From positions 1-64,000 of IMG/VR virus record IMGVR_UViG_3300044695_001846: a stretch of DNA of 64,000 nt. One strand, written 5' to 3'. The stretch's first letter is position 1. Each line of letters begins with the position of its first letter. A model generated the notes under the pieces. It was not told the origin of the DNA. It saw nothing but the letters and a program-made list of their open reading frames with translations, and searched no databases. Source of the stretch: a virus. Of the stretch, positions 1 to 64,000 are shown one piece after another. A program made the position numbers and the translations under genes.

Positions 1-191
1 GCATCCATTATTATCTTTTATAACATATTGACAATATAGACATATATCTTCATATAGGGGAATCTCTGCATATTTATAAATCCCCCAAAAAATCCTACAT
101 ATATAACGGAGTTATAAGGTGTTGATGGATATACTATTTTGCCGAATTTTTGCGTTTTTAATTTGCGGATTTTTTGCGAGTTTTTTAAAAA

Positions 192-200
192 TGGTATAAT
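192..200 (+). promoter_or_regulatory. Extended -10 promoter for first fibre gene
   Basis: TGG followed by a perfect TATAAT. The hexamer ends 8 nt before the ATG at 209, so the transcript would start at or next to the start codon. No Shine-Dalgarno sequence and no convincing -35 is present. The upstream 190 nt are very AT-rich and hold no ORF. Confidence 0.65.
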
Positions 201-208
201 TAAGCATT

Positions 209-709
209 ATGGCAACAACAAGAGTGTTTAGACTTCCTAGCAATACCCAGCTTAATTCATATTTAACCCAGGCATCTGCTTCAACAACATATTTAACACA
301 GGCTTCTGCTTCTACTACATATGTTAAAAAATCAGGTGCAAATTATGCTATATCAAATGCTACAAGCACTACGGTAAATAGTGCTACTCCAACAATAATT
401 GCATCATTAACCATAACAACAAATGGAAGACCTATATTTTTAAATTCTACTGGAGATATGAATCCTACTGGTGGATCGGGGTGGAACTATTTGCAACTAT
501 ATAGAGATGCTACTGCAATAGGAAAATTTATAATTATTGAAGCATCAGCAGACACTAATAATCAAGGATATGCTTTAACTCATATTGATACCCCAGCTGC
601 TGGAACTTACACTTATACTGTAAGAGCTAATCGAGGATCTGGAACTACCATATATGGAGAAACTGGTAATAGTCAGGCTCCAACATTAATAGCAATAGAA
701 TTGTTTTAG
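209..709 (+). CDS. Short tail-fibre / receptor-binding-like protein
   Basis: 166 aa. The N-terminal third has two copies of a YLTQASASTTY repeat, a linker found again in the next fibre genes of this window. The remaining ~115 residues are Ser/Thr/Gly-rich beta-type sequence ending in a hydrophobic strand, as in small phage adhesin tip domains. No enzyme motif is visible. The ATG at 209 is the only sensible start and lies 8 nt after a TATAAT box, so a leaderless transcript is likely. The role as a virion surface protein is inferred from the repeats and the fibre-rich neighbourhood; it could also be a capsid decoration protein. Confidence 0.55.
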   Translation: MATTRVFRLPSNTQLNSYLTQASASTTYLTQASASTTYVKKSGANYAISNATSTTVNSATPTIIASLTITTNGRPIFLNSTGDMNPTGGSGWNYLQLYRDATAIGKFIIIEASADTNNQGYALTHIDTPAAGTYTYTVRANRGSGTTIYGETGNSQAPTLIAIELF

Positions 710-722
710 TTTTTTTATATAA

Positions 723-731
723 TGATATAAT
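723..731 (+). promoter_or_regulatory. Extended -10 promoter (TGATATAAT)
   Basis: TGA-TATAAT ends 8 nt before the ATG at 740, with no Shine-Dalgarno sequence. The surrounding string TTATATAATGATATAAT recurs before the fibre gene at 1717, so the promoter appears to have been duplicated along with the fibre gene. Confidence 0.65.
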
Positions 732-739
732 TAATTATT

Positions 740-1591
740 ATGGCAACTAAAATTCAATTAAGAAGAGATAGTTCAGCAGATTGGACTACTATTAATCCCG
801 TCCTTTCTGAAGGTGAAATTGGATTTGAAACAAATACTGGAAAATTTAAAATTGGAAATGGATCTAGTGCATGGTCTGCTTTAAGTTACTTTGGTGGAGA
901 AGTTGATTTATCAACATATTTAACTATTTCTTCTGCTTCTACTACATACCTAACCCAGGCTTCAGCTTCTGCTACATATTTAGCTCAATCTTCTGCTTCT
1001 ACTACATACCTAACCCAGGCTTCAGCTTCTGCTACATATTTAGCTCAATCTTCTGCAACTTCTCCAGCATACCTACCCTTTGTCTCTGGTTCATATTATA
1101 AAAGCCCAGGAGCAAATAACAGCGGAATTTCATGTAATTTAAATTCTACAAATTTTGGACACTTTTATGTAGGACAAACTACATCATTTGACAGAATTGG
1201 ATGTTCAACTGGAACAGTCACTACTGCTGGAACTGCAAGACTTGGAATTTATACAGATTCAGGTGGTAAACCAGGAACTTTAGTTTTAGATGCTGGAACG
1301 GTTGCTTATTCTACAAACAATACTGCATATTTAATTACTATTAATCAAAGTTTAACTCCTGGATGGTATTGGCTAGCACATAATATGCAATCTGGAAGTT
1401 CTCTTTTTTTTGGAAGTGGTGGAAATCAAACTAGTATACAGGGTGTACAAAGAATGGGTTCAACAAATCCATTTACAAATATGGTAGCTGGTTATGAACA
1501 ATCATCAGTTACTGGAGCATTTCCAGCTTCAGCATCTGCAGCATTTTCAACAACTAATGGAATTGTATCAGCATATTTGAGGGCAACATAA
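740..1591 (+). CDS. Tail-fibre protein with Mtd-like N-terminal domain
   Basis: 283 aa. Residues ~4-50 (IQLRRDSSADW, SEGEIGFETNTGKFKIGNG) match the short N-terminal virion-attachment module typical of Mtd-like and related phage tail proteins (established family pattern). Residues ~60-115 are five copies of the YLTQASAS-type linker, encoded partly by an exact 60-bp tandem repeat. The C-terminal ~165 residues are a beta-rich domain with GWYWLAH-type hydrophobic strands, presumably the receptor-binding tip. It is probably expressed from the extended -10 just upstream. The stop codon overlaps the ATG of the 28-aa gene that follows (TAATG). Confidence 0.7.
   Translation: MATKIQLRRDSSADWTTINPVLSEGEIGFETNTGKFKIGNGSSAWSALSYFGGEVDLSTYLTISSASTTYLTQASASATYLAQSSASTTYLTQASASATYLAQSSATSPAYLPFVSGSYYKSPGANNSGISCNLNSTNFGHFYVGQTTSFDRIGCSTGTVTTAGTARLGIYTDSGGKPGTLVLDAGTVAYSTNNTAYLITINQSLTPGWYWLAHNMQSGSSLFFGSGGNQTSIQGVQRMGSTNPFTNMVAGYEQSSVTGAFPASASAAFSTTNGIVSAYLRAT
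929..1056 (+). repeat. 60-bp tandem repeat inside fibre gene, 2.1 copies
   Basis: Positions 929-988 and 989-1048 are near-identical in sequence and in register with the codons; a partial third copy runs 1049-1056. Each unit encodes about 20 residues of alternating YLTQASAS and YLAQSSAS linker. Related but diverged copies occur in the genes at 209, 1717 and 6351. Confidence 0.85.
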
Positions 1592-1677
1592 TGGCTCAAC
1601 AAATTACTTACGGGATAGGTGGTTATGACCCATCAAAGCCAAATGACAATATTGTAGAAGTTATTGAAATAGACTAA
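1591..1677 (+). CDS. 28-aa conserved-looking micropeptide
   Basis: A 28-codon ORF starts at the ATG overlapping the stop of the upstream fibre gene (TAATG) and ends 40 nt before the next fibre gene. The peptide begins MAQQITYGIGGYDPSKP and has an acidic C-terminus (EVIEID). Translational coupling, the compact hydrophilic sequence and the absence of any other reading for this interval argue that it is real. The function is unknown; its position between two fibre genes suggests a fibre-associated or chaperone role, which is inference. Confidence 0.55.
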   Translation: MAQQITYGIGGYDPSKPNDNIVEVIEID

Positions 1678-1698
1678 TTAGCATAGTAGTTTATATAA

Positions 1699-1707
1699 TG
1701 ATATAAT
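1699..1707 (+). promoter_or_regulatory. Extended -10 promoter (TGATATAAT)
   Basis: TGA-TATAAT ends 9 nt before the ATG at 1717, with no Shine-Dalgarno sequence. It is nearly identical to the element at 723-731, including the preceding TTATATAA. Confidence 0.65.
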
Positions 1708-1716
1708 AAGAATACT

Positions 1717-3354
1717 ATGGCTACAATATTTCCTGGATCCGCCTCTGTTGGTCAAATTTTTGACGGATATGAATTTAATGGAACTGCCTGGGATATTGTT
1801 GGTATTGATTTAACTGCTGATTACCCTGAAATTATTGATGGAAAAATATCTGCAAGCGTTATTCCTAGCACTTTTGCAACAACTTCATATGTAAATCAAC
1901 AAGTTGGAAATATTAATTTATCCCCATATTTAACACAATCTTCTGCTTCTACTACATATATTACACAAGCTTCTGCAAGTACAACATATGCTACAAAGAC
2001 TGAATTAAACAACATTGATTTAAGTTCCGCTTCTGCAGCAGCAGTTGCAGCAATTGTTGATTCAGCTCCATCCACATTAAATACTCTAAATGAACTTGCA
2101 GCAGCACTAGGTGATGATGCAAACTATGCATCCACAATTACAACAGCACTTGGAAATAAATTAGATACATCTACAGCAAGTTCTACATATCAGCCACTTA
2201 ATGGTGCTTTATCAACACTCTCTAGTACATTTGGAAATATTACTATTCAAAGTGGAATAGTTAATTTTGCAAACTATGGAATGGGAATGATATCCTGGTC
2301 ACTAGACACTAACACCTATTTAACAGAGATATCTGCTTCTACTACATATGCTCCAATAGTTCCAGCAGTACAAACAGGTTTCCGTAATGCCATTATTAAT
2401 GGTGGTATGGATATCTGGCAACGAGGCACATCAATTACTCCAACTAATGGTGGTTACAACGCAGATAGATGGTTAACTTGGCTAGATGGTTCTGGCTCAA
2501 CTCGCCTTATCACTCAGCAATCTTTTACCCCTGGAGCAGGAGAAATTTCAGGATACGAACCAAAATACTTTTTAAGATACAATCAGTCTGTTGCTGGCTC
2601 TGGAGCGACTTATAATTACTTGTTACAAAAGATTGAAGACGTAAGAACTTTTGCTGGTCAAACAATTTCAATTTCATTTTGGGCTAAAACTGCCGCTAAC
2701 ACTACAATTCCAGGAATTTTAATTGGTCAAGCTTATGGCTCTGGTGGTTCACCATCTTCTTTTCAGTACACAACAGTTGCTACAAGCGTAGCGGTTACAA
2801 CTTCTTGGACTAAGTTTACTTACACAGTTACCGTTCCGTCTTTATCTGGAAAAACATTAGGAACCAATCCAGATTCATCGCTACACATATTCTTTTCTTT
2901 ACCAATAAATGCAACCTTTACATTTGATGTGTGGGGTGTACAAGTGGAAGCAGGTTCAGTAGCCACACCATTTGAACAACGTCCTATTGGTACAGAGTTA
3001 TCACTATGTCAGAGGTATTACTGGCGTAAAACTGCAGAAGGTGCTGCCAACGCAGGTGCAGCATTTGGTTCTGGCGTATGCACTACTGGAACAAGTAGTT
3101 TTATAGAGTTTTATTTTCCAGTTCAAATGCGGACTATTCCAACAATGGCAATAAGTTCGGGTAACTTAGTTTTAACAGACTCAGTTACCTACAATCTTGG
3201 AAGCGTGTCAATCGCATCTCAAATTTACAACAGCACAACTACGGGAAGAATTACTTTTAGTCATGCTGGAACTGGAACAGCATTTCGTCCCCACGTTTTA
3301 GCAGCAAACACAACAACAAGTGCGGCTTGGGTAGATGCGAGTGCGGAACTATAA
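1717..3354 (+). CDS. Tail-fibre protein with carbohydrate-binding-like C-terminal domain
   Basis: 545 aa. An N-terminal attachment region (FPGSASVGQIFDGYEFNGTAW) is followed by YLTQSSAS/YITQASAS linkers (~70-100) and a LNTLNELAAALGDDANYAS segment common in phage fibres. From ~225 comes a FRNAIINGGMDIWQRGTS...ADRW domain that recurs at the C-termini of many phage tail proteins and resembles a carbohydrate-binding jelly roll. The C-terminal part uses more C/G-ending codons than its neighbours, suggesting separate acquisition of the receptor-binding end. A host-adhesion role is inferred from the domain order. Expression is probably from the promoter at 1699-1707. Confidence 0.75.
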   Translation: MATIFPGSASVGQIFDGYEFNGTAWDIVGIDLTADYPEIIDGKISASVIPSTFATTSYVNQQVGNINLSPYLTQSSASTTYITQASASTTYATKTELNNIDLSSASAAAVAAIVDSAPSTLNTLNELAAALGDDANYASTITTALGNKLDTSTASSTYQPLNGALSTLSSTFGNITIQSGIVNFANYGMGMISWSLDTNTYLTEISASTTYAPIVPAVQTGFRNAIINGGMDIWQRGTSITPTNGGYNADRWLTWLDGSGSTRLITQQSFTPGAGEISGYEPKYFLRYNQSVAGSGATYNYLLQKIEDVRTFAGQTISISFWAKTAANTTIPGILIGQAYGSGGSPSSFQYTTVATSVAVTTSWTKFTYTVTVPSLSGKTLGTNPDSSLHIFFSLPINATFTFDVWGVQVEAGSVATPFEQRPIGTELSLCQRYYWRKTAEGAANAGAAFGSGVCTTGTSSFIEFYFPVQMRTIPTMAISSGNLVLTDSVTYNLGSVSIASQIYNSTTTGRITFSHAGTGTAFRPHVLAANTTTSAAWVDASAEL

Positions 3355-3373
3355 TGGCTTGTAGAACAATATA

Positions 3374-3601
3374 CTAAATATTACTACTTGCAGACTTTTC
3401 ATTAATAGTATCTAATTCATTTACAATCTTATAAGCCCATTGAGTAATTGAATATTCATATTTATTATAATGATGACCACAAAACATTAATTCCCCTGAA
3501 ACTCCAGTAGCAAGTACAAATGCTTGAGCACCACATCTATCACAACGATCTGCAATTTTTAATACTTTATCTTCTTGCTTTTTTACTTTTGTTTCAGGCA
3601 T
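3374..3601 (-). CDS. Small zinc-ribbon protein, actinobacterial DUF7455-like
   Basis: 75 aa, one of only two genes on the minus strand. It has DRCDRCGAQAFV at ~18-29 and FCGHHYNKY at ~41-49, a CxxC plus CxHH-type metal site characteristic of a small family widespread in Actinobacteria and their phages (recognised from the signature; the family number is from memory). On its own strand an AGGAG lies 7 nt before the ATG. The biochemical role is unknown. Its lone antisense position between fibre and holin-like genes is typical of a separately transcribed accessory (moron) gene. It is the best host indicator in the window. Confidence 0.8.
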   Translation of the reverse strand: MPETKVKKQEDKVLKIADRCDRCGAQAFVLATGVSGELMFCGHHYNKYEYSITQWAYKIVNELDTINEKSASSNI

Positions 3602-3625
3602 TTATTAACTCCTATGTTATTCATA

Positions 3626-3634
3626 TGTTATAAT
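3626..3634 (+). promoter_or_regulatory. Extended -10 promoter (TGTTATAAT)
   Basis: TGT-TATAAT lies in the divergent gap between the minus-strand zinc-ribbon gene and the + strand gene at 3672, about 38 nt before its start. Confidence 0.5.
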
Positions 3635-3671
3635 TGTCATTAAGTCTTACTTTGGAGTATACCATAAAATA

Positions 3672-3986
3672 GTGAATAATTCAATATCTATGTTTGTTGA
3701 AAACTGGCAAATGTTTTTATCTCTTACCGCCATTCTAGGCGTTGGTTATGCAACCGTAAGAAAATTTGAAAGAATTCTTGGTAAAGATGAAAAGGGTAGA
3801 ACTATTGCAGATAGACTAGATCGTGTAGAGCATCAGATATTTCCAAATGGTGGCTCAAGCCTTGCAGACAAGGTAAACAATCTTGGATCTAATCAAGGTG
3901 AAATTAAAGCAGATGTTAAGCAATTAACTGGAGAAGTAAAAGTAATTCACGATGTTTTAGTAGCATATATTGCAGATAAGAAATAA
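3672..3986 (+). CDS. Holin-like membrane protein (DUF2746-like)
   Basis: 104 aa with a GTG start. One N-terminal transmembrane segment (~12-28, MFLSLTAILGVGYATV) is followed by a charged region (DRLDRVEHQIFPNGG) and a C-terminal coiled coil. This architecture matches actinophage DUF2746-type proteins, often found near lysis genes. The start is uncertain: GGAG lies 15 nt before the GTG, and an in-frame ATG at 3690 would give 98 aa. It could be a holin, a holin accessory protein or a membrane-anchored structural protein. No endolysin is adjacent. Confidence 0.5.
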   Translation: MNNSISMFVENWQMFLSLTAILGVGYATVRKFERILGKDEKGRTIADRLDRVEHQIFPNGGSSLADKVNNLGSNQGEIKADVKQLTGEVKVIHDVLVAYIADKK

Positions 3987-3993
3987 AATAGTT

Positions 3994-4002
3994 TGGTATA
4001 AT
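3994..4002 (+). promoter_or_regulatory. Extended -10 promoter (TGGTATAAT)
   Basis: TGG-TATAAT lies 32 nt before the ATG at 4035. Here the leader contains a normal Shine-Dalgarno (AGGAG, 4022-4026). Confidence 0.6.
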
Positions 4003-4034
4003 AAGAAAGTAAGAAATAAATAGGAGTGCCCAAC

Positions 4035-4379
4035 ATGACCCCAGGGCTTGTAAACTTTGTTTGTCCTCAAGGTAGTACCTTTAGAAGGACTTTAACATAC
4101 TCCCTGGATGATCTTCCTATTAATTTATCTGGATATTCTTCAAGATTACAAGTAAGGCAAGCATATTATTCTGATGATCCAATTGTTTCCCTAGTTTCTG
4201 GAAGTGGAATTACTATTGGAGGATCTGCAGGAACTATTGATATATTCATTGCAGCAAGTGCTACATCTAATTTTCCTGCAGGAAATCACGTTTATGATTT
4301 AGAAATAATCAGCCCATCAAACATTGTTGATAGATTAATCGAAGGTACATTCAATGTAACCCCAGAGGTAACAAGGTAA
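4035..4379 (+). CDS. Small tail protein, beta-sandwich type (copy A)
   Basis: 114 aa. I chose the ATG at 4035 because AGGAG at 4022-4026 is correctly spaced from it; the longer GTG reading at 4026 overlaps the Shine-Dalgarno. The pattern CPQGSTFRRTL, LSGYSSRLQVR, HVYDLEI, GTFNVTPEVTR belongs to a family of small proteins found beside fibre genes in many phages. It is a paralogue in layout of the gene at 17717. It is probably a baseplate or fibre-adaptor component; the function has not been shown to my knowledge. The stop overlaps the next ATG. Confidence 0.55.
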   Translation: MTPGLVNFVCPQGSTFRRTLTYSLDDLPINLSGYSSRLQVRQAYYSDDPIVSLVSGSGITIGGSAGTIDIFIAASATSNFPAGNHVYDLEIISPSNIVDRLIEGTFNVTPEVTR

Positions 4380-4825
4380 TGGCAGAATTAAAAGTAGAAA
4401 TTGATCAAATTGTAAATAATATAACAATTGATGAAGAAAATGTAGTTATTGAATTAGGAACTTCTGGTCCACAAGGTGGAAGAGGGACTGGAATTCTTAA
4501 TGGCATAACGGCTCCAAATAATACTATTGGTATTGTTGGAGATTTTTTCTTAAATACAACAAACATGAATTTGTATGGTCCAAAAACAGATTCAGGTTGG
4601 GGAACTCCAACAGATTTAGTAGGAAGTCAAGAACTTGGTTATGTTCACATTCAATCAGTACCCTCTGCGGTATGGAACGTAACACACGGATTAGGGTTTA
4701 CCCCTAATATTACAGTAGTTGATACAGCAGGAACAGTTGTTGAGGGGTCATATAACTATCCAAATTCAAGTACTGTAGTTTTGTCCTTTATCGGAGCATT
4801 TTCGGGAAGGGCGTATTTATCGTAA
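4379..4825 (+). CDS. Tail-fibre adaptor with collagen-like motif and C-terminal tip domain
   Basis: 148 aa. It contains a short GPQGGRGTG collagen-like stretch (~30-38), a YGPKTDSGWG motif (~66-75) and a C-terminal domain with VWNVTHGLGFTPNITVVD that recurs in tail proteins of marine and freshwater phages. It is translationally coupled to the upstream gene. It is comparable in position and motif (a GP-G-RG stretch) to the gene at 18083. A structural role is inferred. Confidence 0.55.
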   Translation: MAELKVEIDQIVNNITIDEENVVIELGTSGPQGGRGTGILNGITAPNNTIGIVGDFFLNTTNMNLYGPKTDSGWGTPTDLVGSQELGYVHIQSVPSAVWNVTHGLGFTPNITVVDTAGTVVEGSYNYPNSSTVVLSFIGAFSGRAYLS

Positions 4826-4843
4826 TGAAGGAGGTGAAAATAT

Positions 4844-6289
4844 ATGTCTAGAAAATTTTTAACAAGTATTGATTTAAATCGTAATGAATTGCAAAACGGT
4901 GTTATCCATAATTTGGCTACAGATCCAGGTTCTGGAGTTGCTGGTCAAGTTTACTTTAACACTGTTGACAACACGTTAAAAGTATATACTGGATCATCTT
5001 GGGAAGCCGTTGGGTCTACTGAATTTATTGGTGATGCAGTAAATGATTTACTTGATAGTGGAGCTGGAATTTCATTAAACTATAATGATGCTGGAAATTC
5101 TCTTACAATTGCAAACACTGGCGTAACTAGCATTGCTGGTACAGCTAACGAAGTATCTGTAAGCGGATCTGCTGGTGCAGTAACAGTAAGTCTTCCAAAC
5201 TCTATTACAGTAGATGTGACTGGTGCTTTAACTGGTAATGCAAGTACTGCTAGCACTTTGCAGACACCTAGATCTATTGGTCTTGGTGGATCTTTAAGTG
5301 GTAGTGTTAGTTTTGATGGAAGTCAGAACGTAACAATTACAGCAGATATCGTAGCAGATTCAGTTGCTCTTGGTGCAGATACAACTGGTGATTATGTAGC
5401 AGGTGCAAGTGCATCTGGTGCAGGTATCAGTGTAACTGGTTCAGGTGGTGAAGGTTCAACTCTAACGATTTCTAACACTGGTGTTACATCTCTTTCAGGA
5501 ACAGCTAATGAAGTAACTGTTTCAGGATCTGCTGGAGCAATTACAATTGGTCTTCCAGATGATGTAACAATTGGAGGAAATCTTGGTGTAACTGGAAATC
5601 TAACTGTAAGTGGAAGCGTAACAACTTTAAATACAGAAACTTTGCTAGTTGAGGATAATCAAATTACCCTTAATAGCAATGTAACTGGAGTTCCTGCAGC
5701 AAATGCAGGTCTTGAAGTTGAGCGTGGTGATTCAACCAATGCTTCTTTAATTTGGAATGAATCATCTGATAAATGGTCAGCTGGACTTCTTGGTAGCGAA
5801 ACTGCTATCTCTCTTGAAGGTCACGTCCATGCAACATCTGATATAACTGGATTACAGGAGTATGTTGAAGATACAGTTGGCACAATGCTAACAGACTCTT
5901 CAACAGTTGATTTCACATATTCAGATAATTCTGGAAGTGCTGGAACATTCACTGCTGGTATCATTACAGCTTCAACAAGCTATTTGACAACTGGTAGTGG
6001 TCTTGCTGTTGATATTTCTTCTGTAGAGTCAAAGTTAATAACTGATGGATTCCCAAAGAAATATGCAGCTAATAACACATCGCTAACATCAACTAGTGGA
6101 GTATGTACCTGGACTGTAACACACAACCTTGCAACTAAGGATGTAACAGTTCAAGTATATGAAGTTGCTGCTGATTATAATCAGGTAGAAGTAGATGTAC
6201 AACATACATCAACATCTGCTATAACTATTAAAATTAATAGTGCAACAACAATTGCTGCTGACACATATCGTGTTGTAGTAATTGGATAA
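4844..6289 (+). CDS. Tail-fibre protein with repetitive beta domain
   Basis: 481 aa. The N-terminus (HNLATDPGSGVAGQVYFNT, VYTGSSWEAVG) is the attachment motif shared with the 1118-aa gene downstream. The centre has two diverged copies of a unit containing TGVTSLSGTANEVTVSGSAGA. A conserved NLTVSGSVTTLNTETLLVEDN segment follows, typical of phage fibres. The C-terminal ~70 residues form a tip domain with a TVTHNLATKDVTVQVYE strand pattern like the gene at 4379. A near-perfect Shine-Dalgarno (AAGGAGGTGA) precedes the ATG, so translation should be strong. Confidence 0.75.
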   Translation: MSRKFLTSIDLNRNELQNGVIHNLATDPGSGVAGQVYFNTVDNTLKVYTGSSWEAVGSTEFIGDAVNDLLDSGAGISLNYNDAGNSLTIANTGVTSIAGTANEVSVSGSAGAVTVSLPNSITVDVTGALTGNASTASTLQTPRSIGLGGSLSGSVSFDGSQNVTITADIVADSVALGADTTGDYVAGASASGAGISVTGSGGEGSTLTISNTGVTSLSGTANEVTVSGSAGAITIGLPDDVTIGGNLGVTGNLTVSGSVTTLNTETLLVEDNQITLNSNVTGVPAANAGLEVERGDSTNASLIWNESSDKWSAGLLGSETAISLEGHVHATSDITGLQEYVEDTVGTMLTDSSTVDFTYSDNSGSAGTFTAGIITASTSYLTTGSGLAVDISSVESKLITDGFPKKYAANNTSLTSTSGVCTWTVTHNLATKDVTVQVYEVAADYNQVEVDVQHTSTSAITIKINSATTIAADTYRVVVIG

Positions 6290-6291
6290 AG

Positions 6292-6297
6292 TATAAT
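6292..6297 (+). promoter_or_regulatory. -10 box before the large fibre gene
   Basis: TATAAT lies 3 nt after the previous stop codon and upstream of a hairpin, 54 nt before the ATG at 6351. No -35 is apparent. Confidence 0.45.
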
Positions 6298-6308
6298 ATA
6301 GTATGTGG

Positions 6309-6332
6309 GGGGCTAGATTAAACCCTAGCCCC
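6309..6332 (+). promoter_or_regulatory. Leader hairpin before the 1118-aa fibre gene
   Basis: Perfect 8-bp stem GGGGCTAG (6309-6316) / CTAGCCCC (6325-6332) with an 8-nt loop. No U-tract follows; instead the RBS AGAAGGA and the ATG at 6351 come 18 nt later. It may be a weak terminator for the upstream gene, an mRNA-stabilising hairpin or a translation-control structure. Confidence 0.55.
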
Positions 6333-6350
6333 TCATATTAGAAGGAAAAA

Positions 6351-9300
6351 ATGGCAAAGAAATTTTTAAGTACTTTAAAGATAGTTAATCTACCTTCAGA
6401 TCCTATAAGTGGATCCGAGGGAGAACTATACTTTAATACTTCAGCATCAGTAGCAAAGGTTTACCAAGCAGGAGCTTGGTCAGTCCTTGGTGCAGGTGCT
6501 GGCGGTGGAACTACCGTTAGCACAACAGAACCACCTTCTCCAGAAATTGGGGATTCCTGGTATAAAAATGATACTGGTGAATTTTATGTATATGATGGAA
6601 CTTATTGGGTAGAAGTAAATGGAGTTATTGAAGGAGAAAGTAATCTATATACTCTTTCAGATGTAACTATTACAAATCCTACAAATAATGAAGTGTTAGC
6701 ATATGATTCTTCAGGATCTATTTGGATTAATCAAACAGCAAGTGAAACTGGATTATTAACAGAAGAATCTGCTTCTTCTACATATCTTACACAACTATCT
6801 GCTTCTATGAATTATTTAACATCTGACGATGCTATTATGCTATATCAGCCAATAAGTGTAAGACTTTTTAACTTAACTGGCTTAGAAAATGTAGAAGGAT
6901 TTTTAAGAACTGATGGTGGTCTTGGATGGGGAGTAGATACTGCAACTTATTTAACAACTTGGAGTGCATCTTCAACTTATTTAACTCAAGCAGATGCTTC
7001 TAGTGTTTATTTAACACAAACAAATGCAGCAAATACTTATCTAACTCCTGCAACTAGTGCTTCAATATATCAACCATTAGATGCAGACTTGACTACAATT
7101 GCAGCACTATCAGGATCTTCAGGGTTTTTAAAGAAAAATATTTTTGATAATTGGGTAATAGATAGTAACACATATTTAACAACTTATGATGCTTCAACTC
7201 TTTATCAAACAACTGGAGATTATGCAACAATTAGTGGAGTTGAAACTTTATCAAATAAGACTATGAGTTCCGCTTTTATTGATGGAACTTTGACATTTAA
7301 TGACATAGATCATGATCACACTATTTCCTCAGCATCAAATAATTTTACAATTAATGCACATCAAGATCTTTATTTAACTACAACTACTGGAAGCATTGTT
7401 TTACAACCAGATGAATTTGTAAAAATATATGATGAACATGTTGCTACACAAGAATGGGTAGATTTTCAAGACTACTTAACACAGGTTAGTGCCTCTACAA
7501 TATATCAGCCAATTGGATCATATTCTACAACTTCTCATAATCATACTTTAGATAGTCTTTCAAATGTTGTAATTACTGGAACTCCATCAGATGGACAGGC
7601 AATTGTTTGGGATACGTCTACTTCAAAATGGGTAAATGAAACAATAGCTTCAGGATCTTCTTATCCAGATCAAACTGGTAACAATGGAAAATTTTTACAA
7701 ACAAATGGTGCAAGTGTATCTTGGCAAAATGTTGATCTAAGTTCTAAGCAAAACTACTCAGTAGTCCTTGACACATTAGGATCATCATACGTTAGTCTAG
7801 GAGAAGGATCTGGGTTCTTAAAATATACTAGAGGTTTCCTGGGAAGTTCACCAACATGGTCATTAGATACAGCTACATATTTAACATCATATACAGAAAC
7901 ATCCACATTAGAAGATGTAACTGATCGTGGAGCAACATCATCAAATGCAATTACTATTAGCAATACAACAGAGGCTACTAATGCTACTACAGGTGCTTTA
8001 ATTGTGTCTGGTGGTGTTGGCGTAGCAAAAGATCTTTGGATTGATGGAAATTTACATGTTGCTGGAACTACAACAACTGAAAACACTAAAACAGTAGCAA
8101 CTCATGATAATTTAATTTATTTAAATGCTGCTTTAGATTCAACTATTACAAATGCTGTATATTCAAGTGGATCTATTATTTATACTGCAGATAATTTGTA
8201 TGTTGCTGAAATGGATATTAGAATTACTGGAGTAAGTCCATCAGCATTTAATATATCTTCTGGAGATTTATTAACAGTTGCTTCTGCAACCCCTACACAG
8301 TTTGTTGTTATAAAATCAGATCCAGGAGCATCTTATATTTCTGGTGGAACTGCACACGCAAAAGAAGAGGCTGATCCAGATTTAGGATTTTCAGGTGGAT
8401 ATTATGATGCAGGTTATGCTCACGCAGGTTTATTTAGAGACGCATCTGATGGAGTATTTAAATTCTTCCAAGGATATACCCCAGAACCAGATGAAGCGGT
8501 AAATATTGACACTACTCACGCATCATTTGCATTTGCAGACATACAAATAAGAAATATAAAGCCACAGGGATCTGGTCAAAATGATAACTTTGGAATTGGT
8601 TATAATGCAACATTTAATGCTACTGGATTTGCAAATTTTGGTATAGGGCAAAATGCTTTTAGTGGTGGAAGTGGAACAAACAACTTTGCAATTGGCGATA
8701 ACTCCTTGGAAAATAATACTGGAGGAAGGAACTTTGCATTTGGTGGTTCTGCATTAACTAATAATACTGGAGACTATAATTATGCAATCGGTAAAGATTC
8801 TTTACAAAATAATAGTGGATGGGATAACTACAGTATTGGACCTGCTCTTTATGGAAATACTGGAGACTGGAATTATGCAGTAGGAACTAATTCTTTGCAG
8901 AGTAATACTGGAGACTATAATTTTGCATTTGGGTATCAGGCTGGTCTTAATAATACTGGTTCATACAATGTTTATATTGGTAAATCAGAAGGTCTTTCAA
9001 CAAGTAATAATATAGTTATTGCAGATAATGAAGGCAATATAAGAGCACAATATTTATCTGCAAGTTCTGGATGGACTTTAGGAACAGTTGTTTCTGGAAC
9101 CTGGAATGGATCAGCAATTGGATATCAATACGGTGGAACAGGTCTTACTTCTTTAGGTAGTGCTGGCTATGTTCTTGCAGTAAATGCAACAGTTGACGGT
9201 CTTGAATGGGTAGAAATCACTGGTGGTGGATCATCATTTACCAATTCTTCAGAACTTGCAGCATTATTATCAGATGAAACTGGAAGTGGATCTGTAGTAT

Positions 9301-9707
9301 TTTCTAATTCACCAACTCTTACTACTCCAAATATTGGAGCAGCAACTGGAACCTCTTTGACCACAACTGGAAATGTTATTTCACATGTTGATATTTCAAC
9401 ACCTACATTTGTTACAAATTCATATACCATCACATCTACTGATGATGGAAAACTTTTAATGCTAAATAATTCTACAACAGCTGGAAATCTTTTGATTCCA
9501 ACAGATGCGACTTTTAATTTCCCAATTGGAACACAGATAAACATTGTTCAGGCAGGAACTGGTCTAATTACTGTAGCAGCAGTAACTCCAGCAACAACAA
9601 CAGTAAATGCTACTCCTGGTAAAAAACTTAGAGCACAATGGTCTTCAGCAGCAATTGTTAAAACTGCAGCAAATACTTGGTTATTGATGGGAGACCTAAC
9701 GGTATAA
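6351..9707 (+). CDS. Large tail-fibre protein with YadA-like head repeats
   Basis: 1118 aa. An N-terminal attachment motif (SGSEGELYFNTSASVAKVYQ) is followed by ~8 YLTQ/YLTT-ASAS linkers (~145-240), fibre segments (LHVAGTTTTENT), and residues ~744-883 with seven or more copies of a ~16-20 residue repeat (NFAIGDNSLENNTG, NYAIGKDSLQNNSG). That repeat pattern is the left-handed beta-roll of trimeric-autotransporter (YadA) heads (established fold pattern). The C-terminus (~900-1118) is a beta-rich tip. No S74 chaperone domain is seen. AGAAGGA precedes the ATG. It is the likely main host-recognition fibre. Confidence 0.75.
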   Translation: MAKKFLSTLKIVNLPSDPISGSEGELYFNTSASVAKVYQAGAWSVLGAGAGGGTTVSTTEPPSPEIGDSWYKNDTGEFYVYDGTYWVEVNGVIEGESNLYTLSDVTITNPTNNEVLAYDSSGSIWINQTASETGLLTEESASSTYLTQLSASMNYLTSDDAIMLYQPISVRLFNLTGLENVEGFLRTDGGLGWGVDTATYLTTWSASSTYLTQADASSVYLTQTNAANTYLTPATSASIYQPLDADLTTIAALSGSSGFLKKNIFDNWVIDSNTYLTTYDASTLYQTTGDYATISGVETLSNKTMSSAFIDGTLTFNDIDHDHTISSASNNFTINAHQDLYLTTTTGSIVLQPDEFVKIYDEHVATQEWVDFQDYLTQVSASTIYQPIGSYSTTSHNHTLDSLSNVVITGTPSDGQAIVWDTSTSKWVNETIASGSSYPDQTGNNGKFLQTNGASVSWQNVDLSSKQNYSVVLDTLGSSYVSLGEGSGFLKYTRGFLGSSPTWSLDTATYLTSYTETSTLEDVTDRGATSSNAITISNTTEATNATTGALIVSGGVGVAKDLWIDGNLHVAGTTTTENTKTVATHDNLIYLNAALDSTITNAVYSSGSIIYTADNLYVAEMDIRITGVSPSAFNISSGDLLTVASATPTQFVVIKSDPGASYISGGTAHAKEEADPDLGFSGGYYDAGYAHAGLFRDASDGVFKFFQGYTPEPDEAVNIDTTHASFAFADIQIRNIKPQGSGQNDNFGIGYNATFNATGFANFGIGQNAFSGGSGTNNFAIGDNSLENNTGGRNFAFGGSALTNNTGDYNYAIGKDSLQNNSGWDNYSIGPALYGNTGDWNYAVGTNSLQSNTGDYNFAFGYQAGLNNTGSYNVYIGKSEGLSTSNNIVIADNEGNIRAQYLSASSGWTLGTVVSGTWNGSAIGYQYGGTGLTSLGSAGYVLAVNATVDGLEWVEITGGGSSFTNSSELAALLSDETGSGSVVFSNSPTLTTPNIGAATGTSLTTTGNVISHVDISTPTFVTNSYTITSTDDGKLLMLNNSTTAGNLLIPTDATFNFPIGTQINIVQAGTGLITVAAVTPATTTVNATPGKKLRAQWSSAAIVKTAANTWLLMGDLTV

Positions 9708-9708
9708 T
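9703..9708 (+). promoter_or_regulatory. -10 box immediately before the Cys-rich protein gene
   Basis: TATAAT ends 6 nt before the ATG at 9715 and overlaps the stop region of the large fibre gene. No Shine-Dalgarno sequence is present, so initiation would be leaderless. Confidence 0.5.
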
Positions 9709-9714
9709 AATATT

Positions 9715-10758
9715 ATGAGATTAAGGAATATTGGATCAGTTGCAGGATCAACGCTAAAAATATTTAGAGATACCTTTAATAGAGCTAACCAAACTGGTAT
9801 TGGAACATCCTCTGATGGATCAACATGGAATATAATTAGAGGTTCTTTTAATATTACTTCCAATAAAGCAGATGGTCAAACTCCAGCAAATTATCCATTA
9901 GCTTCAGTTGATATGCCAAAAGAAGAAGTCACCATTAGCTTAAGTGGTGTTACGCAAGGTTCAACTGCAGCACTATGGGTTACAGATAGTGGAAACTGGT
10001 TTGGAGTTGGAATTGATCAAGAAACTATAAGCTGTAATTGTCAAACATGTACAACTCCTGGAAACTGTGCTTCAACTAACTATCAGTGCAATTCAGGAGA
10101 TTATCCATGTACTGTAGCCAACTATGCTTGTAATGTTGCTAACTATGCATGTAATGGTGGAAGCTATTTCTGCGATGTTGTTGGAAATAGATTCTGTAGA
10201 TCCTATACTACTCCTTGTAACATGATGAGTACGCCATTTAGTCCATGCACTGCTTGGTCTAGAGTATGTAATGGTGGATATAATACTGGAAACTGCAATG
10301 GTTCAAACTCTATGTTTACATGCAATGTTTATGCTTGGACATGTAATGCATACGCTTGGACATGTAATACTTGGGCTTTTAACTGTAATTCAGCTTCATA
10401 TCCATGTGCTTCTTTTAATGCAGCTACTTTTTATACATGCAATTGTCAAACATGCTATCCTCAATATATTAGATTTATACAATCTGTTGCAAACACAATT
10501 ACACAGTTAACCAGCTGGACAGTTGCAAGTGTTATTCAATCTTTTAAGGTAATTATATCTTCTATAAATCCAGCAAAAACTTCTGGAACTGCTACAATTA
10601 AACCTTATTCAGATACTAATCTTTCTACACAAATTGGATCAGATTTAACTTATACCCCAACTGGAGTTGCAATTAATGCAAAATATGGTATAATGATTAA
10701 GCCTTCAAGTTATTCTCAAGGAACAACCATTGATGAAATAACTATAGAGACCAACTAG
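9715..10758 (+). CDS. Jelly-roll-like tail protein with cysteine-rich heptad-repeat insert
   Basis: 347 aa. Residues 1-104 (FRDTFNRANQTGIGTSSDG, ITSNKA, WFGVGI) and 250-347 (YIRFIQSVANTITQL, IDEITIE) look like two halves of one concanavalin-like jelly roll seen in phage tails. Between them residues 107-247 form an insert with 22 cysteines; there are none elsewhere in the protein. Cys 118, 125, 132, 139, 146, 153 and again 203, 210, 217, 224, 231 are spaced exactly seven apart, mostly in a YxCN context. The insert is bounded at both ends by CNCQTC. The function is unknown; disulfide or metal cross-linking of an extracellular tip is inferred. Confidence 0.6.
   Translation: MRLRNIGSVAGSTLKIFRDTFNRANQTGIGTSSDGSTWNIIRGSFNITSNKADGQTPANYPLASVDMPKEEVTISLSGVTQGSTAALWVTDSGNWFGVGIDQETISCNCQTCTTPGNCASTNYQCNSGDYPCTVANYACNVANYACNGGSYFCDVVGNRFCRSYTTPCNMMSTPFSPCTAWSRVCNGGYNTGNCNGSNSMFTCNVYAWTCNAYAWTCNTWAFNCNSASYPCASFNAATFYTCNCQTCYPQYIRFIQSVANTITQLTSWTVASVIQSFKVIISSINPAKTSGTATIKPYSDTNLSTQIGSDLTYTPTGVAINAKYGIMIKPSSYSQGTTIDEITIETN
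10033..10455 (+). repeat. Cysteine-rich heptad repeat region bounded by CNCQTC
   Basis: The in-frame segment encodes 22 Cys in 141 residues. The 18-nt flanks at 10033-10050 and 10438-10455 both encode CNCQTC and differ only at synonymous third positions. The internal units of 21 nt encode about seven residues each (such as YACNVAN). Confidence 0.85.
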
Positions 10759-10768
10759 GAGAACTTTT

Positions 10769-11029
10769 ATGACAGAACAAAATGATCTACCAGATGTTCC
10801 AGATTTAGTTGCACCAAAGCATGATGTGACTGCATTTCCTTATGATATTGCCGTAATTATTGATGATACTGTTTTTCAAATAATGAATGTTGATGGTCAA
10901 CAGGCTGCACAGTTTTTATCCCAGCCAAGATTTGTAAGAATTCTTCCTGGAGATCTTGCTAAAATTGGTTGGAAATATATTGACGGAAAATTTTCTTATC
11001 CAGGTGAATCTAATATAGAAGGATTCTAG
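10769..11029 (+). CDS. Small protein of unknown function (GWxYxDGxF type)
   Basis: 86 aa. The N-terminus NDLPDVPDLVAPK is nearly repeated at the start of the unrelated zinc-ribbon gene at 13691. The core IAVIIDDTVFQIMNVDGQQAAQFLSQP and the end IGWKYIDGKF resemble the core of the gene at 11749, so they are diverged paralogues. Such proteins sit next to fibre and glycan genes in many phages but have no assigned role. AGGAG lies upstream of the ATG. Confidence 0.6.
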   Translation: MTEQNDLPDVPDLVAPKHDVTAFPYDIAVIIDDTVFQIMNVDGQQAAQFLSQPRFVRILPGDLAKIGWKYIDGKFSYPGESNIEGF

Positions 11030-11041
11030 TAGGGGCGTATT

Positions 11042-11749
11042 TTGAAACTAATACATTTTATATGCTCAGAATCAATGGAAATTGGTAAGCCAGATTTAAT
11101 TAAAAAATTTATTCCTGAATGGTATAAAAAAGCGGAAACACATTTTTCTTCAGAAGAAGATTTGGCTATTGAAGAAGGAACTCAAAAAACAAGTGCTGGG
11201 CTAAAAACTTGTGTTCCATTTTTAGATGCAATGATATCTGGGTATGCATTAGTTGTGCCATTTGATATATATGTTGGAAAAACTAAAGATGGAGATCTTG
11301 ACATGAAGTGGAATGCTCCACAAGGTTGGGAAAATTTTGTTGAAGAAAGACCAAAAGAGTCTGGATCCACAATGCCAAGACCAGCAGGACATGCACCCAA
11401 TCATATGGTTTGGTCAGGTAGATGGGGTATTAAGGTTCCAAGAGGATACAGCGTTTTGGTGACTCATCCTTTAAATAGACAAGACTTGCCTTTTACAACA
11501 TCTTCTGCAATAATGGATAGCGATAAGTTTTTTGGAAATGGAAACATTCCATTCTTTATAAAAGAAGATTTTGTAGGAGTTATAGAAAAAGGAACTCCTT
11601 TTGCTCAAATTATTCCAATTAAAAGAAAGAGATGGAAAATGATTCATAACTCTGCTTTAAAAGATGCTATTCAAAAGCATGGACACGATGTTAGAAAAAA
11701 AGAAGGAACTTATAAGAAAAAATATTGGACTAGGAAGGAATATTTTTAA
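11042..11749 (+). CDS. Protein of unknown function, DUF6065-like paralogue 1
   Basis: 235 aa with a TTG start preceded by AGGGG. Motifs: FIPEWYKKA (~26), CVPFLDAMISGYALVVPFD (~57-75), GYSVLVTHPLNRQDLPF (~135-151), then GTPFAQIIPIKRKRWKM (~193-209) and a basic C-terminus. The same motif series occurs in the gene at 12062, and a looser version in the gene at 14745, which resembles the phage/bacterial DUF6065 family. No catalytic motif or transmembrane segment is recognised. Its place among glycosyltransferases suggests a link to surface modification, which is inference. Confidence 0.55.
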   Translation: MKLIHFICSESMEIGKPDLIKKFIPEWYKKAETHFSSEEDLAIEEGTQKTSAGLKTCVPFLDAMISGYALVVPFDIYVGKTKDGDLDMKWNAPQGWENFVEERPKESGSTMPRPAGHAPNHMVWSGRWGIKVPRGYSVLVTHPLNRQDLPFTTSSAIMDSDKFFGNGNIPFFIKEDFVGVIEKGTPFAQIIPIKRKRWKMIHNSALKDAIQKHGHDVRKKEGTYKKKYWTRKEYF

Positions 11750-12072
11750 TGTCAGGTAGTCACGATCATAGTGAAAATATAAGAGTTTTAACTACTAGGG
11801 AAATTGTTAGAGACTTTTTTACTAGAAGAAGAAAATATCGTAGTAAAATTTCTTTAGATTCAAATGCTATTCCACCAGCCCCACCAGAGTCTAAGATAAA
11901 TTATTTAGCAATTATTTTAGATGGAGAAGTTCAGGAAATTATGAGAGCACAAAATAGATTAGCTGCCTTACTCTTAAGTCAGCCACTAATTGTAGAATTT
12001 GATCCTGAACAGGTTAAGCCAAATATTGGATGGTCTTATAAAGAAGAAGAATTTTCTCAATATGGGGAATAA
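11749..12072 (+). CDS. Small protein of unknown function, paralogue of 10769 gene
   Basis: 107 aa. A basic N-terminal half (TRRRKYRSK) is followed by the conserved core YLAIILDGEVQEIMRAQNRL and IGWSYKEEEFSQYG, matching the C-terminal two thirds of the 86-aa protein at 10769. The ATG overlaps the upstream stop (TAATG), and the 3' end overlaps the next gene by 11 nt. The pattern unknown-small / DUF6065-like occurs twice in a row (10769-11042 and 11749-12062), pointing to duplication of a two-gene unit. Confidence 0.55.
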   Translation: MSGSHDHSENIRVLTTREIVRDFFTRRRKYRSKISLDSNAIPPAPPESKINYLAIILDGEVQEIMRAQNRLAALLLSQPLIVEFDPEQVKPNIGWSYKEEEFSQYGE

Positions 12073-12724
12073 GATTATTACATTTACATCTTGTGTTCCA
12101 GAAATAGATGTACCCCATCCTTTTCCAGCTAGTAGGCTTGTTCCAGAATGGTATAGAAAATTGCCAGGTGCTGCAGATAAGATAGAAACAGTTAAGAAAT
12201 GTGTTCCAGTCTTAGATGCCCTAACCTCTGGATATATGATTACTTTGCCTGTAGATGTTCACTTTAATGGAGAAGAAAGATCTTTCTGGTATGACTCTCC
12301 TTTTGAAATTAATTCTAATCACTACTTATCGCAGACACAGGGGGTTGATATTGGAGATGAATTCCATGAACAACCACATAAATGGATTAATCAATGGCTA
12401 ATTGAAACTCCAAAAGGATATAGCTGTTTATTTATTCATCCGTTAAATAGAGCAGATCTTCCCTTTAAATCTTTTACTGGAATTGTTGATACAGACAAGC
12501 ATCCAATTATAATTAATTTTCCATTTGTTATGAAAAAAGATTTTTCTGGAGTTATCCCAGCAGGGACTCCAATAATTCAAATTATCCCATTTAAAAGAGA
12601 TGATTGGTCTATGAATGTAGTTGATGATAAACAATTTAAAGAACATCCAGAAGCTCATGAAGTAGAGAATCCACCATTTAACTGGTATAAAAGAAGATGG
12701 TGGACCAGAAAGACTTATACATAA
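12062..12724 (+). CDS. Protein of unknown function, DUF6065-like paralogue 2
   Basis: 220 aa from the ATG at 12062, chosen because the protein then aligns end to end with the 11042 product; a longer reading from 11999 would lie inside the preceding gene. Shared motifs: LVPEWYRKL, CVPVLDALTSGYMITLPVD, GYSCLFIHPLNRADLPF, GTPIIQIIPFKRDDWSM. The C-terminus is basic and aromatic (YKRRWWTRKTY), like KKKYWTRKEYF in paralogue 1. The function is unknown. The stop overlaps the next ATG. Confidence 0.55.
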   Translation: MGNKIITFTSCVPEIDVPHPFPASRLVPEWYRKLPGAADKIETVKKCVPVLDALTSGYMITLPVDVHFNGEERSFWYDSPFEINSNHYLSQTQGVDIGDEFHEQPHKWINQWLIETPKGYSCLFIHPLNRADLPFKSFTGIVDTDKHPIIINFPFVMKKDFSGVIPAGTPIIQIIPFKRDDWSMNVVDDKQFKEHPEAHEVENPPFNWYKRRWWTRKTYT

Positions 12725-13689
12725 TGGAAAGCATTTATATTGCCATCCCTTCAATGGCTGATACTGAAACAAGTGCCACTATAAAAAATGCCATAGAATC
12801 TGCAGAATATCCAGATAGAGTTTTTATTGGAGTTTCTTTTAAAGACTTGAATAAAAAAGAGTATAAGAGAGTGCTTTCTCTAAAAGAAAAGTATCCAAAT
12901 ATTTCTGTAGAGTTTATAAAACTTAAAAAAAGAAAAGTTTCAGAGTATGGCACTGGAGATGGTAGATTTAGAGCACAGCAAATGTACTCTAATCAAGATT
13001 ATATGCTTCAGGTAGATTCTCACACCTATTTTGATAAAAACTGGGATTCTTATTTAATAAAACTATTTAAAGAATTTAAAAATCAAAGCAACATAGAAAA
13101 GTTTGTTTTAACTTCATACATTCCATACTATTCATACCAGCCAGAAAGATCTAGACACCCTGGAGAGTTTTCTTTACCAAGATACCCTCATTTAATTGTT
13201 GATGATTTTTTCTTAAGGTATTTGCCAAAATGGGATGATAATCCAATTCCAGAAAATTCTAAATTAGACAAGTTTGTTCCATGTGTAAAATTTAACGGAG
13301 CCTTTGCTTTTGGAGATAAAAACTTTGTCAACAATACTGGTGTATTCAAAGATGCAATATTTTATGATGAAGAGTTAATTCAAAGCATTAATTTGATTGG
13401 AAATGATTTTGCTTTGGTATTTTTGAATATAAAAGATTTTCCAATAGCACACCTATACTCTGAAGATATAAATGAATTTGGTGGAGAAAGAACATATTTT
13501 GGAGACCTTCTGAGTGCAAGAAAACAAGAAGAGGTTGCAGACAAAGCAATATCTAACTACTTAAACTTTATAGCAAATCCAGAAAACAAAGAGCTAGTTG
13601 CAAAATATGAAAAATATGCTAAAATGGATTGTAGACGTGGACCGCTTTTAAGCAACTATATCCCAAAAGATTTTATTGTTAAGGAATGA
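12724..13689 (+). CDS. GlcNAc-type glycosyltransferase (PF11397-like)
   Basis: 321 aa from the ATG overlapping the previous stop. The N-terminus ESIYIAIPSMADTETSATI and PDRVFIGV match the nucleotide-sugar-binding start of Glycosyltransferase (GlcNAc) family proteins. GTGDGRFRAQQMY (~77-89) and YMLQVDSHTYFDKNWD (~93-108), with a DxH at 98-100 in place of DxD, are the metal and donor site pattern of the family. It is presumably cytoplasmic, transferring a sugar to a protein or glycan; the acceptor is unknown. It belongs to the same tight operon as the dehydratase at 15467. Confidence 0.75.
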   Translation: MESIYIAIPSMADTETSATIKNAIESAEYPDRVFIGVSFKDLNKKEYKRVLSLKEKYPNISVEFIKLKKRKVSEYGTGDGRFRAQQMYSNQDYMLQVDSHTYFDKNWDSYLIKLFKEFKNQSNIEKFVLTSYIPYYSYQPERSRHPGEFSLPRYPHLIVDDFFLRYLPKWDDNPIPENSKLDKFVPCVKFNGAFAFGDKNFVNNTGVFKDAIFYDEELIQSINLIGNDFALVFLNIKDFPIAHLYSEDINEFGGERTYFGDLLSARKQEEVADKAISNYLNFIANPENKELVAKYEKYAKMDCRRGPLLSNYIPKDFIVKE

Positions 13690-13690
13690 T

Positions 13691-14002
13691 ATGAACGATT
13701 TGCCAGAAGTGCCAGATTTAGTATATCCAAAACCAACTGAGGATGTTTCAAAAAAAACAAAGAGACCAGTAAGACCTTGGGACATATTTAATAAAAACAT
13801 TGAAAAAGTAGTTGATAATGTTCAGCAAGAAAGAATGTCTATATGCCTACAGTGTCCTAGATTAATAAAAGCAACCAGGCAATGCAAAGAGTGTGGATGT
13901 TTTATGGACGCAAAAACCAAACTTTTTGATGCAGAATGTCCATTAGGAAAATGGAATAACGTAGTGGTCAGTGTAGACCAGTTTGATTATAAAAAGGATT
14001 AA
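13691..14002 (+). CDS. DUF6171-like zinc-ribbon protein
   Basis: 103 aa from the ATG at 13691 (AAGGA 5 nt upstream). An N-terminal tag NDLPEVPDLVYPK is shared with the gene at 10769. The C-terminal half carries CLQCPRL...CKECGCFMDAKTKL...CPLGKW, a metal site with the cysteine spacing of a small zinc-ribbon family frequent in phages (DUF6171 type, by recollection of the signature). The role is unknown; nucleic-acid or protein binding is likely. Confidence 0.6.
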   Translation: MNDLPEVPDLVYPKPTEDVSKKTKRPVRPWDIFNKNIEKVVDNVQQERMSICLQCPRLIKATRQCKECGCFMDAKTKLFDAECPLGKWNNVVVSVDQFDYKKD

Positions 14003-14005
14003 GAC

Positions 14006-14752
14006 ATGGTTGATGTAAAGCTAATAACTGGAGATGCAACAAACCTGTCCTTTATTGAAAGTAACTCAATAGATTTAATTATTGCAGCACCCCCATTCAT
14101 TAATAGAGATTCTACTGGATATGGTGGAGATCCAAAGAAACAAATAAACTTTAATTCTAAAAAAATGTTAAAGCTTCTTTTAAAAAGTACAAAAGAAATG
14201 GAAAGAGTTTTAAAGCCAACTGGAAGTATTTGGATTGAAATTTCTCCAGAAGATGCTTTAATGCATAGATATATCGTTGAGGTTTTGGATAAAACAAATT
14301 TAAAGAATCCTAACACAATTGTTCATAAAGTTTTAGATGATGAAAGTAAGTCTAATATAGATGAGGTAATTTATAAAGATTGGTTTTTATGGTTTCATCT
14401 TGTAAAAGATGTTAATAACTTTTATTCTAATCCGTTTAAAGTAAAAAAATTTAGAGATCCTGTCTGGTATTTAAACAATACAAATAGAGAAGATTTAGTT
14501 GATAAAACATTAAAGCTTACTTATCCTAAAATTATTAATTATACTGTTGTAAAAGATATTCCAGAAAGGTTTATAGAAATGTACACCAAGGAAAAGGCTG
14601 TAGTTCTAGACCCGTTTGGTGGAAGTGGAACTGTTGCTGCTGTAGCATATAGTATGAATAGAAATGGAATAAGCGTTGACGTTTCTGAAGAACAAACAGA
14701 CGTGGCTAGAAAAAGAATAGATTTAGTAAAGGCTATGGAAAAAGATGTTTAA
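14006..14752 (+). CDS. DNA methyltransferase, N6-adenine/N4-cytosine type
   Basis: 248 aa. Motif IV comes first (DLIIAAPPF, ~23-31) and motif I last (LDPFGGSGTVAAVA, ~201-214), the order of beta-class amino-methyltransferases. About 170 residues between them hold the target-recognition region. The catalytic tetrapeptide is APPF rather than the usual (D/N/S)PP(Y/F), so the first residue that normally contacts the target amino group is missing. It is a solitary gene with no restriction partner in view. It probably modifies phage DNA against host restriction, if active. Confidence 0.75.
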   Translation: MVDVKLITGDATNLSFIESNSIDLIIAAPPFINRDSTGYGGDPKKQINFNSKKMLKLLLKSTKEMERVLKPTGSIWIEISPEDALMHRYIVEVLDKTNLKNPNTIVHKVLDDESKSNIDEVIYKDWFLWFHLVKDVNNFYSNPFKVKKFRDPVWYLNNTNREDLVDKTLKLTYPKIINYTVVKDIPERFIEMYTKEKAVVLDPFGGSGTVAAVAYSMNRNGISVDVSEEQTDVARKRIDLVKAMEKDV

Positions 14753-15470
14753 TAAAAAATATATAGAGATAAGTAGAATTTCAGACTCCTCTGTTTTTGA
14801 AATAATCCCAAATAAGGTTAAAAGAAAATGGATGGATAAAACAGATGGAAATGCTTATCAGTGCGTTCCAATGAATGTTGCAAATTCTTACGGATGGACA
14901 GTTCTTTCTCCAGGAAGGTTTTCCGCAACTTGGGATGGTGGAGACGCTAAGCATTCTTTAAGAGTTGAACTTGAAAGAGATAGTCCTTTTAGATTTGCAG
15001 CTTCAGAATTTGGACACGGAATACTTTCAATAGTCCCAGACTTTATAGTAAGAACATCAAAGAATGTTTCATTGTATGTTAGAGGTATTCCAAATCAGAT
15101 AGCAATAGGTTTACAGCCTTTTGATGGAATAGTTGAAACAGACTGGCTTCCTTTTACCTTTACCTTTAACTATAAATTTGTTAAACCTGGTAAGTTAACA
15201 ATTGAAAAAGATCAGCCTCTATTTACCTTTTTTCCAATTGAAAGAGGGTACATAGAAAGTTTTGAAACAAGAGAATCTTTTCTATATAAAGATAAAGAGT
15301 TCTACGAAGACTATTTAAAGTATTCAGATCTTAGAGAATTGCAACAGTCTGGAAAGCCAGTAAAAGATTCTGGAGCATATTTAAAGGGTAGGCTTGAAGA
15401 CAAAGAGTTTGATATACTTAATCACACTAAAAAGGTAAGCCTTAAAGGGTTTAAGAAAGAAGAAGAATGA
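14745..15470 (+). CDS. DUF6065-like protein of unknown function
   Basis: 241 aa, overlapping the methyltransferase by 8 nt. It carries CVPMNVANSYGWTVLSPG (~40-57), FGHGILSIVPDFIVRT, GLQPFDGIVETDWLPFTFTF and a PLFTFFPIERGY strand, matching my memory of DUF6065 proteins. The general plan (Cys-Val-Pro block, P-strand, I-P block near residue 160) is shared loosely with the proteins at 11042 and 12062. No catalytic residues are identified. Its setting between a DNA methyltransferase and a sugar dehydratase gives no firm role. Confidence 0.55.
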   Translation: MFNKKYIEISRISDSSVFEIIPNKVKRKWMDKTDGNAYQCVPMNVANSYGWTVLSPGRFSATWDGGDAKHSLRVELERDSPFRFAASEFGHGILSIVPDFIVRTSKNVSLYVRGIPNQIAIGLQPFDGIVETDWLPFTFTFNYKFVKPGKLTIEKDQPLFTFFPIERGYIESFETRESFLYKDKEFYEDYLKYSDLRELQQSGKPVKDSGAYLKGRLEDKEFDILNHTKKVSLKGFKKEEE

Positions 15471-16378
15471 TGCCAAGATATCTTATAACAGGTGGTCCAG
15501 GTTCGCTAGGAAAAGAAATTTGCAAGAGCCTTTTGAACCTTTGTGACACTAAAGAGATTATTATGTTTTCTAGAAATGAAACTAAGCAGTTTGAATCTTC
15601 TATGTCTATTAATGATGACAGAGTTAAGTATGTAGTTGGAGACATAAAAAACTATGACTCTCTATTTACCATAATGAAAGGTGTAGACTATGTTTTTCAT
15701 GCTGCAGCTTTAAAGCACATAGATTTGGCAGAAAAATCTCCAGATGAAACTATTAAAATAAATGTTTTAGGAACAAGTAATGTTGTAAATGCAGCAATTC
15801 AAAATGGAGTAAAGAAGGTACTACTCGTATCAACAGACAAGTCTTGTATTCCAACAAGTATCTATGGAGTCAGTAAACTTTTGTCTGAAAGGAATGTAAT
15901 ACTTTCTAATGGACTTTCTGATACAAAATTTTCTGTAGTAAGGTTCGGCAACTTAATTGGAAGCAATGGATCAATTTTTCAAAAATGGAAAATTATAAAA
16001 GATAGTGATCAAAGAATTACTGTAACTCATAAAGATATGACAAGATTTTTTATTAGAAGTTCTGAAGCTGCTATGTGGTCTGTTAAATTTATTAAGGAAA
16101 TGGTTGGCGGAGAACTTTTTGTTCCTAAAATGAAGAGTGCAAACGTTTATGATATTGCTAAGTCTTTTGTATCTGAGTCTCAAATAGATATAACTGGAAC
16201 TAGGTCTGGAGAAAAGCTTGATGAGGATATCCTGTCTAGCCTGGAACTTGGCACAGTAGAAGATCTTGGAGAATTTTTTATTTTGCACAATGATAATAAG
16301 GTTAACAATTTTTCATATAATAGTAAAAATAATAAATACTGGTATTCTGGAAAAGAAATAGAAAGTTTTTTTGATTAG
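15467..16378 (+). CDS. NAD(P)-dependent nucleotide-sugar epimerase/4,6-dehydratase
   Basis: 303 aa, extended SDR. The Rossmann motif TGGPGSLG is at 8-15, GDIKNYDSL follows, then VSTDKSCIPTSIYGVSK at 121-137 with the catalytic Tyr133/Lys137 pair, and a substrate domain with RFGNLIGSNGSIF and MTRFFIRSSEAA typical of the FlaA1/CapD/PseB polysaccharide-biosynthesis group. It would convert a UDP- or dTDP-sugar to a 4-keto-6-deoxy or epimerised sugar for the neighbouring glycosyltransferases. Two adjacent ATG codons open the frame, overlapping the upstream stop. The exact sugar cannot be told from sequence. Confidence 0.8.
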   Translation: MMPRYLITGGPGSLGKEICKSLLNLCDTKEIIMFSRNETKQFESSMSINDDRVKYVVGDIKNYDSLFTIMKGVDYVFHAAALKHIDLAEKSPDETIKINVLGTSNVVNAAIQNGVKKVLLVSTDKSCIPTSIYGVSKLLSERNVILSNGLSDTKFSVVRFGNLIGSNGSIFQKWKIIKDSDQRITVTHKDMTRFFIRSSEAAMWSVKFIKEMVGGELFVPKMKSANVYDIAKSFVSESQIDITGTRSGEKLDEDILSSLELGTVEDLGEFFILHNDNKVNNFSYNSKNNKYWYSGKEIESFFD

Positions 16379-16386
16379 GAGGAAGT

Positions 16387-16524
16387 ATGATTAGCAAAAG
16401 ATTTTCAGTTGTAAGTGCATGTAACTTGTGCTTAGAAACAATCTCAAAGTTTATTAGCAAGCCAAAAGAGGATAGTAAAAAGAATCCAAACTGCAAGTGC
16501 AAACAATGTAAATGCTCTAAATAA
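16387..16524 (+). CDS. 45-aa cysteine-rich protein
   Basis: A 45-codon ORF with GAGGAAG just before the ATG, between the dehydratase and 3'-phosphatase genes with short gaps on both sides. It has a CNLC pair at ~12-15 and a C-terminal CKCKQCKC cluster at ~37-44 in a lysine-rich tail. It is likely a metal-binding (zinc) mini-protein. The function is unknown; it is too short for most gene callers. Confidence 0.55.
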   Translation: MISKRFSVVSACNLCLETISKFISKPKEDSKKNPNCKCKQCKCSK

Positions 16525-16535
16525 AAGGAATTTAA

Positions 16536-16946
16536 ATGAACGAAGTAGTTTTAGTAGATATTGATGGTACTGTCGCTAATATGGTAAATAGAAGTCCTTA
16601 TGAGTACGATAAAGTTGGGTCAGACTTGCCAAATAAAGATGTTATAAATGTTGTTGAATGTTTGTGGAAGTCTAGCAAAACTATAATTTATATAACTGGT
16701 CGTGAAGATTCTTGTTATGAGGAAACTTATAAATGGCTAGTTGAAAATTGCCCACCCTTTTCTAATTTGTATATGCGTAAAACTGGAGACTATAGAAAAG
16801 ATGTAGAAATAAAAAAAGAGATTTATGACAATAATATTAAAAACGTGTTTGACGTATTGTGCGTATTAGATGATCGTAAATCAGTGGTTGACATGTGGAG
16901 AAGTTTGGGGCTAACCTGCTTGCAAGTTAATGACGGAGATTTTTAA
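16536..16946 (+). CDS. HAD-family polynucleotide 3'-phosphatase
   Basis: 136 aa. The HAD motif I nucleophile is DIDGT (Asp8, Asp10), motif II is TGR at 54-56, KK at 93-94 is the motif III lysine, and LDDR at 111-114 is motif IV. MRKTGDYRKD and MWRSLGL are the characteristic strings of the phosphatase half of T4-type polynucleotide kinase, here without the kinase half. It is expected to remove 3'-phosphates from DNA or RNA ends before ligation or repair. Its stop overlaps the next ATG. Confidence 0.75.
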   Translation: MNEVVLVDIDGTVANMVNRSPYEYDKVGSDLPNKDVINVVECLWKSSKTIIYITGREDSCYEETYKWLVENCPPFSNLYMRKTGDYRKDVEIKKEIYDNNIKNVFDVLCVLDDRKSVVDMWRSLGLTCLQVNDGDF

Positions 16947-17656
16947 TGTATAGTGGAAAAAAAATACATCATTTTTATCACATAGGATCTTCGGGACAGT
17001 GGCTTCAACCACTTTCTGAACATATCCATGCTTTAAAAAGATATGGGCTTTTAGATATACTAGATAGCTTAAATTTTGGAATTATTGGATTGCATGAAAA
17101 TAGAAAAGCTGTAAAAGAATACTTAAGCAGTCAGCTTGATAATTTTAACATTGTTGCAGAAGCTGACGAAGGTTGGGAGCAAGTTACCTTAAAGCCTCTT
17201 TATGAATTTGCTTTAAAAAATGACGGTTATATTTTTTATGCTCATACAAAAGCCTCAAACAATCATAATCTTTATGGGGTAAAGCACAGAAGATCAATGA
17301 CCTATTTTAACATCGTAAACTGGAAAGATTGTGTAGAAAAATTAGATGAAGGTTATACCCTAGCTGGAGTTCATTATTGTCAAATGTATTTATTAAAAGA
17401 TGCCTATGGAAATGAATTAGACCTTCCAGGAGAAACTAGATATGAATACACAAAAAAATATGATGGGTTTTACTTAGGCAATTTTTGGTGGGCTACATCT
17501 AATGGAATAAAAACTTTAAATCCTTGTAAAAATGAGTATAGGCAAGATGCTGAGTTTTGGATAGCTCAAATAAAAATAGAAGATAAGGCAGCCTATGACT
17601 TTCATCCTATAAATAATCTTGTAGAACATGAAGATCAGTTTGTAACTAAATGGTAA
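16946..17656 (+). CDS. Glycosyltransferase-like protein
   Basis: 236 aa. GKKIHHFYHIGSSGQW at the N-terminus, GYIFYAHTKAS (~94-104), RRSMTYFNIVNWKDCVEKL and GNFWWATSNGIKTLNP followed by a RQDAEFWIAQ acidic motif resemble bacterial capsule-type sugar transferases that act on nucleotide sugars. I see no DxD. The last gene of the accessory island, it ends just before the promoter of the second fibre cassette. The assignment rests on general pattern, not on a clear motif. Confidence 0.45.
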   Translation: MYSGKKIHHFYHIGSSGQWLQPLSEHIHALKRYGLLDILDSLNFGIIGLHENRKAVKEYLSSQLDNFNIVAEADEGWEQVTLKPLYEFALKNDGYIFYAHTKASNNHNLYGVKHRRSMTYFNIVNWKDCVEKLDEGYTLAGVHYCQMYLLKDAYGNELDLPGETRYEYTKKYDGFYLGNFWWATSNGIKTLNPCKNEYRQDAEFWIAQIKIEDKAAYDFHPINNLVEHEDQFVTKW

Positions 17657-17689
17657 AAACTCTACATTCTATACAAAATATACTAAACA

Positions 17690-17698
17690 TGGTATAAT
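17690..17698 (+). promoter_or_regulatory. Extended -10 promoter of second fibre cassette
   Basis: TGG-TATAAT lies 18 nt before the ATG at 17717, with GAAAGGTG as Shine-Dalgarno. The 60-nt gap upstream holds no gene. Confidence 0.6.
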
Positions 17699-17716
17699 AT
17701 TGAAAGGTGATTAACT

Positions 17717-18079
17717 ATGGCATTTCCAGGTACATATAATTTTAACTATTACAATGGAGACTCTTTTGAGTTCTTTGTTTATCCTAAAACCTCTAATGGT
17801 CAAGTTTTTGATAATTTAGGAAATTACTCTGCAAAATTTACAATTGCTACCGCCAGAGGTTCTGAAGAAGCTATAGTTTTATCATCAACTGCAAGTACAC
17901 AGATGTTGGCAACAATTGAAGATGATGACCACGTTGTTTGTGAAATATTACCTGCAGGTGGAGCAACTTTGCAAAGCTCATCTTATGTTTATGACGTTCA
18001 AATACAAAACGCAGGTACTGGAAAAGTTTATACTTTATTAACTGGAACAATATCTGTTACTCAGGATATAGCAGGATAA
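17717..18079 (+). CDS. Small tail protein, beta-sandwich type (copy B)
   Basis: 120 aa. It shares its plan with the product at 4035: an N-terminal YNGDSFEFFVYP strand, a central self-assembly-like block and a SYVYDVQI...LLTGTISVTQDIAG end, corresponding to HVYDLEI...GTFNVTPEVTR. It opens the second fibre cassette just as its counterpart opens the first. It is probably a fibre or baseplate adaptor; not characterised. Confidence 0.5.
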   Translation: MAFPGTYNFNYYNGDSFEFFVYPKTSNGQVFDNLGNYSAKFTIATARGSEEAIVLSSTASTQMLATIEDDDHVVCEILPAGGATLQSSSYVYDVQIQNAGTGKVYTLLTGTISVTQDIAG

Positions 18080-18082
18080 AAA

Positions 18083-18670
18083 ATGGCTTTAACAACAGTC
18101 GTGTCAAATGAAGATTTAGTGGTTTTAGGACCACCTTCTTCTGTTTCAGTTTCTGTTGACATTGGTCCAAAGGGTGAACGTGGTGCTAGTTTTTACACTG
18201 GCTTTGGAGATCCTAATACTAATTCTCTATTCTATAGCACTTCAGATATTCCAAAAGTTGGAGATCTTTATTTAAGAAGAGATCTTGGTGCAAACTATGG
18301 TGTTATTTATAGATTAGTTACAGTTACTGGTGGTACTTCGTGGCAATCAGTTTTAAAATTTCAGCCAGTAACTTATAACCTATCTGATAGACCATCTTTT
18401 AATTCTGGAGTTGCATCTGTAACTTTTCCTTTAGAAGATTTTTATTTTAATGCCCCAATAGATTTAAATGTAGAAGATATTATAATCCAGGCTACAGTAG
18501 AATTAGACAATCCTGTAATGCTTTCAATATCAAATAAAGAAATTAAAACTGTCTCTTCGGTAAAAAGTTTGATAACAGAAATAACTGCTGCACAGCTTAA
18601 CGCTGGATCTATTTCAATGTTAAGTGGATCTGCAGCATTAATAAATCTAGGATATTCATTAGGAGTTTAA
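18083..18670 (+). CDS. Tail-fibre adaptor protein with collagen-like motif
   Basis: 195 aa. The N-terminal half contains DIGPKGERGASFYTGFGDPN (~27-46) followed by VGDLYLRRD, a block frequent in phage tail proteins. The C-terminal half is a beta-rich domain ending in INLGYSLGV. It lies 3 nt after the previous stop. It corresponds in position to the 4379 gene of the first cassette. A structural role is inferred. Confidence 0.5.
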   Translation: MALTTVVSNEDLVVLGPPSSVSVSVDIGPKGERGASFYTGFGDPNTNSLFYSTSDIPKVGDLYLRRDLGANYGVIYRLVTVTGGTSWQSVLKFQPVTYNLSDRPSFNSGVASVTFPLEDFYFNAPIDLNVEDIIIQATVELDNPVMLSISNKEIKTVSSVKSLITEITAAQLNAGSISMLSGSAALINLGYSLGV

Positions 18671-18671
18671 A

Positions 18672-19355
18672 ATGGCAGAAGATATTAGTTTAAGTAAAAA
18701 AGGTTCTCCCTGGACAATTGATTTTGATACAAAAATTCCAACACTTGGAGAAAATGCAAACATTCAAGACGCATTAAAAATATTTTATTTTGGAAATTCC
18801 CTTGCAAATGAAACTTATGAGAATAAAAGTATTTATCAACATTTTTTAACAATTGAATCACTTACAGATTCTTTAAGTACTGATATTTTTAATCATGACG
18901 ATACCGATACTGATACACATGGTATTGGGGCAGATAATAGCGTAGTTGGAACTGGAACTACACAAACTCTAACAAATAAAACTCTAACATTGCCAAAGAT
19001 TAATGAGAACGTTGCTCTTACTGCTACAGCTACAGAATTAAATATCCTAGATGGTGCAACACTTTCTGTTATAGAATTAAACAAGCTTGATGGAGTAAAT
19101 TCTAGCACTGCTGATTTAAATGTCTTGTTTGGAGTTTCAGCCAGCATCTCTTCAACACAACTAAACTATTTGTCTAGTGCTAGTGCAAATATTCAAACAC
19201 AACTTAATACAAAGTCTCCATTGGCATCTCCAACTTTTACAGGGTCTGTAAATTTGCCAGACGATACAAGTTTTGGTGGAAAAAGATTATTTATACAGGC
19301 AACACAGCCTTTATCTGCTGACAATGGAGATGTCTGGATTAAGATAGGTAGTTAA
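18672..19355 (+). CDS. Tail-fibre shaft protein
   Basis: 227 aa. It contains the classic fibre segments GTTQTLTNKTLTLPKINEN (~95-113), two ATELNILDG / VIELNKLDG repeats, LASPTFTGSVNLPDD, and a terminal DNGDVWIKIGS strand. These are established trimeric phage-fibre motifs. It lacks a recognisable receptor-binding tip, which may be supplied by the FN3 protein encoded 1 nt downstream. Confidence 0.7.
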   Translation: MAEDISLSKKGSPWTIDFDTKIPTLGENANIQDALKIFYFGNSLANETYENKSIYQHFLTIESLTDSLSTDIFNHDDTDTDTHGIGADNSVVGTGTTQTLTNKTLTLPKINENVALTATATELNILDGATLSVIELNKLDGVNSSTADLNVLFGVSASISSTQLNYLSSASANIQTQLNTKSPLASPTFTGSVNLPDDTSFGGKRLFIQATQPLSADNGDVWIKIGS

Positions 19356-19356
19356 A

Positions 19357-20769
19357 ATGCCAACATATAATATTGGTGATAACAGTGGTGGATATTATAA
19401 TTACCGTGGAACAAATGTAGATCCAAACGTAGTTGGCTCTTCCGTTGCTACAGGAAACTGGGTAGTATCAAGCTTTACAATTCAAGCTGCTTCAAATTCA
19501 GCAGTTCCTGGATCAAATATTTATGGACTTATTTGGAATTCAGCAGGTACTAAAATCTGGGAATCTGGTGCAGTAGATATGGCTGGATCAGACAATACCC
19601 CACCATTTGCCTCAAGAACGTTTTCTCCTAACATTTATTTAGCAGCAGGAACTTATTACTTTGGATTTTCTAAGTCAGACTCAGCAGCAGTAAACTGGGA
19701 TTGTATAAATGGAAATAATACTAGCCGTACAGGAAATAGTTTTGTTGGAAATCTAACCTCTAGTGGAACTGGAACCGTCTATCGTAGGCTTTGTGGAAAA
19801 ATAAATTATACAGATGTCTATGCTCCAACAATGTCTTCTTGTACTGCAACTGCAAATATTGGGTCCATATCTGTTTCATGGGCAGCATCTTCTGACGGAG
19901 GAACGGGAATTACCTCTTACGCAGTTTATAGAAATAATGATCCTAATCAACTTATTTATAATAGTACAGGAACATCTTTAACAGATAATGTTGGAAATGG
20001 TGTTGGAGCATACTACGTTGTTTACGCCTACAATGCAGTTGGTGTATCTAATGCAGCAGTTTCTTCAACAGCTACAACTCCAAGCGTTCCAACGATGTCT
20101 TCTTGTACTGCAACTGCAAACGTAGGGTCTATTTCTGTATCTTGGGCAGCATCTTCTAACGGAGGAAATGCAATTGATTATTATCACGTTTATAGAAATG
20201 GATCCTACTTGGGTCAATATACAGGAACATCTTTAACAGATAATGTTGGAAATGGTTTTACAGCTTATTATCAAGCTTATGCTCATAATGGTGTAGGATG
20301 GTCTGGTGCTGCAACTTCATCAACAGTTACTACTCCAGTTCCTACAGGTTCCCCAGCAACTTTAGTTGCAGTACCAGATGTAACACAAGTAGTTTTAACA
20401 TGGACAGCCCCTGCTGGTGTACCAACATCTCCAATAACTTCTTATAAACTAGAATTTTCTACAGATAACACAAACTGGACTCAAATATATAATGCTCTTT
20501 CTCCTTTAACTTACACACATACTGAACGTATTCCAGCAACTTTATATTATTATAGAGTTTCTGCAATATCTGCTCCTGGTGCTAGTCCTTTTAACAATGC
20601 TCAAGCTGAAACTATTGGGGGATATGTAAGATACTTTGATAATTTAGGATTTGTTGATTATGTTTTACCAGAATATTATAGTTCTTCTGCAAGTGCCTGG
20701 AAAAAAGCATCTGCCTTTTCATACGAAGATGGTATTTGGGTTCCTGGAGACTACCCTCCAGCAACTTGA
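19357..20769 (+). CDS. Tail protein with jelly-roll-like N-terminus and three FN3 domains
   Basis: 470 aa. Residues ~1-150 are a beta-rich domain (YLAAGTYYFGFS, RLCGKINYTD). Residues ~157-245, ~245-330 and ~333-428 are fibronectin type III repeats; the first two are close copies (MSSCTATANxGSISVSWAAS). The C-terminus has aromatic residues (WKKASAFSYEDGIWVPGDYPP) like carbohydrate-binding phage tips. FN3 domains on virion proteins are thought to give weak glycan binding. The first two FN3 copies contribute a 264-bp DNA repeat. Confidence 0.7.
   Translation: MPTYNIGDNSGGYYNYRGTNVDPNVVGSSVATGNWVVSSFTIQAASNSAVPGSNIYGLIWNSAGTKIWESGAVDMAGSDNTPPFASRTFSPNIYLAAGTYYFGFSKSDSAAVNWDCINGNNTSRTGNSFVGNLTSSGTGTVYRRLCGKINYTDVYAPTMSSCTATANIGSISVSWAASSDGGTGITSYAVYRNNDPNQLIYNSTGTSLTDNVGNGVGAYYVVYAYNAVGVSNAAVSSTATTPSVPTMSSCTATANVGSISVSWAASSNGGNAIDYYHVYRNGSYLGQYTGTSLTDNVGNGFTAYYQAYAHNGVGWSGAATSSTVTTPVPTGSPATLVAVPDVTQVVLTWTAPAGVPTSPITSYKLEFSTDNTNWTQIYNALSPLTYTHTERIPATLYYYRVSAISAPGASPFNNAQAETIGGYVRYFDNLGFVDYVLPEYYSSSASAWKKASAFSYEDGIWVPGDYPPAT
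19825..20350 (+). repeat. 264-bp direct repeat encoding two FN3 domains
   Basis: Copies begin at 19825 and 20089. The first ~75 nt of each are nearly identical with mostly synonymous differences, and a second well-conserved stretch (ACATCTTTAACAGATAATG) recurs at the same spacing. Confidence 0.75.
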
Positions 20770-20794
20770 TAATTTTACATATTTAATGTATAAT
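20766..20794 (+). promoter_or_regulatory. Sigma-70-type promoter of the holin gene
   Basis: TTGATA (20766-20771), a 17-nt spacer, then TATAAT (20789-20794). The -35 overlaps the stop codon of the FN3 gene. An RBS (AGGAG) precedes the ATG at 20826. It is one of the few promoters here with a recognisable -35. Confidence 0.65.
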
Positions 20795-20825
20795 CTATTT
20801 AAGTACTATAGACAGGAGAAATAAA

Positions 20826-21089
20826 ATGGTACTAAAACTAACAAAGTCACAAAAAGAAATGTTGCAATCCTATGGTCGCTCATTTCTAGGTGCAGCACTT
20901 GCACTATATATGGCAGGTAATACAGATGCATACACATATGTCTATGCTTTTGTAGCAGCATTTGCTCCAGTTGCAATTCGTTTCTTTAATAAGAATGACA
21001 TCGCATTTGGAAAAATTTCAGGAAGTTCAACTTCTGAAGAGGTTGCAACAGAAGCTGTAAAAGCAATTAAAAAAGTTACAAAGAAATAA
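20826..21089 (+). CDS. Putative holin
   Basis: 87 aa. It has two hydrophobic segments (~17-31, RSFLGAALALYMAG; ~35-52, YVYAFVAAFAPVAIRFF), a short charged link and a lysine-rich C-terminus (VKAIKKVTKK). Size, two-segment topology and the FFNKND-AFG motif after the second helix match small actinophage holins. It would permeabilise the host membrane at lysis. It has its own promoter. No endolysin is recognised next to it. Confidence 0.6.
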   Translation: MVLKLTKSQKEMLQSYGRSFLGAALALYMAGNTDAYTYVYAFVAAFAPVAIRFFNKNDIAFGKISGSSTSEEVATEAVKAIKKVTKK

Positions 21090-21099
21090 ATAACTTAGT

Positions 21100-22188
21100 A
21101 TGGCTAAACCAACAGTATCATTTTTAACTTATGATTGGACCTTTGGGGTCAAGCCACTACAGCCTAACGGTTGTGGATGGTATAGATGCTATCTTCCAAT
21201 GAAAGAGTTATCCAATCATGGGTGGGAAGCAGGTTTGGGAATTCCAGGATTTAATCCAGAACACGGATTTGGAATTTTAATACCTGATGAGAAAGCTATC
21301 CATGGTTGGGATATTGTTGTTTTAAAACTTATTATGTTAGAAAGATGTGTTGATCAAGTAAGACAGGCAAGAGAATTTGGTCAAAAGATAGTTGTTGATA
21401 TTGATGATTTTATGGAGGGTTTAGAAGAAACTAACCTTGCATATAAAACTACATCTGCAGAATCTAATCCAAATAATAATCGTGATCATTATATAAAAAT
21501 TATTGCACAGGCAGATGCTTTAATTGTTTCTACACCATTCCTAAAAGACTATTATGAAAAAACATATCCAGGAAAGCCAGTGTTTGTGGTTAGAAATGGA
21601 ATTGATATCCATAGATGGAAAATGAGAAATGATCATAGAAGGTATCTCCCACATTTTGGTTGGGTTGGTGCTACACCATGGAGAAGTGGAGATCTTGAAA
21701 CACTTCAACCATTCTTTGGTGAATTTATTAAACAAAAACATTTAAAATTTCATCACGCTGGAAACGTAATTAATGCCCCAAGAGCATCTGACCAACTTGG
21801 TATTGATAAAAACCTTTCTACTATTGAACCAATGAGAACAATGCTTGAGGTTCCAGAACTATACAGAAAAATTGATATTGGAATTGTTCCTTTAAGAGAT
21901 GTTCCATTTAATCATGCAAAATCTTATTTAAAGGGTCTTGAGTACGCAGCGTCTGGTGTTCCTTTTATTGCACAAGCGTTGCCAGAATATCAATTACTTG
22001 CTGATGGTGGAGTTGGAAGAGTTGCAACTACTGCAGATGAATGGCTAGGGCACATGGAAGAATTGTTAGATCCAAATGTTAGAAAACTTGAAAGAGAAAA
22101 GAATTTTGAATTAGTTAGAGATAACTTCTCTATGGATCAGCGTGGACATGATTGGGCAGAAGTCTTAAATCAAATTTATGATATATAA
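21100..22188 (+). CDS. GT-B fold glycosyltransferase (GT4-like)
   Basis: 362 aa. The N-terminal domain has GCGWYRCYLPM (~26-36), a pattern of phage GT4-like enzymes, VVDIDDFMEG and ADALIVSTPFLKDYY. The C-terminal donor domain has FVVRNGIDIHRW, FGWVGATPWRSGD, IDIGIVPLRD and KSYLKGLEYAASGVPFIA, the last being the E-x7-E-like donor-site region. It is a soluble cytoplasmic enzyme adding a sugar to an unknown acceptor (virion protein, DNA base or host glycan). The gene starts 11 nt after the holin gene. Confidence 0.8.
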   Translation: MAKPTVSFLTYDWTFGVKPLQPNGCGWYRCYLPMKELSNHGWEAGLGIPGFNPEHGFGILIPDEKAIHGWDIVVLKLIMLERCVDQVRQAREFGQKIVVDIDDFMEGLEETNLAYKTTSAESNPNNNRDHYIKIIAQADALIVSTPFLKDYYEKTYPGKPVFVVRNGIDIHRWKMRNDHRRYLPHFGWVGATPWRSGDLETLQPFFGEFIKQKHLKFHHAGNVINAPRASDQLGIDKNLSTIEPMRTMLEVPELYRKIDIGIVPLRDVPFNHAKSYLKGLEYAASGVPFIAQALPEYQLLADGGVGRVATTADEWLGHMEELLDPNVRKLEREKNFELVRDNFSMDQRGHDWAEVLNQIYDI

Positions 22189-22189
22189 T
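22184..22189 (+). promoter_or_regulatory. -10 box before the 176-aa unknown gene
   Basis: TATAAT ends 6 nt before the ATG at 22196 and overlaps the end of the glycosyltransferase gene. No Shine-Dalgarno sequence, so leaderless initiation is possible. Confidence 0.4.
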
Positions 22190-22195
22190 AGTCTT

Positions 22196-22726
22196 ATGGC
22201 TAAGATATATATAAAAAGTGATGAATATTCGGAACCAGTTAAAACTTTTTTAAAAAGATATATTAGACAAGAGACTCCTCATAACCTAGCAGTTCATGAA
22301 CAAAATGCTGACATATGCATTAGTCTTTTTACACCAGAATATCCAGCAGAACAAAGATTTTTTGCATATCTTTATAATAATGATCAAAGCATGGAAGAGC
22401 TTGCAAATAAAATTTATTATCAATGTTCTAAAGCTGAAATTATGCATAATAAACTTTCTAAAAGATCTATTCCAAGAGAGCAGTACGACATAGATTTTAA
22501 ATGCCCTACGCTTTGCATTAACTTGACAAATGATTCTATAGAAATTGATGAAGAAGTTTATGCAATAGTAATTGGTCAAGGTCTAGTTTCCTATCTTAAT
22601 CCTGGAACTGTCTTTGATACATTTTCAGTAAAAGATAAAATTAAAAAACCAGGGGATAAAAGTTTTGTTAATAGAAAGTATGTTCAACAGCCAACAAATA
22701 ATTCAAAACTTTTATTTAAGAAGTAG
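22196..22726 (+). CDS. Protein of unknown function
   Basis: 176 aa from the ATG at 22196; an in-frame ATG at 22178 would overlap the glycosyltransferase end. It has an alpha/beta pattern with ADICISLFTPEY (~37-48), LANKIYYQCSKAE and CPTLCINLTN (~96-105) followed by a hydrophobic IVIGQGLVSYL helix and a basic tail. The order of helices and strands faintly recalls N-acetylmuramoyl-L-alanine amidase type 3, but the His/Glu/His zinc ligands are not identifiable. It is convergent with the minus-strand gene, overlapping by 11 nt. Confidence 0.5.
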   Translation: MAKIYIKSDEYSEPVKTFLKRYIRQETPHNLAVHEQNADICISLFTPEYPAEQRFFAYLYNNDQSMEELANKIYYQCSKAEIMHNKLSKRSIPREQYDIDFKCPTLCINLTNDSIEIDEEVYAIVIGQGLVSYLNPGTVFDTFSVKDKIKKPGDKSFVNRKYVQQPTNNSKLLFKK

Positions 22727-22937
22727 ATAGAGAAATATATCCTTTAATTCTTTCTATCAAATTGATTCCTGGATAAAAAGATGATCTGCATCCAAGGCAG
22801 TAAAAGAAAACTTTATCACTACTGTCAACTCTAGAAATAATAGTATCGTCAGGATCAAACTGACATTCTATTTTCAATGCTTTATTATTTTTTACAAGAT
22901 CGTTATAATGATTTACTTCTTGAATTGTTAGATTCAT
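22716..22937 (-). CDS. Small zinc-ribbon-like protein on the minus strand
   Basis: 73 aa. On its own strand a textbook AAGGAG lies 7 nt before the ATG, which makes it a real gene. It contains KIECQFDPDDTIISR and VFFYCLGCRSSFYPG, so three cysteines with one CxxC, a half zinc-ribbon that may dimerise. With 3374-3601 it is the only antisense gene in the window. It is divergent from the reductase, with only ~65 nt between starts. The function is unknown. Confidence 0.7.
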   Translation of the reverse strand: MNLTIQEVNHYNDLVKNNKALKIECQFDPDDTIISRVDSSDKVFFYCLGCRSSFYPGINLIERIKGYISLSTS

Positions 22938-23003
22938 TTGCTTCTCCTTGAATAGTCGTGTAGAATGTATCTATTACATTTTATCAGAAGGACGTGTTAC
23001 AAA

Positions 23004-24947
23004 ATGTCATTTATTGACTCCAACGGATCTATAACAGATCCATACCGCAACTTTATTCATATCTCAAGGTACGCTCGCTGGATTGAAAGCGAAAACCGTA
23101 GAGAGACCTGGCAGGAGACGGTTGACAGATATTGTAACTTTATGAGAGATCATCTTGTTCTTAATCATGGATATAGTCCAAATGCAAAAGTTTTTAATGA
23201 AGTTAGAGAAGCAATCCTAAACCATCACATAATGCCATCTATGAGGGCACTGATGACCGCTGGACCTGCTTTAGAAAGAGATCATATCGCAGCATACAAT
23301 TGTTCTTTCATTGCTGTAGATAGCCCTAGAGCCTTTGACGAGGCTATGTACATTTTAATGAATGGAACTGGTGTTGGCTTTAGCGTTGAGCAAAAGTACA
23401 TTAATCAACTTCCAGTTATTTCAGAATCATTTTTTCAAACAGATACAACTATTGTTATTGATGATTCAAAGCTTGGTTGGGCAAAAGCTTATAAAGAATT
23501 AATTGCCCTTCTTTATCAAGGTCAAATTCCAAACTGGGATACCTCAAAGGTAAGACCATCTGGTGCAAGACTAAAAACTTTTGGTGGTCGTGCTTCTGGT
23601 CCTGAGCCTTTAGTTGACTTGTTTAACTTTACAATTGAAACCTTTAAGATGGCTTCAGGAAGAAGACTTAAGTCAATTGAAGCACATGACATTATGTGTA
23701 AAGTTGGAGAAGTTGTTGTTGTTGGTGGAGTTCGTAGAAGTGCTTTAATTTCTCTTTCTAACTTAGATGATTTTGAAATGGCAAAGGCAAAGAGTGGACA
23801 ATGGTGGGAAGGAAATTCTCAAAGAGCCCTGGCAAATAACTCTGCTGTTTATAATTCAAAGCCAAATACTGCACAGTTCCTTCGTGAATGGCGTAACCTT
23901 TACGAATCAAAGTCAGGAGAACGTGGAATCTATAACATGGACTCTGTTCGTAAGCATATTGATAAGTTTGGTCGTAGAGATTCAAGCCTTGTTGGTGGAA
24001 CAAATCCTTGTGGAGAAATTCTTCTTCGTCCAAATGAATTTTGTAATTTAACCGAGGTTGTAATTGATGCAACTGATACAAAAGAAACCCTGCTTGAAAA
24101 AATTAGACTTGCTACTATTTTAGGAACATGGCAATCTACTTTGACTAACTTTAAGTACATTAGAAAAACTTGGAGAGACAACTGTGAAGAAGAAAGACTT
24201 CTTGGGGTGTCTTTGACAGGCATTTATGGAAATAAGATTACTGCTACAAATGGAAAAGCTCTTGAGGCACTTCTTGATGAGATGAGAGATCTATCTGTTT
24301 CAGTAAATGAAAAAGAGGCTAAGTCTTTAAATATTAATCCATCAGTATCAATTACTTGTGTAAAGCCTTCAGGAACTGTCTCACAGCTTACAGGAGTATC
24401 CTCTGGCATCCACCCATGGTATTCAGAATACTATGTAAGAAGTGTTAGAGCAGATAACAAAGATCCTTTAACACAGTTCTTGAAAGATTCTGGAATTCCA
24501 TTTGAGCCAGACGTTATGAAGCCAGAAGTTACAACAGTATTCTACTTCCCAATCAAGGCTCCAAAAAATGCAGTTCTAACAAAAGACTTAACTGCAATTG
24601 ATCATCTTGAAATGTGGAAGACTTATCGTACACACTGGACAGAACATAATCCTAGCGTTACTGTAAATGTTGAAGAAGATGAATGGATGCGTGTTGGTGC
24701 TTGGGTGTTTGATAACTTTGATTCAATTGGTGGAGTTTCATTTCTTCCATCAGTTGAGCATTCTTACAAGCAAGCCCCATATCAGGAAATTTCAAAAGAA
24801 GATTATGAGTCGTGGGTAAAAAAGATGCCTGACTCAATTAGGTGGGAAATGCTTTCGTTGTATGAAACAACAGATGGAACAACTGGAAGTCAAGAGCTAT
24901 CCTGTGTTGCTGGAGCATGTGAGATTGTAGATATTTCAAGCAATTAA
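23004..24947 (+). CDS. nrdJ: Adenosylcobalamin-dependent (class II) ribonucleotide reductase
   Basis: 647 aa from the ATG at 23004, which has AGAAGGA upstream; an in-frame ATG at 22965 has none. It reduces ribonucleoside (tri)phosphates using a cobalamin-generated thiyl radical. All five functional cysteines are in place: Cys100 (YNCSF) and Cys347 (the active-site disulfide pair), Cys336 in NPCGE (thiyl), and a C-terminal Cys634/Cys639 shuttle pair (CVAGAC). The 336-347 and 634-639 spacings equal those of the Lactobacillus leichmannii enzyme. PSGTVSQLTGVSSGIHP binds phosphate. It is shorter than the ~740-aa cellular form, as in other phages. It supplies dNTPs for replication. Confidence 0.92.
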   Translation: MSFIDSNGSITDPYRNFIHISRYARWIESENRRETWQETVDRYCNFMRDHLVLNHGYSPNAKVFNEVREAILNHHIMPSMRALMTAGPALERDHIAAYNCSFIAVDSPRAFDEAMYILMNGTGVGFSVEQKYINQLPVISESFFQTDTTIVIDDSKLGWAKAYKELIALLYQGQIPNWDTSKVRPSGARLKTFGGRASGPEPLVDLFNFTIETFKMASGRRLKSIEAHDIMCKVGEVVVVGGVRRSALISLSNLDDFEMAKAKSGQWWEGNSQRALANNSAVYNSKPNTAQFLREWRNLYESKSGERGIYNMDSVRKHIDKFGRRDSSLVGGTNPCGEILLRPNEFCNLTEVVIDATDTKETLLEKIRLATILGTWQSTLTNFKYIRKTWRDNCEEERLLGVSLTGIYGNKITATNGKALEALLDEMRDLSVSVNEKEAKSLNINPSVSITCVKPSGTVSQLTGVSSGIHPWYSEYYVRSVRADNKDPLTQFLKDSGIPFEPDVMKPEVTTVFYFPIKAPKNAVLTKDLTAIDHLEMWKTYRTHWTEHNPSVTVNVEEDEWMRVGAWVFDNFDSIGGVSFLPSVEHSYKQAPYQEISKEDYESWVKKMPDSIRWEMLSLYETTDGTTGSQELSCVAGACEIVDISSN

Positions 24948-24983
24948 AACCCTCTTTGTGATAAAATAGATTAGAGGTACTCA

Positions 24984-27900
24984 ATGTCTTACAAAAATGC
25001 AAATCTTTATGCTTCAAGAGTGTTTGCAGAGCACCCAATTGCTTTATGGTCCTTAGATGAAGATTACTTTTTTCTTTCATTAGTTCCTGAAAGTGATAAA
25101 AAGATTACTGATTCTACATGGTCAATTTCTGGGGGACAATACTCTTCATCAACAACTTTTCCAGAAAATGCACCAATTATAGGAGACTATACTAGTAAAT
25201 TTTTTATTCCAACATCTTCTAGTTCTCAGTACATTGACATAATTGGGGATCCTATAGTTTATCAAGATTCTATTGATGAGGCTAAAGGAAGTATTTGTTT
25301 TAGCTTAAATGTCTTTGCTCCAGTTGGAAAAAATGTTGCAACCTACGATATAGGGTTTATTGTAGGAGGGCAAAGATACTATTTAAATCATACAGTTGAA
25401 TCAGAAGGATCCTGGCAAAAAATTTCTTATACAAAACAAATTACTTCAACAGAAAATTTGACACCATTCATAAAAATAAACTATAGTGACAATTTAGAAA
25501 CGGGAGAAGTAAATTCTCCTGTGTATATAAATGGGCTGTCTGTAGGACAATGGTCAGAACCGTATAATCATAAAAATACTGGAGTTTTTTCAGAAGAGTT
25601 GCCAGAGAGCCTAACATCCTTACTTCCCTATGCTGGATTTTTAAAAGGATTAAGGTTAGACGCTTATGGATTTAATGATTTAGACGATGCTTATATTATT
25701 CAAGAAAGAAAAAGACTTCTTGCAGAAAAAGCAAATGTTCCTATGGTGTATGGATCAAGAAACAATGTTTCAATATTTTCAAAAAATTCACTAGAAGTAT
25801 TTGAAGACTTTGCAAGTGGCGGATCTTCTTTTGAATCTGTATTTATAGATTTAATAGATGGAGGATCCTCTAGTGCTACCTTTACAAGTTCTGTTGATGC
25901 AGGAACTTCTTCTTATCTAAATGAAGATATTTTGCTTCCATCAATTATTTTTCCAGGAAAAGGATTTTTAAACAATTCTGGAAAGTACACAAACCTAACT
26001 GCAGAATTCTGGTTAAGAATAAACAATGAAAGTGTTTCTCCAGTTAGAATATTTGGACCACTTACTTCAGATGATGGAATTTATGTAGAGTCAAGTTTTA
26101 TTACAATAATAGTTGGAAAGCACGTTAAGTCATACTTTATTGGAAGTTGGTATAGACCAATGCTTGTTCATTTTAATCAAAGTCCAAATGAAATATCCTT
26201 AATGATAAATGGAGAAAAAATTATATCTATACCAGTTGACTTAGAGCTTATAGAAAGTCTGACATCAGAGTCTGAAGATTTCTTAGCATTTTTTGGGGAC
26301 GATAAAATTTCTATTTTTGAAATAGATTGTTTTTCAATATTTCCATATATAGTATCAGAACAAATTGCAAAAAGAAGATATGTTTATGGTCAAGGAGTAG
26401 AGGAGCAAGACAGCCTCCTGGAAAATATTAATGGAGATCTTCATCAAATTGATTTTGCTTTTTCTGGATACGGCTCAACAATTAGTTATCCAGATAGAAC
26501 TCAGTGGGACAGTGGGTACTTTAATAACTTAAAGGTAGACTCGTCAGGACTAGCTTTAATAGACTATAACTTGCCAGAAGTTTTATTTAACTATGTTTCT
26601 GCATCAGCAACGGTAACACAGCTACAAAGTGAAAACTTTTTATCCTCATTTGAATCAGACAATTTTTTAATTCAAGATGAGACCTATCCTTTTCTATCAA
26701 TGTCTCCAAGTGCAAGCTATTCAAACTACTATGGAACTCTGCATTTCTCTAAATTAAATCAATTAAATCATCCAACTTCTTCCATCTACGGAATTTTTAA
26801 AGCACCAGAAGGAATTAATCAAGAGCAAACTGTTCTATATTTTGAAAATTCTAGAAATAACGATTATTTTAAAGTAGCATTAAGTTCTGGTAGTTTGCAA
26901 TATATCTACAATGGGTCAGTTTTAACTAAGACCCCAGTGTCTGGTGGAGAATTCTTTGCAGCTGGATTTGATATAGATAAGATTTCAACAACTTACGCTT
27001 CACAAATAAAAAACTTTTTTTCAAATCCTGAAACCATATCTTTTAATGTGGCTGGATATGGTCAAAGTAAGTTCTATGGAAAAATGTTTTCTTTAACAAT
27101 TAACAACAAATTCTACACACAAAAAGATTCTTTGTTTAATGAATTTGGAATTGCAGAAAAAACCTTTACTGGAGACAAGTTTTCCTATGTTGGATCATAC
27201 ACTCTAGTTCCAAAAACTTCCAACTCTACAGTATATTTAGACATAGCATCTTCAGGATATTGGGAAAGCTCTATCCCACTTTCTTATTTTGGAAAATATA
27301 TAACTGATTCAAAAGGAAATAGAGTATATGATTTAGATTTGATTCAATTCAATATTGATGCTCCAACTAGCCCATTTATTATAGGAGATGAAGTTTCAAC
27401 AGATTTTCAAAACTCTAGTCCAGTCAAGTCATACATAACTTTACAAGAAAAAACAAATGTTGGTATGGTTCCATATACAGACTATGTTTTAACCAGGTTG
27501 ATATCTCAAGAAAGTAAGATTTTAGATTTTGATGAAGAAAACGATTTAGAAACAACAAAGTTTCTTGTATCAGATGGAACAATCGTATTCCCTCCAGACT
27601 TTATAGGAAATTTTTCAGATTACTATATAGGGGTACATATTGAGTTAAAGTCAGATGGAACAAAGACAAACAACTTAAAAGTTAAAAGAATGTCTTTTGC
27701 ATCTTTATCATTTGATGAATCAGAGTTTTTTGCAATAAATACTACTGGTGGAAGAAAGGTTTATCCAATTGTTAAGACGCAAGACCAATATGTTTATGAT
27801 CAAAAAAATCCAGTAATTATAGATATTGAGTCTAGCCCTTACTTATATCTAACAAAAAATTCTGGAATACATGTTGCACCATACTTAGAGGAAAGTGGTC

Positions 27901-28643
27901 TTGAAAGAGGAATATCTTTTCCAATTAATCCAGAGCTAAGACCTAGCTTCACAGCAGCTGGAATTCAACTATTTATGATGTTTGACAAAGAAAGACTTTT
28001 TTCTTCAAGACAGTTGTTAGGAAGAATTATTTCATCAGACAGATCTGTAGACATTGTTTTAGTTCCAGAAGAAGATCAAAAAAGAGCCTCTCTAAAGTTT
28101 TTTGACACATTTACACAGAATGAAGAAACTGGATTTAAAGCATTTTTAAATGGAAGGTTCAGCGACAATATTTTAATTAGACCTCTTGAATGGAACGTTC
28201 TTACCGTTTCTTTTGAATCCAGCTCCTTTGAATTAAATTCAAGAATTGCACAGCTAGAAATTTATTCAGGAATAGTTGTTAATAATGTTTCTATCTTTAA
28301 AAAATCTACCGAAGTTTCTAGCATATCAGAATCTTCAAATGAGTGGATCAATGTACTTAGAGACCTAGACGTTTATGGAGCAGCTCAGCCAGAATTTGAT
28401 TGGGACTATTGGCAGGATGATACTGAGCAGGGTGGTGTTGGATTTGCTACATGGACTAACGTTCTTAATTTCCAAAGGAATACTGCAGTAAAAATTACTA
28501 TCAATGGAGAAGGAATTTTTAATTCATATACTGGTCTTTCTTCTGTAGTATCTGATGATAATAGTATGCTCAATGTCAATTTTGACAGTATAAGACTGTT
28601 TAATGACGTAACCTGGGACACTTTTGTGACAAAACCTGTATAG
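24984..28643 (+). CDS. Large LamG-like structural protein
   Basis: 1219 aa. The N-terminus FAEHPIALWSLDEDYFF is typical of phage concanavalin/LamG proteins, and at least two LamG-like modules are visible: ~320-480 (LTAEFWLRINNES, MLVHFNQSPNEISLMINGE) and ~1000-1215 (ELRPSFTAAGIQLFMMFD, NRVTV-like strands). No transmembrane or catalytic motif is seen. GAGGTACTCA precedes the ATG. It is probably a tail or capsid-associated adhesin that binds glycans. Its position between the reductase and the head module, away from the other tail-tip genes, is unusual. Confidence 0.55.
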   Translation: MSYKNANLYASRVFAEHPIALWSLDEDYFFLSLVPESDKKITDSTWSISGGQYSSSTTFPENAPIIGDYTSKFFIPTSSSSQYIDIIGDPIVYQDSIDEAKGSICFSLNVFAPVGKNVATYDIGFIVGGQRYYLNHTVESEGSWQKISYTKQITSTENLTPFIKINYSDNLETGEVNSPVYINGLSVGQWSEPYNHKNTGVFSEELPESLTSLLPYAGFLKGLRLDAYGFNDLDDAYIIQERKRLLAEKANVPMVYGSRNNVSIFSKNSLEVFEDFASGGSSFESVFIDLIDGGSSSATFTSSVDAGTSSYLNEDILLPSIIFPGKGFLNNSGKYTNLTAEFWLRINNESVSPVRIFGPLTSDDGIYVESSFITIIVGKHVKSYFIGSWYRPMLVHFNQSPNEISLMINGEKIISIPVDLELIESLTSESEDFLAFFGDDKISIFEIDCFSIFPYIVSEQIAKRRYVYGQGVEEQDSLLENINGDLHQIDFAFSGYGSTISYPDRTQWDSGYFNNLKVDSSGLALIDYNLPEVLFNYVSASATVTQLQSENFLSSFESDNFLIQDETYPFLSMSPSASYSNYYGTLHFSKLNQLNHPTSSIYGIFKAPEGINQEQTVLYFENSRNNDYFKVALSSGSLQYIYNGSVLTKTPVSGGEFFAAGFDIDKISTTYASQIKNFFSNPETISFNVAGYGQSKFYGKMFSLTINNKFYTQKDSLFNEFGIAEKTFTGDKFSYVGSYTLVPKTSNSTVYLDIASSGYWESSIPLSYFGKYITDSKGNRVYDLDLIQFNIDAPTSPFIIGDEVSTDFQNSSPVKSYITLQEKTNVGMVPYTDYVLTRLISQESKILDFDEENDLETTKFLVSDGTIVFPPDFIGNFSDYYIGVHIELKSDGTKTNNLKVKRMSFASLSFDESEFFAINTTGGRKVYPIVKTQDQYVYDQKNPVIIDIESSPYLYLTKNSGIHVAPYLEESGLERGISFPINPELRPSFTAAGIQLFMMFDKERLFSSRQLLGRIISSDRSVDIVLVPEEDQKRASLKFFDTFTQNEETGFKAFLNGRFSDNILIRPLEWNVLTVSFESSSFELNSRIAQLEIYSGIVVNNVSIFKKSTEVSSISESSNEWINVLRDLDVYGAAQPEFDWDYWQDDTEQGGVGFATWTNVLNFQRNTAVKITINGEGIFNSYTGLSSVVSDDNSMLNVNFDSIRLFNDVTWDTFVTKPV

Positions 28644-28646
28644 TCG

Positions 28647-28655
28647 TGGTACAAT
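28647..28655 (+). promoter_or_regulatory. Extended -10 promoter of the head module
   Basis: TGG-TACAAT ends 6 nt before the ATG at 28662, with no Shine-Dalgarno sequence. A GTGACA 18 nt upstream of the -10 may serve as -35. It would start the portal operon as a leaderless transcript. Confidence 0.5.
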
Positions 28656-28661
28656 AATGTC

Positions 28662-29033
28662 ATGGATTATCTAGAAGGATTACAAAAACTGCCAAACAAG
28701 CCAAAAGTAAGCTACGTTGAAAACGATGCTGAATATGGTCTATATGTTTGGAAAACAGAAACAGGCAGAGTATTTGGAGATGGAGATGGAAGTTTTATGA
28801 ACATTCCAGCCAGAAAATATGATTTAACTGCTATTAATAGAATTACACAAGCTGCAGCACATTACGGAGCTGGTCCAGGCAAGGCAGTATTTATGCCAGG
28901 AGTTACAAGAATTACAGAAGAAGAGCATTCTGTTCAAATTGACAGAATGAAGCAGGGCTATATTCCAAGTGAATTCGATACTGGTGCTTTTGCTGATGCT
29001 GCAAGGGGGCTAAAAGAGCATGGAAATGACTAA
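28662..29033 (+). CDS. Small head-module protein of unknown function
   Basis: 123 aa. The N-terminal half (YGLYVWKTETGRVFGDGDGSF) looks like a small beta domain. The C-terminal half is helical, with YDLTAINRITQAAAHYGAGPG and an acidic end. It lies directly before the portal gene, overlapping it by 14 nt. It could be a portal- or terminase-associated protein; no family function is known to me. Confidence 0.5.
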   Translation: MDYLEGLQKLPNKPKVSYVENDAEYGLYVWKTETGRVFGDGDGSFMNIPARKYDLTAINRITQAAAHYGAGPGKAVFMPGVTRITEEEHSVQIDRMKQGYIPSEFDTGAFADAARGLKEHGND

Positions 29034-30579
29034 TGAAGTAATTGCTAGAATTGATAATCTAGACAAGAATAAGCCATCTGCAAATAAAACAGATGACTTT
29101 ATGACAGAATCAGATCTTGTAAAAAGTTTTGATGGAATTGATGCAAACTTTAAACGCAGAATTACAAGAATGAACAAGGCTTACACTGGTCAAGATGGTG
29201 TAAAGTCTAAGCAATTATTTCCAGAGCAAGACGTAACCACAGCCTATGGTCTTTTTGATGTCGTGTTGCCACCTTATAATCTTGACGAACTAGCATTCTT
29301 TTTTGATAATTCATTTGCAAACCATGCTGCAATTAATGCAAAAGTTGCAAACACAGTTGGTCTTGGATATGGGTTTATAATGTCTGACATTGTTAAAGCA
29401 AGAATAGAAGAGATTGAAGACACAAATCAAAGAGTTAGGGCTCAGAGAAAAGTTGAAAGAGCTAAGTCTGAATTAGGTAATTGGCTTGAAGAACTAAATG
29501 ATGAAGATACCTTTACCCATGTCCTTGAAAAAGCAATGACAGATTATGAAGCAACTGGTAATGGATACATTGAAATTGGAAGAAAGAATACTGGGGAGAT
29601 TGGGTATATCGGTCATATCCCTGCAACAACAGTTCGTGTAAGACGTATGCGTGATGGATATGTTCAGATTGTAAATCAAAGAGTAGTCTTCTTTAAAAAC
29701 TTTCAAGACAAAAAAACAGTAAATCCAGTAACTACAGATCAAAGACCAAATGAACTTATTCATATTAAAAAGTATAGTCCTAAGAATACATACTATGGAG
29801 TTCCAGATGTTGTGTCTGCTGCAACCTCAGTAGTTGGAGACCAACTTGCTGCAAGATATAATATTGATTATTTTGAGAATAAAGCAGTGCCAAGATACAT
29901 TGTTACACTAAAGGGTGCAAAGCTAAGTTCAGAAGCAGAAGATAAGTTGTTTAGATTCCTACAGTCTGGTCTTCGTGGACAGAATCATAGAACTCTTTAC
30001 ATCCCACTTCCTGGAGACGGTCCAGACAACAAAGTTGAATTTAAAATGGAACCAGTTGAAAATGGAATTCAAGAAGGATCATTTGATAAATACAGAACTT
30101 CAAATGTTCATGATATTCTTATGGCACACCAGGTTCCAATTTCTAAAGTTGGTTCAGATCCTGGTAGTTCGATTGCATCAGCACTCGTATCTGATAGAAC
30201 ATTTAAAGAACAGGTAGCAAGACCAGCTCAAAAGAATTTAGAAAAAACAATCAATAAGCTTATTAAAGAAAAGACAGACATTCTTTTGCTAAAGTTTAAT
30301 GAATTAACTTTGACTGATGAAAATACTCAGAGTCAAATTGATGAAAGATATCTAAGAGCACAAGTTGTTGTTCCAAATGATATTAGACCTAGACTTGGAC
30401 TCCCAGTAGTTCCACAAGGAGACGCTCCAGTAGTTATGACCCCTCAACAACGTGCAGAGCAAAATGCTCAAATGTCTGGAACAAGACAAAGAGATCAACA
30501 AAGAACGGACCAAGCTTCAGATTCAACTGCAACGACAACAGGAAGAAATCCTGGTGGCGAAGGAAGATCTGTAGTATAA
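29020..30579 (+). CDS. Phage portal protein
   Basis: 519 aa. It has the order of the PBSX/HK97-like portal family: LPPYNLDELAFFFDNSFANHAA (~85-107), NYIEIGR-type wing strands (GNGYIEIGRKNTGEIGYIG), ELIHIKKYSPKNTYYGVPD (~246-264), the long stem/crown helices (DQLAARYNIDYFENKAVPRY) and a Gln/Thr-rich disordered C-terminus. The dodecameric ring at the capsid vertex serves for DNA entry and exit. Two in-frame ATGs (29020 and 29026) are possible starts. Confidence 0.9.
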   Translation: MEMTNEVIARIDNLDKNKPSANKTDDFMTESDLVKSFDGIDANFKRRITRMNKAYTGQDGVKSKQLFPEQDVTTAYGLFDVVLPPYNLDELAFFFDNSFANHAAINAKVANTVGLGYGFIMSDIVKARIEEIEDTNQRVRAQRKVERAKSELGNWLEELNDEDTFTHVLEKAMTDYEATGNGYIEIGRKNTGEIGYIGHIPATTVRVRRMRDGYVQIVNQRVVFFKNFQDKKTVNPVTTDQRPNELIHIKKYSPKNTYYGVPDVVSAATSVVGDQLAARYNIDYFENKAVPRYIVTLKGAKLSSEAEDKLFRFLQSGLRGQNHRTLYIPLPGDGPDNKVEFKMEPVENGIQEGSFDKYRTSNVHDILMAHQVPISKVGSDPGSSIASALVSDRTFKEQVARPAQKNLEKTINKLIKEKTDILLLKFNELTLTDENTQSQIDERYLRAQVVVPNDIRPRLGLPVVPQGDAPVVMTPQQRAEQNAQMSGTRQRDQQRTDQASDSTATTTGRNPGGEGRSVV

Positions 30580-30619
30580 TATAACAATATTATAAAATAT
30601 AAAAAAATACATATATAAT
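30575..30619 (+). promoter_or_regulatory. AT-rich spacer with two -10 boxes before the protease gene
   Basis: TATAAT occurs at 30575-30580 (overlapping the portal stop) and at 30614-30619, the second ending 9 nt before the ATG at 30629. The 50-nt interval is almost entirely A/T. Confidence 0.45.
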
Positions 30620-30628
30620 AGGAATAAC

Positions 30629-32026
30629 ATGACTAATTTAAGCAAGGCTTATTGGACATCAGATAACGATGATATCAAGTTATCAATGCCAATCGCTAAA
30701 GTAGATGTAGAGCGTAGAATCGTTTCTGGATTTGCTACGCTTGATAACATTGACAAGCAAGCAGACATTGTTCCTACTGATGTAAGTATAAAGGCTTTTG
30801 AAACATTCCGTGGCAACTTGAGAGAAATGCATCAGTCTATTGCAGTTGGCAAAGTTGTTAATTTTAGACAAGAAAAGTTTTTTGACAAGTCTACAGACAA
30901 ACTTTACAACGGTGTTTATGTAGACGCATATATTTCTAAAGGTGCTCAGGATACCTGGGAAAAGGTTCTTGATGGCACTCTTTCAGGTTTTTCAATTGGC
31001 GGAGTAATCAAAGATTCAGAAAATAGCTGGGATGAGAATATTGATAAGACAATTAGAATTGTTAAAGACTATGAACTTCATGAACTATCTTTAGTAGATA
31101 ATCCAGCAAATCAATTTGCAAATGTTGTGTCAATTCAGAAAGTTAATAAGGACGAACAAATTGATGGTATAATTGCAAAAGCAGATCTTGAAAATGTCTA
31201 CTGGTGTGAGAATGACGGTATCGTCAGACTTTCAGAAGTTGACGATTCAAGTTGCCCATCATGTGAAGTCAGTATGAAAAATATTGGTTTTGTTGAGACA
31301 AAGGATGTAGAGAAAGCTATGACAGTTAAATCAATTTTAAACAAGTTTATTGGTTCTACAGACCTTGCTAAATCTGAAGATGTTTCCGAAACCCCACAAA
31401 CTTCAGGCGAAACGCTTGAATCAGCGATTGACAATAATGCGTCAATTGTTAAAAACAATATAGAGGAGGAGAACAACGTGTCAGAAGATAATACAGTAGT
31501 AGAAGAGACCGTTGAAGAAGTTGCAGCTGAAGAAGCTGTTAATGAAGCTCCTGCCGAAGAAACCGTAGAAAAGTCAGTTGACGCAGTTGACGCTGTTGAG
31601 GAAACAGTAGCTAAGTCTGCTGATCCAGAAGAAGCACCTGCAGAAGAAGTTGCAGAAGAAGTTGCTTCTGATGAAGTTGAAGTTGAGAAGTCTGTTATTG
31701 CAGAAGATACAACCGATTCTGAGCTTGTAAAAGCTGTTGACGAAATTAAGGTTTCAGTAACAGAGGCAGTGAGTGAACTTGTTTCAACAATTAAGTCACT
31801 AAATGAAGAGATTGCAGACCTTAAAAAGGGTCACGCCACAGTAGCAGAAGAAGTTGCTGGAGTAAGAGGCAGTCTTGAAGAGTTTGGAAAGCGTGTGGAT
31901 GGTCTAGAAGACGATACCGCTGTCCGTAAGTCTGGCGATCTTGGCGGGATCGTTCAGGGAAATACAATAAGAAAAGGGTCTATGTGGGGTGGACGTTTCC
32001 TAAATTCCGCTGACCTATATCATTAA
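30629..32026 (+). CDS. Prohead protease with fused scaffold domain
   Basis: 465 aa. Residues ~18-170 are an HK97 gp4/XkdF-like serine protease (peptidase U35 group): His68 in LREMHQS and Ser119 in GTLSGFSIGG are the expected catalytic pair, followed by HELSLVDNPAN. Residues ~190-225 have a CxxC pair (SSCPSCE). Residues ~284-400 are very acidic (repeated VEETVEE/APAEE), then a coiled coil (STIKSLNEEIADLKKG) and a Gly-rich end, as in delta/scaffold domains. It cleaves scaffold and capsid precursor in the prohead. A nested start at 31478 probably makes free scaffold. Confidence 0.85.
   Translation: MTNLSKAYWTSDNDDIKLSMPIAKVDVERRIVSGFATLDNIDKQADIVPTDVSIKAFETFRGNLREMHQSIAVGKVVNFRQEKFFDKSTDKLYNGVYVDAYISKGAQDTWEKVLDGTLSGFSIGGVIKDSENSWDENIDKTIRIVKDYELHELSLVDNPANQFANVVSIQKVNKDEQIDGIIAKADLENVYWCENDGIVRLSEVDDSSCPSCEVSMKNIGFVETKDVEKAMTVKSILNKFIGSTDLAKSEDVSETPQTSGETLESAIDNNASIVKNNIEEENNVSEDNTVVEETVEEVAAEEAVNEAPAEETVEKSVDAVDAVEETVAKSADPEEAPAEEVAEEVASDEVEVEKSVIAEDTTDSELVKAVDEIKVSVTEAVSELVSTIKSLNEEIADLKKGHATVAEEVAGVRGSLEEFGKRVDGLEDDTAVRKSGDLGGIVQGNTIRKGSMWGGRFLNSADLYH
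31464..32026 (+). CDS. Nested in-frame scaffold protein (internal GTG start at 31478)
   Basis: Inside the protease gene AGGAGG (31464-31469) lies 8 nt before an in-frame GTG at 31478, exactly where the acidic scaffold-like domain begins. The product would be 182 aa (MSEDNTVVEETVEE onward): acidic, Ala/Glu-rich, with a C-terminal coiled coil. The arrangement is the same as lambda C/Nu3, where scaffold is made from an internal start in the protease frame. The perfect Shine-Dalgarno within an AT-rich coding region is unlikely to be chance. The feature start includes the RBS. Confidence 0.65.
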
Positions 32027-32050
32027 GAGAAACTGGAGGTGAAATAAAAA

Positions 32051-33046
32051 ATGACAGAAAATAATGAAATTTTAGAAAAAGCGGCTGCAGCTGGTACTAT
32101 CGCATCTGGTGGTATTGGTGGAGTAAGTACTCCAGCAGCTGGAATTCTTGACAATACTAACCCAGTTGGTGATCTAGTGTCTGATGGCGGTATTTTGCAG
32201 CCTGAACAGTCACGTCAGTTTATTGAGTATATCTTTGAACAGCAGGTTCTAGCCCAAGATGGTCGTAGAGTCACAATGAGAGCTAACACAACTGAACTTG
32301 AGAAGATGAATGTTGGAGAGCGTGTAATCCGTGCAGCAGCACAGGCAGACGCAACCTACACTAACGCTGATGTACAGTTTACAAAGGTTACTCTTACAAC
32401 CAAGAAGATTCGTCTTGATTGGGAAGTTTCGACTGAAGCTCTTGAAGATAATATCGAAGGTGCTGGTCTGGAGGATCACTTGGTCCGTACAATGACCCGT
32501 GCGTTTGCTAACGATCTTGAAGATCTAGCCATCAATGGTACAGGAACTGGTACAAACAACTTCCTGAACATCCTTGAAGGTTTCGTATCAATCGAAGCCG
32601 ATGGTAATTCAGCAACTTATGGTACAACTATCGAAAGTTTGCAGGGACTTGTTCTTGCAATGCCTCGTAAGTACCGTGGTTCCCGTTCAAACATGAAGTT
32701 CTATGCAGACACTGAAACCGTTGCTGCAATAATCAACGGTCTTGGTTCTTCTGGTAACTTGAATTCAGAGCGTATCATTGAACGTGTAGTTGATGGAGTT
32801 GCTCCGTCAACTCTTGGTGCACCAATTCAATATCGTGTTCTAGGTCTTCCATTGGTTGAAGTTCCTTTGATGCCAGCTGGTTATGTATCACTTACATTCC
32901 CAGAAAACCGCATCTGGGGCTTCCAGAGAGACGTAACAGTACACCGTGAGTTCAAGCCAAAGAAGGATACAGTAGAATATACCGTATTCCTACGCTTTGG
33001 TGTAGCAGTTGAAGAAACTGATGCAGTAGCATTCATGCAAGACTAA
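32051..33046 (+). CDS. Major capsid protein (HK97 fold)
   Basis: 331 aa. The N-terminal arm is Ala/Gly-rich. Then GDLVSDGGILQPEQSRQFIEYIFEQ (quoted in part: GILQPEQSRQFIEYIF), an E-loop region, TLTTKKIRLDWEVSTEALED, the spine-helix segment FANDLEDLAINGTG, a P-domain with YRGSRSNMKFYADT, and the terminal strand VTVHREFKPKKDTVEYTVFLRFGVAV. This order is that of actinophage HK97-type capsid proteins. Strong GGAGGTGA RBS. Arg codons are almost all CGT/CGC, unlike the AGA-rich neighbours, which fits very high expression. A hairpin follows the gene. Confidence 0.9.
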   Translation: MTENNEILEKAAAAGTIASGGIGGVSTPAAGILDNTNPVGDLVSDGGILQPEQSRQFIEYIFEQQVLAQDGRRVTMRANTTELEKMNVGERVIRAAAQADATYTNADVQFTKVTLTTKKIRLDWEVSTEALEDNIEGAGLEDHLVRTMTRAFANDLEDLAINGTGTGTNNFLNILEGFVSIEADGNSATYGTTIESLQGLVLAMPRKYRGSRSNMKFYADTETVAAIINGLGSSGNLNSERIIERVVDGVAPSTLGAPIQYRVLGLPLVEVPLMPAGYVSLTFPENRIWGFQRDVTVHREFKPKKDTVEYTVFLRFGVAVEETDAVAFMQD

Positions 33047-33060
33047 TTATAGTCACACTT

Positions 33061-33090
33061 GGAGGGGAGGCATTAATTTGTCTCCCCTTC
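33061..33090 (+). terminator. Hairpin after the major capsid gene
   Basis: The stem core AGGGGAG (33063-33069) / CTCCCCT (33082-33088) extends to 9 bp with a G-U and a G-C pair. The loop is 12 nt and the downstream ATCTATTTAT is only moderately U-rich. It is probably a terminator or 3'-stabiliser. Confidence 0.6.
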
Positions 33091-33103
33091 ATCTATTTAT
33101 GAA

Positions 33104-33112
33104 TGATATAAT
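33104..33112 (+). promoter_or_regulatory. Extended -10 promoter (TGATATAAT) of connector genes
   Basis: TGA-TATAAT lies 14 nt after the capsid hairpin and ends 14 nt before the ATG at 33127. It restarts transcription after the presumed terminator. Confidence 0.55.
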
Positions 33113-33126
33113 AATATAGATGTATT

Positions 33127-33318
33127 ATGACAAAAGTTAAAGATAATCTTGTTTGTTTATTTGTAGAAAATGCAAGTATCTATGAAAAAACTCTTGGTAA
33201 ACTTAACAGAGGATATAATGTTGTAAGTAAAGAAGATGCTGATATCTGGGTTAGTAAATTCCCCAAAATTAGAGTCACATCTCCAGAGGAGGTAGCCGAA
33301 GCTTTCGGTGTTAAATAA
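33127..33318 (+). CDS. Small head-tail region protein
   Basis: 63 aa. Hydrophilic, with LGKLNRGYNVVSKEDADIWVS and a C-terminal SPEEVAEAFGVK; short proteins of this kind commonly sit between the capsid and adaptor genes in actinophages. Its stop overlaps the next ATG. The role is unknown. Confidence 0.55.
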   Translation: MTKVKDNLVCLFVENASIYEKTLGKLNRGYNVVSKEDADIWVSKFPKIRVTSPEEVAEAFGVK

Positions 33319-34190
33319 TGGAAGTTTTAAGAATTAATGGGGGTATCCCAACAGCTTTGTTTTCAGGTCTTGTTCCAAATAGCCTGTACACCCTTGAGTA
33401 TTCAGACATTTTAACAGATGTAGTTGTTTCAGCAAGTGCTACTGCAAACGCAACTGGAGAAGTATCCTTCCTACTTAATGAAAAGTACGCATCGTATGAT
33501 GCAGTTTTAGATGCAAATGTTTATGACTATTTAGATGAAGTAGTTGTTGCTACAAATATTGATGTTGTTAGACCATACACAAACATCTCTACCCTTGCCA
33601 CAGATTTAAATAAAACTGTTACACAGGTAAAAGAAATGGAAAGAATTGCAAGGTACATCATTGATTCAGAAGTTTCTCAAGGATTTGGATATGTTAGAAA
33701 AGAAAAAGAAATTGTTGGCAATGGATCTGACTATCTAGTAGTTAATGAAAAGATTAATAAACTTTACAAGGTGTATGAAAATGGAACTCTTTTATATGAT
33801 TCAACATCAGATACTAATGAATTAAATTTTACAATTAGCAAAGATAAGACTTCTATAGTTCCACTACACGAAGAAAGCAATAAAACAGAATACCCACAGG
33901 TATGGAGAGATAGATATTTGTCTAGAGCTTTTTCTGATGGGTATGATTATGTAATTGATGCAGACTTTGGATACAAAGTAGTCCCTCAGGATATTCAAGA
34001 AGCTACAAGACTTTTGTGCTCAGACATCTCAAGTGATAATATGAAGTATCTTAATAAGTATATTGAGTCATTTGATAATGATGACTTTAAGATTAAATTT
34101 GCAAAGAACTTCAATGCTAGCACAGGAAATCTTGTAGTAGATAGAATTTTAACAAAGTATAAGAATAATATTCGTATCGGGGTGTTATAA
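33318..34190 (+). CDS. Head-tail adaptor protein with N-terminal beta domain
   Basis: 290 aa. Residues ~1-85 form an Ig-like beta domain (LRINGGIPTALFSGLVPN). Residues ~90-290 are an adaptor-type fold: ATDLNKTVTQVKEMERIARYI, a beta insertion, then VVPQDIQEATRLLCSDISS and FNASTGNLVVDRILTKYKN, the pattern of gp6/gp15-like connectors that seat on the portal. The position after the capsid gene supports this. The Ig-like addition at the N-terminus is unusual for the family. Confidence 0.6.
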   Translation: MEVLRINGGIPTALFSGLVPNSLYTLEYSDILTDVVVSASATANATGEVSFLLNEKYASYDAVLDANVYDYLDEVVVATNIDVVRPYTNISTLATDLNKTVTQVKEMERIARYIIDSEVSQGFGYVRKEKEIVGNGSDYLVVNEKINKLYKVYENGTLLYDSTSDTNELNFTISKDKTSIVPLHEESNKTEYPQVWRDRYLSRAFSDGYDYVIDADFGYKVVPQDIQEATRLLCSDISSDNMKYLNKYIESFDNDDFKIKFAKNFNASTGNLVVDRILTKYKNNIRIGVL

Positions 34191-34664
34191 ATGCTTTTTA
34201 ATTCAGCCTTTGATGATATTTTTTATCCAATGACTGCTGATATTTACTACGCAGTAGAAACACAGTCTGAATATGGAAATATGACAAGAACTTGGCAATT
34301 TGACAGAACTGTAAATTGTTCAGCAATTACTGCTACTTCTGGAGTTTTGACTGCAGAGCTAAGGGTAAAGGATAAGTTTTTAGATTATGAATCATCTTTA
34401 TTCTTTAGAACAAATGAAGATATAAGAAAAAGTACTTCTGGAAAATACTATCCAATAACAGCAACTGCAGTTACAAATATGAGAGATCCAAATGGTGATC
34501 CAGTATGGATTAATGCAGAAAATCTTAAAACAAAAGCTGAAACTGTTAAGACAAAGTATGAAGTTAAAACAATCATTCCAAGCTTTGACATGTTTCATAA
34601 CATTGGAATGTATAGAGTATTCTTAAATCGTTCAGCTAATCAAAAGTGGGATATACCAGAATGA
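34191..34664 (+). CDS. Head completion / stopper protein
   Basis: 157 aa. It starts with a short FNSAFDDIFYPMTADIYY segment, then beta-rich sequence with YGNMTRTWQFDRTVNC and terminal MYRVFLNRS strands, as in small head-closure proteins of siphoviruses. It begins directly after the adaptor stop and overlaps the next start (ATGA). The assignment is by gene order and size more than by motif. Confidence 0.5.
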   Translation: MLFNSAFDDIFYPMTADIYYAVETQSEYGNMTRTWQFDRTVNCSAITATSGVLTAELRVKDKFLDYESSLFFRTNEDIRKSTSGKYYPITATAVTNMRDPNGDPVWINAENLKTKAETVKTKYEVKTIIPSFDMFHNIGMYRVFLNRSANQKWDIPE

Positions 34665-35350
34665 TAACAGCTAGAATCAAGGGTGATGACGTTATAAGAA
34701 TGCTTAGAAATTCTGTAGAGTATTCAAGTTCTTTTATGACAGAGTTAAAAGGAAATCAAGATATTTTAAATGCAAAAGTTGGTGAAGAATCAGTTGATGC
34801 TTTCTACGATTACCTTGATGGTCTTGCAAGGCTTCATCCAGGAATGCTACACCATGTCTACGAATGGGGGCAAGTCGGAGATCCAATGGGAAGACTCTTT
34901 GATTTAACAATGTCCCCTAATAAAACATCTGCAGTAATTACTGCTGAATTCTTAGAATCTGATGTACCATCTCCAACATCTTCAGAACCTTTTTATGACA
35001 AGGCACAAATTATGGAAGATGGAAGAACTGTAACAATTAATCAAGTTGAGGCAAAGGCACTATTCTTCGAAATAGATGGTGAAGAATTTTTTAGAAGCGG
35101 TCCAATTGTAATTGCAAATCCTGGAGGAGAAGCTACAAGAGGATCTTTCTTACAAGCATTTGATGAATTCTATGGATCTTATTTTACAGAAGTACATTTA
35201 AAGGCAATAAGATTTTATAAATATTTTTCAAATCCAAAAACATTTGAAACTTACTTTGGTTCTGCTGCTAGGGGTGGAGCTAAATCAAAAGGTAAAAAAG
35301 CTGCACTATCATGGATTATGAACGCACCAGGAGGAAGAAATGGTTTATAG
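34661..35350 (+). CDS. Tail completion / neck protein
   Basis: 229 aa from the ATG at 34661, which overlaps the upstream stop; a GTG at 34646 is less likely. The N-terminal helical part (DDVIRMLRNSVEYSSSFMTEL, given in part) is followed by GLARLHPGMLHHVYEWGQVGDPMGRLFDL, the helix-strand pattern of HK97 gp10-like/minor-capsid tail-joining proteins. The C-terminus is basic (AKSKGKKAALSWI). Neighbours on both sides are connectors. Confidence 0.55.
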   Translation: MITARIKGDDVIRMLRNSVEYSSSFMTELKGNQDILNAKVGEESVDAFYDYLDGLARLHPGMLHHVYEWGQVGDPMGRLFDLTMSPNKTSAVITAEFLESDVPSPTSSEPFYDKAQIMEDGRTVTINQVEAKALFFEIDGEEFFRSGPIVIANPGGEATRGSFLQAFDEFYGSYFTEVHLKAIRFYKYFSNPKTFETYFGSAARGGAKSKGKKAALSWIMNAPGGRNGL

Positions 35351-35918
35351 ACCAGAAAATATTATCAATCTTTATGTTTGGGAACAGTTTAAAACTCACG
35401 CCCCTGCATTCTACAACCTCTATGGTCCAACTTCTGGAGGGGCAGACATTATCCCCTTTTTCCCTGCACCAGCAAACAACCTGCCAACTGCTGTAATTGA
35501 CAATGACCTACCTTATGTTATGTTTGATAAGTTTAGTAGAATCCGTGGGGGCTATAAATATTTCTACCCTATCAAGACTGACCAAATGAGATATACAATC
35601 GTTGGTGGCTCTCTGTACGACATTAACAGGAACCAGCAGGACAGGTATGCAACAACTATAAACCTTACAAGTCTTATTCAAAATATCCTAGATAGAGAAG
35701 ATGATGCAGCTCAGGATATTAATGAATTTACCAAGACTTTGCCAGATTATAACAATCCTAATTATCCAGAATTAAACAAATATTACTTCCATTGTGTTAA
35801 TGTTTACCAGTCAGGGTTTACAGATACACAACAAGATGTCTCTGATTTTATGGAATATAATCCAACTAGAGACCTTATTATCAAATATGACTATCATTCC
35901 AAACAGTTTAATGAATGA
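35340..35918 (+). CDS. Tail terminator protein
   Basis: 192 aa, overlapping the previous gene by 11 nt. It has PYVMFDKFSRIRGGYKYFYPIKTDQMRYTI (seen as PYVMFDKF, YPIKTDQMRY), an alpha/beta pattern typical of siphovirus tail terminators that cap the tail tube before joining the head. It lies directly before the major tail protein. The assignment rests on order and size and is consistent with related actinophages. Confidence 0.55.
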   Translation: MVYRPENIINLYVWEQFKTHAPAFYNLYGPTSGGADIIPFFPAPANNLPTAVIDNDLPYVMFDKFSRIRGGYKYFYPIKTDQMRYTIVGGSLYDINRNQQDRYATTINLTSLIQNILDREDDAAQDINEFTKTLPDYNNPNYPELNKYYFHCVNVYQSGFTDTQQDVSDFMEYNPTRDLIIKYDYHSKQFNE

Positions 35919-35996
35919 TAAAAACTAGGGGTATACTTAACTTAGGAAACGCCAATCTCCCCATAAATTTTAAGACTAAAAAAGAGGTGAAAAAAT

Positions 35997-36701
35997 ATGG
36001 CAACTCGTGGAAATTCCAATCAAATTATCGTTGGTGCAGCCCAACTCTTCGTTTCGAAGCAGGGTCCACTAGAATATAGTAGTGCAAGTGCTGTTTACGG
36101 CTTTAGTGCTAGTCCTAATATCTCTGGATACCCTTCAATCAGTGCCTCTGGAGCTTATGCAGATAAGCTTGAAGCAGATAGCGCAAACTGGAGAAATGTA
36201 GGCTACACAATGAACGGCTTAGAAGTACAGTTCCAACCAGACTTCGGTGAAGTCCAGGTAGATCAGCTTCTTGACGTTGCAAAGCTTTACAAGCAAGGTA
36301 TGCAGGTAAGCATGGTAACAGCATTTGCTGAAGGTACACTTGAGAACCTTCTTGTTTCTATTGCAGCAGCAAACAGTACTTATGATGCTACTGGTGCAAC
36401 CATCAATAGCTCAGGAAGACTAACTGCTGGAGAAATTCAACTTGAATTAACAGCAGGTGAGCTAGGTGAAGTTCCTGTGGAACGTGCACTTATCGCCGTT
36501 GGTCCAGGTTCTGGTGATCCATCATCAACTGGTAATGCAAAGGTAGAGCGTGTTTATGTAGGCAATCGTGTTCTCTCAATTGAGAACGTAACTGTTTCTG
36601 CAAAGCGTGATACACCTTCTATGTATGAAGTTACATTCCGTTTGCTTCCAGCATCCAATGGTTCCTATGGCAAGATCGTTGATCGTGTCGTTGGTAACTA
36701 A
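35997..36701 (+). CDS. Major tail protein
   Basis: 234 aa. It starts with an assembly arm (NQIIVGAAQLFVSKQGPLEY) and continues with FQPDFGEVQVDQLLDVAKLYKQG, GELGEVPVERALIAVGPGSG and the terminal strand SMYEVTFRLLPASNGSYGKIVD, the pattern of tube-forming proteins of actinophage siphoviruses. It has an AGAGGTGA RBS, CGT-rich Arg codons and a strong terminator directly downstream, all consistent with high expression. Confidence 0.8.
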   Translation: MATRGNSNQIIVGAAQLFVSKQGPLEYSSASAVYGFSASPNISGYPSISASGAYADKLEADSANWRNVGYTMNGLEVQFQPDFGEVQVDQLLDVAKLYKQGMQVSMVTAFAEGTLENLLVSIAAANSTYDATGATINSSGRLTAGEIQLELTAGELGEVPVERALIAVGPGSGDPSSTGNAKVERVYVGNRVLSIENVTVSAKRDTPSMYEVTFRLLPASNGSYGKIVDRVVGN

Positions 36702-36720
36702 AAATTAAATATAGAAACTT

Positions 36721-36756
36721 TGCCCACCCCCTAAAAAGGGTGGGCATTGTTTGTTT
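36721..36756 (+). terminator. Rho-independent terminator after the major tail gene
   Basis: Perfect 9-bp stem TGCCCACCC (36721-36729) / GGGTGGGCA (36738-36746), an 8-nt loop, followed by TTGTTTGTTT. The clearest terminator in the window. Confidence 0.85.
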
Positions 36757-36769
36757 AATAAGCCTTTTA

Positions 36770-36789
36770 TGATATAATTGAATATAATC
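36770..36789 (+). promoter_or_regulatory. Tandem -10 promoters of the tail chaperone operon
   Basis: TGA-TATAAT at 36770-36778 and a second TATAAT at 36784-36789, followed by the Shine-Dalgarno AGGAGG and the ATG at 36803. Confidence 0.55.
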
Positions 36790-36802
36790 TATAGGAGGAT
36801 TA

Positions 36803-37138
36803 ATGGCAACCAGTATTTACGAAGTTGTAGAAGTAGAACTATTAGATGGTTCACAAATTTCTATGAAACCGCTTAAGATTTCTTTATTGAGAGATTTTAT
36901 GAAAGAGTTTCAGAAGATATCAGATCCAAAGATTTCAGAAGACAATATTAAGTCAATGGATCTTTTGTTAAACTGTGCTGTTATTGCAATGAAGCAATAC
37001 AATGCAGAGTTGGCAACTAAGGAGCAGCTAGAAGACATCATGGATCTTCCAACTGTGTACAAGGTAATTGAAGTAGCTGCAGGGATTCAGTTAAATGACC
37101 CAAACGCACTGGCAGCGGCTCTAGTTGGGACGAACTAG
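36803..37138 (+). CDS. Tail assembly chaperone (unshifted product)
   Basis: 111 aa. Helical protein with DGSQISMKPLKISLLRDFMKEF and LEDIMDLPTVYKVIEVAAGIQLND, typical of lambda gpG-type chaperones that coat the tape measure during tail assembly. Most ribosomes stop here at TAG 37136-37138. A slippery CCCAAAC at 37099-37105 lets a fraction continue in the -1 frame. It has an AGGAGG RBS. Confidence 0.8.
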   Translation: MATSIYEVVEVELLDGSQISMKPLKISLLRDFMKEFQKISDPKISEDNIKSMDLLLNCAVIAMKQYNAELATKEQLEDIMDLPTVYKVIEVAAGIQLNDPNALAAALVGTN

Positions 37139-37473
37139 ATCTAGCTGAGATAGAATCTAGAGTATTTCTTCTGGGGTTCTGGAAGAATTATTCTGAAATG
37201 GAAGAAAGCATATCTATGCCTGAACTAGTAGCAATACTAGAAGCTAAAAATAAAGAAGATTACGAAAGTAAGAAATTTATGGCAGCACTTCAGGGAGTAA
37301 ATCTTGATTCCGATTCGTCTGAAAACAAATGGGAAGAAATGAAGGCTAGAGTGTATAGCGGTGGCGCAACCTCTAACCCAAATGATATCCTGGCTCTACA
37401 AGGACATGCTGCACAACGTGCTGGCTTTGGAATTGGAAATGGGCTAGATTATGAGGTGATCTATAGTGGCTGA
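36803..37473 (+). CDS. Tail assembly chaperone, -1 frameshift product (gpGT-like)
   Basis: Predicted 223-aa product: 101 residues in the first frame to AAC (37103-37105), a -1 slip on CCCAAAC, then 122 residues ending at 37473. The -1 frame has a TGA at 37096-37098, directly upstream of the slippery site, and is open from there on. The extension reads RTGSGSSWDELDLAEIESRVF, then LLGFWKNYSEMEES. An in-frame ATG at 37198 is therefore probably not a real start. The conserved arrangement of lambda G/GT; the fusion is needed for tape measure binding. It overlaps the tape measure gene by 8 nt. Confidence 0.8.
37099..37105 (+). other. Programmed -1 ribosomal frameshift site CCCAAAC
   Basis: The heptamer fits X XXY YYZ with zero-frame codons CCA-AAC and -1 codons CCC-AAA. 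It lies 33 nt before the zero-frame stop and immediately after the last -1-frame stop. Confidence 0.8.
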
Positions 37474-40400
37474 AGTAGCCAAGGGTATTATTGATATTGA
37501 GATCAATACGGGCTCTGCTGCCTCTACACTGCAAGCATTACAATCACAAATTAATGCTTTTAATCTAGCCCTAAACAAAGCCAATGCTACACAGGGAAAA
37601 TTTTCTGCAGAGTATACAAAAAAACTTCAAGATGCAATAAATAAAACTGGTCTTTTTACAGCAGAAACAATAAGACTTCAGACTGCTGCTGCAACTTTAG
37701 ATAAAACTTTGTCCAAAGGAAAAACTTCTTTAGGGCAATATTTTAGTGCAAGATTTAATAAAGATGGTGCGATTGCAGCAGAGACAATGGCTCTTGCATC
37801 AGAACGTGCAAGAAGACTTCAAACACAATTTATAGCCACCTCTAGTGCTGCAAATGGATTTCAAGATGCACTAGCAGTTAGACCACTTGCAGCATTTTCT
37901 TCACAAGTAGCGGTTGCAGGACAAAAAGCAGAAATTATGTCTGCAATGTTCAAGCAAGGAACTACTCAATTAATTAACTTTGGTAAGAATGTCCAATGGG
38001 CAGGTCGCCAGCTTATGGTTGGCTTTACAGTTCCACTTACAATTTTTGGTGCAGTAGCTGGAAAAACTTTTATGGAATTAGAAAAGCAAGCGGTTGCATT
38101 TAAAAAAGTATATGGAGATATTTTTACAACTCCAGCAGAATTAAATCAAAATTTAGAGGCAGTAAAAGGTCTTGCTTCTGAATATACTAAATATGGTATT
38201 GCAGTAAAAGACACAATTGGTCTTGCTGCTCAAGCTGCTGCTGCTGGTAGAAAAAATGCAGATTTAACTGATGCAGTTTCTCAAGCAACAAGACTTGCAA
38301 CACTTGGTCAAATGGATCAAAATGCAGCACTTGAAACAACAATATCTTTGCAATCTGCATTTAGATTATCAGGACAAGATCTTGCAGATACTATTAACTT
38401 TTTAAATATGGTTGAAAACCAAACAGTTGTTTCCTTGCAAGATATTGCTGCTGCTATTCCTCGTGTAGCACCAGTTATCCAAGGTCTTGGTGGAGACGTA
38501 AAGGATCTTACAGTTTTCCTTGCAGCAATGCAAGAAGGTGGAGTTGATGCAGCAGAAGGTGCTAACGCATTAAAGTCTGGTCTTGCATCTTTGATTAATC
38601 CAACAAGACAAGCAACTGAAATGTTGAGTGGAATGGGGATAAATCTTCAGTCAATTATTGATTTAAATAAAGGGGATCTTATGGGAACTGTTCAATCTTT
38701 TGCACAGGCTTTATCATCTCTTGATCAATTCTCAAGACAACAAGCTCTTGAACAAGTGTTTGGAAAATTTCAATATGCAAAACTTGGAGCACTGTTTGAT
38801 AATATTTCTAGAAAAGGATCTCAGGCTCAACAAGTAATTGCAACATTAGGATATAGTACAGAACAACTTGCTTCAACTGCAGATAAAGAATTAAAAACCA
38901 TTGAAGAATCTTTTGGTGTGCAATTAACAGGTGCAATGGAAAGATTTAAGTTGGCAATTGCCCCCATTGGAGAAATATTTGTTAAATTAGCTATACCACT
39001 TGTTAATTTTGCTACATCCATTGCAGAAGCTTTTAATGGATTGTCAGATGGTCAAAAGAAGTTTGCTGCTATTGGTGCAGTTGTAATTGGTGTTGTTGTT
39101 CCAGCAGTCACAATGCTTACTGGTTTATTCTTAAACCTTGTTGGAACCCTTGCAAAAATGACACAAGGTATAACTTTATTTGGAATGGGATTTATAAAGG
39201 GTGGTCCACTAGGTGCAGTTAAAGCACTTACACAAAGTTCAAAATATTTAAGTCTTGCAGAGATGGATGCAGCGATGGCTGCTCAACAACTTGCTGGTGC
39301 TAACCAAGCATTAAATGCAACTTTGGTTGAGCAGGTTGGAAGCTCTAATGCTGCTGCTGCTGCAATTGGAAATTTAACAAAAGCATATTCTGCAATGATT
39401 GCTACTCAAGGTGCTGCAGCAGCAAGATTCCCAGAACACTTTGGTATAGCTGGAGCAGCTGGAACAAGAGCAAAAGTTAGCCAGGTAGCAATGAGAGGAG
39501 TTCAAAGAAGAAATTCTGGTGGACCAATCTTTATGTCAAATGGCACAACTGTCCCAGGAACTGGAAATACTGATACAGTTCCAGCCATGCTTACTCCAGG
39601 GGAATTTGTAGTAAATAAAAAAGCCACTAAAAATAATCTTGGACTATTGCATTCTATTAATGATAGCAAGAGTCCTCAAGGATTAAATGCTGGTGGAAAA
39701 GCAAAAGGAATGCAATATTTTGCTAAAGACAATCCCCCTATAGTTTTAGATGCAGATTTATCTGATGCAGACATAGCTGGTCTTAACCAATTTCCTATTG
39801 ATGATGATACTCCAGCAAAGCAAAGAAGAAGAAGAGATACCCAAGTTGCTCAACGAGCTCAACCTGCAGATGTAAAATACTCTTCTGAAATTCCTAGAAA
39901 CTTATTAACAAGATTTCCTGGGTCAGGTCCTATAAAGCCAATAGATTTTCAAACATATTCATTTTTACACATGCAAAGAAATGTTGTAAATTCTGAAGGA
40001 AGTGCTAAACTTTCTGGTCCAAGATACATGGACATGGCACTAAGAGGATCAAATCTTACACCAACTCAAGAAGCTAATGCCTTTGTAGATAGGCTAACTG
40101 GCTACAAAGGTGCTAGAATGGTTGGAAATATTGGATTTAAGGCTTCCTCATATTTAAATGCTGGAATTCATCCAATACAAGATTTAATTGATGATTTAAA
40201 TTACCGAATTCTTTATGGAGAAAACCCCTACGAAGGAACAATGAAAGCTGCAGGTTTATCTGGATTAGAATTAGAAACAGCAAAAAGTAAGGTTCATTCT
40301 CAAGTTGTTGGAAAGTTAAGGGCTATGCAATATGCTGGACAGGTTAACTTTAATGCAAGTGACAGTAGGCAAATGTCTGGCGTATATAAGGTGATGGAAA

Positions 40401-43400
40401 AAGCTGTAGAAAAGTCCTTAAGAATTTCTGGAGTAGGAACACAAGGAATCCAAGACCTATATTTTGGAGGAGAAAAAAATGTTCCAGATTTTAAATTTAG
40501 ACCAGGAATAAATAAGGATGCAATAAGAAAACTTCCACCAAGTCCAGACTATGAGTTTATTCTACCAGATAGTCCAGAAGGCATTAAGCTGGGTCTTAGA
40601 ACTAAAGATATTATTCTTAAAAGACCTGGATTTGATGATGTTATGTTAAGAGCAGGAGGGTCTAATCAGCACAAAAATATTAATTCGCAATTGCTAAGAG
40701 AAGCATTTACCGCTCTTGCAACTAGAGGAAGATCTTTAAGAATGAACTCTGGTGGACAAGTTCCAGGTATGCAATATTTTGCTGCCAATAATAGACAAAG
40801 AGTAGTTCAAGAAGCATACAAGGCAGCTTCAGGTATTAGAAGAAGAGTAAGACCTGGAAGAGATCAAAGATTTAGTCAACAGGCTGTATTAAAAGATTAT
40901 GTTCATGATGCAAATTTTATAAGAAATAGCAAAGACCCCGAAGATATGAATACCCTTTTGGGAATGATGAAGCCTCTTACTCAAAAAACTAGGGCAACTA
41001 GAGGAACTGTTTTAGGATCAACAAATAATCCAGAACTACCATATGCACAACAAAAAAGAATTGTTGCTGCAATTAAAGAAGGAAGATATGAAGACCTATT
41101 TGGAATGAAATTAAATTTCAAAGGTCCAGGATCATATACTACTAGAAGAGAAACAGATTTTTCACCATTTATTGGAGACCTTAGCAATCCAACCTTAAAA
41201 GCGTTTTCAAATGGCTTTATGACATTAAAAGATCAAAAAGAAGAAATTGCTAAATTAAGAAAAATAATGAGATCAGGAAAGTTTAAAAAACTTACTCCTG
41301 GAACTGCAGAATATGCAAGAGCACTTGGAATGACTGGTTTATGGAGTCCTGCTCGTTCTTGGAGACCTGGACCCAATCCTACTATTGGTAGTGACTGGAC
41401 TGTTGAACAAGTTCTTGCAAATAAATTAAGAGACTATAATAATCGTAAAAAAGGTTTAAAGAAAGCTTTTCCAGATAAAAAAATTCAACAATTATTAATT
41501 GATGAAATGGTTGGATCTGGAACACTAGCTATTGATGTACCAAAAGCTTTTTACAAGCATCCTAGATTACCTTATAGAGGAGATCATATAGAAAACCTTG
41601 TTAAAAAAGAAAATGAGATCCTTCTTGGAAATAGAACATCTCAAATAACTGGGGTAGCAACTGATTTAAGAACAAGGCTACCATCTTTAATTACTCAATC
41701 TTTTAATAGAGGAAATATTGTTCCTGGAACTGGCAATACAGATACCGTACCAGCAATGCTTACCCCTGGTGAATTTGTTGTAAATAAAGAATCAACAAAA
41801 AAGAACTATGACTTGTTAACTGCTATTAATAATTCTCAAAAATTAAACAAGGGTGGAATGGCTTATAGTGGTTCTAGAGAAGCTCCACCAAGCTTAGCAA
41901 TGAATCGTGGAGGAGCTGTTCAATATTTTGGAATTGGAGGAATGGTTGGAGGTCTTGCTCCAATGGCAGCTAATATTGGGGTTGGAACTGCCGCTTATAT
42001 GGGTGCAGAAAAAGCTGGAATGGGAATGGGAACATCTCTTGTAGCAAGTCTAGGAGCAGGAATGTTGGCTCAAAAAGCTGTAACTGCATCCTTGTTAAAG
42101 TTTAGAGGAGAAACCTTAAAAGCTGTAGATTCTACTGGAAAAGTTGGAAAAGGATTTGCACAACTATTTCCTCAACTATCCAAACTAAGTCCAAGTATTT
42201 TAAGATTTGCTGCACCTATGGCAGGTGCAGGTGCTATTTTAGCAGTAGTTGGATTTACCTTGTATAAATTAAATAAAAGTTTATTAAATGCAGAAAAGTC
42301 TGGTGCAGCTCTTTCTGATGCTATGTACGGATCTGCAAAAACAACGCAAGCAATGGCTGATGCATTTGGCAGAGAAACTTTTGCAACTGCTGCAAGAAGA
42401 AAATTAGCAGAAAAATCTGGAGGGCAAGAAATAACTCAAGAAGCAGTAGCAGCTTCTGGAGAGTTTATGAAAAGCGATTCAGCAAAACAGCTTATAAAAG
42501 ATTTAGAGCTTGTTAAAAAATCTGGCGAAGATGTAACCCTAGCATTAAGAAATCAGCTAGCTTCTTCAATTATTTCAGGTGTAATAAGTCCAGAAGAAGC
42601 TAGAGCAATTGCTTTAGATATTGGAAAAGAACTTGGTGATCAAAATCTTGGAATTAAACTTTCAGGAGAACTTTCCTCATTAATAGGTGTAAATGGAGAA
42701 AGAATAACGGATAACATAATAGACATTGTGGCTGAAATAAGTCCAAAGGTTGATGGTGCAAAAATTACAAGGGATGCTCAATCGGCTTTTGATAAATTAA
42801 ATCCACCACAAAAATTTGTTCAATTTTTTAAAGGTGGGCAATCAGCTTTTGTTAAAGATTTTTCAATAGAAGAAATTAGTGCAAGAAATATTGCAGCCCT
42901 TACAAAAGAAGCAGAAGCTAGACAGTTATTAAATCTTGCGTATCAAGAAGGTTCTGTAACTCTTAAAGAATACTTAGACCAATCTGGAAAAATTACAGGA
43001 CTTGCAGAAGGAAGATCTAAATTTGTGCAAGATGCAAATGCAAAAGCCTTAGGATATAAAACTGTTGATGAAATGGTTACAAGCTATCAGACTGCTGCAA
43101 CTGAACTTGCTAATACAGACAATATGACTCCTGGAGAACTAGCAGCAATTGAAGGGCAAGGGGCTAATCCAAATGATAGAATAGTTGCAATTCCAGATGC
43201 AGCTCAATATCAACAGTATTTGACTGGAGCAAAAGCTGCATTTACTGAACAACTTACAACGAGTGGGTTTAGTGCAGAAGCAGCTAAGGCTATGGTTGGT
43301 GGAATAGAGTCAAACCTTTCAGCAATTGACACAGGAATATTTGATAAATTTATTTCTGGACAAATTCCTCTTGAAGGATATGATATTTTGGTAAATCTTT

Positions 43401-45037
43401 CTAAGACTGGAAACCTTACAGAAGAAGATATTGATAGACTTGGAACAGAGCTTACTGCCTTAAGTACAATACCAAATATTGACAAGATAGTTGGTCTAGA
43501 CATGGTTAATGAAAGTTCTATTACAGAGCTATACAATGACTATGTTGCCTTAGAAGAAAAACCAGATCTTTATAAAGGTGTAAGCATTGTTGATCAATTT
43601 TCAGATACAATGAATAAGTTTGCAATAGAATGGGCATGGCTACAAAGTTTGCCAATTGAAGAAAAAATTATTGTGTTAAGAAATATTGCAACTTATGAAA
43701 CAGCAGTACTTTCTAATGCAGCAGGTTCAGATGCACATTCAAGAGAACTTGTAGCTGCTACAAGCACAGTTTTAACTACAGCTAAAAAAGATTTTGGAAA
43801 AGATAAACCAGTTGTAGATAAACCAAAGGGTGGTAAGGATGGAGAAGAAGACAAGCTTAAGAGATTAAAAGATATGCTTATGGAAAGATTTAGACTTCAA
43901 GAAATGCTTATTGATAAAGAAGCAGAAGGATTTAACAAAAGAATTAAAGATATTTCTAGAGAAATTCAATTGCAACAAAGACAAATAGCTTTAGAAGAAA
44001 AGCAAATTGAAGTAAGACAAAAAGCTTTAGAAGAACTTTCTAAAAAAGAAGATGAAGTAAATACTGTATATGATAATAGAATATCTGCACTAGATAGAGT
44101 GTCTGCATCAAATTCAAGATTGGCAGGTCAAGAACAATCTAGAATAACTCTTGCATCCGCACTAGCTTCTGGTGACATTGCTGGAGCTGCATCTGCCATG
44201 TCTGACATAACTCAGCAATCTGCAGAAAGTCAGATAGAAGATACCAAGACTGCTTTGGAACTCCAAAGACAAGAAGCATTAAAGAATTTAACAGTTGATG
44301 TAAATGGTACTTTAATGACAAGAAAAGGTATTGAAGCAAGCATAGAAACAATTCAAAAAAGTATAGAAATAATTCAAACTAGCATTTATAATAAGAATCT
44401 TGAAATGCAAACATTAGAAGACGCATTATACGAAAATGAAAAGAAGAGATTAAAGGTAGCTGAAGATCGTGAAAAGGTGGAAACAAGAATCTACCTTCTA
44501 GAACAAAAGAAAGCTTATGATGAACTTAATAAGAAAAAGAACAAAACCAAGCTTAATGCAGCAGAAAAAGCAGCACTTGATGAATATAAAACATCATACA
44601 ATGCCATGGCAACCATTTATAACCAACAGAATCCATCTACCCCTGTACAGTTGTTAAACCTTGGTGGGCAGGTTGCTGGAATTGGAATGAGAGATACTGT
44701 CCCAGCCATGCTCACTCCTGGTGAATTTGTTATTAACAAGAATGCTGCAAAAACTTTCTTGCCTATGCTAGAGTCTATTAATTCTGGAGTGTTCCCATCA
44801 ATTGGAGGAATGAATCTAGGATCTCCAAGATACGATGTTCCTGCTAACAATATTACCAATGTTCCAGTTTCTCAGTCAATTACTAATTCATCAAATGCTT
44901 CTACCATGTATAATAATAGTTACAGTATAAATGTAAATGTATCTGGAAGTAGCTCTTCTGCAGATGAAATTGCAAACGTTGTTATGGGTAAGATTGCAAG
45001 ATCTAACTCAGGAAGTATTAGAGGAAGTAGATATTAA
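37466..45037 (+). CDS. Tape measure protein
   Basis: 2523 aa, the longest gene, GTG start after GAGGTGAT. Residues ~165-500 are the TP901/PhageMin-type core (VQWAGRQLMVGFTVPLTIFG, LAAQAAAAGRKNADLTDAVSQ given in part); ~530-570 and ~1490-1620 hold hydrophobic membrane-type segments. Three copies of DTVPAMLTPGEFVxNK occur at ~706, ~1429 and ~2412. A ~690-residue unusual insert lies between copies 1 and 2; a long coiled coil spans ~2125-2360. It sets tail length (predicted about 380 nm if ~1.5 Angstrom per residue, inference) and probably enters the host envelope with the DNA. Confidence 0.9.
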   Translation: MAEVAKGIIDIEINTGSAASTLQALQSQINAFNLALNKANATQGKFSAEYTKKLQDAINKTGLFTAETIRLQTAAATLDKTLSKGKTSLGQYFSARFNKDGAIAAETMALASERARRLQTQFIATSSAANGFQDALAVRPLAAFSSQVAVAGQKAEIMSAMFKQGTTQLINFGKNVQWAGRQLMVGFTVPLTIFGAVAGKTFMELEKQAVAFKKVYGDIFTTPAELNQNLEAVKGLASEYTKYGIAVKDTIGLAAQAAAAGRKNADLTDAVSQATRLATLGQMDQNAALETTISLQSAFRLSGQDLADTINFLNMVENQTVVSLQDIAAAIPRVAPVIQGLGGDVKDLTVFLAAMQEGGVDAAEGANALKSGLASLINPTRQATEMLSGMGINLQSIIDLNKGDLMGTVQSFAQALSSLDQFSRQQALEQVFGKFQYAKLGALFDNISRKGSQAQQVIATLGYSTEQLASTADKELKTIEESFGVQLTGAMERFKLAIAPIGEIFVKLAIPLVNFATSIAEAFNGLSDGQKKFAAIGAVVIGVVVPAVTMLTGLFLNLVGTLAKMTQGITLFGMGFIKGGPLGAVKALTQSSKYLSLAEMDAAMAAQQLAGANQALNATLVEQVGSSNAAAAAIGNLTKAYSAMIATQGAAAARFPEHFGIAGAAGTRAKVSQVAMRGVQRRNSGGPIFMSNGTTVPGTGNTDTVPAMLTPGEFVVNKKATKNNLGLLHSINDSKSPQGLNAGGKAKGMQYFAKDNPPIVLDADLSDADIAGLNQFPIDDDTPAKQRRRRDTQVAQRAQPADVKYSSEIPRNLLTRFPGSGPIKPIDFQTYSFLHMQRNVVNSEGSAKLSGPRYMDMALRGSNLTPTQEANAFVDRLTGYKGARMVGNIGFKASSYLNAGIHPIQDLIDDLNYRILYGENPYEGTMKAAGLSGLELETAKSKVHSQVVGKLRAMQYAGQVNFNASDSRQMSGVYKVMEKAVEKSLRISGVGTQGIQDLYFGGEKNVPDFKFRPGINKDAIRKLPPSPDYEFILPDSPEGIKLGLRTKDIILKRPGFDDVMLRAGGSNQHKNINSQLLREAFTALATRGRSLRMNSGGQVPGMQYFAANNRQRVVQEAYKAASGIRRRVRPGRDQRFSQQAVLKDYVHDANFIRNSKDPEDMNTLLGMMKPLTQKTRATRGTVLGSTNNPELPYAQQKRIVAAIKEGRYEDLFGMKLNFKGPGSYTTRRETDFSPFIGDLSNPTLKAFSNGFMTLKDQKEEIAKLRKIMRSGKFKKLTPGTAEYARALGMTGLWSPARSWRPGPNPTIGSDWTVEQVLANKLRDYNNRKKGLKKAFPDKKIQQLLIDEMVGSGTLAIDVPKAFYKHPRLPYRGDHIENLVKKENEILLGNRTSQITGVATDLRTRLPSLITQSFNRGNIVPGTGNTDTVPAMLTPGEFVVNKESTKKNYDLLTAINNSQKLNKGGMAYSGSREAPPSLAMNRGGAVQYFGIGGMVGGLAPMAANIGVGTAAYMGAEKAGMGMGTSLVASLGAGMLAQKAVTASLLKFRGETLKAVDSTGKVGKGFAQLFPQLSKLSPSILRFAAPMAGAGAILAVVGFTLYKLNKSLLNAEKSGAALSDAMYGSAKTTQAMADAFGRETFATAARRKLAEKSGGQEITQEAVAASGEFMKSDSAKQLIKDLELVKKSGEDVTLALRNQLASSIISGVISPEEARAIALDIGKELGDQNLGIKLSGELSSLIGVNGERITDNIIDIVAEISPKVDGAKITRDAQSAFDKLNPPQKFVQFFKGGQSAFVKDFSIEEISARNIAALTKEAEARQLLNLAYQEGSVTLKEYLDQSGKITGLAEGRSKFVQDANAKALGYKTVDEMVTSYQTAATELANTDNMTPGELAAIEGQGANPNDRIVAIPDAAQYQQYLTGAKAAFTEQLTTSGFSAEAAKAMVGGIESNLSAIDTGIFDKFISGQIPLEGYDILVNLSKTGNLTEEDIDRLGTELTALSTIPNIDKIVGLDMVNESSITELYNDYVALEEKPDLYKGVSIVDQFSDTMNKFAIEWAWLQSLPIEEKIIVLRNIATYETAVLSNAAGSDAHSRELVAATSTVLTTAKKDFGKDKPVVDKPKGGKDGEEDKLKRLKDMLMERFRLQEMLIDKEAEGFNKRIKDISREIQLQQRQIALEEKQIEVRQKALEELSKKEDEVNTVYDNRISALDRVSASNSRLAGQEQSRITLASALASGDIAGAASAMSDITQQSAESQIEDTKTALELQRQEALKNLTVDVNGTLMTRKGIEASIETIQKSIEIIQTSIYNKNLEMQTLEDALYENEKKRLKVAEDREKVETRIYLLEQKKAYDELNKKKNKTKLNAAEKAALDEYKTSYNAMATIYNQQNPSTPVQLLNLGGQVAGIGMRDTVPAMLTPGEFVINKNAAKTFLPMLESINSGVFPSIGGMNLGSPRYDVPANNITNVPVSQSITNSSNASTMYNNSYSINVNVSGSSSSADEIANVVMGKIARSNSGSIRGSRY
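39551..44745 (+). repeat. Three dispersed DTVPAMLTPGEF modules in the tape measure gene
   Basis: Copies begin at about 39551, 41719 and 44671. Each encodes a glycine-rich lead-in, then DTVPAMLTPGEFVxNKxxxK, then an LL/ML-x-x-IN helix. GMQYFA tags occur at ~39710 and ~40767 in the region between copies 1 and 2. The units delimit large inserted domains. Confidence 0.75.
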
Positions 45038-45624
45038 TGGTAAGTAGTGCATATTTAAATTCTAGAAAGAAATGGGATAGACCACAGGCAATAATTTGGT
45101 CAAATAATTCAGCTGGAATTATAAATGGAGTTCCTCAAATTACTGGTTCTGAAGGAGAAGACTTTTTAATCCTTTCTGACCATAATAGATCTGCTGTTGA
45201 TTTTTCTATAGATAGAATTGAAAATAGAAAAAGAATGGTAAATGGTCATATGCGTTCTTATCATATTGCAGATAAATTAAGAGTGTCAACAAACTGGAAT
45301 CTTTTGCCATCTAGAGCATTTAATAAAGACCCAGATTTTTCCGTAAATGGAAATCCTGTTGCTACATCCCTGGTTGAGTATACTGCTGATGGTGGTGCAG
45401 GTGGATCAGACTTGTTAAACTGGTATAACAGCAATCCTGGATCATTCTATATGTTTATATCATATGACAAAAATTCAAAATTAAATGATGTACCTTATCA
45501 AAATTTAGCAACATATTCAGAAGTTCTTGAAGTTTATTTCTCATCATTTACTTACAACGTTGTAAAAAGAGGCGCAACTAATCACGACCTTTGGGATATT
45601 TCTATATCACTTGAGGAAGTATAA
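45037..45624 (+). CDS. Distal-tail-like minor tail protein
   Basis: 195 aa, coupled to the tape measure gene (TAATG). SEGEDFLILSDHNRSAVDFSIDRIENRKRMVNG (seen as FLILSDHNR, DRIENRKRMVNG) and a VLEVYFSSFTYNVVKRG strand are typical of the protein encoded immediately after the tape measure in actinophages, usually Dit-like. It probably forms the ring joining tube to tip. Its stop overlaps the next ATG. Confidence 0.6.
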   Translation: MVSSAYLNSRKKWDRPQAIIWSNNSAGIINGVPQITGSEGEDFLILSDHNRSAVDFSIDRIENRKRMVNGHMRSYHIADKLRVSTNWNLLPSRAFNKDPDFSVNGNPVATSLVEYTADGGAGGSDLLNWYNSNPGSFYMFISYDKNSKLNDVPYQNLATYSEVLEVYFSSFTYNVVKRGATNHDLWDISISLEEV

Positions 45625-48600
45625 TGTTTTTTGATAATGATTTAATTACTCATCTTAAGACTAACAACTCTCTTCAAGTTGATTCCTTGATTATTGCTGA
45701 ATGGAATCAGAATGATTTATCAAATATTGAAAATTATGGAAACTATAGATGGAGACCATCAAGTGCAAGTGTGGATGTTTTTAGAAATTTAGCACCATCG
45801 TATGATCCAAATGATGATGGAAATTTTTATACTGGAGCCTTGGAGTCTAAGTATATTTCTGAATATAGAGTAGATAGTGGAAGTCCACTAACTTTTTTAA
45901 CAGATCAAGAAGAGATGCAGCTATTTTATTCTCTTAAAGATTGCTTTAAACCATTTAGACCAAGATCTGGAATTAACAAAATGTTATTTTTTGGAGACCT
46001 AGATGAAGAAAAAAATAAACATGTTGACAGTATCAGATCTGGAAGAAGACCAAGGTATTATTTTTGTTCAAAAAATGATCAATTTAAGTATTGGACATCT
46101 TATAGAAAAGATAGTGGCGTAGAAGTTGGAGTTTCTTCTGTAATTGCAAGAGGTCTTAATTCAAGTTTTGGATATGAAATAACAGATTCAGCACCCTTTG
46201 TTGTTTACAAAGAGCAAGTTGCTGCAAATAGAATTGTTGTAAAAATGCAAACTAACTTAGCAGATGATCTAGTTCTTGGAGTTGATGGAGAGCCAGTTGT
46301 TTCTTCAGTAATAAGAAGAGAAAATCTTATAACTAATGATGAACTTTCTGACAGATCTAAGTCTAGCATTCCTAAAAAATGGAAAATTCAATATCTTGAT
46401 TCGGAAAATAATTGGCTAAATGCCATATCTTTTGATGAAAACTCTCTTAGATCAGATGGTTCTGATATTGTTCCTTGGGATGGCTATGTTGAAATATCTT
46501 ATGGAGTAAAAATACCACAAGAATATAGAGAAAACTTTCATTTTATAGACTACATAAGCTCTTCTGTGCAATTACCAGCAAACACAATTAATGGAGAAGC
46601 GTATATTTTATTAGAAAATGATTTAGATCCTGGAGTTTTATGGGTTTGGAATACAGTCTTAAATGATTGGGAAACTTCAAATGTAGAATATGGTTTTTCA
46701 TTATTAGAAAATGATGATACAAAAAGAACTGGAATTATAACAAGCCTAGTTGATCCCAAATATTTTCTTAGAAATGAAATTCCAACCTATAGAGATATTG
46801 TATTTTTGAAGGGATTAAGAGTTGTTGTTGAAACAATGGTGTCTCCAAATAGAACATTTGATTTAATAGAAATGTCACCAAGACTAAAAGCCGATGTATC
46901 TAAATATGTAATAGATTTTGAAATAAACAAAGACATTGCTGCAACAGATTATGGACTTCCAGTAGGAGCATTGGTAGCATCAACTGGTCAAATAAACTTA
47001 TCAAATCATGACGGTGCTTTTACCAGATTAAATGTTTTTAACCAAGATGAAAAAACTGGAAGTATTATTTCTGGAAATTTAAGACCACAAACAAAGTTTG
47101 ATTTTTATGAAACAGTTTTAAATGTACAGGGGTATGATAAGTTTATTCCTTTAAAAACTTTCTATTCAGAAAATTCTGCAGAAAGCTATGGTGGTTTTTC
47201 AGACGTATCCTTAACACTAAGAGATGCCTTTTTTAGATTTGAATCAGAAATGGCAACACCAATATTTTTACAAAACTGCACACTTACAATGGCTGTTGCA
47301 GTACTACTAGACAACATTGGTTTTGGAAATTATATATTTAAAAATATAACTACTGCAAACGATCCAGTAATTCCATTCTTCTTTGTAGAGCCAGACATAT
47401 CAGTTGCAGAAGTTTTGCAAAGACTTGCCCAGTCTACACAAACAGCAATGTTTTTTGATGAGTACAATAATTTTTGTATGATGCCAAAAGAATATTTAAT
47501 ACCTGATTATTCTATTAGTGATAGCAATACCTCAATATCAGAAAGATTAGTTAATCTTTATGGGCAAAAAGAAGTTGGATCAGTTCCAAATATTGAATTT
47601 ATTGCAGGGGTAGATTCAAAAATTATTAATGATGGTCAAATTAACTATACAACAAGATACATTCAAAGAGATGTTCCAAACTTAGAACAGGCACAAATAA
47701 ATCCTAATGATAGAACTTATTCCTATAAATCTGCAGTGCTTTGGGAACTGGGAGATCAAGACGAGGCAAGAACTATTAATCAGCCTATAGGTAAAAATGG
47801 TTATAGTTTAGGTGCTGTAACTTTAAATGCAGAACTTTCTTCTACAGTTCCATTTGTAGAAAATCATCAAATACAGGAAAACATAATTGACGTTGGAGAA
47901 AGTGGATACCTTCTTCCAAGATTCCAAGGTTATCTATATGCTAACGGCGAAATTATAAGATATGATGCTCAAGAATATCAAGTTACTGGTGTTGGAACTG
48001 TTTGGATTACAAATAATAATGAATACCAAAAATATTTTTCAAAACTTGCTTTTAACGGAAAAATGATTGTTACTGGAAAATTAAGAATTTATACTGAGCC
48101 ATTTTACCAAGAATCTCCAGGAGCCAGCCAAGACGGATTAGAGGCTGGAGTTGTTTACAAGAATGGAGCAGTTAGCTCTCACGGTAGGGGGCAGTTTGGA
48201 ACTTCTGTAACTAGCCACTTCCATGAGTTAAATCCTTATTGGGCAAGTTCTAAGCAAGCTTTTAGAATGAATTCAAGTTTATTATTTAGTACAACCCCTA
48301 CAGAATCAATTAAGTATCCCCCATTGTTGACAACAACTGCAGGAACCAGGAGTGACGATAGTGCAAAAGGTAACGCTGTAGTTTCTGGAAAAATTGCAAG
48401 TCTACTTAGAAGAACTGTTAGAGCAGAAAATAACTCTTCTACAGTAGATCAGCTAGAGGCAGGAACGGTACAATCTTCAGCACTTATCCTTTCAGGTTCA
48501 AAAACTTCTTCTCAAGCATCTATACCAAGAGACTTAATAACATATGTTTATAAAGATTTTTCAAGCAATGACTTTAAGCATGTTGGAACTAGAATGAGAA

Positions 48601-50114
48601 TAATTGGAAAAAAGGTTGATGAAAAAAATCAAATACCAGATAACGCTACAACATATTTTACAACTGATATAAATGGAGAAGCCTCCTCAATCTCTGGTGG
48701 ATCTGGAGGTCTTGGTTTTATGGTTGACAATGTAACAAAATCTGGATACTATTTTGAAATTATGTCATTGTCTAAAGACATTCTTTCTTCTTTTTCTACA
48801 GAAAAAAATAAAAATAGTGTTTTGGAAAATATTATATTCTACAAAATTCCTCCACAAAATGTAAGATATCCTCATAATGGAATTGATGCAAATGGAAATG
48901 AAAGTGAGTCTATTGTTATAAATGCAGATGGAAAAGAAAATTTTGCACAGCCTATAAAATTGTGGGGAACTTTAGCAAAAGTTCTAGTTGACGAAGGCAT
49001 GTTCTTTGGAATGGATAGAATGGCTTCTCAAGATAATCCAACAGTACACGATCTTGGAATTGAGTTTGAAAGACGTGGGTCATCTGTTAAATTTTATTTA
49101 TATTTAAACAATGTTTTAATTGCTACTGTTATTGACAATAATCCATTGCCATCAGTAACTAGCGATACAGTATTTAGCACATGTTTATTTGTTAGAGGTG
49201 GATCTAAGTGCATGTTTGAAAATATATATGCCCTAAGAAACAGAGCAATTCAATCAGAAAGTGTAACGGCAATATCTTTAGATAATTTAGGAATCTCTTC
49301 AAGAAATAGCTTGGCAGCTTTTGGAGATGATAACATATCAATTTCAGAATCATTAAGAAAGTACGCCCTTTCTGGAATTGTTCAGTCAACTTACCTTTCT
49401 TCAATTGGAACAGAAAGACCTCCAGGATTTGATATTTATTTTGAAGAGTTTGGAACTATCATGAGAGAGTGTGCATACTTTAATATCAAGTATGATCAAG
49501 CATATCCAGCAATAGTTGCAAGAATGCTTCCACCACTTAATAATGAAAAAGTTTATACGGTTTCAGGATTTTTGCCAGGATCCTATGGGGCAGAGTTTTT
49601 ATTGTTTAATAGCTCTGATAGAATAATATCTCTTGCTGATAGTTCTGCAAATAAAATAGTTATAACTGGAATTACATTTACACAAAATATATCAAATGTT
49701 CTTACAGTTGATGACTATCTTGGGGAAAGATCAAATCTGTCAGACCCAATAATTATTGATAATGTCATAAGGTCTCCACAGTTAGCACAAAAGTTCTATG
49801 ATACTATTAAGAATAGTAGATCCGTTTATGGCAAAAAATCATTTTCTTTAAACTCTTTATATGTTCAAAATGAAGATTCTGCAAAAGATTTAATGGGGTG
49901 GATGATTGATAAAACAATGAAAAGTAGAAAAGTAATTACTGTAAATACATTTGGAACTCCTCATATTCAGCTTGGAGATATTGTTAAAATAGATTATGAT
50001 TTGCCAGAGGGTGTAAAATTTGTAGAAACAGATAAAAGATTTATTGTTACTTCTATGAAGTATTCAAGATCCTCATCTGATATAAAAACTTCATTAAACT
50101 TGGTGGAGGTGTAA
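45624..50114 (+). CDS. Large tail-tip protein (hub/Tal-like)
   Basis: 1496 aa. The N-terminal ~430 residues hold a LamG-like beta region (YVEISYGVKIPQEYRENF). ~440-700 is a hub-like domain with QINLSNHDGAFTRLNVFNQD and SVAEVLQRLAQSTQTAMFFDEYN, which recalls the D-protein/gp27 fold of tail hubs. ~1000-1200 is another jelly roll (VKFYLYLNNVLIATVID). The end (FGTPHIQLGDIVKIDYDLPEG...SLNLVEV) is the usual C-terminus of such hubs. It probably forms the tail tip and opens the tail on adsorption. No lysozyme or peptidase motif is recognised. Confidence 0.65.
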   Translation: MFFDNDLITHLKTNNSLQVDSLIIAEWNQNDLSNIENYGNYRWRPSSASVDVFRNLAPSYDPNDDGNFYTGALESKYISEYRVDSGSPLTFLTDQEEMQLFYSLKDCFKPFRPRSGINKMLFFGDLDEEKNKHVDSIRSGRRPRYYFCSKNDQFKYWTSYRKDSGVEVGVSSVIARGLNSSFGYEITDSAPFVVYKEQVAANRIVVKMQTNLADDLVLGVDGEPVVSSVIRRENLITNDELSDRSKSSIPKKWKIQYLDSENNWLNAISFDENSLRSDGSDIVPWDGYVEISYGVKIPQEYRENFHFIDYISSSVQLPANTINGEAYILLENDLDPGVLWVWNTVLNDWETSNVEYGFSLLENDDTKRTGIITSLVDPKYFLRNEIPTYRDIVFLKGLRVVVETMVSPNRTFDLIEMSPRLKADVSKYVIDFEINKDIAATDYGLPVGALVASTGQINLSNHDGAFTRLNVFNQDEKTGSIISGNLRPQTKFDFYETVLNVQGYDKFIPLKTFYSENSAESYGGFSDVSLTLRDAFFRFESEMATPIFLQNCTLTMAVAVLLDNIGFGNYIFKNITTANDPVIPFFFVEPDISVAEVLQRLAQSTQTAMFFDEYNNFCMMPKEYLIPDYSISDSNTSISERLVNLYGQKEVGSVPNIEFIAGVDSKIINDGQINYTTRYIQRDVPNLEQAQINPNDRTYSYKSAVLWELGDQDEARTINQPIGKNGYSLGAVTLNAELSSTVPFVENHQIQENIIDVGESGYLLPRFQGYLYANGEIIRYDAQEYQVTGVGTVWITNNNEYQKYFSKLAFNGKMIVTGKLRIYTEPFYQESPGASQDGLEAGVVYKNGAVSSHGRGQFGTSVTSHFHELNPYWASSKQAFRMNSSLLFSTTPTESIKYPPLLTTTAGTRSDDSAKGNAVVSGKIASLLRRTVRAENNSSTVDQLEAGTVQSSALILSGSKTSSQASIPRDLITYVYKDFSSNDFKHVGTRMRIIGKKVDEKNQIPDNATTYFTTDINGEASSISGGSGGLGFMVDNVTKSGYYFEIMSLSKDILSSFSTEKNKNSVLENIIFYKIPPQNVRYPHNGIDANGNESESIVINADGKENFAQPIKLWGTLAKVLVDEGMFFGMDRMASQDNPTVHDLGIEFERRGSSVKFYLYLNNVLIATVIDNNPLPSVTSDTVFSTCLFVRGGSKCMFENIYALRNRAIQSESVTAISLDNLGISSRNSLAAFGDDNISISESLRKYALSGIVQSTYLSSIGTERPPGFDIYFEEFGTIMRECAYFNIKYDQAYPAIVARMLPPLNNEKVYTVSGFLPGSYGAEFLLFNSSDRIISLADSSANKIVITGITFTQNISNVLTVDDYLGERSNLSDPIIIDNVIRSPQLAQKFYDTIKNSRSVYGKKSFSLNSLYVQNEDSAKDLMGWMIDKTMKSRKVITVNTFGTPHIQLGDIVKIDYDLPEGVKFVETDKRFIVTSMKYSRSSSDIKTSLNLVEV

Positions 50115-50115
50115 A

Positions 50116-51030
50116 ATGGCTATAAAAAAAGAAGGTGGTGGCTCAAGCTCTCCAAAAAAAGTAGATACTTCAGATGCAGCAGATGTAGCAAGAGCTAAGA
50201 AAGCGGCAGCAGATAAAGCAAAGGCTGATAAGATAGCAGCAGATGCAGCAGCAGAAAGGCAGAGGTTAGCAGATGCGGCAGCAGCAGCAGAAAGGCAGAG
50301 GTTAGCAGATGCGGCAGCAGCAGCAGAAAGGCAGAGGTTGGCAGATGCAGCAGCAGCAGAGGCAGCAAGGGTTGCAGCAGAAGCAGAAAGACAAAGACAG
50401 GTAGCGGAAGCAGCACGTCTTGCAGCTGAAGCAGCAGCAAGAGCAGAAGCAGCACGTCTTGAAGCAATTGCAAATGCAGCACGTCTTGCAGCAATTGCAG
50501 AAGCAGCAGCAAGATCTTTAAAAGGATCTTCAGATTTTGGCGTTGTTAAAAATCCAACTAGAGATGTTTTAAATATTGGTTCTTTAAATCCATCTGCAAA
50601 TGCAGCAAGACTTCAAACAATTCTTTGGGAAAATATGTCTGCAATTGAGCTTTCTGCTGTTTTAAGACATGACACGGTAGATGGAATTAGACAAAGGTAT
50701 GAAATAATTAGCAACCTATCTGAATTAAGAAAAAGATATGATGCTACAAAAGAACTTTCCGTATTAGATAAATCATCTTTACCATATTCAGAATTTACCA
50801 TTGACCTATCTTCAAAAATACCAGATTCTGCATATATTTCTAACAATGGGTTAGATTCAACTTATCAGTATGTTGATACAGATGGGGTATCGATTGTTGA
50901 AGTAGAAAAAGGATATATCTACGTTGCAAATAATGGTGACATTGTTATAGAATTAAATAATTTATTATCATCAGAAATAGCCCAGGTCCAAATAGACTCT
51001 GATGGTACAATGTATGAGGTGAATAATTAA
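50116..51030 (+). CDS. Tail protein with Ala-rich coiled-coil repeats
   Basis: 304 aa. Residues ~20-135 are a continuous Ala/Glu/Arg helix of the TolA type, including three exact 12-residue units (ERQRLADAAAAA). The C-terminal ~170 residues (GSLNPSANAARLQTILWENM, YQYVDTDGVSIVEVEKGYIYV) form a globular domain. A trimeric rod-plus-head fibre at the tail tip is inferred. The N-terminal DNA is much richer in G/C and in GCA codons than its surroundings. RBS is GGAGGTG. Confidence 0.6.
   Translation: MAIKKEGGGSSSPKKVDTSDAADVARAKKAAADKAKADKIAADAAAERQRLADAAAAAERQRLADAAAAAERQRLADAAAAEAARVAAEAERQRQVAEAARLAAEAAARAEAARLEAIANAARLAAIAEAAARSLKGSSDFGVVKNPTRDVLNIGSLNPSANAARLQTILWENMSAIELSAVLRHDTVDGIRQRYEIISNLSELRKRYDATKELSVLDKSSLPYSEFTIDLSSKIPDSAYISNNGLDSTYQYVDTDGVSIVEVEKGYIYVANNGDIVIELNNLLSSEIAQVQIDSDGTMYEVNN
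50254..50361 (+). repeat. 36-bp tandem repeat, three copies, coding for a coiled coil
   Basis: Units begin at 50254, 50290 and 50326, nearly identical at the nucleotide level and in frame. Further GCAGCA runs flank them. Confidence 0.9.
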
Positions 51031-52202
51031 TGATAACTAATGACGGAAAAAACATTATTGCAAAATATTTGCTAAACCAAGCCCCAGAGTTTGCTAGCCA
51101 TATTGCAATTGGTGTTGGTGGACATGCCTTACCTGTTGCCTCAGCAAGTTATTCTGCATCTGTTTCTCCAGTATTTTCTAGCACATCCAAATCTCTTGAC
51201 TTTGAAGCACTTAGAGTTCCAATTTTATCTAAAGGTCTTATTAAAGAATTAAATGAAGAAACAGATGAGTATGTTGAAAAAATTGTTTTTAAGGCAGAGC
51301 TTCCAACTGATCAAAGATTGCAAATTACAGAAATTGGACTATTTCCCTCAGACTCAAATAGTCTAGCAGAAAGGTTTGGAAGCAAAACTCTTTCATCTTT
51401 TACTAATTCTGAGCCGTGGACGTATTCAAGGTTTGGATCTGGATCTGTTGTCCCATACATTAATGAAGCACTAGACTCTTATGACGGAGAAATTTCTCCA
51501 GGAGATATAATTAGACCAGAAGTTGCTATGTTTATTAATTCAAATTCTTCAATATTTGACTACACTGATAGAAAAAATAGAAGAGAAGAGCCTAGGTACT
51601 TAGACAAATGCTTGATGGTATCTGGAGATTTTTCAAAACTTGACTCAACGTTTAATCCTTTAGCAAACTCTGCAAGTGCAGGGTATTATATTGAAAATAG
51701 TTCTGCAAGATTAAATCTAGGAAGAAATCTTCCAACAGATAAAATAAAATTAGCCATGTCTATAGTTAATACAATATCTACAGATAGTGTGGCTCCAAAT
51801 GGTAATGTTAGAATAATCCTTGAATTCATTAACAATACTGTTAATAGTCCAAAAGCTTATTTAAACATAGATCTTCCAGTAAATTATTTCTATGATGCTT
51901 TAAGTGGAGATCAGTTTAGATATAAGGTTATAACTAGAAGTATTTCAGACTTTGTAATAAGCCCATCCTTTTCTTGGAGTGAAATTGACTTGGTTAGAAT
52001 TTATGCATCTATAGACGTAGCAAATCCTAGTCTTTATAGAATAATTTTAGACGGTATTAGACTAGAAAATATTTCTACAATAAATCCATTATATTCTTTA
52101 ATAGGTGCAGAGTATATTAAAACAGATAACGGATACCCAGTTCTTAAAGAAGAAAACTCAACTAATTATATAGAGTATAGATTTGGCTTAGGAGTTTCCT
52201 AG
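51030..52202 (+). CDS. Tail-tip / baseplate-like protein
   Basis: 390 aa. The N-terminal MITNDGKNIIAKYLLNQAPE (with HIAIGVGGHALP) is a domain found in phage tail proteins that join fibres to the tip. The C-terminal half is a beta-sandwich (LAMSIVNTISTDS, VRIILEFINNTV, YRIILDGIRLENIS), probably carbohydrate-binding. It is coupled to both neighbours by one-base stop/start overlaps. Confidence 0.55.
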   Translation: MITNDGKNIIAKYLLNQAPEFASHIAIGVGGHALPVASASYSASVSPVFSSTSKSLDFEALRVPILSKGLIKELNEETDEYVEKIVFKAELPTDQRLQITEIGLFPSDSNSLAERFGSKTLSSFTNSEPWTYSRFGSGSVVPYINEALDSYDGEISPGDIIRPEVAMFINSNSSIFDYTDRKNRREEPRYLDKCLMVSGDFSKLDSTFNPLANSASAGYYIENSSARLNLGRNLPTDKIKLAMSIVNTISTDSVAPNGNVRIILEFINNTVNSPKAYLNIDLPVNYFYDALSGDQFRYKVITRSISDFVISPSFSWSEIDLVRIYASIDVANPSLYRIILDGIRLENISTINPLYSLIGAEYIKTDNGYPVLKEENSTNYIEYRFGLGVS

Positions 52203-52717
52203 TGGCAAGAATTACGATACCTGTTGAGCAGCTTCCACAACCAGATAAAAATGGAAATCATAATATCCAGTTTAGAATAATATCTGAAGATAGAAATAAA
52301 GCTTCTGCTTGGTCAACATTGTATACCATAAAAAGTATTGGGCAGTATAGACCCTTGCAGTCGGATGTTGACTTCATCCTTTCTGATTCAGATATCTCTT
52401 TAATTTGGGAAACTCCAACAACCTATAACTACCACCCCTCACTTGCTTCAGCCTCTATTGGACACAATCATTCAATAAGATTTAAAAAACATCCAACTGA
52501 TATTTTTGTAAAATGGGATTCTTCAAATTTTGAATACCACGAAAGAACTGATCAGGACGCTATATCAATAAGCATTCCTGAAACAGCATCTGCTTCTGTT
52601 AGAGTTATTGGAACAGTAGCAACACATGGATTTGATAGAGACACCATTTCTGATCAAATAGTAGAAGATTTGTCAAACTTATTTTTAATTTTTGACACTG
52701 GAACACAATTAATCTAA
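52202..52717 (+). CDS. Minor tail protein with FN3-like domain
   Basis: 171 aa, GTG start. The N-terminus RITIPVEQLPQPDKNGNHNI and YQFRIISEDRNKASAWS-type strand resembles an FN3/Ig module. The rest is beta-rich with HNHSIRFKK-like basic turns and an acidic end. It is probably a tail-tip component; there is no enzymatic motif. Confidence 0.45.
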   Translation: MARITIPVEQLPQPDKNGNHNIQFRIISEDRNKASAWSTLYTIKSIGQYRPLQSDVDFILSDSDISLIWETPTTYNYHPSLASASIGHNHSIRFKKHPTDIFVKWDSSNFEYHERTDQDAISISIPETASASVRVIGTVATHGFDRDTISDQIVEDLSNLFLIFDTGTQLI

Positions 52718-52719
52718 AA

Positions 52720-52728
52720 TGGTATAAT
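52720..52728 (+). promoter_or_regulatory. Extended -10 promoter (TGGTATAAT)
   Basis: TGG-TATAAT begins 3 nt after the previous stop and lies 15 nt before the ATG at 52744. The leader has AGGAG. Confidence 0.6.
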
Positions 52729-52743
52729 GTATTAGGAGAAAAA

Positions 52744-53163
52744 ATGGAATTACCAGATAGAGGTCAACCACTAGATATTTCTTATCTACTGAGAATGGCT
52801 ACCGAAATTAACAACTTGAATTCAACTATTAATTCAGGAAGGACTCAATCTTCAATAAAGTATTTTGGAGAAACTGGGGTAACAGAAGTTGCAACATCTG
52901 AATTGGTAATGTATGCATCTAGCCAGCCTGTAACTGGAAACTCCACCACTGATTCTGGATTGACGACAAGGTTTGATTTTCCTTCAGGTTTTAGAAGAGC
53001 TCCAATAGTTACTGTATCTGCTCAATCAAGTTCTGACAATGTTTATTGTGTAATTAAGTCAGTGTCAGATAGGTCTTGCGAAGTTAAGCTAGTTCTTCCA
53101 GCTGGAACCACATCTTCTACTACAGCAAATATTTCCATAATTGCAATTGGCGAAAGAGCTTAG
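52744..53163 (+). CDS. Small tail protein with receptor-binding-like C-terminus
   Basis: 139 aa. An N-terminal helix (DISYLLRMATEINNLNS) probably trimerises. The rest is a beta domain with RFDFPSGFRRAPIVTVSAQS and VKLVLPAGTTSS, resembling the C-terminal tips of small phage tail proteins. It has its own promoter and RBS. It is the last structural gene before the replication module. Confidence 0.5.
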   Translation: MELPDRGQPLDISYLLRMATEINNLNSTINSGRTQSSIKYFGETGVTEVATSELVMYASSQPVTGNSTTDSGLTTRFDFPSGFRRAPIVTVSAQSSSDNVYCVIKSVSDRSCEVKLVLPAGTTSSTTANISIIAIGERA

Positions 53164-53178
53164 AAGAATTGGAATGAG

Positions 53179-53697
53179 ATGTCTAAAGACATTGACATTG
53201 GGGTCGTAAAGCCTTCAGAGAAAGTATTTTTCATTAACGGTGATCTTATAAGAGTTTTGCATATAAATCGTGCTAGCAATATAGTAAAACTATTAAACAT
53301 TACTAAAGGAAAAGATCAGAGTATGTTGTATTCTGATTTTAAAAAACATAGAAAAAGAGCATACTCAGTAATAAGTTCAGCAAAGATATTAAATAGGTCA
53401 AGAATAGCATTGCAAAAATATTATTTAAGCGGTTTGATTCCTGAGCCAGTTGGTGCTAAACTAAATGGAAAAAGAGATTTTAGAGTTATGTCATATTATT
53501 CAGAAGATACTCTTTTTGAAATAAGAGAGATTATGACAACCATACACCATGGTAGACCGAGAAAAGATGGTAATATAACGCCATCAAACGTTCCAACTGA
53601 ACAAGACTTGCGTTCTAGAATGGGAGATGCTATAATGCTTTATACGAAGACATCGGATGGGCGTTTCATTCCGACTTGGCAAGAAGAGACATGGTAG
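53179..53697 (+). CDS. MerR-like winged helix DNA-binding protein
   Basis: 172 aa. Central residues ~70-120 (NRSRIALQKYYLSGLIPEPVG, then RVMSYYSEDTLFEIREIM) have the helix-turn-helix, wing and Tyr-rich strand arrangement of MerR-type domains. The flanking parts are basic. It could regulate the switch from replication to structural gene expression, as it sits at the border of both modules; this is inference. No effector domain or cysteine sensor is present. Confidence 0.55.
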   Translation: MSKDIDIGVVKPSEKVFFINGDLIRVLHINRASNIVKLLNITKGKDQSMLYSDFKKHRKRAYSVISSAKILNRSRIALQKYYLSGLIPEPVGAKLNGKRDFRVMSYYSEDTLFEIREIMTTIHHGRPRKDGNITPSNVPTEQDLRSRMGDAIMLYTKTSDGRFIPTWQEETW

Positions 53698-53706
53698 GAG
53701 ACCAAA

Positions 53707-53910
53707 ATGTCAGAAACAACAAATGTTTCAGTAACACTAGGATATACACTTAATCTTGGAAATTTTCAAAGTCTAAGAATTGATATTGGAATTACAGATT
53801 TTGTTCGTAGTGGAGAAAATACAGATCAGGCTCTTGATAGAGTGTATGAGTTTGTGGAAAATAAAGTAATTCAAAAGGTTGAAGAAGCTAAGAAAGAACT
53901 AGAGGACTAG
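53707..53910 (+). CDS. Small protein of unknown function near replicative helicase
   Basis: 67 aa. A beta start (VSVTLGYTLNLGNFQSLRIDI) is followed by a charged C-terminal helix (ALDRVYEFVENKVIQKVEEA). Proteins of this size and pattern recur before helicase genes in actinophages, without assigned function. The stop overlaps the GTG of the next gene. Confidence 0.5.
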   Translation: MSETTNVSVTLGYTLNLGNFQSLRIDIGITDFVRSGENTDQALDRVYEFVENKVIQKVEEAKKELED

Positions 53911-54218
53911 TGGCGGATAAGAAAGATCGCTTTGCACTAATATCTAGATATAAGAAATTAACAAAAGAAAAAAACTTAAAAGAAGAAAATATAAATATCC
54001 ACATTCAGCAATGGGCTGCAGACTCGTTGATTGAATCATATGGTATAGAGCAAAGTTATGATCTAATTGATTACTATGTTGGCGTTTCTGCATCACCCAC
54101 TTGGAAGTGGTTGGTTAATAATGCTGACAAAGTATACGATGCAAAAAGAATTAAAGAAGAAGATGACGTAGCTAGAAAGTTACTCAGAGAACAAGCAAAG
54201 GAATGGCTAAATAGGTAA
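53910..54218 (+). CDS. Small helical protein, possible helicase-associated factor
   Basis: 102 aa, GTG start. It is all-helical and highly charged, with WAADSLIESYGIEQSYDLIDYY and PTWKWLVNNADKVYDA. It is coupled to the DnaB gene by a one-base overlap. A role as helicase loader or replisome adaptor is a guess based on position and size; no ATPase motif is present. Confidence 0.45.
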   Translation: MADKKDRFALISRYKKLTKEKNLKEENINIHIQQWAADSLIESYGIEQSYDLIDYYVGVSASPTWKWLVNNADKVYDAKRIKEEDDVARKLLREQAKEWLNR

Positions 54219-55432
54219 TGTCTGATTTAGAAGCAAAAGTACTATCTGCAGTTTTAAATGATAAACAGATTCATGTGCTTTTTCAAGCAAATCCAGATAC
54301 CCTATTTAGAACACATAAAGATGTTTGGGATTTTGTAAAAAATTATTATGAGCAAAATTCTACCGTTCCAACACAGTCTTTATTGGTAGAAAAGTTTAGA
54401 GACTTTCAGCCAGTAGGGGAAATTGGTACAACAAAGCATCATCTAGAAGAGTTAAGAACTCAATTTCTTGAAGACCATTTAAGAAATGCATTGATGACTA
54501 GTGCAAAGCAATTAAACGATCATCAACCAATTGAAGCTCTTAATTCGATAATTTCAAAAACATCAGATCTTAAGAGAATTAGTTCTGATGTAAGAGATAT
54601 TGATGCAACAGATGTAGAAGATGCTTCTGCACACTTTATAAACATTAAGGAGTTAAGTGAAAAAGGTATACACGGCGTTAGAACGAACTTGGCAGGTTTT
54701 GATAACTATCTACCTGGTGGCATTGCTCCTGGTCAATTTGGCATTCTTCTTGCTTACCCTGCCATTGGTAAGTCTTGGCTCGCTATTTTTATGGCTGTAC
54801 AAGCGTGGAAAGCTGGCAAGAAACCGTTAATAGTTTCTCTTGAAATGACAGAGAAGGAAGTTAGAAATCGTGTCTACACAATTATGGCTGAAGGATATTT
54901 CTCACATAGAAAATTAAGTGCAGGTATGATTGATATTGAAGGCTTTGAAAATTGGGCTAAGCAAAATTTAAAAGATAGACCACCATTCTATATCATTTCT
55001 AATGATGGTCTTGCAGATGTATCTCCTTCTGTTATTAGAGGAAAGATAGACCAGTACTCACCAGATGTTGTATTTGTTGACTATATTCAGTTGATGAATT
55101 CAAATCAAGGAAATGATAACGAAGTTGTAAAAATTAAAAATATTTCTAGAGAATTAAAAGTTCTTGCAATTTCTTCTCAAGTTCCAATAGTTGCAATTGC
55201 CTCCGCTACCCCTGATGATGCTACAGACATGAATAGTGTCCCCTCACTTGGTCAAGTAGCCTGGTCAAAGCAGCTAGCATATGATGCTGACTGGGTTTTG
55301 GCTTTGGGTCGTGCGACTGGAAGTACAATTCTTGAATGTATCTTTAGAAAAAATCGTCACGGATTTTGTGGAGAATTTATGGTAGATATTGACTTTGACT
55401 CAGGTCGCTTTATTTATAAGGATTTTGAATAA
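54218..55432 (+). CDS. dnaB: DnaB-like replicative DNA helicase
   Basis: 404 aa. A helical N-terminal domain (~1-110) and a RecA-type motor: Walker A AYPAIGKS (~179-186), SLEMTEKEVRNR (~207-218), Walker B VVFVDYIQLM (Asp ~288), ISRELKVLA and a terminal FRKNRHGFCGEF arginine-finger region. It is a hexameric 5'-3' helicase of the phage replication fork. It is shorter than bacterial DnaB (~450 aa), as usual for phages. Confidence 0.9.
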   Translation: MSDLEAKVLSAVLNDKQIHVLFQANPDTLFRTHKDVWDFVKNYYEQNSTVPTQSLLVEKFRDFQPVGEIGTTKHHLEELRTQFLEDHLRNALMTSAKQLNDHQPIEALNSIISKTSDLKRISSDVRDIDATDVEDASAHFINIKELSEKGIHGVRTNLAGFDNYLPGGIAPGQFGILLAYPAIGKSWLAIFMAVQAWKAGKKPLIVSLEMTEKEVRNRVYTIMAEGYFSHRKLSAGMIDIEGFENWAKQNLKDRPPFYIISNDGLADVSPSVIRGKIDQYSPDVVFVDYIQLMNSNQGNDNEVVKIKNISRELKVLAISSQVPIVAIASATPDDATDMNSVPSLGQVAWSKQLAYDADWVLALGRATGSTILECIFRKNRHGFCGEFMVDIDFDSGRFIYKDFE

Positions 55433-55448
55433 AACTGGTTAATTCCAT

Positions 55449-55457
55449 TGATATAAT
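55449..55457 (+). promoter_or_regulatory. Extended -10 promoter (TGATATAAT)
   Basis: TGA-TATAAT ends 7 nt before the ATG at 55465, with no Shine-Dalgarno sequence. Leaderless initiation is likely. Confidence 0.55.
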
Positions 55458-55464
55458 TGATGGT

Positions 55465-55776
55465 ATGTACGCTCACAAGTCAATAAAAAGATTTAGCCTA
55501 GATGGTGAAATTTATGATGATTCCCACATCATAAGACTTAAAGAACAGTACTACAGCATGATTGTCGCTGGAATGAGATCTGATGGGTATGTTCCAAGAT
55601 ATGATATTGACACAGACTTTACAATTAGTTATAATGGTAAGACATTTAATTTTGAAATATCAATATACGGCGTATATGTAGGAAAGAGAACAGCAGAGTG
55701 TATATCAGGGATAGACAAAAACAAGCCAGTAATGGCTACTTCTACTCAGAAGATCAAGTCAGAAGAAGTCTGCTAA
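55465..55776 (+). CDS. Small protein of unknown function
   Basis: 103 aa. RFSLDGEIYDDSHIIRLKEQY at the start, and a DTDFTISYNGKTFNFEISIYG beta pattern, then a Lys-rich tail. It is leaderless by prediction. Its last 79 nt overlap the primase frame, an unusually long overlap for this genome. Similar small proteins occur between helicase and primase in actinophages; no function known to me. Confidence 0.5.
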   Translation: MYAHKSIKRFSLDGEIYDDSHIIRLKEQYYSMIVAGMRSDGYVPRYDIDTDFTISYNGKTFNFEISIYGVYVGKRTAECISGIDKNKPVMATSTQKIKSEEVC

Positions 55777-56651
55777 CTGCAGGTATTGATGTAGTCTATG
55801 AAGTAGAATCTGACTTTATAATCTTTTGTCCATATCATAATAATTATAGATCACCTGCTGCAGAAATTTCAAAAGAAAGCGGATTATTCTATTGCTTTGG
55901 ATGTCAAGAATCTCATTCTCTTATTGAAGTAATAATGCATGTAACTAAAAGATCATATTTTGAATCTGCAAGGATGATTGATTCTAAGTCAGAGAATGTT
56001 AATTTTGTTGAAAGCATTGAGGCAAAGCTTAATAAGAAACCAGACTTTGTTGAATTTGATAATGAATTAATTAAAAGATTAAACACTTCTGCACTCAATT
56101 CACAAAGAGCTGCATCCTACTACCTTGGTAGAGGAATTACAAAAGATAGTGTTGAAAGGTATCTGCTTGGATACTCTGAGTCTCAAGACATGGTTACAAT
56201 ACCAGTACATTCGCCAGATGGAATGTGTTTAGGATTTGTTGGCAGGTCTGTAGAGGGCAAAGAGTTTAAGAATACTCCAGGACTTCCAAAAGCAAAGACA
56301 ATGTTTAATTTGTTTAGAGCAAAAAGATTTGATAAGGTATTCGTTGTAGAGTCATCATTTGATGCAATACGTTTAGAGCAAGTGGGAGCACACGCTGTAG
56401 CAACTCTAGGTGCTTCTGTTTCAGGAAAACAAAGAGAACTACTGAAACAATATTTTAATAATGTAATTATTTTAGGAGATAACGATGATGCTGGAAGAGA
56501 GATGGCTAAAAAGCTATCAAACATTCTTGGGTCAAGTGCAATAAATGCAATCCTGCCAGAATCAGTAAAAGATGTATCAGAATTATCAGATGAAGAATTA
56601 AAAAAGTTTGTGTCACAATTTGACGATCTTGTGGCTAATGTGTTACAATAG
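55698..56651 (+). CDS. DNA primase (DnaG-type, CHC2 + TOPRIM)
   Basis: 317 aa from a GTG at 55698; no later start leaves the zinc domain intact. The zinc-binding site is CPYH (44-47) and CFGC (66-69), a C-x2-H...C-x2-C CHC2 finger. The TOPRIM core has VFVVESSFDAIRL (catalytic Glu) and ILGDNDDAGRE (DxD). The C-terminal helicase-binding domain of bacterial DnaG is absent. It makes RNA primers for the polymerase at 57393. It overlaps the previous gene by 79 nt in another frame. Confidence 0.85.
   Translation: MYIRDRQKQASNGYFYSEDQVRRSLLTAGIDVVYEVESDFIIFCPYHNNYRSPAAEISKESGLFYCFGCQESHSLIEVIMHVTKRSYFESARMIDSKSENVNFVESIEAKLNKKPDFVEFDNELIKRLNTSALNSQRAASYYLGRGITKDSVERYLLGYSESQDMVTIPVHSPDGMCLGFVGRSVEGKEFKNTPGLPKAKTMFNLFRAKRFDKVFVVESSFDAIRLEQVGAHAVATLGASVSGKQRELLKQYFNNVIILGDNDDAGREMAKKLSNILGSSAINAILPESVKDVSELSDEELKKFVSQFDDLVANVLQ
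56620..56649 (+). promoter_or_regulatory. Sigma-70-type promoter of the ssDNA-binding protein gene
   Basis: TTGACG (56620-56625), an 18-nt spacer and TACAAT (56644-56649), ending just inside the primase gene. A small 5-bp hairpin (TGTCC/GGACA, 56658-56674) and an AGGAG RBS lie in the leader of the next gene. Confidence 0.6.
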
Positions 56652-56691
56652 AACAACTGTCCATGTATAGGACAAAATATTAGGAGAAAAA

Positions 56692-57342
56692 ATGGCAATT
56701 GTAAAAGGGCTAAAAAATATCGAAGCAATGCTAGATAAGCCAAAATTTGAAAATAATGGTCCACGAGTAACGTGGCTTAAACTAGAAGATAATCAGAGTG
56801 TATCCGTTCGTTTTGTAAATGAACTTGATGGAGATTCACCAAGCTATGACGAAAAGAATGGTCTTGCCATTGTCGTTTCTGAGCACACAAATCCAAAAGA
56901 TTATAAGCGTAAGGCAGCTTGTTCTGCTGAAAGCGAAGGTCGTTGCTTTGGTTGTGAAATGCACAGAAAAGATATGAAGGCTGGCTGGAGATCTCGTCTA
57001 CGTTTCTACATCAATGTTTTAGTTGATGATGGTGTAAATGATCCATATGTTGCTGTATGGAGCATGGGTGTTGCAAAGTCTGCAACCTTTGATACAATTC
57101 GTGAGTATGTTCAAGATTCGCAAAGTCTTTCAAGTATGACATGGAAGCTAAAGCGAAATGGTAAGGGAACTGAGACAACCTATATTCTAATTCCAATTAA
57201 GCAGGATGAGGAAAAGTTTGATTGGTCTAAGTACGAGATCCCAGACCTTGAAGTAGTTGTAAAGGAAGTTCCTTACGCTGAGCAAGAGTCTTTCTATCTT
57301 GGCTTTGACAATCCATCTGTATCTACTTCTGTAGATTGGTAA
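56692..57342 (+). CDS. ssb: Single-stranded DNA-binding protein
   Basis: 216 aa. An OB-fold-like core with VTWLKLEDNQSVSVRFVNEL and RLRFYINVLVDDGVNDPYVAVW, and a zinc knuckle CSAESEGRCFGCEMH (~77-91), as in T4 gp32-type and actinophage ssDNA-binding proteins. The short acidic/Trp C-terminus (SVDW) may contact the replisome. CGT-rich Arg codons and its own promoter point to high expression. A hairpin follows the gene. Confidence 0.7.
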   Translation: MAIVKGLKNIEAMLDKPKFENNGPRVTWLKLEDNQSVSVRFVNELDGDSPSYDEKNGLAIVVSEHTNPKDYKRKAACSAESEGRCFGCEMHRKDMKAGWRSRLRFYINVLVDDGVNDPYVAVWSMGVAKSATFDTIREYVQDSQSLSSMTWKLKRNGKGTETTYILIPIKQDEEKFDWSKYEIPDLEVVVKEVPYAEQESFYLGFDNPSVSTSVDW

Positions 57343-57346
57343 TTGT

Positions 57347-57371
57347 GGTGGGGGAGAAGTACTCCCCCACC
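57347..57371 (+). terminator. Hairpin after the ssDNA-binding protein gene
   Basis: A 10-bp stem GGTGGGGGAG (57347-57356) / CTCCCCCACC (57362-57371) with a 5-nt loop; no U-tract follows. It is probably a partial terminator or transcript stabiliser before the polymerase gene. Confidence 0.6.
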
Positions 57372-57392
57372 CTATACAACTGAAAGGTTAAA

Positions 57393-60300
57393 ATGACTTA
57401 CGTTCCACTACACGTTCATACCCACTACTCCTTAATGGATGGGGTTGCAACTCCAGAAGAGTATGCAAAACGTGCTTCTGAAATTGGGCTATTAGCAATT
57501 GCGATAACTGACCATGGCGTTCTGTCTGGTCACAGACCTATGTACAGGGCTGCAAAAGCAAATGGCATTAAACCAATTTTGGGTATTGAAGGATATATAA
57601 CTGCAGATAGATTTGATAATAGAGACAAGTCTGAAAGAACAGAACCCCTTGATATGGTTTATAATCATATTGTTCTTCTTGCAAAAAATGACAAGGGCTT
57701 AGAAAATTTAAATAAACTTAATGAACTTGCTTGGACTGAAGGATATTACAGAAAGCCAAGAATTGACTTTGAAATATTGTCAAAGTATAGAGAAGGTGTA
57801 ATAGTTTTATCAGCATGTATGAGTGGACTTCTTGCAAAAGCAATTGAGCATAAAGAATATGCTGCTGCAAAAAAACATATGACTTGGTTTAAAGAAAATT
57901 TTGGAGATGATTTTTATGTAGAAGTCATGCCACACAATCCTGCTGAATTAAATAAAGAACTTTTGGAAATGGCAGATACATATAATGTTAAGCCAGTAGT
58001 AACTCCTGACTGTCACCACTCTGACAAGAGTCAAAAGGTAATTCAGGAAATGATGCTGCTTTTAAATACTCATGCAAAGCTTAATAAGGAATCTACTTTT
58101 GACAAGGCTTCAAAGATTGAAGACCCTATGAAAAGACTTGATTATTTGTATGGCGAAGATAGAATGATGTCTTTTAGAAGTTTTGACATTCACTTGCTTT
58201 CCTATGAAGAAATTAAATCAGCAATGCAACAGCAAGGTATTAAGCGTGAAGACATTTATGAAAATACTGTTGAGATTTCAAACAAGGTAGAAGAGTATAC
58301 TATTAAGAGTAATCTAGACCTTCTTCCAATAAAGGTAGAAAATCCTAATGAAGAACTTCTTGCACTTGCTTCCAGGGGTCTAGTTCTAAAAGGTCTTTCT
58401 GAAAATAAAGAATACCTAGACAGATTAAACCTAGAACTTGAAGTTATTAAAAGCAAAAACTTCTCACCCTATTTTTTGGTTGTTCATAATATGCTTAATT
58501 GGGCAAAAGATCAGGGCATCATGGTTGGTCCAGGTCGTGGTTCAGCAGCAGGTTCTTTAGTTTGTTATGCATTGGGAATTACAGAAATTGATCCAATTGA
58601 ATATGGTCTTTTGTTTTTCCGTTTTATTAATCCAGATAGAGATGATTTCCCAGACATTGATTCTGATATAGCAGATGATAGAAGAGATGAAGTTAAGGCA
58701 TACCTTGAACGTGAGTACAAGAATGTTGCATCTATTGCCACATTCCTTGCATTTAAAGATAAGGGCGTTGTAAGAGATGTTGCCAGAGCATTTAACATTC
58801 CTCTTAATGATGTTAACAAAGTTCTTAAGGGAGTGGATAGCTGGGATGATTTTACAAGATCAACTAATGCTCAATGGTTTAGAATGAAGTATCCTGAAAT
58901 TGTTAAATATGGAGAGCAACTTCGTGGAAGAATCCGTGGAACTGGTATTCATGCTGCAGGTGTAGTTACTGCAAAAGATTCAATTTTTAAATATGCACCA
59001 CTTGAAACACGAATTGCACCAGGAAGCAAGGAAAGAATCCCAGTAGTTGCAGTAGATATGGAAGAGGCTGCAGAGATTGGTCTAATCAAACTTGACGTAC
59101 TTGGTCTAAAAACTCTTACTGTAATTGACCAGACTATTAAAACAATTAAAGAACGCCACGGAACAGAAATAAACCTTAAGCAGATACCTCTAAATGACAA
59201 GAAAGTCTTTGAGATGCTTTCTGAGGGGCGTACAAAGGGTGTTTTTCAGTGTGAAGCAACTCCATATACAAACCTCTTGGTTAAAATGAGAGTTAGTAAC
59301 TTCGATGAACTTGTTGCATCAAATGCCCTTGTTCGTCCAGGTGCTATGAATACGATTGGAAAGTCTTACATTGCTCGTAAACACGGTAGAGAAATGGTTG
59401 AATATATTCACCCGTCTATGAACGACTATCTAAAAGATACCTATGGTTGTGTATTGTATCAGGAGCAAGTTATGCAAGCTTGTGTAGTTCTTGGTGGGAT
59501 GACCATGGTTGAGGCTGATAAGGTTCGTAAGATTATTGGTAAGAAAAAAGATGCTAAAGAATTTGACATCTTTAAAGATAAGTTTGTTAACAATGCAGAA
59601 AAGCATATTGGCATTAGAGCAAAAGATCTTTGGCATGACTTTGAAGCACACGCAGGTTATTCGTTTAACAAGTCTCACGCTGTTGCATACTCAACACTCT
59701 CATATTGGACTGCTTGGTTAAAGTATCATTATCCAATTGAGTTTATGTTTTCTCTTTTAAAGAGTGAAAAAGATAGCGATACTCGTACAGAGTATTTAAT
59801 TGAATCAAAACGTATGGGGCTGTCTTTAAAACTTCCACACATCAATGAGTCTGATGCAGACTTTAAGATTGAGGGTAAGGGGATTAGATTTGGTCTTGCT
59901 GCAATTAAGTGGCTATCAGAAGGAGTTGCTAATAAGATTATTGCTGGCAGACCTTTTGATTCTAAAGAGCAGTTTAAAAACTTTGCAATTAAAAAAGGCA
60001 GTGGAATTAATTCAAGAGCAGTAGAAGCGTTAGATCTTATTGGTGCTTTAACATTTGAAGATAATCCCAGAGATGAAGTAAAGGTTAGAGAAAATCTTTA
60101 TGAATATCTAAATCTTCCAGAATTAAATACAAGTGTTCCTCAACATTACTATGCATACATAGATCTTGTAGAAGACTTTGATGAACAGGGAGTATTTGTC
60201 TTACTTGGCATTGCAAAAAATATTAAGCGTGGAAAGGGGTGGTCAAGAGTAGAAATTATGGACTCAACTGGCGTTATTGGAATCTTTGATGATGAAGAAA

Positions 60301-60662
60301 CTAAGATTGAACCAGGAAGAACTTATTTAATTCTCGCAGGTGCAAATAGAATTTCTGAGGCTATTCCAATTGATGAACTAAAAGAGCATAAAGAAAATCC
60401 ACTTATAAAGTTTTTAAATTATAAGCAGATACCATTTGCAAATGATGAACACTTTGTGCTATCATTTACTCCTAGAGTTACTAAAGCTGGAAAGAGAATG
60501 GCTAATATGATTGTTGCCAATAGTTCAAGAGAAATGACTGCTGCAATGGTGTTCCCAACAATGTTCTCTACTGGATATATGAAGTGCCAGCCTGGAAAAG
60601 TAGCAAAGATTAATTTTGGTGAAACAAAAGAAGGAACTATTACATTGAAGGAAGTATTATAA
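57393..60662 (+). CDS. dnaE: DNA polymerase III alpha subunit (DnaE type)
   Basis: 1089 aa. An N-terminal PHP domain (LHVHTHYSLMDG, ITDHGVLSG). Then the C-family polymerase core: GPGRGSAAGSLVCYALGITE, the acidic PDIDSD at ~419-424, LIKLDVLGLKTL, NALVRPGAM, YGCVLYQEQVM and the tau-binding-like FEAHAGYSFNKSHAVAYS. A C-terminal OB region is present (FVLLGIAKNIKRGKG). The size is close to bacterial DnaE. It is the replicative polymerase of the phage. A proofreading exonuclease subunit is not in the window. Confidence 0.93.
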   Translation: MTYVPLHVHTHYSLMDGVATPEEYAKRASEIGLLAIAITDHGVLSGHRPMYRAAKANGIKPILGIEGYITADRFDNRDKSERTEPLDMVYNHIVLLAKNDKGLENLNKLNELAWTEGYYRKPRIDFEILSKYREGVIVLSACMSGLLAKAIEHKEYAAAKKHMTWFKENFGDDFYVEVMPHNPAELNKELLEMADTYNVKPVVTPDCHHSDKSQKVIQEMMLLLNTHAKLNKESTFDKASKIEDPMKRLDYLYGEDRMMSFRSFDIHLLSYEEIKSAMQQQGIKREDIYENTVEISNKVEEYTIKSNLDLLPIKVENPNEELLALASRGLVLKGLSENKEYLDRLNLELEVIKSKNFSPYFLVVHNMLNWAKDQGIMVGPGRGSAAGSLVCYALGITEIDPIEYGLLFFRFINPDRDDFPDIDSDIADDRRDEVKAYLEREYKNVASIATFLAFKDKGVVRDVARAFNIPLNDVNKVLKGVDSWDDFTRSTNAQWFRMKYPEIVKYGEQLRGRIRGTGIHAAGVVTAKDSIFKYAPLETRIAPGSKERIPVVAVDMEEAAEIGLIKLDVLGLKTLTVIDQTIKTIKERHGTEINLKQIPLNDKKVFEMLSEGRTKGVFQCEATPYTNLLVKMRVSNFDELVASNALVRPGAMNTIGKSYIARKHGREMVEYIHPSMNDYLKDTYGCVLYQEQVMQACVVLGGMTMVEADKVRKIIGKKKDAKEFDIFKDKFVNNAEKHIGIRAKDLWHDFEAHAGYSFNKSHAVAYSTLSYWTAWLKYHYPIEFMFSLLKSEKDSDTRTEYLIESKRMGLSLKLPHINESDADFKIEGKGIRFGLAAIKWLSEGVANKIIAGRPFDSKEQFKNFAIKKGSGINSRAVEALDLIGALTFEDNPRDEVKVRENLYEYLNLPELNTSVPQHYYAYIDLVEDFDEQGVFVLLGIAKNIKRGKGWSRVEIMDSTGVIGIFDDEETKIEPGRTYLILAGANRISEAIPIDELKEHKENPLIKFLNYKQIPFANDEHFVLSFTPRVTKAGKRMANMIVANSSREMTAAMVFPTMFSTGYMKCQPGKVAKINFGETKEGTITLKEVL

Positions 60663-60989
60663 ATGGCTATTATTATTGATGAATTTGCAGCAGTATTACA
60701 TGCAAATGCAAGAGACAAGGGATTCTGGGATGACAATAACGGAACGATCTTTTATCTAAAGCAACTTGCAATGGTGCACTCAGAGGTCTCTGAGGTGCTT
60801 GAAGCAATACGCAAGGAGAAGGGCGATAATCAGGTGGTAGAAGAACTAGCTGACATTATTATTAGAGTCTTAGATTTATATGCTGGTTTAGTTAGAGATG
60901 GATATACATCATTGTCTCTTGAAGAGTCTTTAAAAAATAAGGCTAAGATAAATACAGAACGTCCAAAGATGCACGGTGTATTAGCATGA
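60663..60989 (+). CDS. mazG: MazG-like nucleotide pyrophosphohydrolase
   Basis: 108 aa, all-helical. The family metal site is visible: EVSEVLEAIRKE (ExxE) and EELADIIIRVLD (ExxD). It hydrolyses NTPs or (p)ppGpp-like nucleotides to keep the pool fit for phage DNA synthesis. It begins directly after the polymerase stop; the stop overlaps recA. Confidence 0.85.
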   Translation: MAIIIDEFAAVLHANARDKGFWDDNNGTIFYLKQLAMVHSEVSEVLEAIRKEKGDNQVVEELADIIIRVLDLYAGLVRDGYTSLSLEESLKNKAKINTERPKMHGVLA

Positions 60990-61999
60990 GTAAAATAGAT
61001 TTAGATGATTTTTTATCTCAGTTAGATCCAAAGTTGCGTAAGAAGATTACAAGTGGGAATACTATTGAGATAACTAAACAAAAGACACCAAGTATTAGTT
61101 TGAATAATGCTCTCAAAGGTGGGTTTGGATATGGTCGTCAAGTTCTTATCTGGGGAAACAAGTCTGCAGGAAAGTCTTCATTCTGTTTGCAGATGATTGC
61201 AGATGCACAAAAAGATGGAAAGGTCTGTGCTTGGATTGATGCAGAAGCATCTTTTGACCCAGAGTGGGCTAGAAAACTTGGGGTAGATGTAGATCAACTA
61301 ATTTATTCAAATGCTAGAAGTATGAATGAAATGGTAGATGTTGGAGTCCAACTTATGAAAGCTGGAGTAGACGTTCTAATTGTTGACTCTATTTCTGCAC
61401 TTCTTCCTGCTATTTATTTTGAAAAAGATTCAGAAGAGTTAAAGCAACTAGAGAATACTAAACAGATTGGTGCAGAGGCAAGAGATATGACCAATGCAGT
61501 AAAGATGCTTAACTATGCAAACAATAATGACAAGCCAACCTTGCTTGTTTTAATTTCTCAACAAAGAAATAATATTGGTGCAATGTTTGCCTCCCATCAA
61601 CCAACTGGTGGACACGCTGTTAAATTCTTTAGTAGCACAATTGTTAAGTTATGGTCAAGCGAATCTGACAATCAGGCAATTAAGGGTAAGATAGTTTCAG
61701 GAGATAAGATTATTGAGTCTAAGATTGGTCGTGTAGTTAACTGGCACGTTGACTTTAACAAAACTGGTCCAGCATTTGTTGCAGGTTCTTATGACTTTTA
61801 CTTTGATGGAGAAGGATCTATGGGTGTAGATAAGATTGCAGACCTAGTTGATACCGCAGAACTTGTTGGTGCTATCCAAAAGGGTGGAGCCTGGTACACT
61901 ATCGGAGAAGAGCGATTGCAGGGTAGGGCAAAAGTTATTGAGTGGCTAAAAGAAGATCCTAAAAGAGTTTTAGATTTAGAAGCAAAACTAGATGTATAA
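60986..61999 (+). CDS. recA: RecA-like recombinase
   Basis: 337 aa. Walker A GNKSAGKSS (57-65), Walker B VDVLIVDSISALLP (~128-141), ISQQRNNIGAMFASHQPTGG (loop L2 region ~188-207). This is the phage RecA group, close in length to bacterial RecA but with a shortened C-terminus. It acts in recombination-dependent replication and repair with the nucleases encoded next to it. The start overlaps the mazG stop. Confidence 0.92.
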   Translation: MSKIDLDDFLSQLDPKLRKKITSGNTIEITKQKTPSISLNNALKGGFGYGRQVLIWGNKSAGKSSFCLQMIADAQKDGKVCAWIDAEASFDPEWARKLGVDVDQLIYSNARSMNEMVDVGVQLMKAGVDVLIVDSISALLPAIYFEKDSEELKQLENTKQIGAEARDMTNAVKMLNYANNNDKPTLLVLISQQRNNIGAMFASHQPTGGHAVKFFSSTIVKLWSSESDNQAIKGKIVSGDKIIESKIGRVVNWHVDFNKTGPAFVAGSYDFYFDGEGSMGVDKIADLVDTAELVGAIQKGGAWYTIGEERLQGRAKVIEWLKEDPKRVLDLEAKLDV

Positions 62000-62147
62000 A
62001 AACTTTTCTGAGTACAGAGGAAAGTTCTCTTGTCACTCATGCAAGCAATTAGTGTTAATTGCAAGATTTTATAGAGAAGATATGAAGCTAACTTGGCTTT
62101 GTTCAAATAGACATATGTCTGAAGTTATTTTAACAAGGGGGGCATAG
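61992..62147 (+). CDS. 51-aa zinc-binding protein
   Basis: 51 codons, starting inside the recA stop region and ending on the base where the next GTG begins. It contains CHSC (~14-17) and a second Cys/His pair in WLCSNRH (~35-41), a zinc-ribbon arrangement. Basic. It fills an otherwise empty gap between two coupled genes, which supports its reality. The function is unknown. Confidence 0.6.
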   Translation: MYKNFSEYRGKFSCHSCKQLVLIARFYREDMKLTWLCSNRHMSEVILTRGA

Positions 62148-62446
62148 TGAGCGAACGTTCAGAACTTAAAAGAGCAGGTCTAAAGGCTCATAAAAATTCT
62201 GGCAGAGGTGCGGTAAAAGCTGATGGTAGTGATGATGAATTTGTTGTTGATGTAAAAGAATACAGTAAATCATTTTCCATTAGCCAGGATAACTGGGCAA
62301 AAATTGTTACAGATACCTTAAAGGTTGATAGATCTAAGAACCCAGCACTAATGCTTGTTATTGGTGAAGGAAATAGAAAAGTCAGACTTGCTGTTATCGA
62401 ATGGGAAGTCTTTGAAGAATTGAGGAATAATGGAAACAACGATTGA
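62147..62446 (+). CDS. Putative Holliday-junction-resolvase-like PD-(D/E)XK protein
   Basis: 99 aa, GTG start after AAGGGGGG. LKAHKNSGRGAVKADGSDDEFVVDVKEYSKSF (seen as GRGAVKADGSDDEF, VVDVKEY) matches the pattern of small restriction-fold nucleases: Gly/Ser loop, acidic residue, then D-x-K on the next strand, with an IVTDTLKV helix and RLAVIEWEVFEEL end. Genes of this type often sit by recA in phages. The assignment is moderate because only one acidic ligand is unambiguous. Confidence 0.5.
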   Translation: MSERSELKRAGLKAHKNSGRGAVKADGSDDEFVVDVKEYSKSFSISQDNWAKIVTDTLKVDRSKNPALMLVIGEGNRKVRLAVIEWEVFEELRNNGNND

Positions 62447-62747
62447 ACTACTAAATCAAGTAAATGGCTTTAATGAAATATCTGAGCATATGCAGGATGA
62501 TGAACTGACTCAGACCTTAGTGCTAGTTGCTAAGCTAATTTCTAAACCAGATGTTCCTGCAGCAGTTGGGGTTGAACTAATTGTAAAGCTACAAGCATAT
62601 TCTGCTAAATTTGCAATGCTTGCTTCCTGGTATACTAATGTTAAGAAAGATGAAAGAGCAAAAAAGAATATATACTATTCAGCTAAAGAAGCAACGGATA
62701 GACTAGTAGATGCATTAAAATATGCAGTTAGGATTAACAATGGCTAA
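62430..62747 (+). CDS. Helical protein of unknown function
   Basis: 105 aa, all-helical with ELTQTLVLVAKLISKPDVPA, LIVKLQAYSAKFAMLASWYTN and a long terminal helix. It overlaps both neighbours by 8-17 nt, so it is tightly co-translated with recombination genes. It may be a nuclease partner or replisome accessory factor; no motif supports one over the other. Confidence 0.5.
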   Translation: METTIELLNQVNGFNEISEHMQDDELTQTLVLVAKLISKPDVPAAVGVELIVKLQAYSAKFAMLASWYTNVKKDERAKKNIYYSAKEATDRLVDALKYAVRINNG

Positions 62748-63519
62748 AAGCCTTATTAATAAGTTGGTTGAAAAACCAAAAAAGAGTGAAGAGAGTTTAA
62801 TTGATAGTCAGGCAATTGTTGACAAGATTAAAGAGGGATATGCGTTACAAAGAAAAGCATCCTTTAAAAAAAGAGACAGCTTTACACCATCAACGCTAAC
62901 CTATGGTGCAGGGAAGTGTCCTAGATTTTGGTACTTATGGTTTGAAGGAAATGATTCAGACGTAAAGACAGACTGGTACTCAGTTGCAAACATGGATAGT
63001 GGTACTGATCGTCATGGTCGTATTGAAAAGGCTATGGAGTCTGCTGGTATTCTAGTAACCAATGAAGAGCGTTTATCTTATGTAGACCCTCCTATTTCTG
63101 GTAGAACAGATGCAATTATTAAGTGGAACGATATGGATATTCTTACTGAAATTAAGACACTTAATGAAGATTCTTTTCATTATCTAAACGTTAAGGGCGA
63201 AGCAAGAAAGTATCATGTTGAACAGCTTTTAATTTACATGAAGATTCTTAAAAAGAGTTTTGCATTCCTTGTTTATGAGTCAAAGAATAGTCATGAACTT
63301 TCTTTGTTCCCTGTTAAACTAACTGATCACTATAAGAATTTTATTAATTACTTTTTTGATTGGATGAGAGAAGTAAAGAAGGCATCCGATGACGGTCTTC
63401 TTCCTGAAAATCCTTACCGTTCAAACTCCAAAGTTTGCAAGGGTTGTGATTTCGAAACAGTATGTCGTACAAAACCAAAGGGTGATATTAAAATAGCACC
63501 AAGGAAAGATCTTGAGTAA
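62740..63519 (+). CDS. Cas4/RecB-type exonuclease (PD-(D/E)XK, probable Fe-S cluster)
   Basis: 259 aa from the ATG at 62740, which has TTAGGA upstream. Nuclease core: SGRTDAII (Asp ~128), ILTEIKTLN (E-x-K ~140-142), RKYHVEQLLIYM (QxxxY type). A Cys in GKCPRFWYLWF (~55) and CKGCDFETVC near the C-terminus give the four-cysteine cluster site of Cas4/AddB-like nucleases. It would resect DNA ends to feed RecA. No other CRISPR component is present. Confidence 0.75.
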   Translation: MAKSLINKLVEKPKKSEESLIDSQAIVDKIKEGYALQRKASFKKRDSFTPSTLTYGAGKCPRFWYLWFEGNDSDVKTDWYSVANMDSGTDRHGRIEKAMESAGILVTNEERLSYVDPPISGRTDAIIKWNDMDILTEIKTLNEDSFHYLNVKGEARKYHVEQLLIYMKILKKSFAFLVYESKNSHELSLFPVKLTDHYKNFINYFFDWMREVKKASDDGLLPENPYRSNSKVCKGCDFETVCRTKPKGDIKIAPRKDLE

Positions 63520-63805
63520 ATTTTGTAAACTATGCGATAATCATTTTGAAAGCAATAATAAAAATCAAATATATTGCTCACCTGAGTGCAGGGCAACTGC
63601 AACAAAGGAAAAGATTATGCAAAGATACAAGGTTTCAAAAGTTAAATCTCGTGCTACAAAGTCAAGAAAATGTGCTGGTGGATGCGGTATAGAAATTAGT
63701 ATTTATAATGATATTGGTTTTTGTAATAGCTGCATGATGAGCAAAAAAAAGCTTGATCAAACATTGAAAGATATAAAAGGATACTTTGATTATGAGCAAA
63801 CCTAG
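63512..63805 (+). CDS. Zinc-finger DNA-binding-like protein
   Basis: 97 aa, TTG start after AAGGAAAG. It has two zinc sites: CKLCDNHFES...YCSPECRAT (~4-31) and CAGGCGIEIS...FCNSCMMS (~55-79), separated by a basic linker (YKVSKVKSRATKSRK). This resembles the zinc ribbon of phage DNA-binding proteins, lacking an HNH catalytic pair. It lies between the Cas4-like nuclease and the RuvC-like gene, coupled to both. Confidence 0.6.
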   Translation: MSKFCKLCDNHFESNNKNQIYCSPECRATATKEKIMQRYKVSKVKSRATKSRKCAGGCGIEISIYNDIGFCNSCMMSKKKLDQTLKDIKGYFDYEQT

Positions 63806-64000
63806 TTGGAAAGACATTGGTAAGCCAAAAAGGTTTATGTCAATAGATGCTTCTTCTACATCTGCTGCATTTGCAATATTTGAAAATAATGAGTTGGTTA
63901 AATTTGGTAAAGTTAATTTTACTGGAAACGATCATTATAAAAAAGCTGGAGATGCTTGTAAAAAACTTACTCCACTGTTCAAAGAGTTTAATGTTGAAGC
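63792..64000 (+). CDS. RuvC-like resolvase, 3'-truncated by window end
   Basis: The first 69 residues are visible. KRFMSIDASSTSAAFAIFENNELVKFG is the first strand pair of the RNase H fold (seen as FMSIDASSTSAAFAIF), with the catalytic Asp at ~19 as in RuvC and related phage Holliday-junction resolvases; the other acidic residues are beyond the window. It overlaps the zinc-finger gene. The assignment is consistent with the surrounding recombination genes. Confidence 0.65.
   Translation, partial: MSKPSWKDIGKPKRFMSIDASSTSAAFAIFENNELVKFGKVNFTGNDHYKKAGDACKKLTPLFKEFNVE

What the first reader, a model, noticed from the sequence alone, without database searches (positions are those of the whole stretch)
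10033..10455. Cysteine-rich heptad-repeat insert inside a phage jelly-roll protein
22 cysteines in 141 residues, none in the rest of the protein, and long runs with a cysteine at exactly every seventh position (118-153 and 203-231), mostly YxCN. The insert is bracketed by CNCQTC at both ends and splits an otherwise ordinary jelly-roll-like tail protein. That looks like a mobile or expandable cross-linked or metal-binding spike, and I know of no named domain with this pattern. The repeat makes the length easy to vary by slippage.
Basis: partly seen in the sequence, partly recalled or inferred. Interest (0 to 1): 0.8.

Follow-up and report, generated by a model that had tools for sequence, protein, structure and literature searches.

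The report
Disulfide-zipped hairpin spike on phage fibre
A tail-fibre protein of an uncultured bacterial virus carries a long loop whose cysteines appear to pair one by one across the loop like the teeth of a zip, making a rigid spike, and its relatives in many other viruses keep the zip matched on both sides while changing its length and sequence.

Summary
In detail: 22 Cys lie in aa 107-247 of a 347-aa protein and none elsewhere, with two exact 7-residue runs. Searches of uncultured-virus contigs gave 61 complete homologues: a lectin-like jelly roll with a Cys/Tyr/Ser/Thr/Gly/Asn-rich insert at one hairpin loop. Cys number runs from 10 to 50 but is even in 61 of 61 (at least 21 changes on a tree of 44, never odd); 34 counts are not multiples of 4. 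Cys spacing is mirror-symmetric about the insert's middle (Fisher p ~1e-14 over 16 clusters; ~2e-5 in held-out relatives). Sequence units on the two arms co-vary at mirrored positions, including one reciprocal swap, and AlphaFold pairs the two CNCQTC brackets as strands. Best explanation: a hairpin stalk zipped by nested disulfides (C107-C247 ... C168-C178) with a conserved tip, on a protein at the end of an actinophage-like tail fibre, probably receptor-binding. Fold and disulfides are inferred; AlphaFold gave no confident model beyond the base. Metal binding, coiled coil and mobility are not supported. No relative was found in Pfam, the PDB (by sequence) or isolated phages (by tblastn), and only one weak PHROG match.

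The parts
9715..10758 (+). gene of the 347-aa fibre-end protein that carries the insert
   Evidence: ORF with homologues of the same start and end in viral contigs
9715..10020 (+). N-terminal half of the jelly roll (aa 1-102), ends in the strand ...WVTDSGNWFGVGIDQ
   Evidence: AF2 pLDDT about 73-97 per block over aa 11-110; most conserved part of the family alignment
10033..10050 (+). N-side base of the insert, CNCQTC (aa 107-112)
   Evidence: sequence; AF2 strands 105-107 and 110-114 mirror strands 245-247 and 238-242
10066..10152 (+). N-arm of the stalk, Cys every 7 residues (aa 118-146)
   Evidence: spacing 7,7,7,7; mirrored by the C-arm; 61% mean identity and dN/dS 0.28 over aa 119-146 within the clade
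10153..10320 (+). tip or knob (aa 147-202), irregular Cys spacing, conserved CDVVGNRFC ... GYNTGNC
   Evidence: 89% identity within the clade against 61-67% for the stalk arms; C[DN]V[VT]GNR[FY]C shared with the L013-L020 clade
10321..10407 (+). C-arm of the stalk, Cys every 7 residues (aa 203-231)
   Evidence: mirror spacing and rung-by-rung covariation with the N-arm
10438..10455 (+). C-side base of the insert, CNCQTC (aa 242-247), followed by YPQYIR
   Evidence: sequence; AF2 strands 238-242 and 245-247
10456..10755 (+). C-terminal half of the jelly roll (aa 248-347)
   Evidence: AF2 pLDDT 88-96
6351..9707 (+). upstream 1118-aa fibre protein; its C-terminal domain (aa 1014-1116) directly precedes the spike gene in most relatives
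   Evidence: phrog_8780 minor tail protein E 2.4e-12; conserved neighbour

Best explanation
The insert is one long hairpin that leaves one edge of a lectin-like jelly roll, runs out, turns, and runs back; its two arms are zipped by nested disulfides that join the i-th Cys from the start to the i-th Cys from the end. In the window the predicted rungs are C107-C247, C109-C244, C112-C242, C118-C231, C125-C224, C132-C217, C139-C210, C146-C203, C153-C194, C161-C185 and C168-C178. The heptad part is a rigid stalk with variable sequence; aa 147-202 is a conserved tip. The protein probably sits at the end of a tail fibre, next to the C-terminal domain of the upstream fibre protein, and presents the spike to the host surface. 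Disulfides probably form after lysis, because the host cytoplasm reduces. Shown: even Cys number, mirror spacing, mirrored covariation, predicted jelly roll, gene neighbourhood. Inferred: the disulfides themselves, the exact rungs, the shape of each rung, receptor binding, timing of oxidation.
For: (1) Cys count even in 61 of 61 complete members, 10 to 50, none in the flanks; an ML tree of the flanks of 44 members needs at least 21 changes of count, all even to even (2^-21 is about 5e-7 if each change had an even chance of giving an odd count). (2) Mirror spacing: Fisher p 4e-15 (gaps) and 1e-14 (positions) over 16 clusters of under 60% flank identity, mirror better than direct repeat in 14 of 16; held-out relatives 2e-5. 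Examples: L021 10,10,10,10,8,8,5 | 15 | 5,8,8,10,10,10,10; L043 34,7,18,7 | 20 | 7,18,8,35; L130 52,8,5,14 | 12 | 12,6,8,50. (3) A tip segment alignable by eye within a clade has equal Cys numbers on its two sides although totals differ: 10/10, 12/12, 13/13 in L043, L046, L044; 20/20, 21/21, 25/25 in L202, L054, L211. (4) Mirrored units co-vary: reciprocal swap SPSYP:GGYYYA in L018 against L014; mirrored rung assignment is within the best 0.1% of 40,320 assignments in the window clade and 3% in the sister clade. (5) Cys gained or lost one per arm: L018 to L020, L163 against L170. (6) AF2 base strands pair with i+j about 352, bringing the two CNCQTC together. (7) Synteny: behind a fibre gene with the same kind of C-terminal domain in most loci; fold matches to mycobacteriophage Douge central fibre gp20 and TM4 gp23 receptor-binding domain, both weak.
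Against: AF2 has no confidence in aa 116-236 (pLDDT about 25) and a clade-only alignment failed altogether (mean 27). Some subfamilies (L027, L260, L147, L152, L161) show no significant mirror spacing, so a non-nested knob is possible there. The permutation tests treat gaps as exchangeable. Tail proteins are made in a reducing cytoplasm and no thioredoxin or glutaredoxin was found in the record. Receptor binding rests on position and weak fold matches only; the fold matches are below the usual cut-off in the PDB (best E 2.5e-3).
Confidence: 0.72

Rival explanations
1. Metal-binding insert: the cysteines bind Zn, Fe-S or Cu, as in metallothioneins or Cys4 sites, for stability or to exploit host metal uptake.
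For: High Cys density, some CxxC and CxC spacings.
Against: 34 of 61 members have a Cys count that is not a multiple of 4 and none is odd; almost no His (mean 0.31 per insert, 0 in the window). Two-Cys linear metal sites across the arms are not excluded by parity.
Confidence: 0.08
2. One-chain narrow solenoid stapled by local disulfides between neighbouring turns, like the Tenebrio antifreeze protein (12-residue turns with inner disulfides, from memory).
For: Regular 7-residue Cys and Tyr/Trp spacing; no predicted helix in the insert.
Against: Local pairing does not predict mirror spacing or mirrored covariation; 34 of 61 members have an odd number of Cys per arm, so arms could not be paired internally without leftovers; period varies between clades (7, 8, 10, 9/11, 13, 20).
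Confidence: 0.09
3. Helical hairpin with cross-helix disulfides, like twin CX9C (CHCH) proteins, the heptad being a coiled-coil heptad.
For: Spacing 7 and mirrored Cys, as CHCH proteins also have (from memory).
Against: Pooled insert composition is C 15, Y 13.5, S 13, T 11, G 11, N 10, P 3%, with L, K, E and M each under 1%; AF2 assigns no helix of note in the insert; other clades have spacings 8, 10, 9/11.
Confidence: 0.02
4. Low-complexity sticky or adhesive loop (Tyr/Cys/Gly rich), disordered until oxidised at random or between subunits.
For: Composition; AF2 disorder; position at the fibre end.
Against: Exact conservation of 22 Cys positions in six proteins whose stalk residues differ by a third; parity and mirror symmetry.
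Confidence: 0.07

Closest known systems
Bovine ultralong CDR H3 (stalk and knob)
   Same: Long hairpin insert from one loop of a beta-sandwich, two-strand stalk that carries a disulfide-rich knob, variable Cys number (PMC5994613)
   Different: No homology; there the stalk is up to about 70 aa in total with knob, and the disulfides are in the knob, not zipped along the stalk; here the stalk itself has the regular Cys pairs and the tip is conserved
Cyclic cystine ladder of theta-defensins and the cystine-ladder-like loop of green-algal HAP2
   Same: Stacked parallel disulfides; in HAP2 as an insert in a loop (PMC6327110)
   Different: 18-residue cyclic peptides, and a 37-residue loop with three disulfides; here 5 to 25 pairs in 74-289 residues; the HAP2 paper gives EGF-like connectivity
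Disulfide-linked tail of Agrobacterium phage Milano
   Same: Shows that phage tail proteins, including a trimeric short tail fibre with intrachain disulfides and a C-terminal jelly roll, do carry disulfides (PMC10811340)
   Different: Scattered, mostly between subunits; no repeat, no mirrored ladder
Mycobacteriophage Douge central fibre gp20 and TM4 gp23 receptor-binding domain
   Same: Best Foldseek matches of the jelly roll in the PDB (8zdp E 2.5e-3; 9n6a E 0.1); recombinant Douge CFP tip domain bound mycobacterial cell-wall glycans (PMC13033339)
   Different: Below the usual significance cut-off, 8% identity; no such insert reported
Fibre-end genes of Gordonia phages (Zipp gp40, Baddon gp40, Powerball gp27, William gp33)
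   Same: Same place: the gene directly behind a fibre with the same C-terminal domain
   Different: No sequence similarity to the jelly roll and 0 or 1 Cys

Membership tests
Known Pfam, PHROG or PDB family | Profile or sequence match to the protein or its relatives | tested here: not met
   No significant match for the window protein; of 35 relatives one matched a PHROG of unknown function at 2.8e-5 and none a Pfam family convincingly; profile against PDB sequences 0
Phage fibre-end or receptor-binding protein | Encoded among tail fibre genes, directly behind a fibre gene | tested here: met
Phage fibre-end or receptor-binding protein | Lectin-like beta-sandwich fold related to known phage receptor-binding domains | tested here: inconclusive
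   Confident jelly roll; PDB matches at E 2.5e-3 and weaker
Phage fibre-end or receptor-binding protein | Binds the host surface | not testable with these tools
   Needs protein and host cells
Cystine ladder hairpin | Disulfides joining the two arms in register | tested here: inconclusive
   Parity, mirror spacing and covariation all agree; no structure or disulfide map
Metallothionein-like or Cys4 metal site protein | Cys in groups of four | tested here: not met
   34 of 61 counts not multiples of 4
Tenebrio-type antifreeze solenoid | Disulfides within each turn, so even Cys number within each arm | tested here: not met
   34 of 61 have an odd number per arm; mirror spacing
DGR target protein | Reverse transcriptase in the genome | tested here: not met
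   No RVT_1 match in the 73.5-kb record, which may be a fragment

The most novel reading that the evidence does not exclude
A new class of protein architecture: a single hairpin zipped along its whole length by up to 25 nested disulfides, which evolves by adding, removing and exchanging matched units on both arms, used by uncultured phages as a fibre-end spike of adjustable length with a conserved receptor-binding tip.
Probability: 0.5. Interest if true: 0.88.

Novelty: new variant of a known kind. Interest (0 to 1): 0.78.

Why it matters
If true, this is a genetically encoded, length-adjustable, covalently locked rod: matched rungs can be counted and read from sequence, so rung pairing rules could be learned by alignment alone. 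It would give a structural meaning to a widespread family of uncharacterised phage proteins, suggest how phages of aquatic bacteria reach receptors, and offer a scaffold for stable peptide display. It also makes a general point testable: how a protein of up to 50 cysteines made in a reducing cytoplasm folds into one disulfide pattern after release.

Tried and rejected
Metal site, helical hairpin, local-disulfide solenoid and DGR variation: see rivals and membership tests. Deeper AlphaFold: the full-family alignment gave a confident jelly roll and base only; a clade-only alignment of 11 sequences failed. Isolated phages: tblastn with six members (window, L037, L044, L026, L205, L211) gave no homologue; L026 hit only its first 43 residues in two Burkholderia phages. 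Cellular genomes: no relative by profile, and 40 DNA pattern hits were chance. Gordonia genes in the same slot are not homologous. A pattern for the conserved strand WVTDSGNW found only family members already known, apart from one chance ORF, so no insert-free relative was found. Literature searches for a phage protein of this type gave nothing, within the open-access library held. Gap-by-gap mirror test fails for the L054 clade (p 0.999) because one arm has CC pairs facing CxxxxxC; the position-based test passes (p 0.003). A co-change of mirrored units in L012 against the window could also be one recombination tract across the tip, so it is not used as independent proof.

Full report
Observation. 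The gene at 9715-10758 encodes 347 aa with 22 cysteines, all in aa 107-247, in runs with a Cys exactly every seventh residue (118-153 and 203-231) and CNCQTC at both ends. Nothing in Pfam, PHROGs or the PDB matches it by sequence, and tblastn against 50,697 phage records found nothing. The window is part of a 73.5-kb uncultured-virus record.

Family. Scans of IMG/VR contigs with the protein and with alignments of its relatives gave a family of which 61 complete members were read. None was found in 84,980 species genomes by two kinds of search. All have the same two-part jelly roll (…RDTFNRAN…TDSGNW… and …YPQYIRxIQSxxN…) and an insert at the same loop, 74-289 aa long, made of C 15, Y 13.5, S 13, T 11, G 11, N 10%. 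AlphaFold2 with 35 relatives gives a confident jelly roll (blocks of pLDDT above 90) from aa 1-115 plus 237-347, and leaves the insert undetermined.

Even number. Cysteines occur only in the insert, and their number is even in every one of the 61: 10, 14, 16, 18, 20, 22, 24, 26, 28, 30, 32, 40, 42, 50. The last 17 were gathered after the rule had been formed and all obey it. On a maximum-likelihood tree of the flanks of 44 members at least 21 changes of number are needed, each from even to even. 34 of the 61 are not multiples of four. This is what paired cysteines (disulfides) predict, and not what four-Cys metal sites predict.

Mirror symmetry. Read from the two ends towards the middle, the Cys spacings match. 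L021: 10,10,10,10,8,8,5 then 15 then 5,8,8,10,10,10,10. L041: 11,41,16 then 19 then 16,42,10. L046 has 46 Cys-free residues on one arm and 50 at the mirrored place. L205 has five spacings of 9 facing five of 11. Shuffling the gaps gives Fisher p 4e-15 over 16 clusters, and a position-based version 1e-14; mirror order fits better than direct order in 14 of 16. Held-out relatives give 2e-5. In clades whose tip segment can be recognised in all members, the number of Cys before the tip equals the number after it even when totals differ (10/10, 12/12, 13/13; 20/20, 21/21, 25/25). L054 has CC pairs on the first arm facing CxxxxxC on the second; L214 has them the other way round.

Covariation. In the sister clade, L018 has SPSYP units on the first arm facing GGYYYA-type units on the second; in L014 the units at the same two rungs are exchanged between arms. 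The DNA of the exchanged units differs in codon use, so it is not a simple copy. KS[DS]WYR faces A[AN]YAYN in both orientations in the same proteins. In a test that removes overall divergence and site rate, the mirrored assignment is among the best 43 of 40,320 in the window clade and the best 3% in the sister clade. L020 has one more Cys in each arm than L018; L170 has one fewer in each arm than L163.

Anatomy in the window. Jelly roll aa 1-102 and 248-347. Base CNCQTC 107-112 and 242-247, which AlphaFold pairs (strands 105-107/245-247 and 110-114/238-242). Stalk arms 118-146 and 203-231, variable (identity 61 and 67%, dN/dS about 0.3). Tip 147-202, conserved (89%, dN/dS 0.15), like the jelly roll (90-92%, 0.09-0.12). 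All regions are under purifying selection. Predicted rungs: 107-247, 109-244, 112-242, 118-231, 125-224, 132-217, 139-210, 146-203, 153-194, 161-185, 168-178.

Context. The gene lies 7 nt behind a 1118-aa fibre gene; in most relatives it overlaps or nearly touches the end of a fibre gene whose last 100 residues are of the same kind (TPGxKxRAQWS…W[LV]xxGDL), assigned to a minor tail protein PHROG. Four subfamily groups differ or could not be read (L037/L038/L049 have another upstream gene; L026, L041, L043-L046 have none of 150 codons in reach). The same fibre ending occurs in 195 Gordonia phages; in the four inspected, other beta-rich proteins without Cys pairs follow in the same slot, so the slot looks modular. 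The portal protein is 52% identical to Streptomyces phages such as Comrade, which suggests an actinobacterial host. The jelly roll's best solved matches are mycobacteriophage Douge central fibre and TM4 gp23 receptor-binding domain, weakly; the Douge tip domain binds host glycans (PMC13033339).

Mechanism. Most likely a zipped hairpin stalk that holds out a conserved tip from the fibre end. Shown: parity, mirror spacing, covariation, fold of the carrier, neighbours. Inferred: disulfides, their order, receptor binding, oxidation after lysis. Phage Milano shows that tail proteins can carry many disulfides (PMC10811340). The nearest functional likeness is the bovine ultralong CDR H3 (PMC5994613), without homology.

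Limits.

Noticed in passing
L022 and L024 (IMGVR_UViG_3300046787_000129, about 5.4 kb apart): One virus contig encodes two different members of the family, each behind its own fibre gene, so one phage may carry two spikes.
   Followed up: partly
L042:4380-4600 and L045 (two contigs from different samples): The gene is split inside the insert by a change of reading frame in both contigs; a programmed frameshift or a natural break could not be told apart.
   Followed up: partly
window 12697-22188: Sugar genes among tail genes: GlcNAc transferase (PF11397), Polysacc_synt_2, glycosyltransferase group 1; perhaps glycosylation of fibres or host surface change.
   Followed up: no
window 11042-11749, 11999-12724, 14745-15470: Three proteins that look alike by eye (PEWYKK, HPLNRxDLPF); only the last matches DUF6065 in Pfam (the second was not scanned).
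   Followed up: no
window 740-1591: Protein with an Mtd_N (major tropism determinant N-terminal) domain and a 60-nt tandem repeat at 914-1056; no reverse transcriptase in the record.
   Followed up: partly
L265-L268, Gordonia phages: The fibre ending of the window also ends fibres of about 195 Gordonia phages, followed by unrelated small beta-rich proteins: a modular fibre-end slot.
   Followed up: partly
L046, L044, L043 inserts: Arms with long Cys-free repeats of the type SYSGPNANYGL (12 residues) facing SYSYATNYGIS (11 residues) in matched numbers.
   Followed up: no
window 50202-50390: 36-nt tandem repeat rich in GCAGCAGCAGAAAGGCAGAGG inside the ORF at 50116-51030.
   Followed up: no
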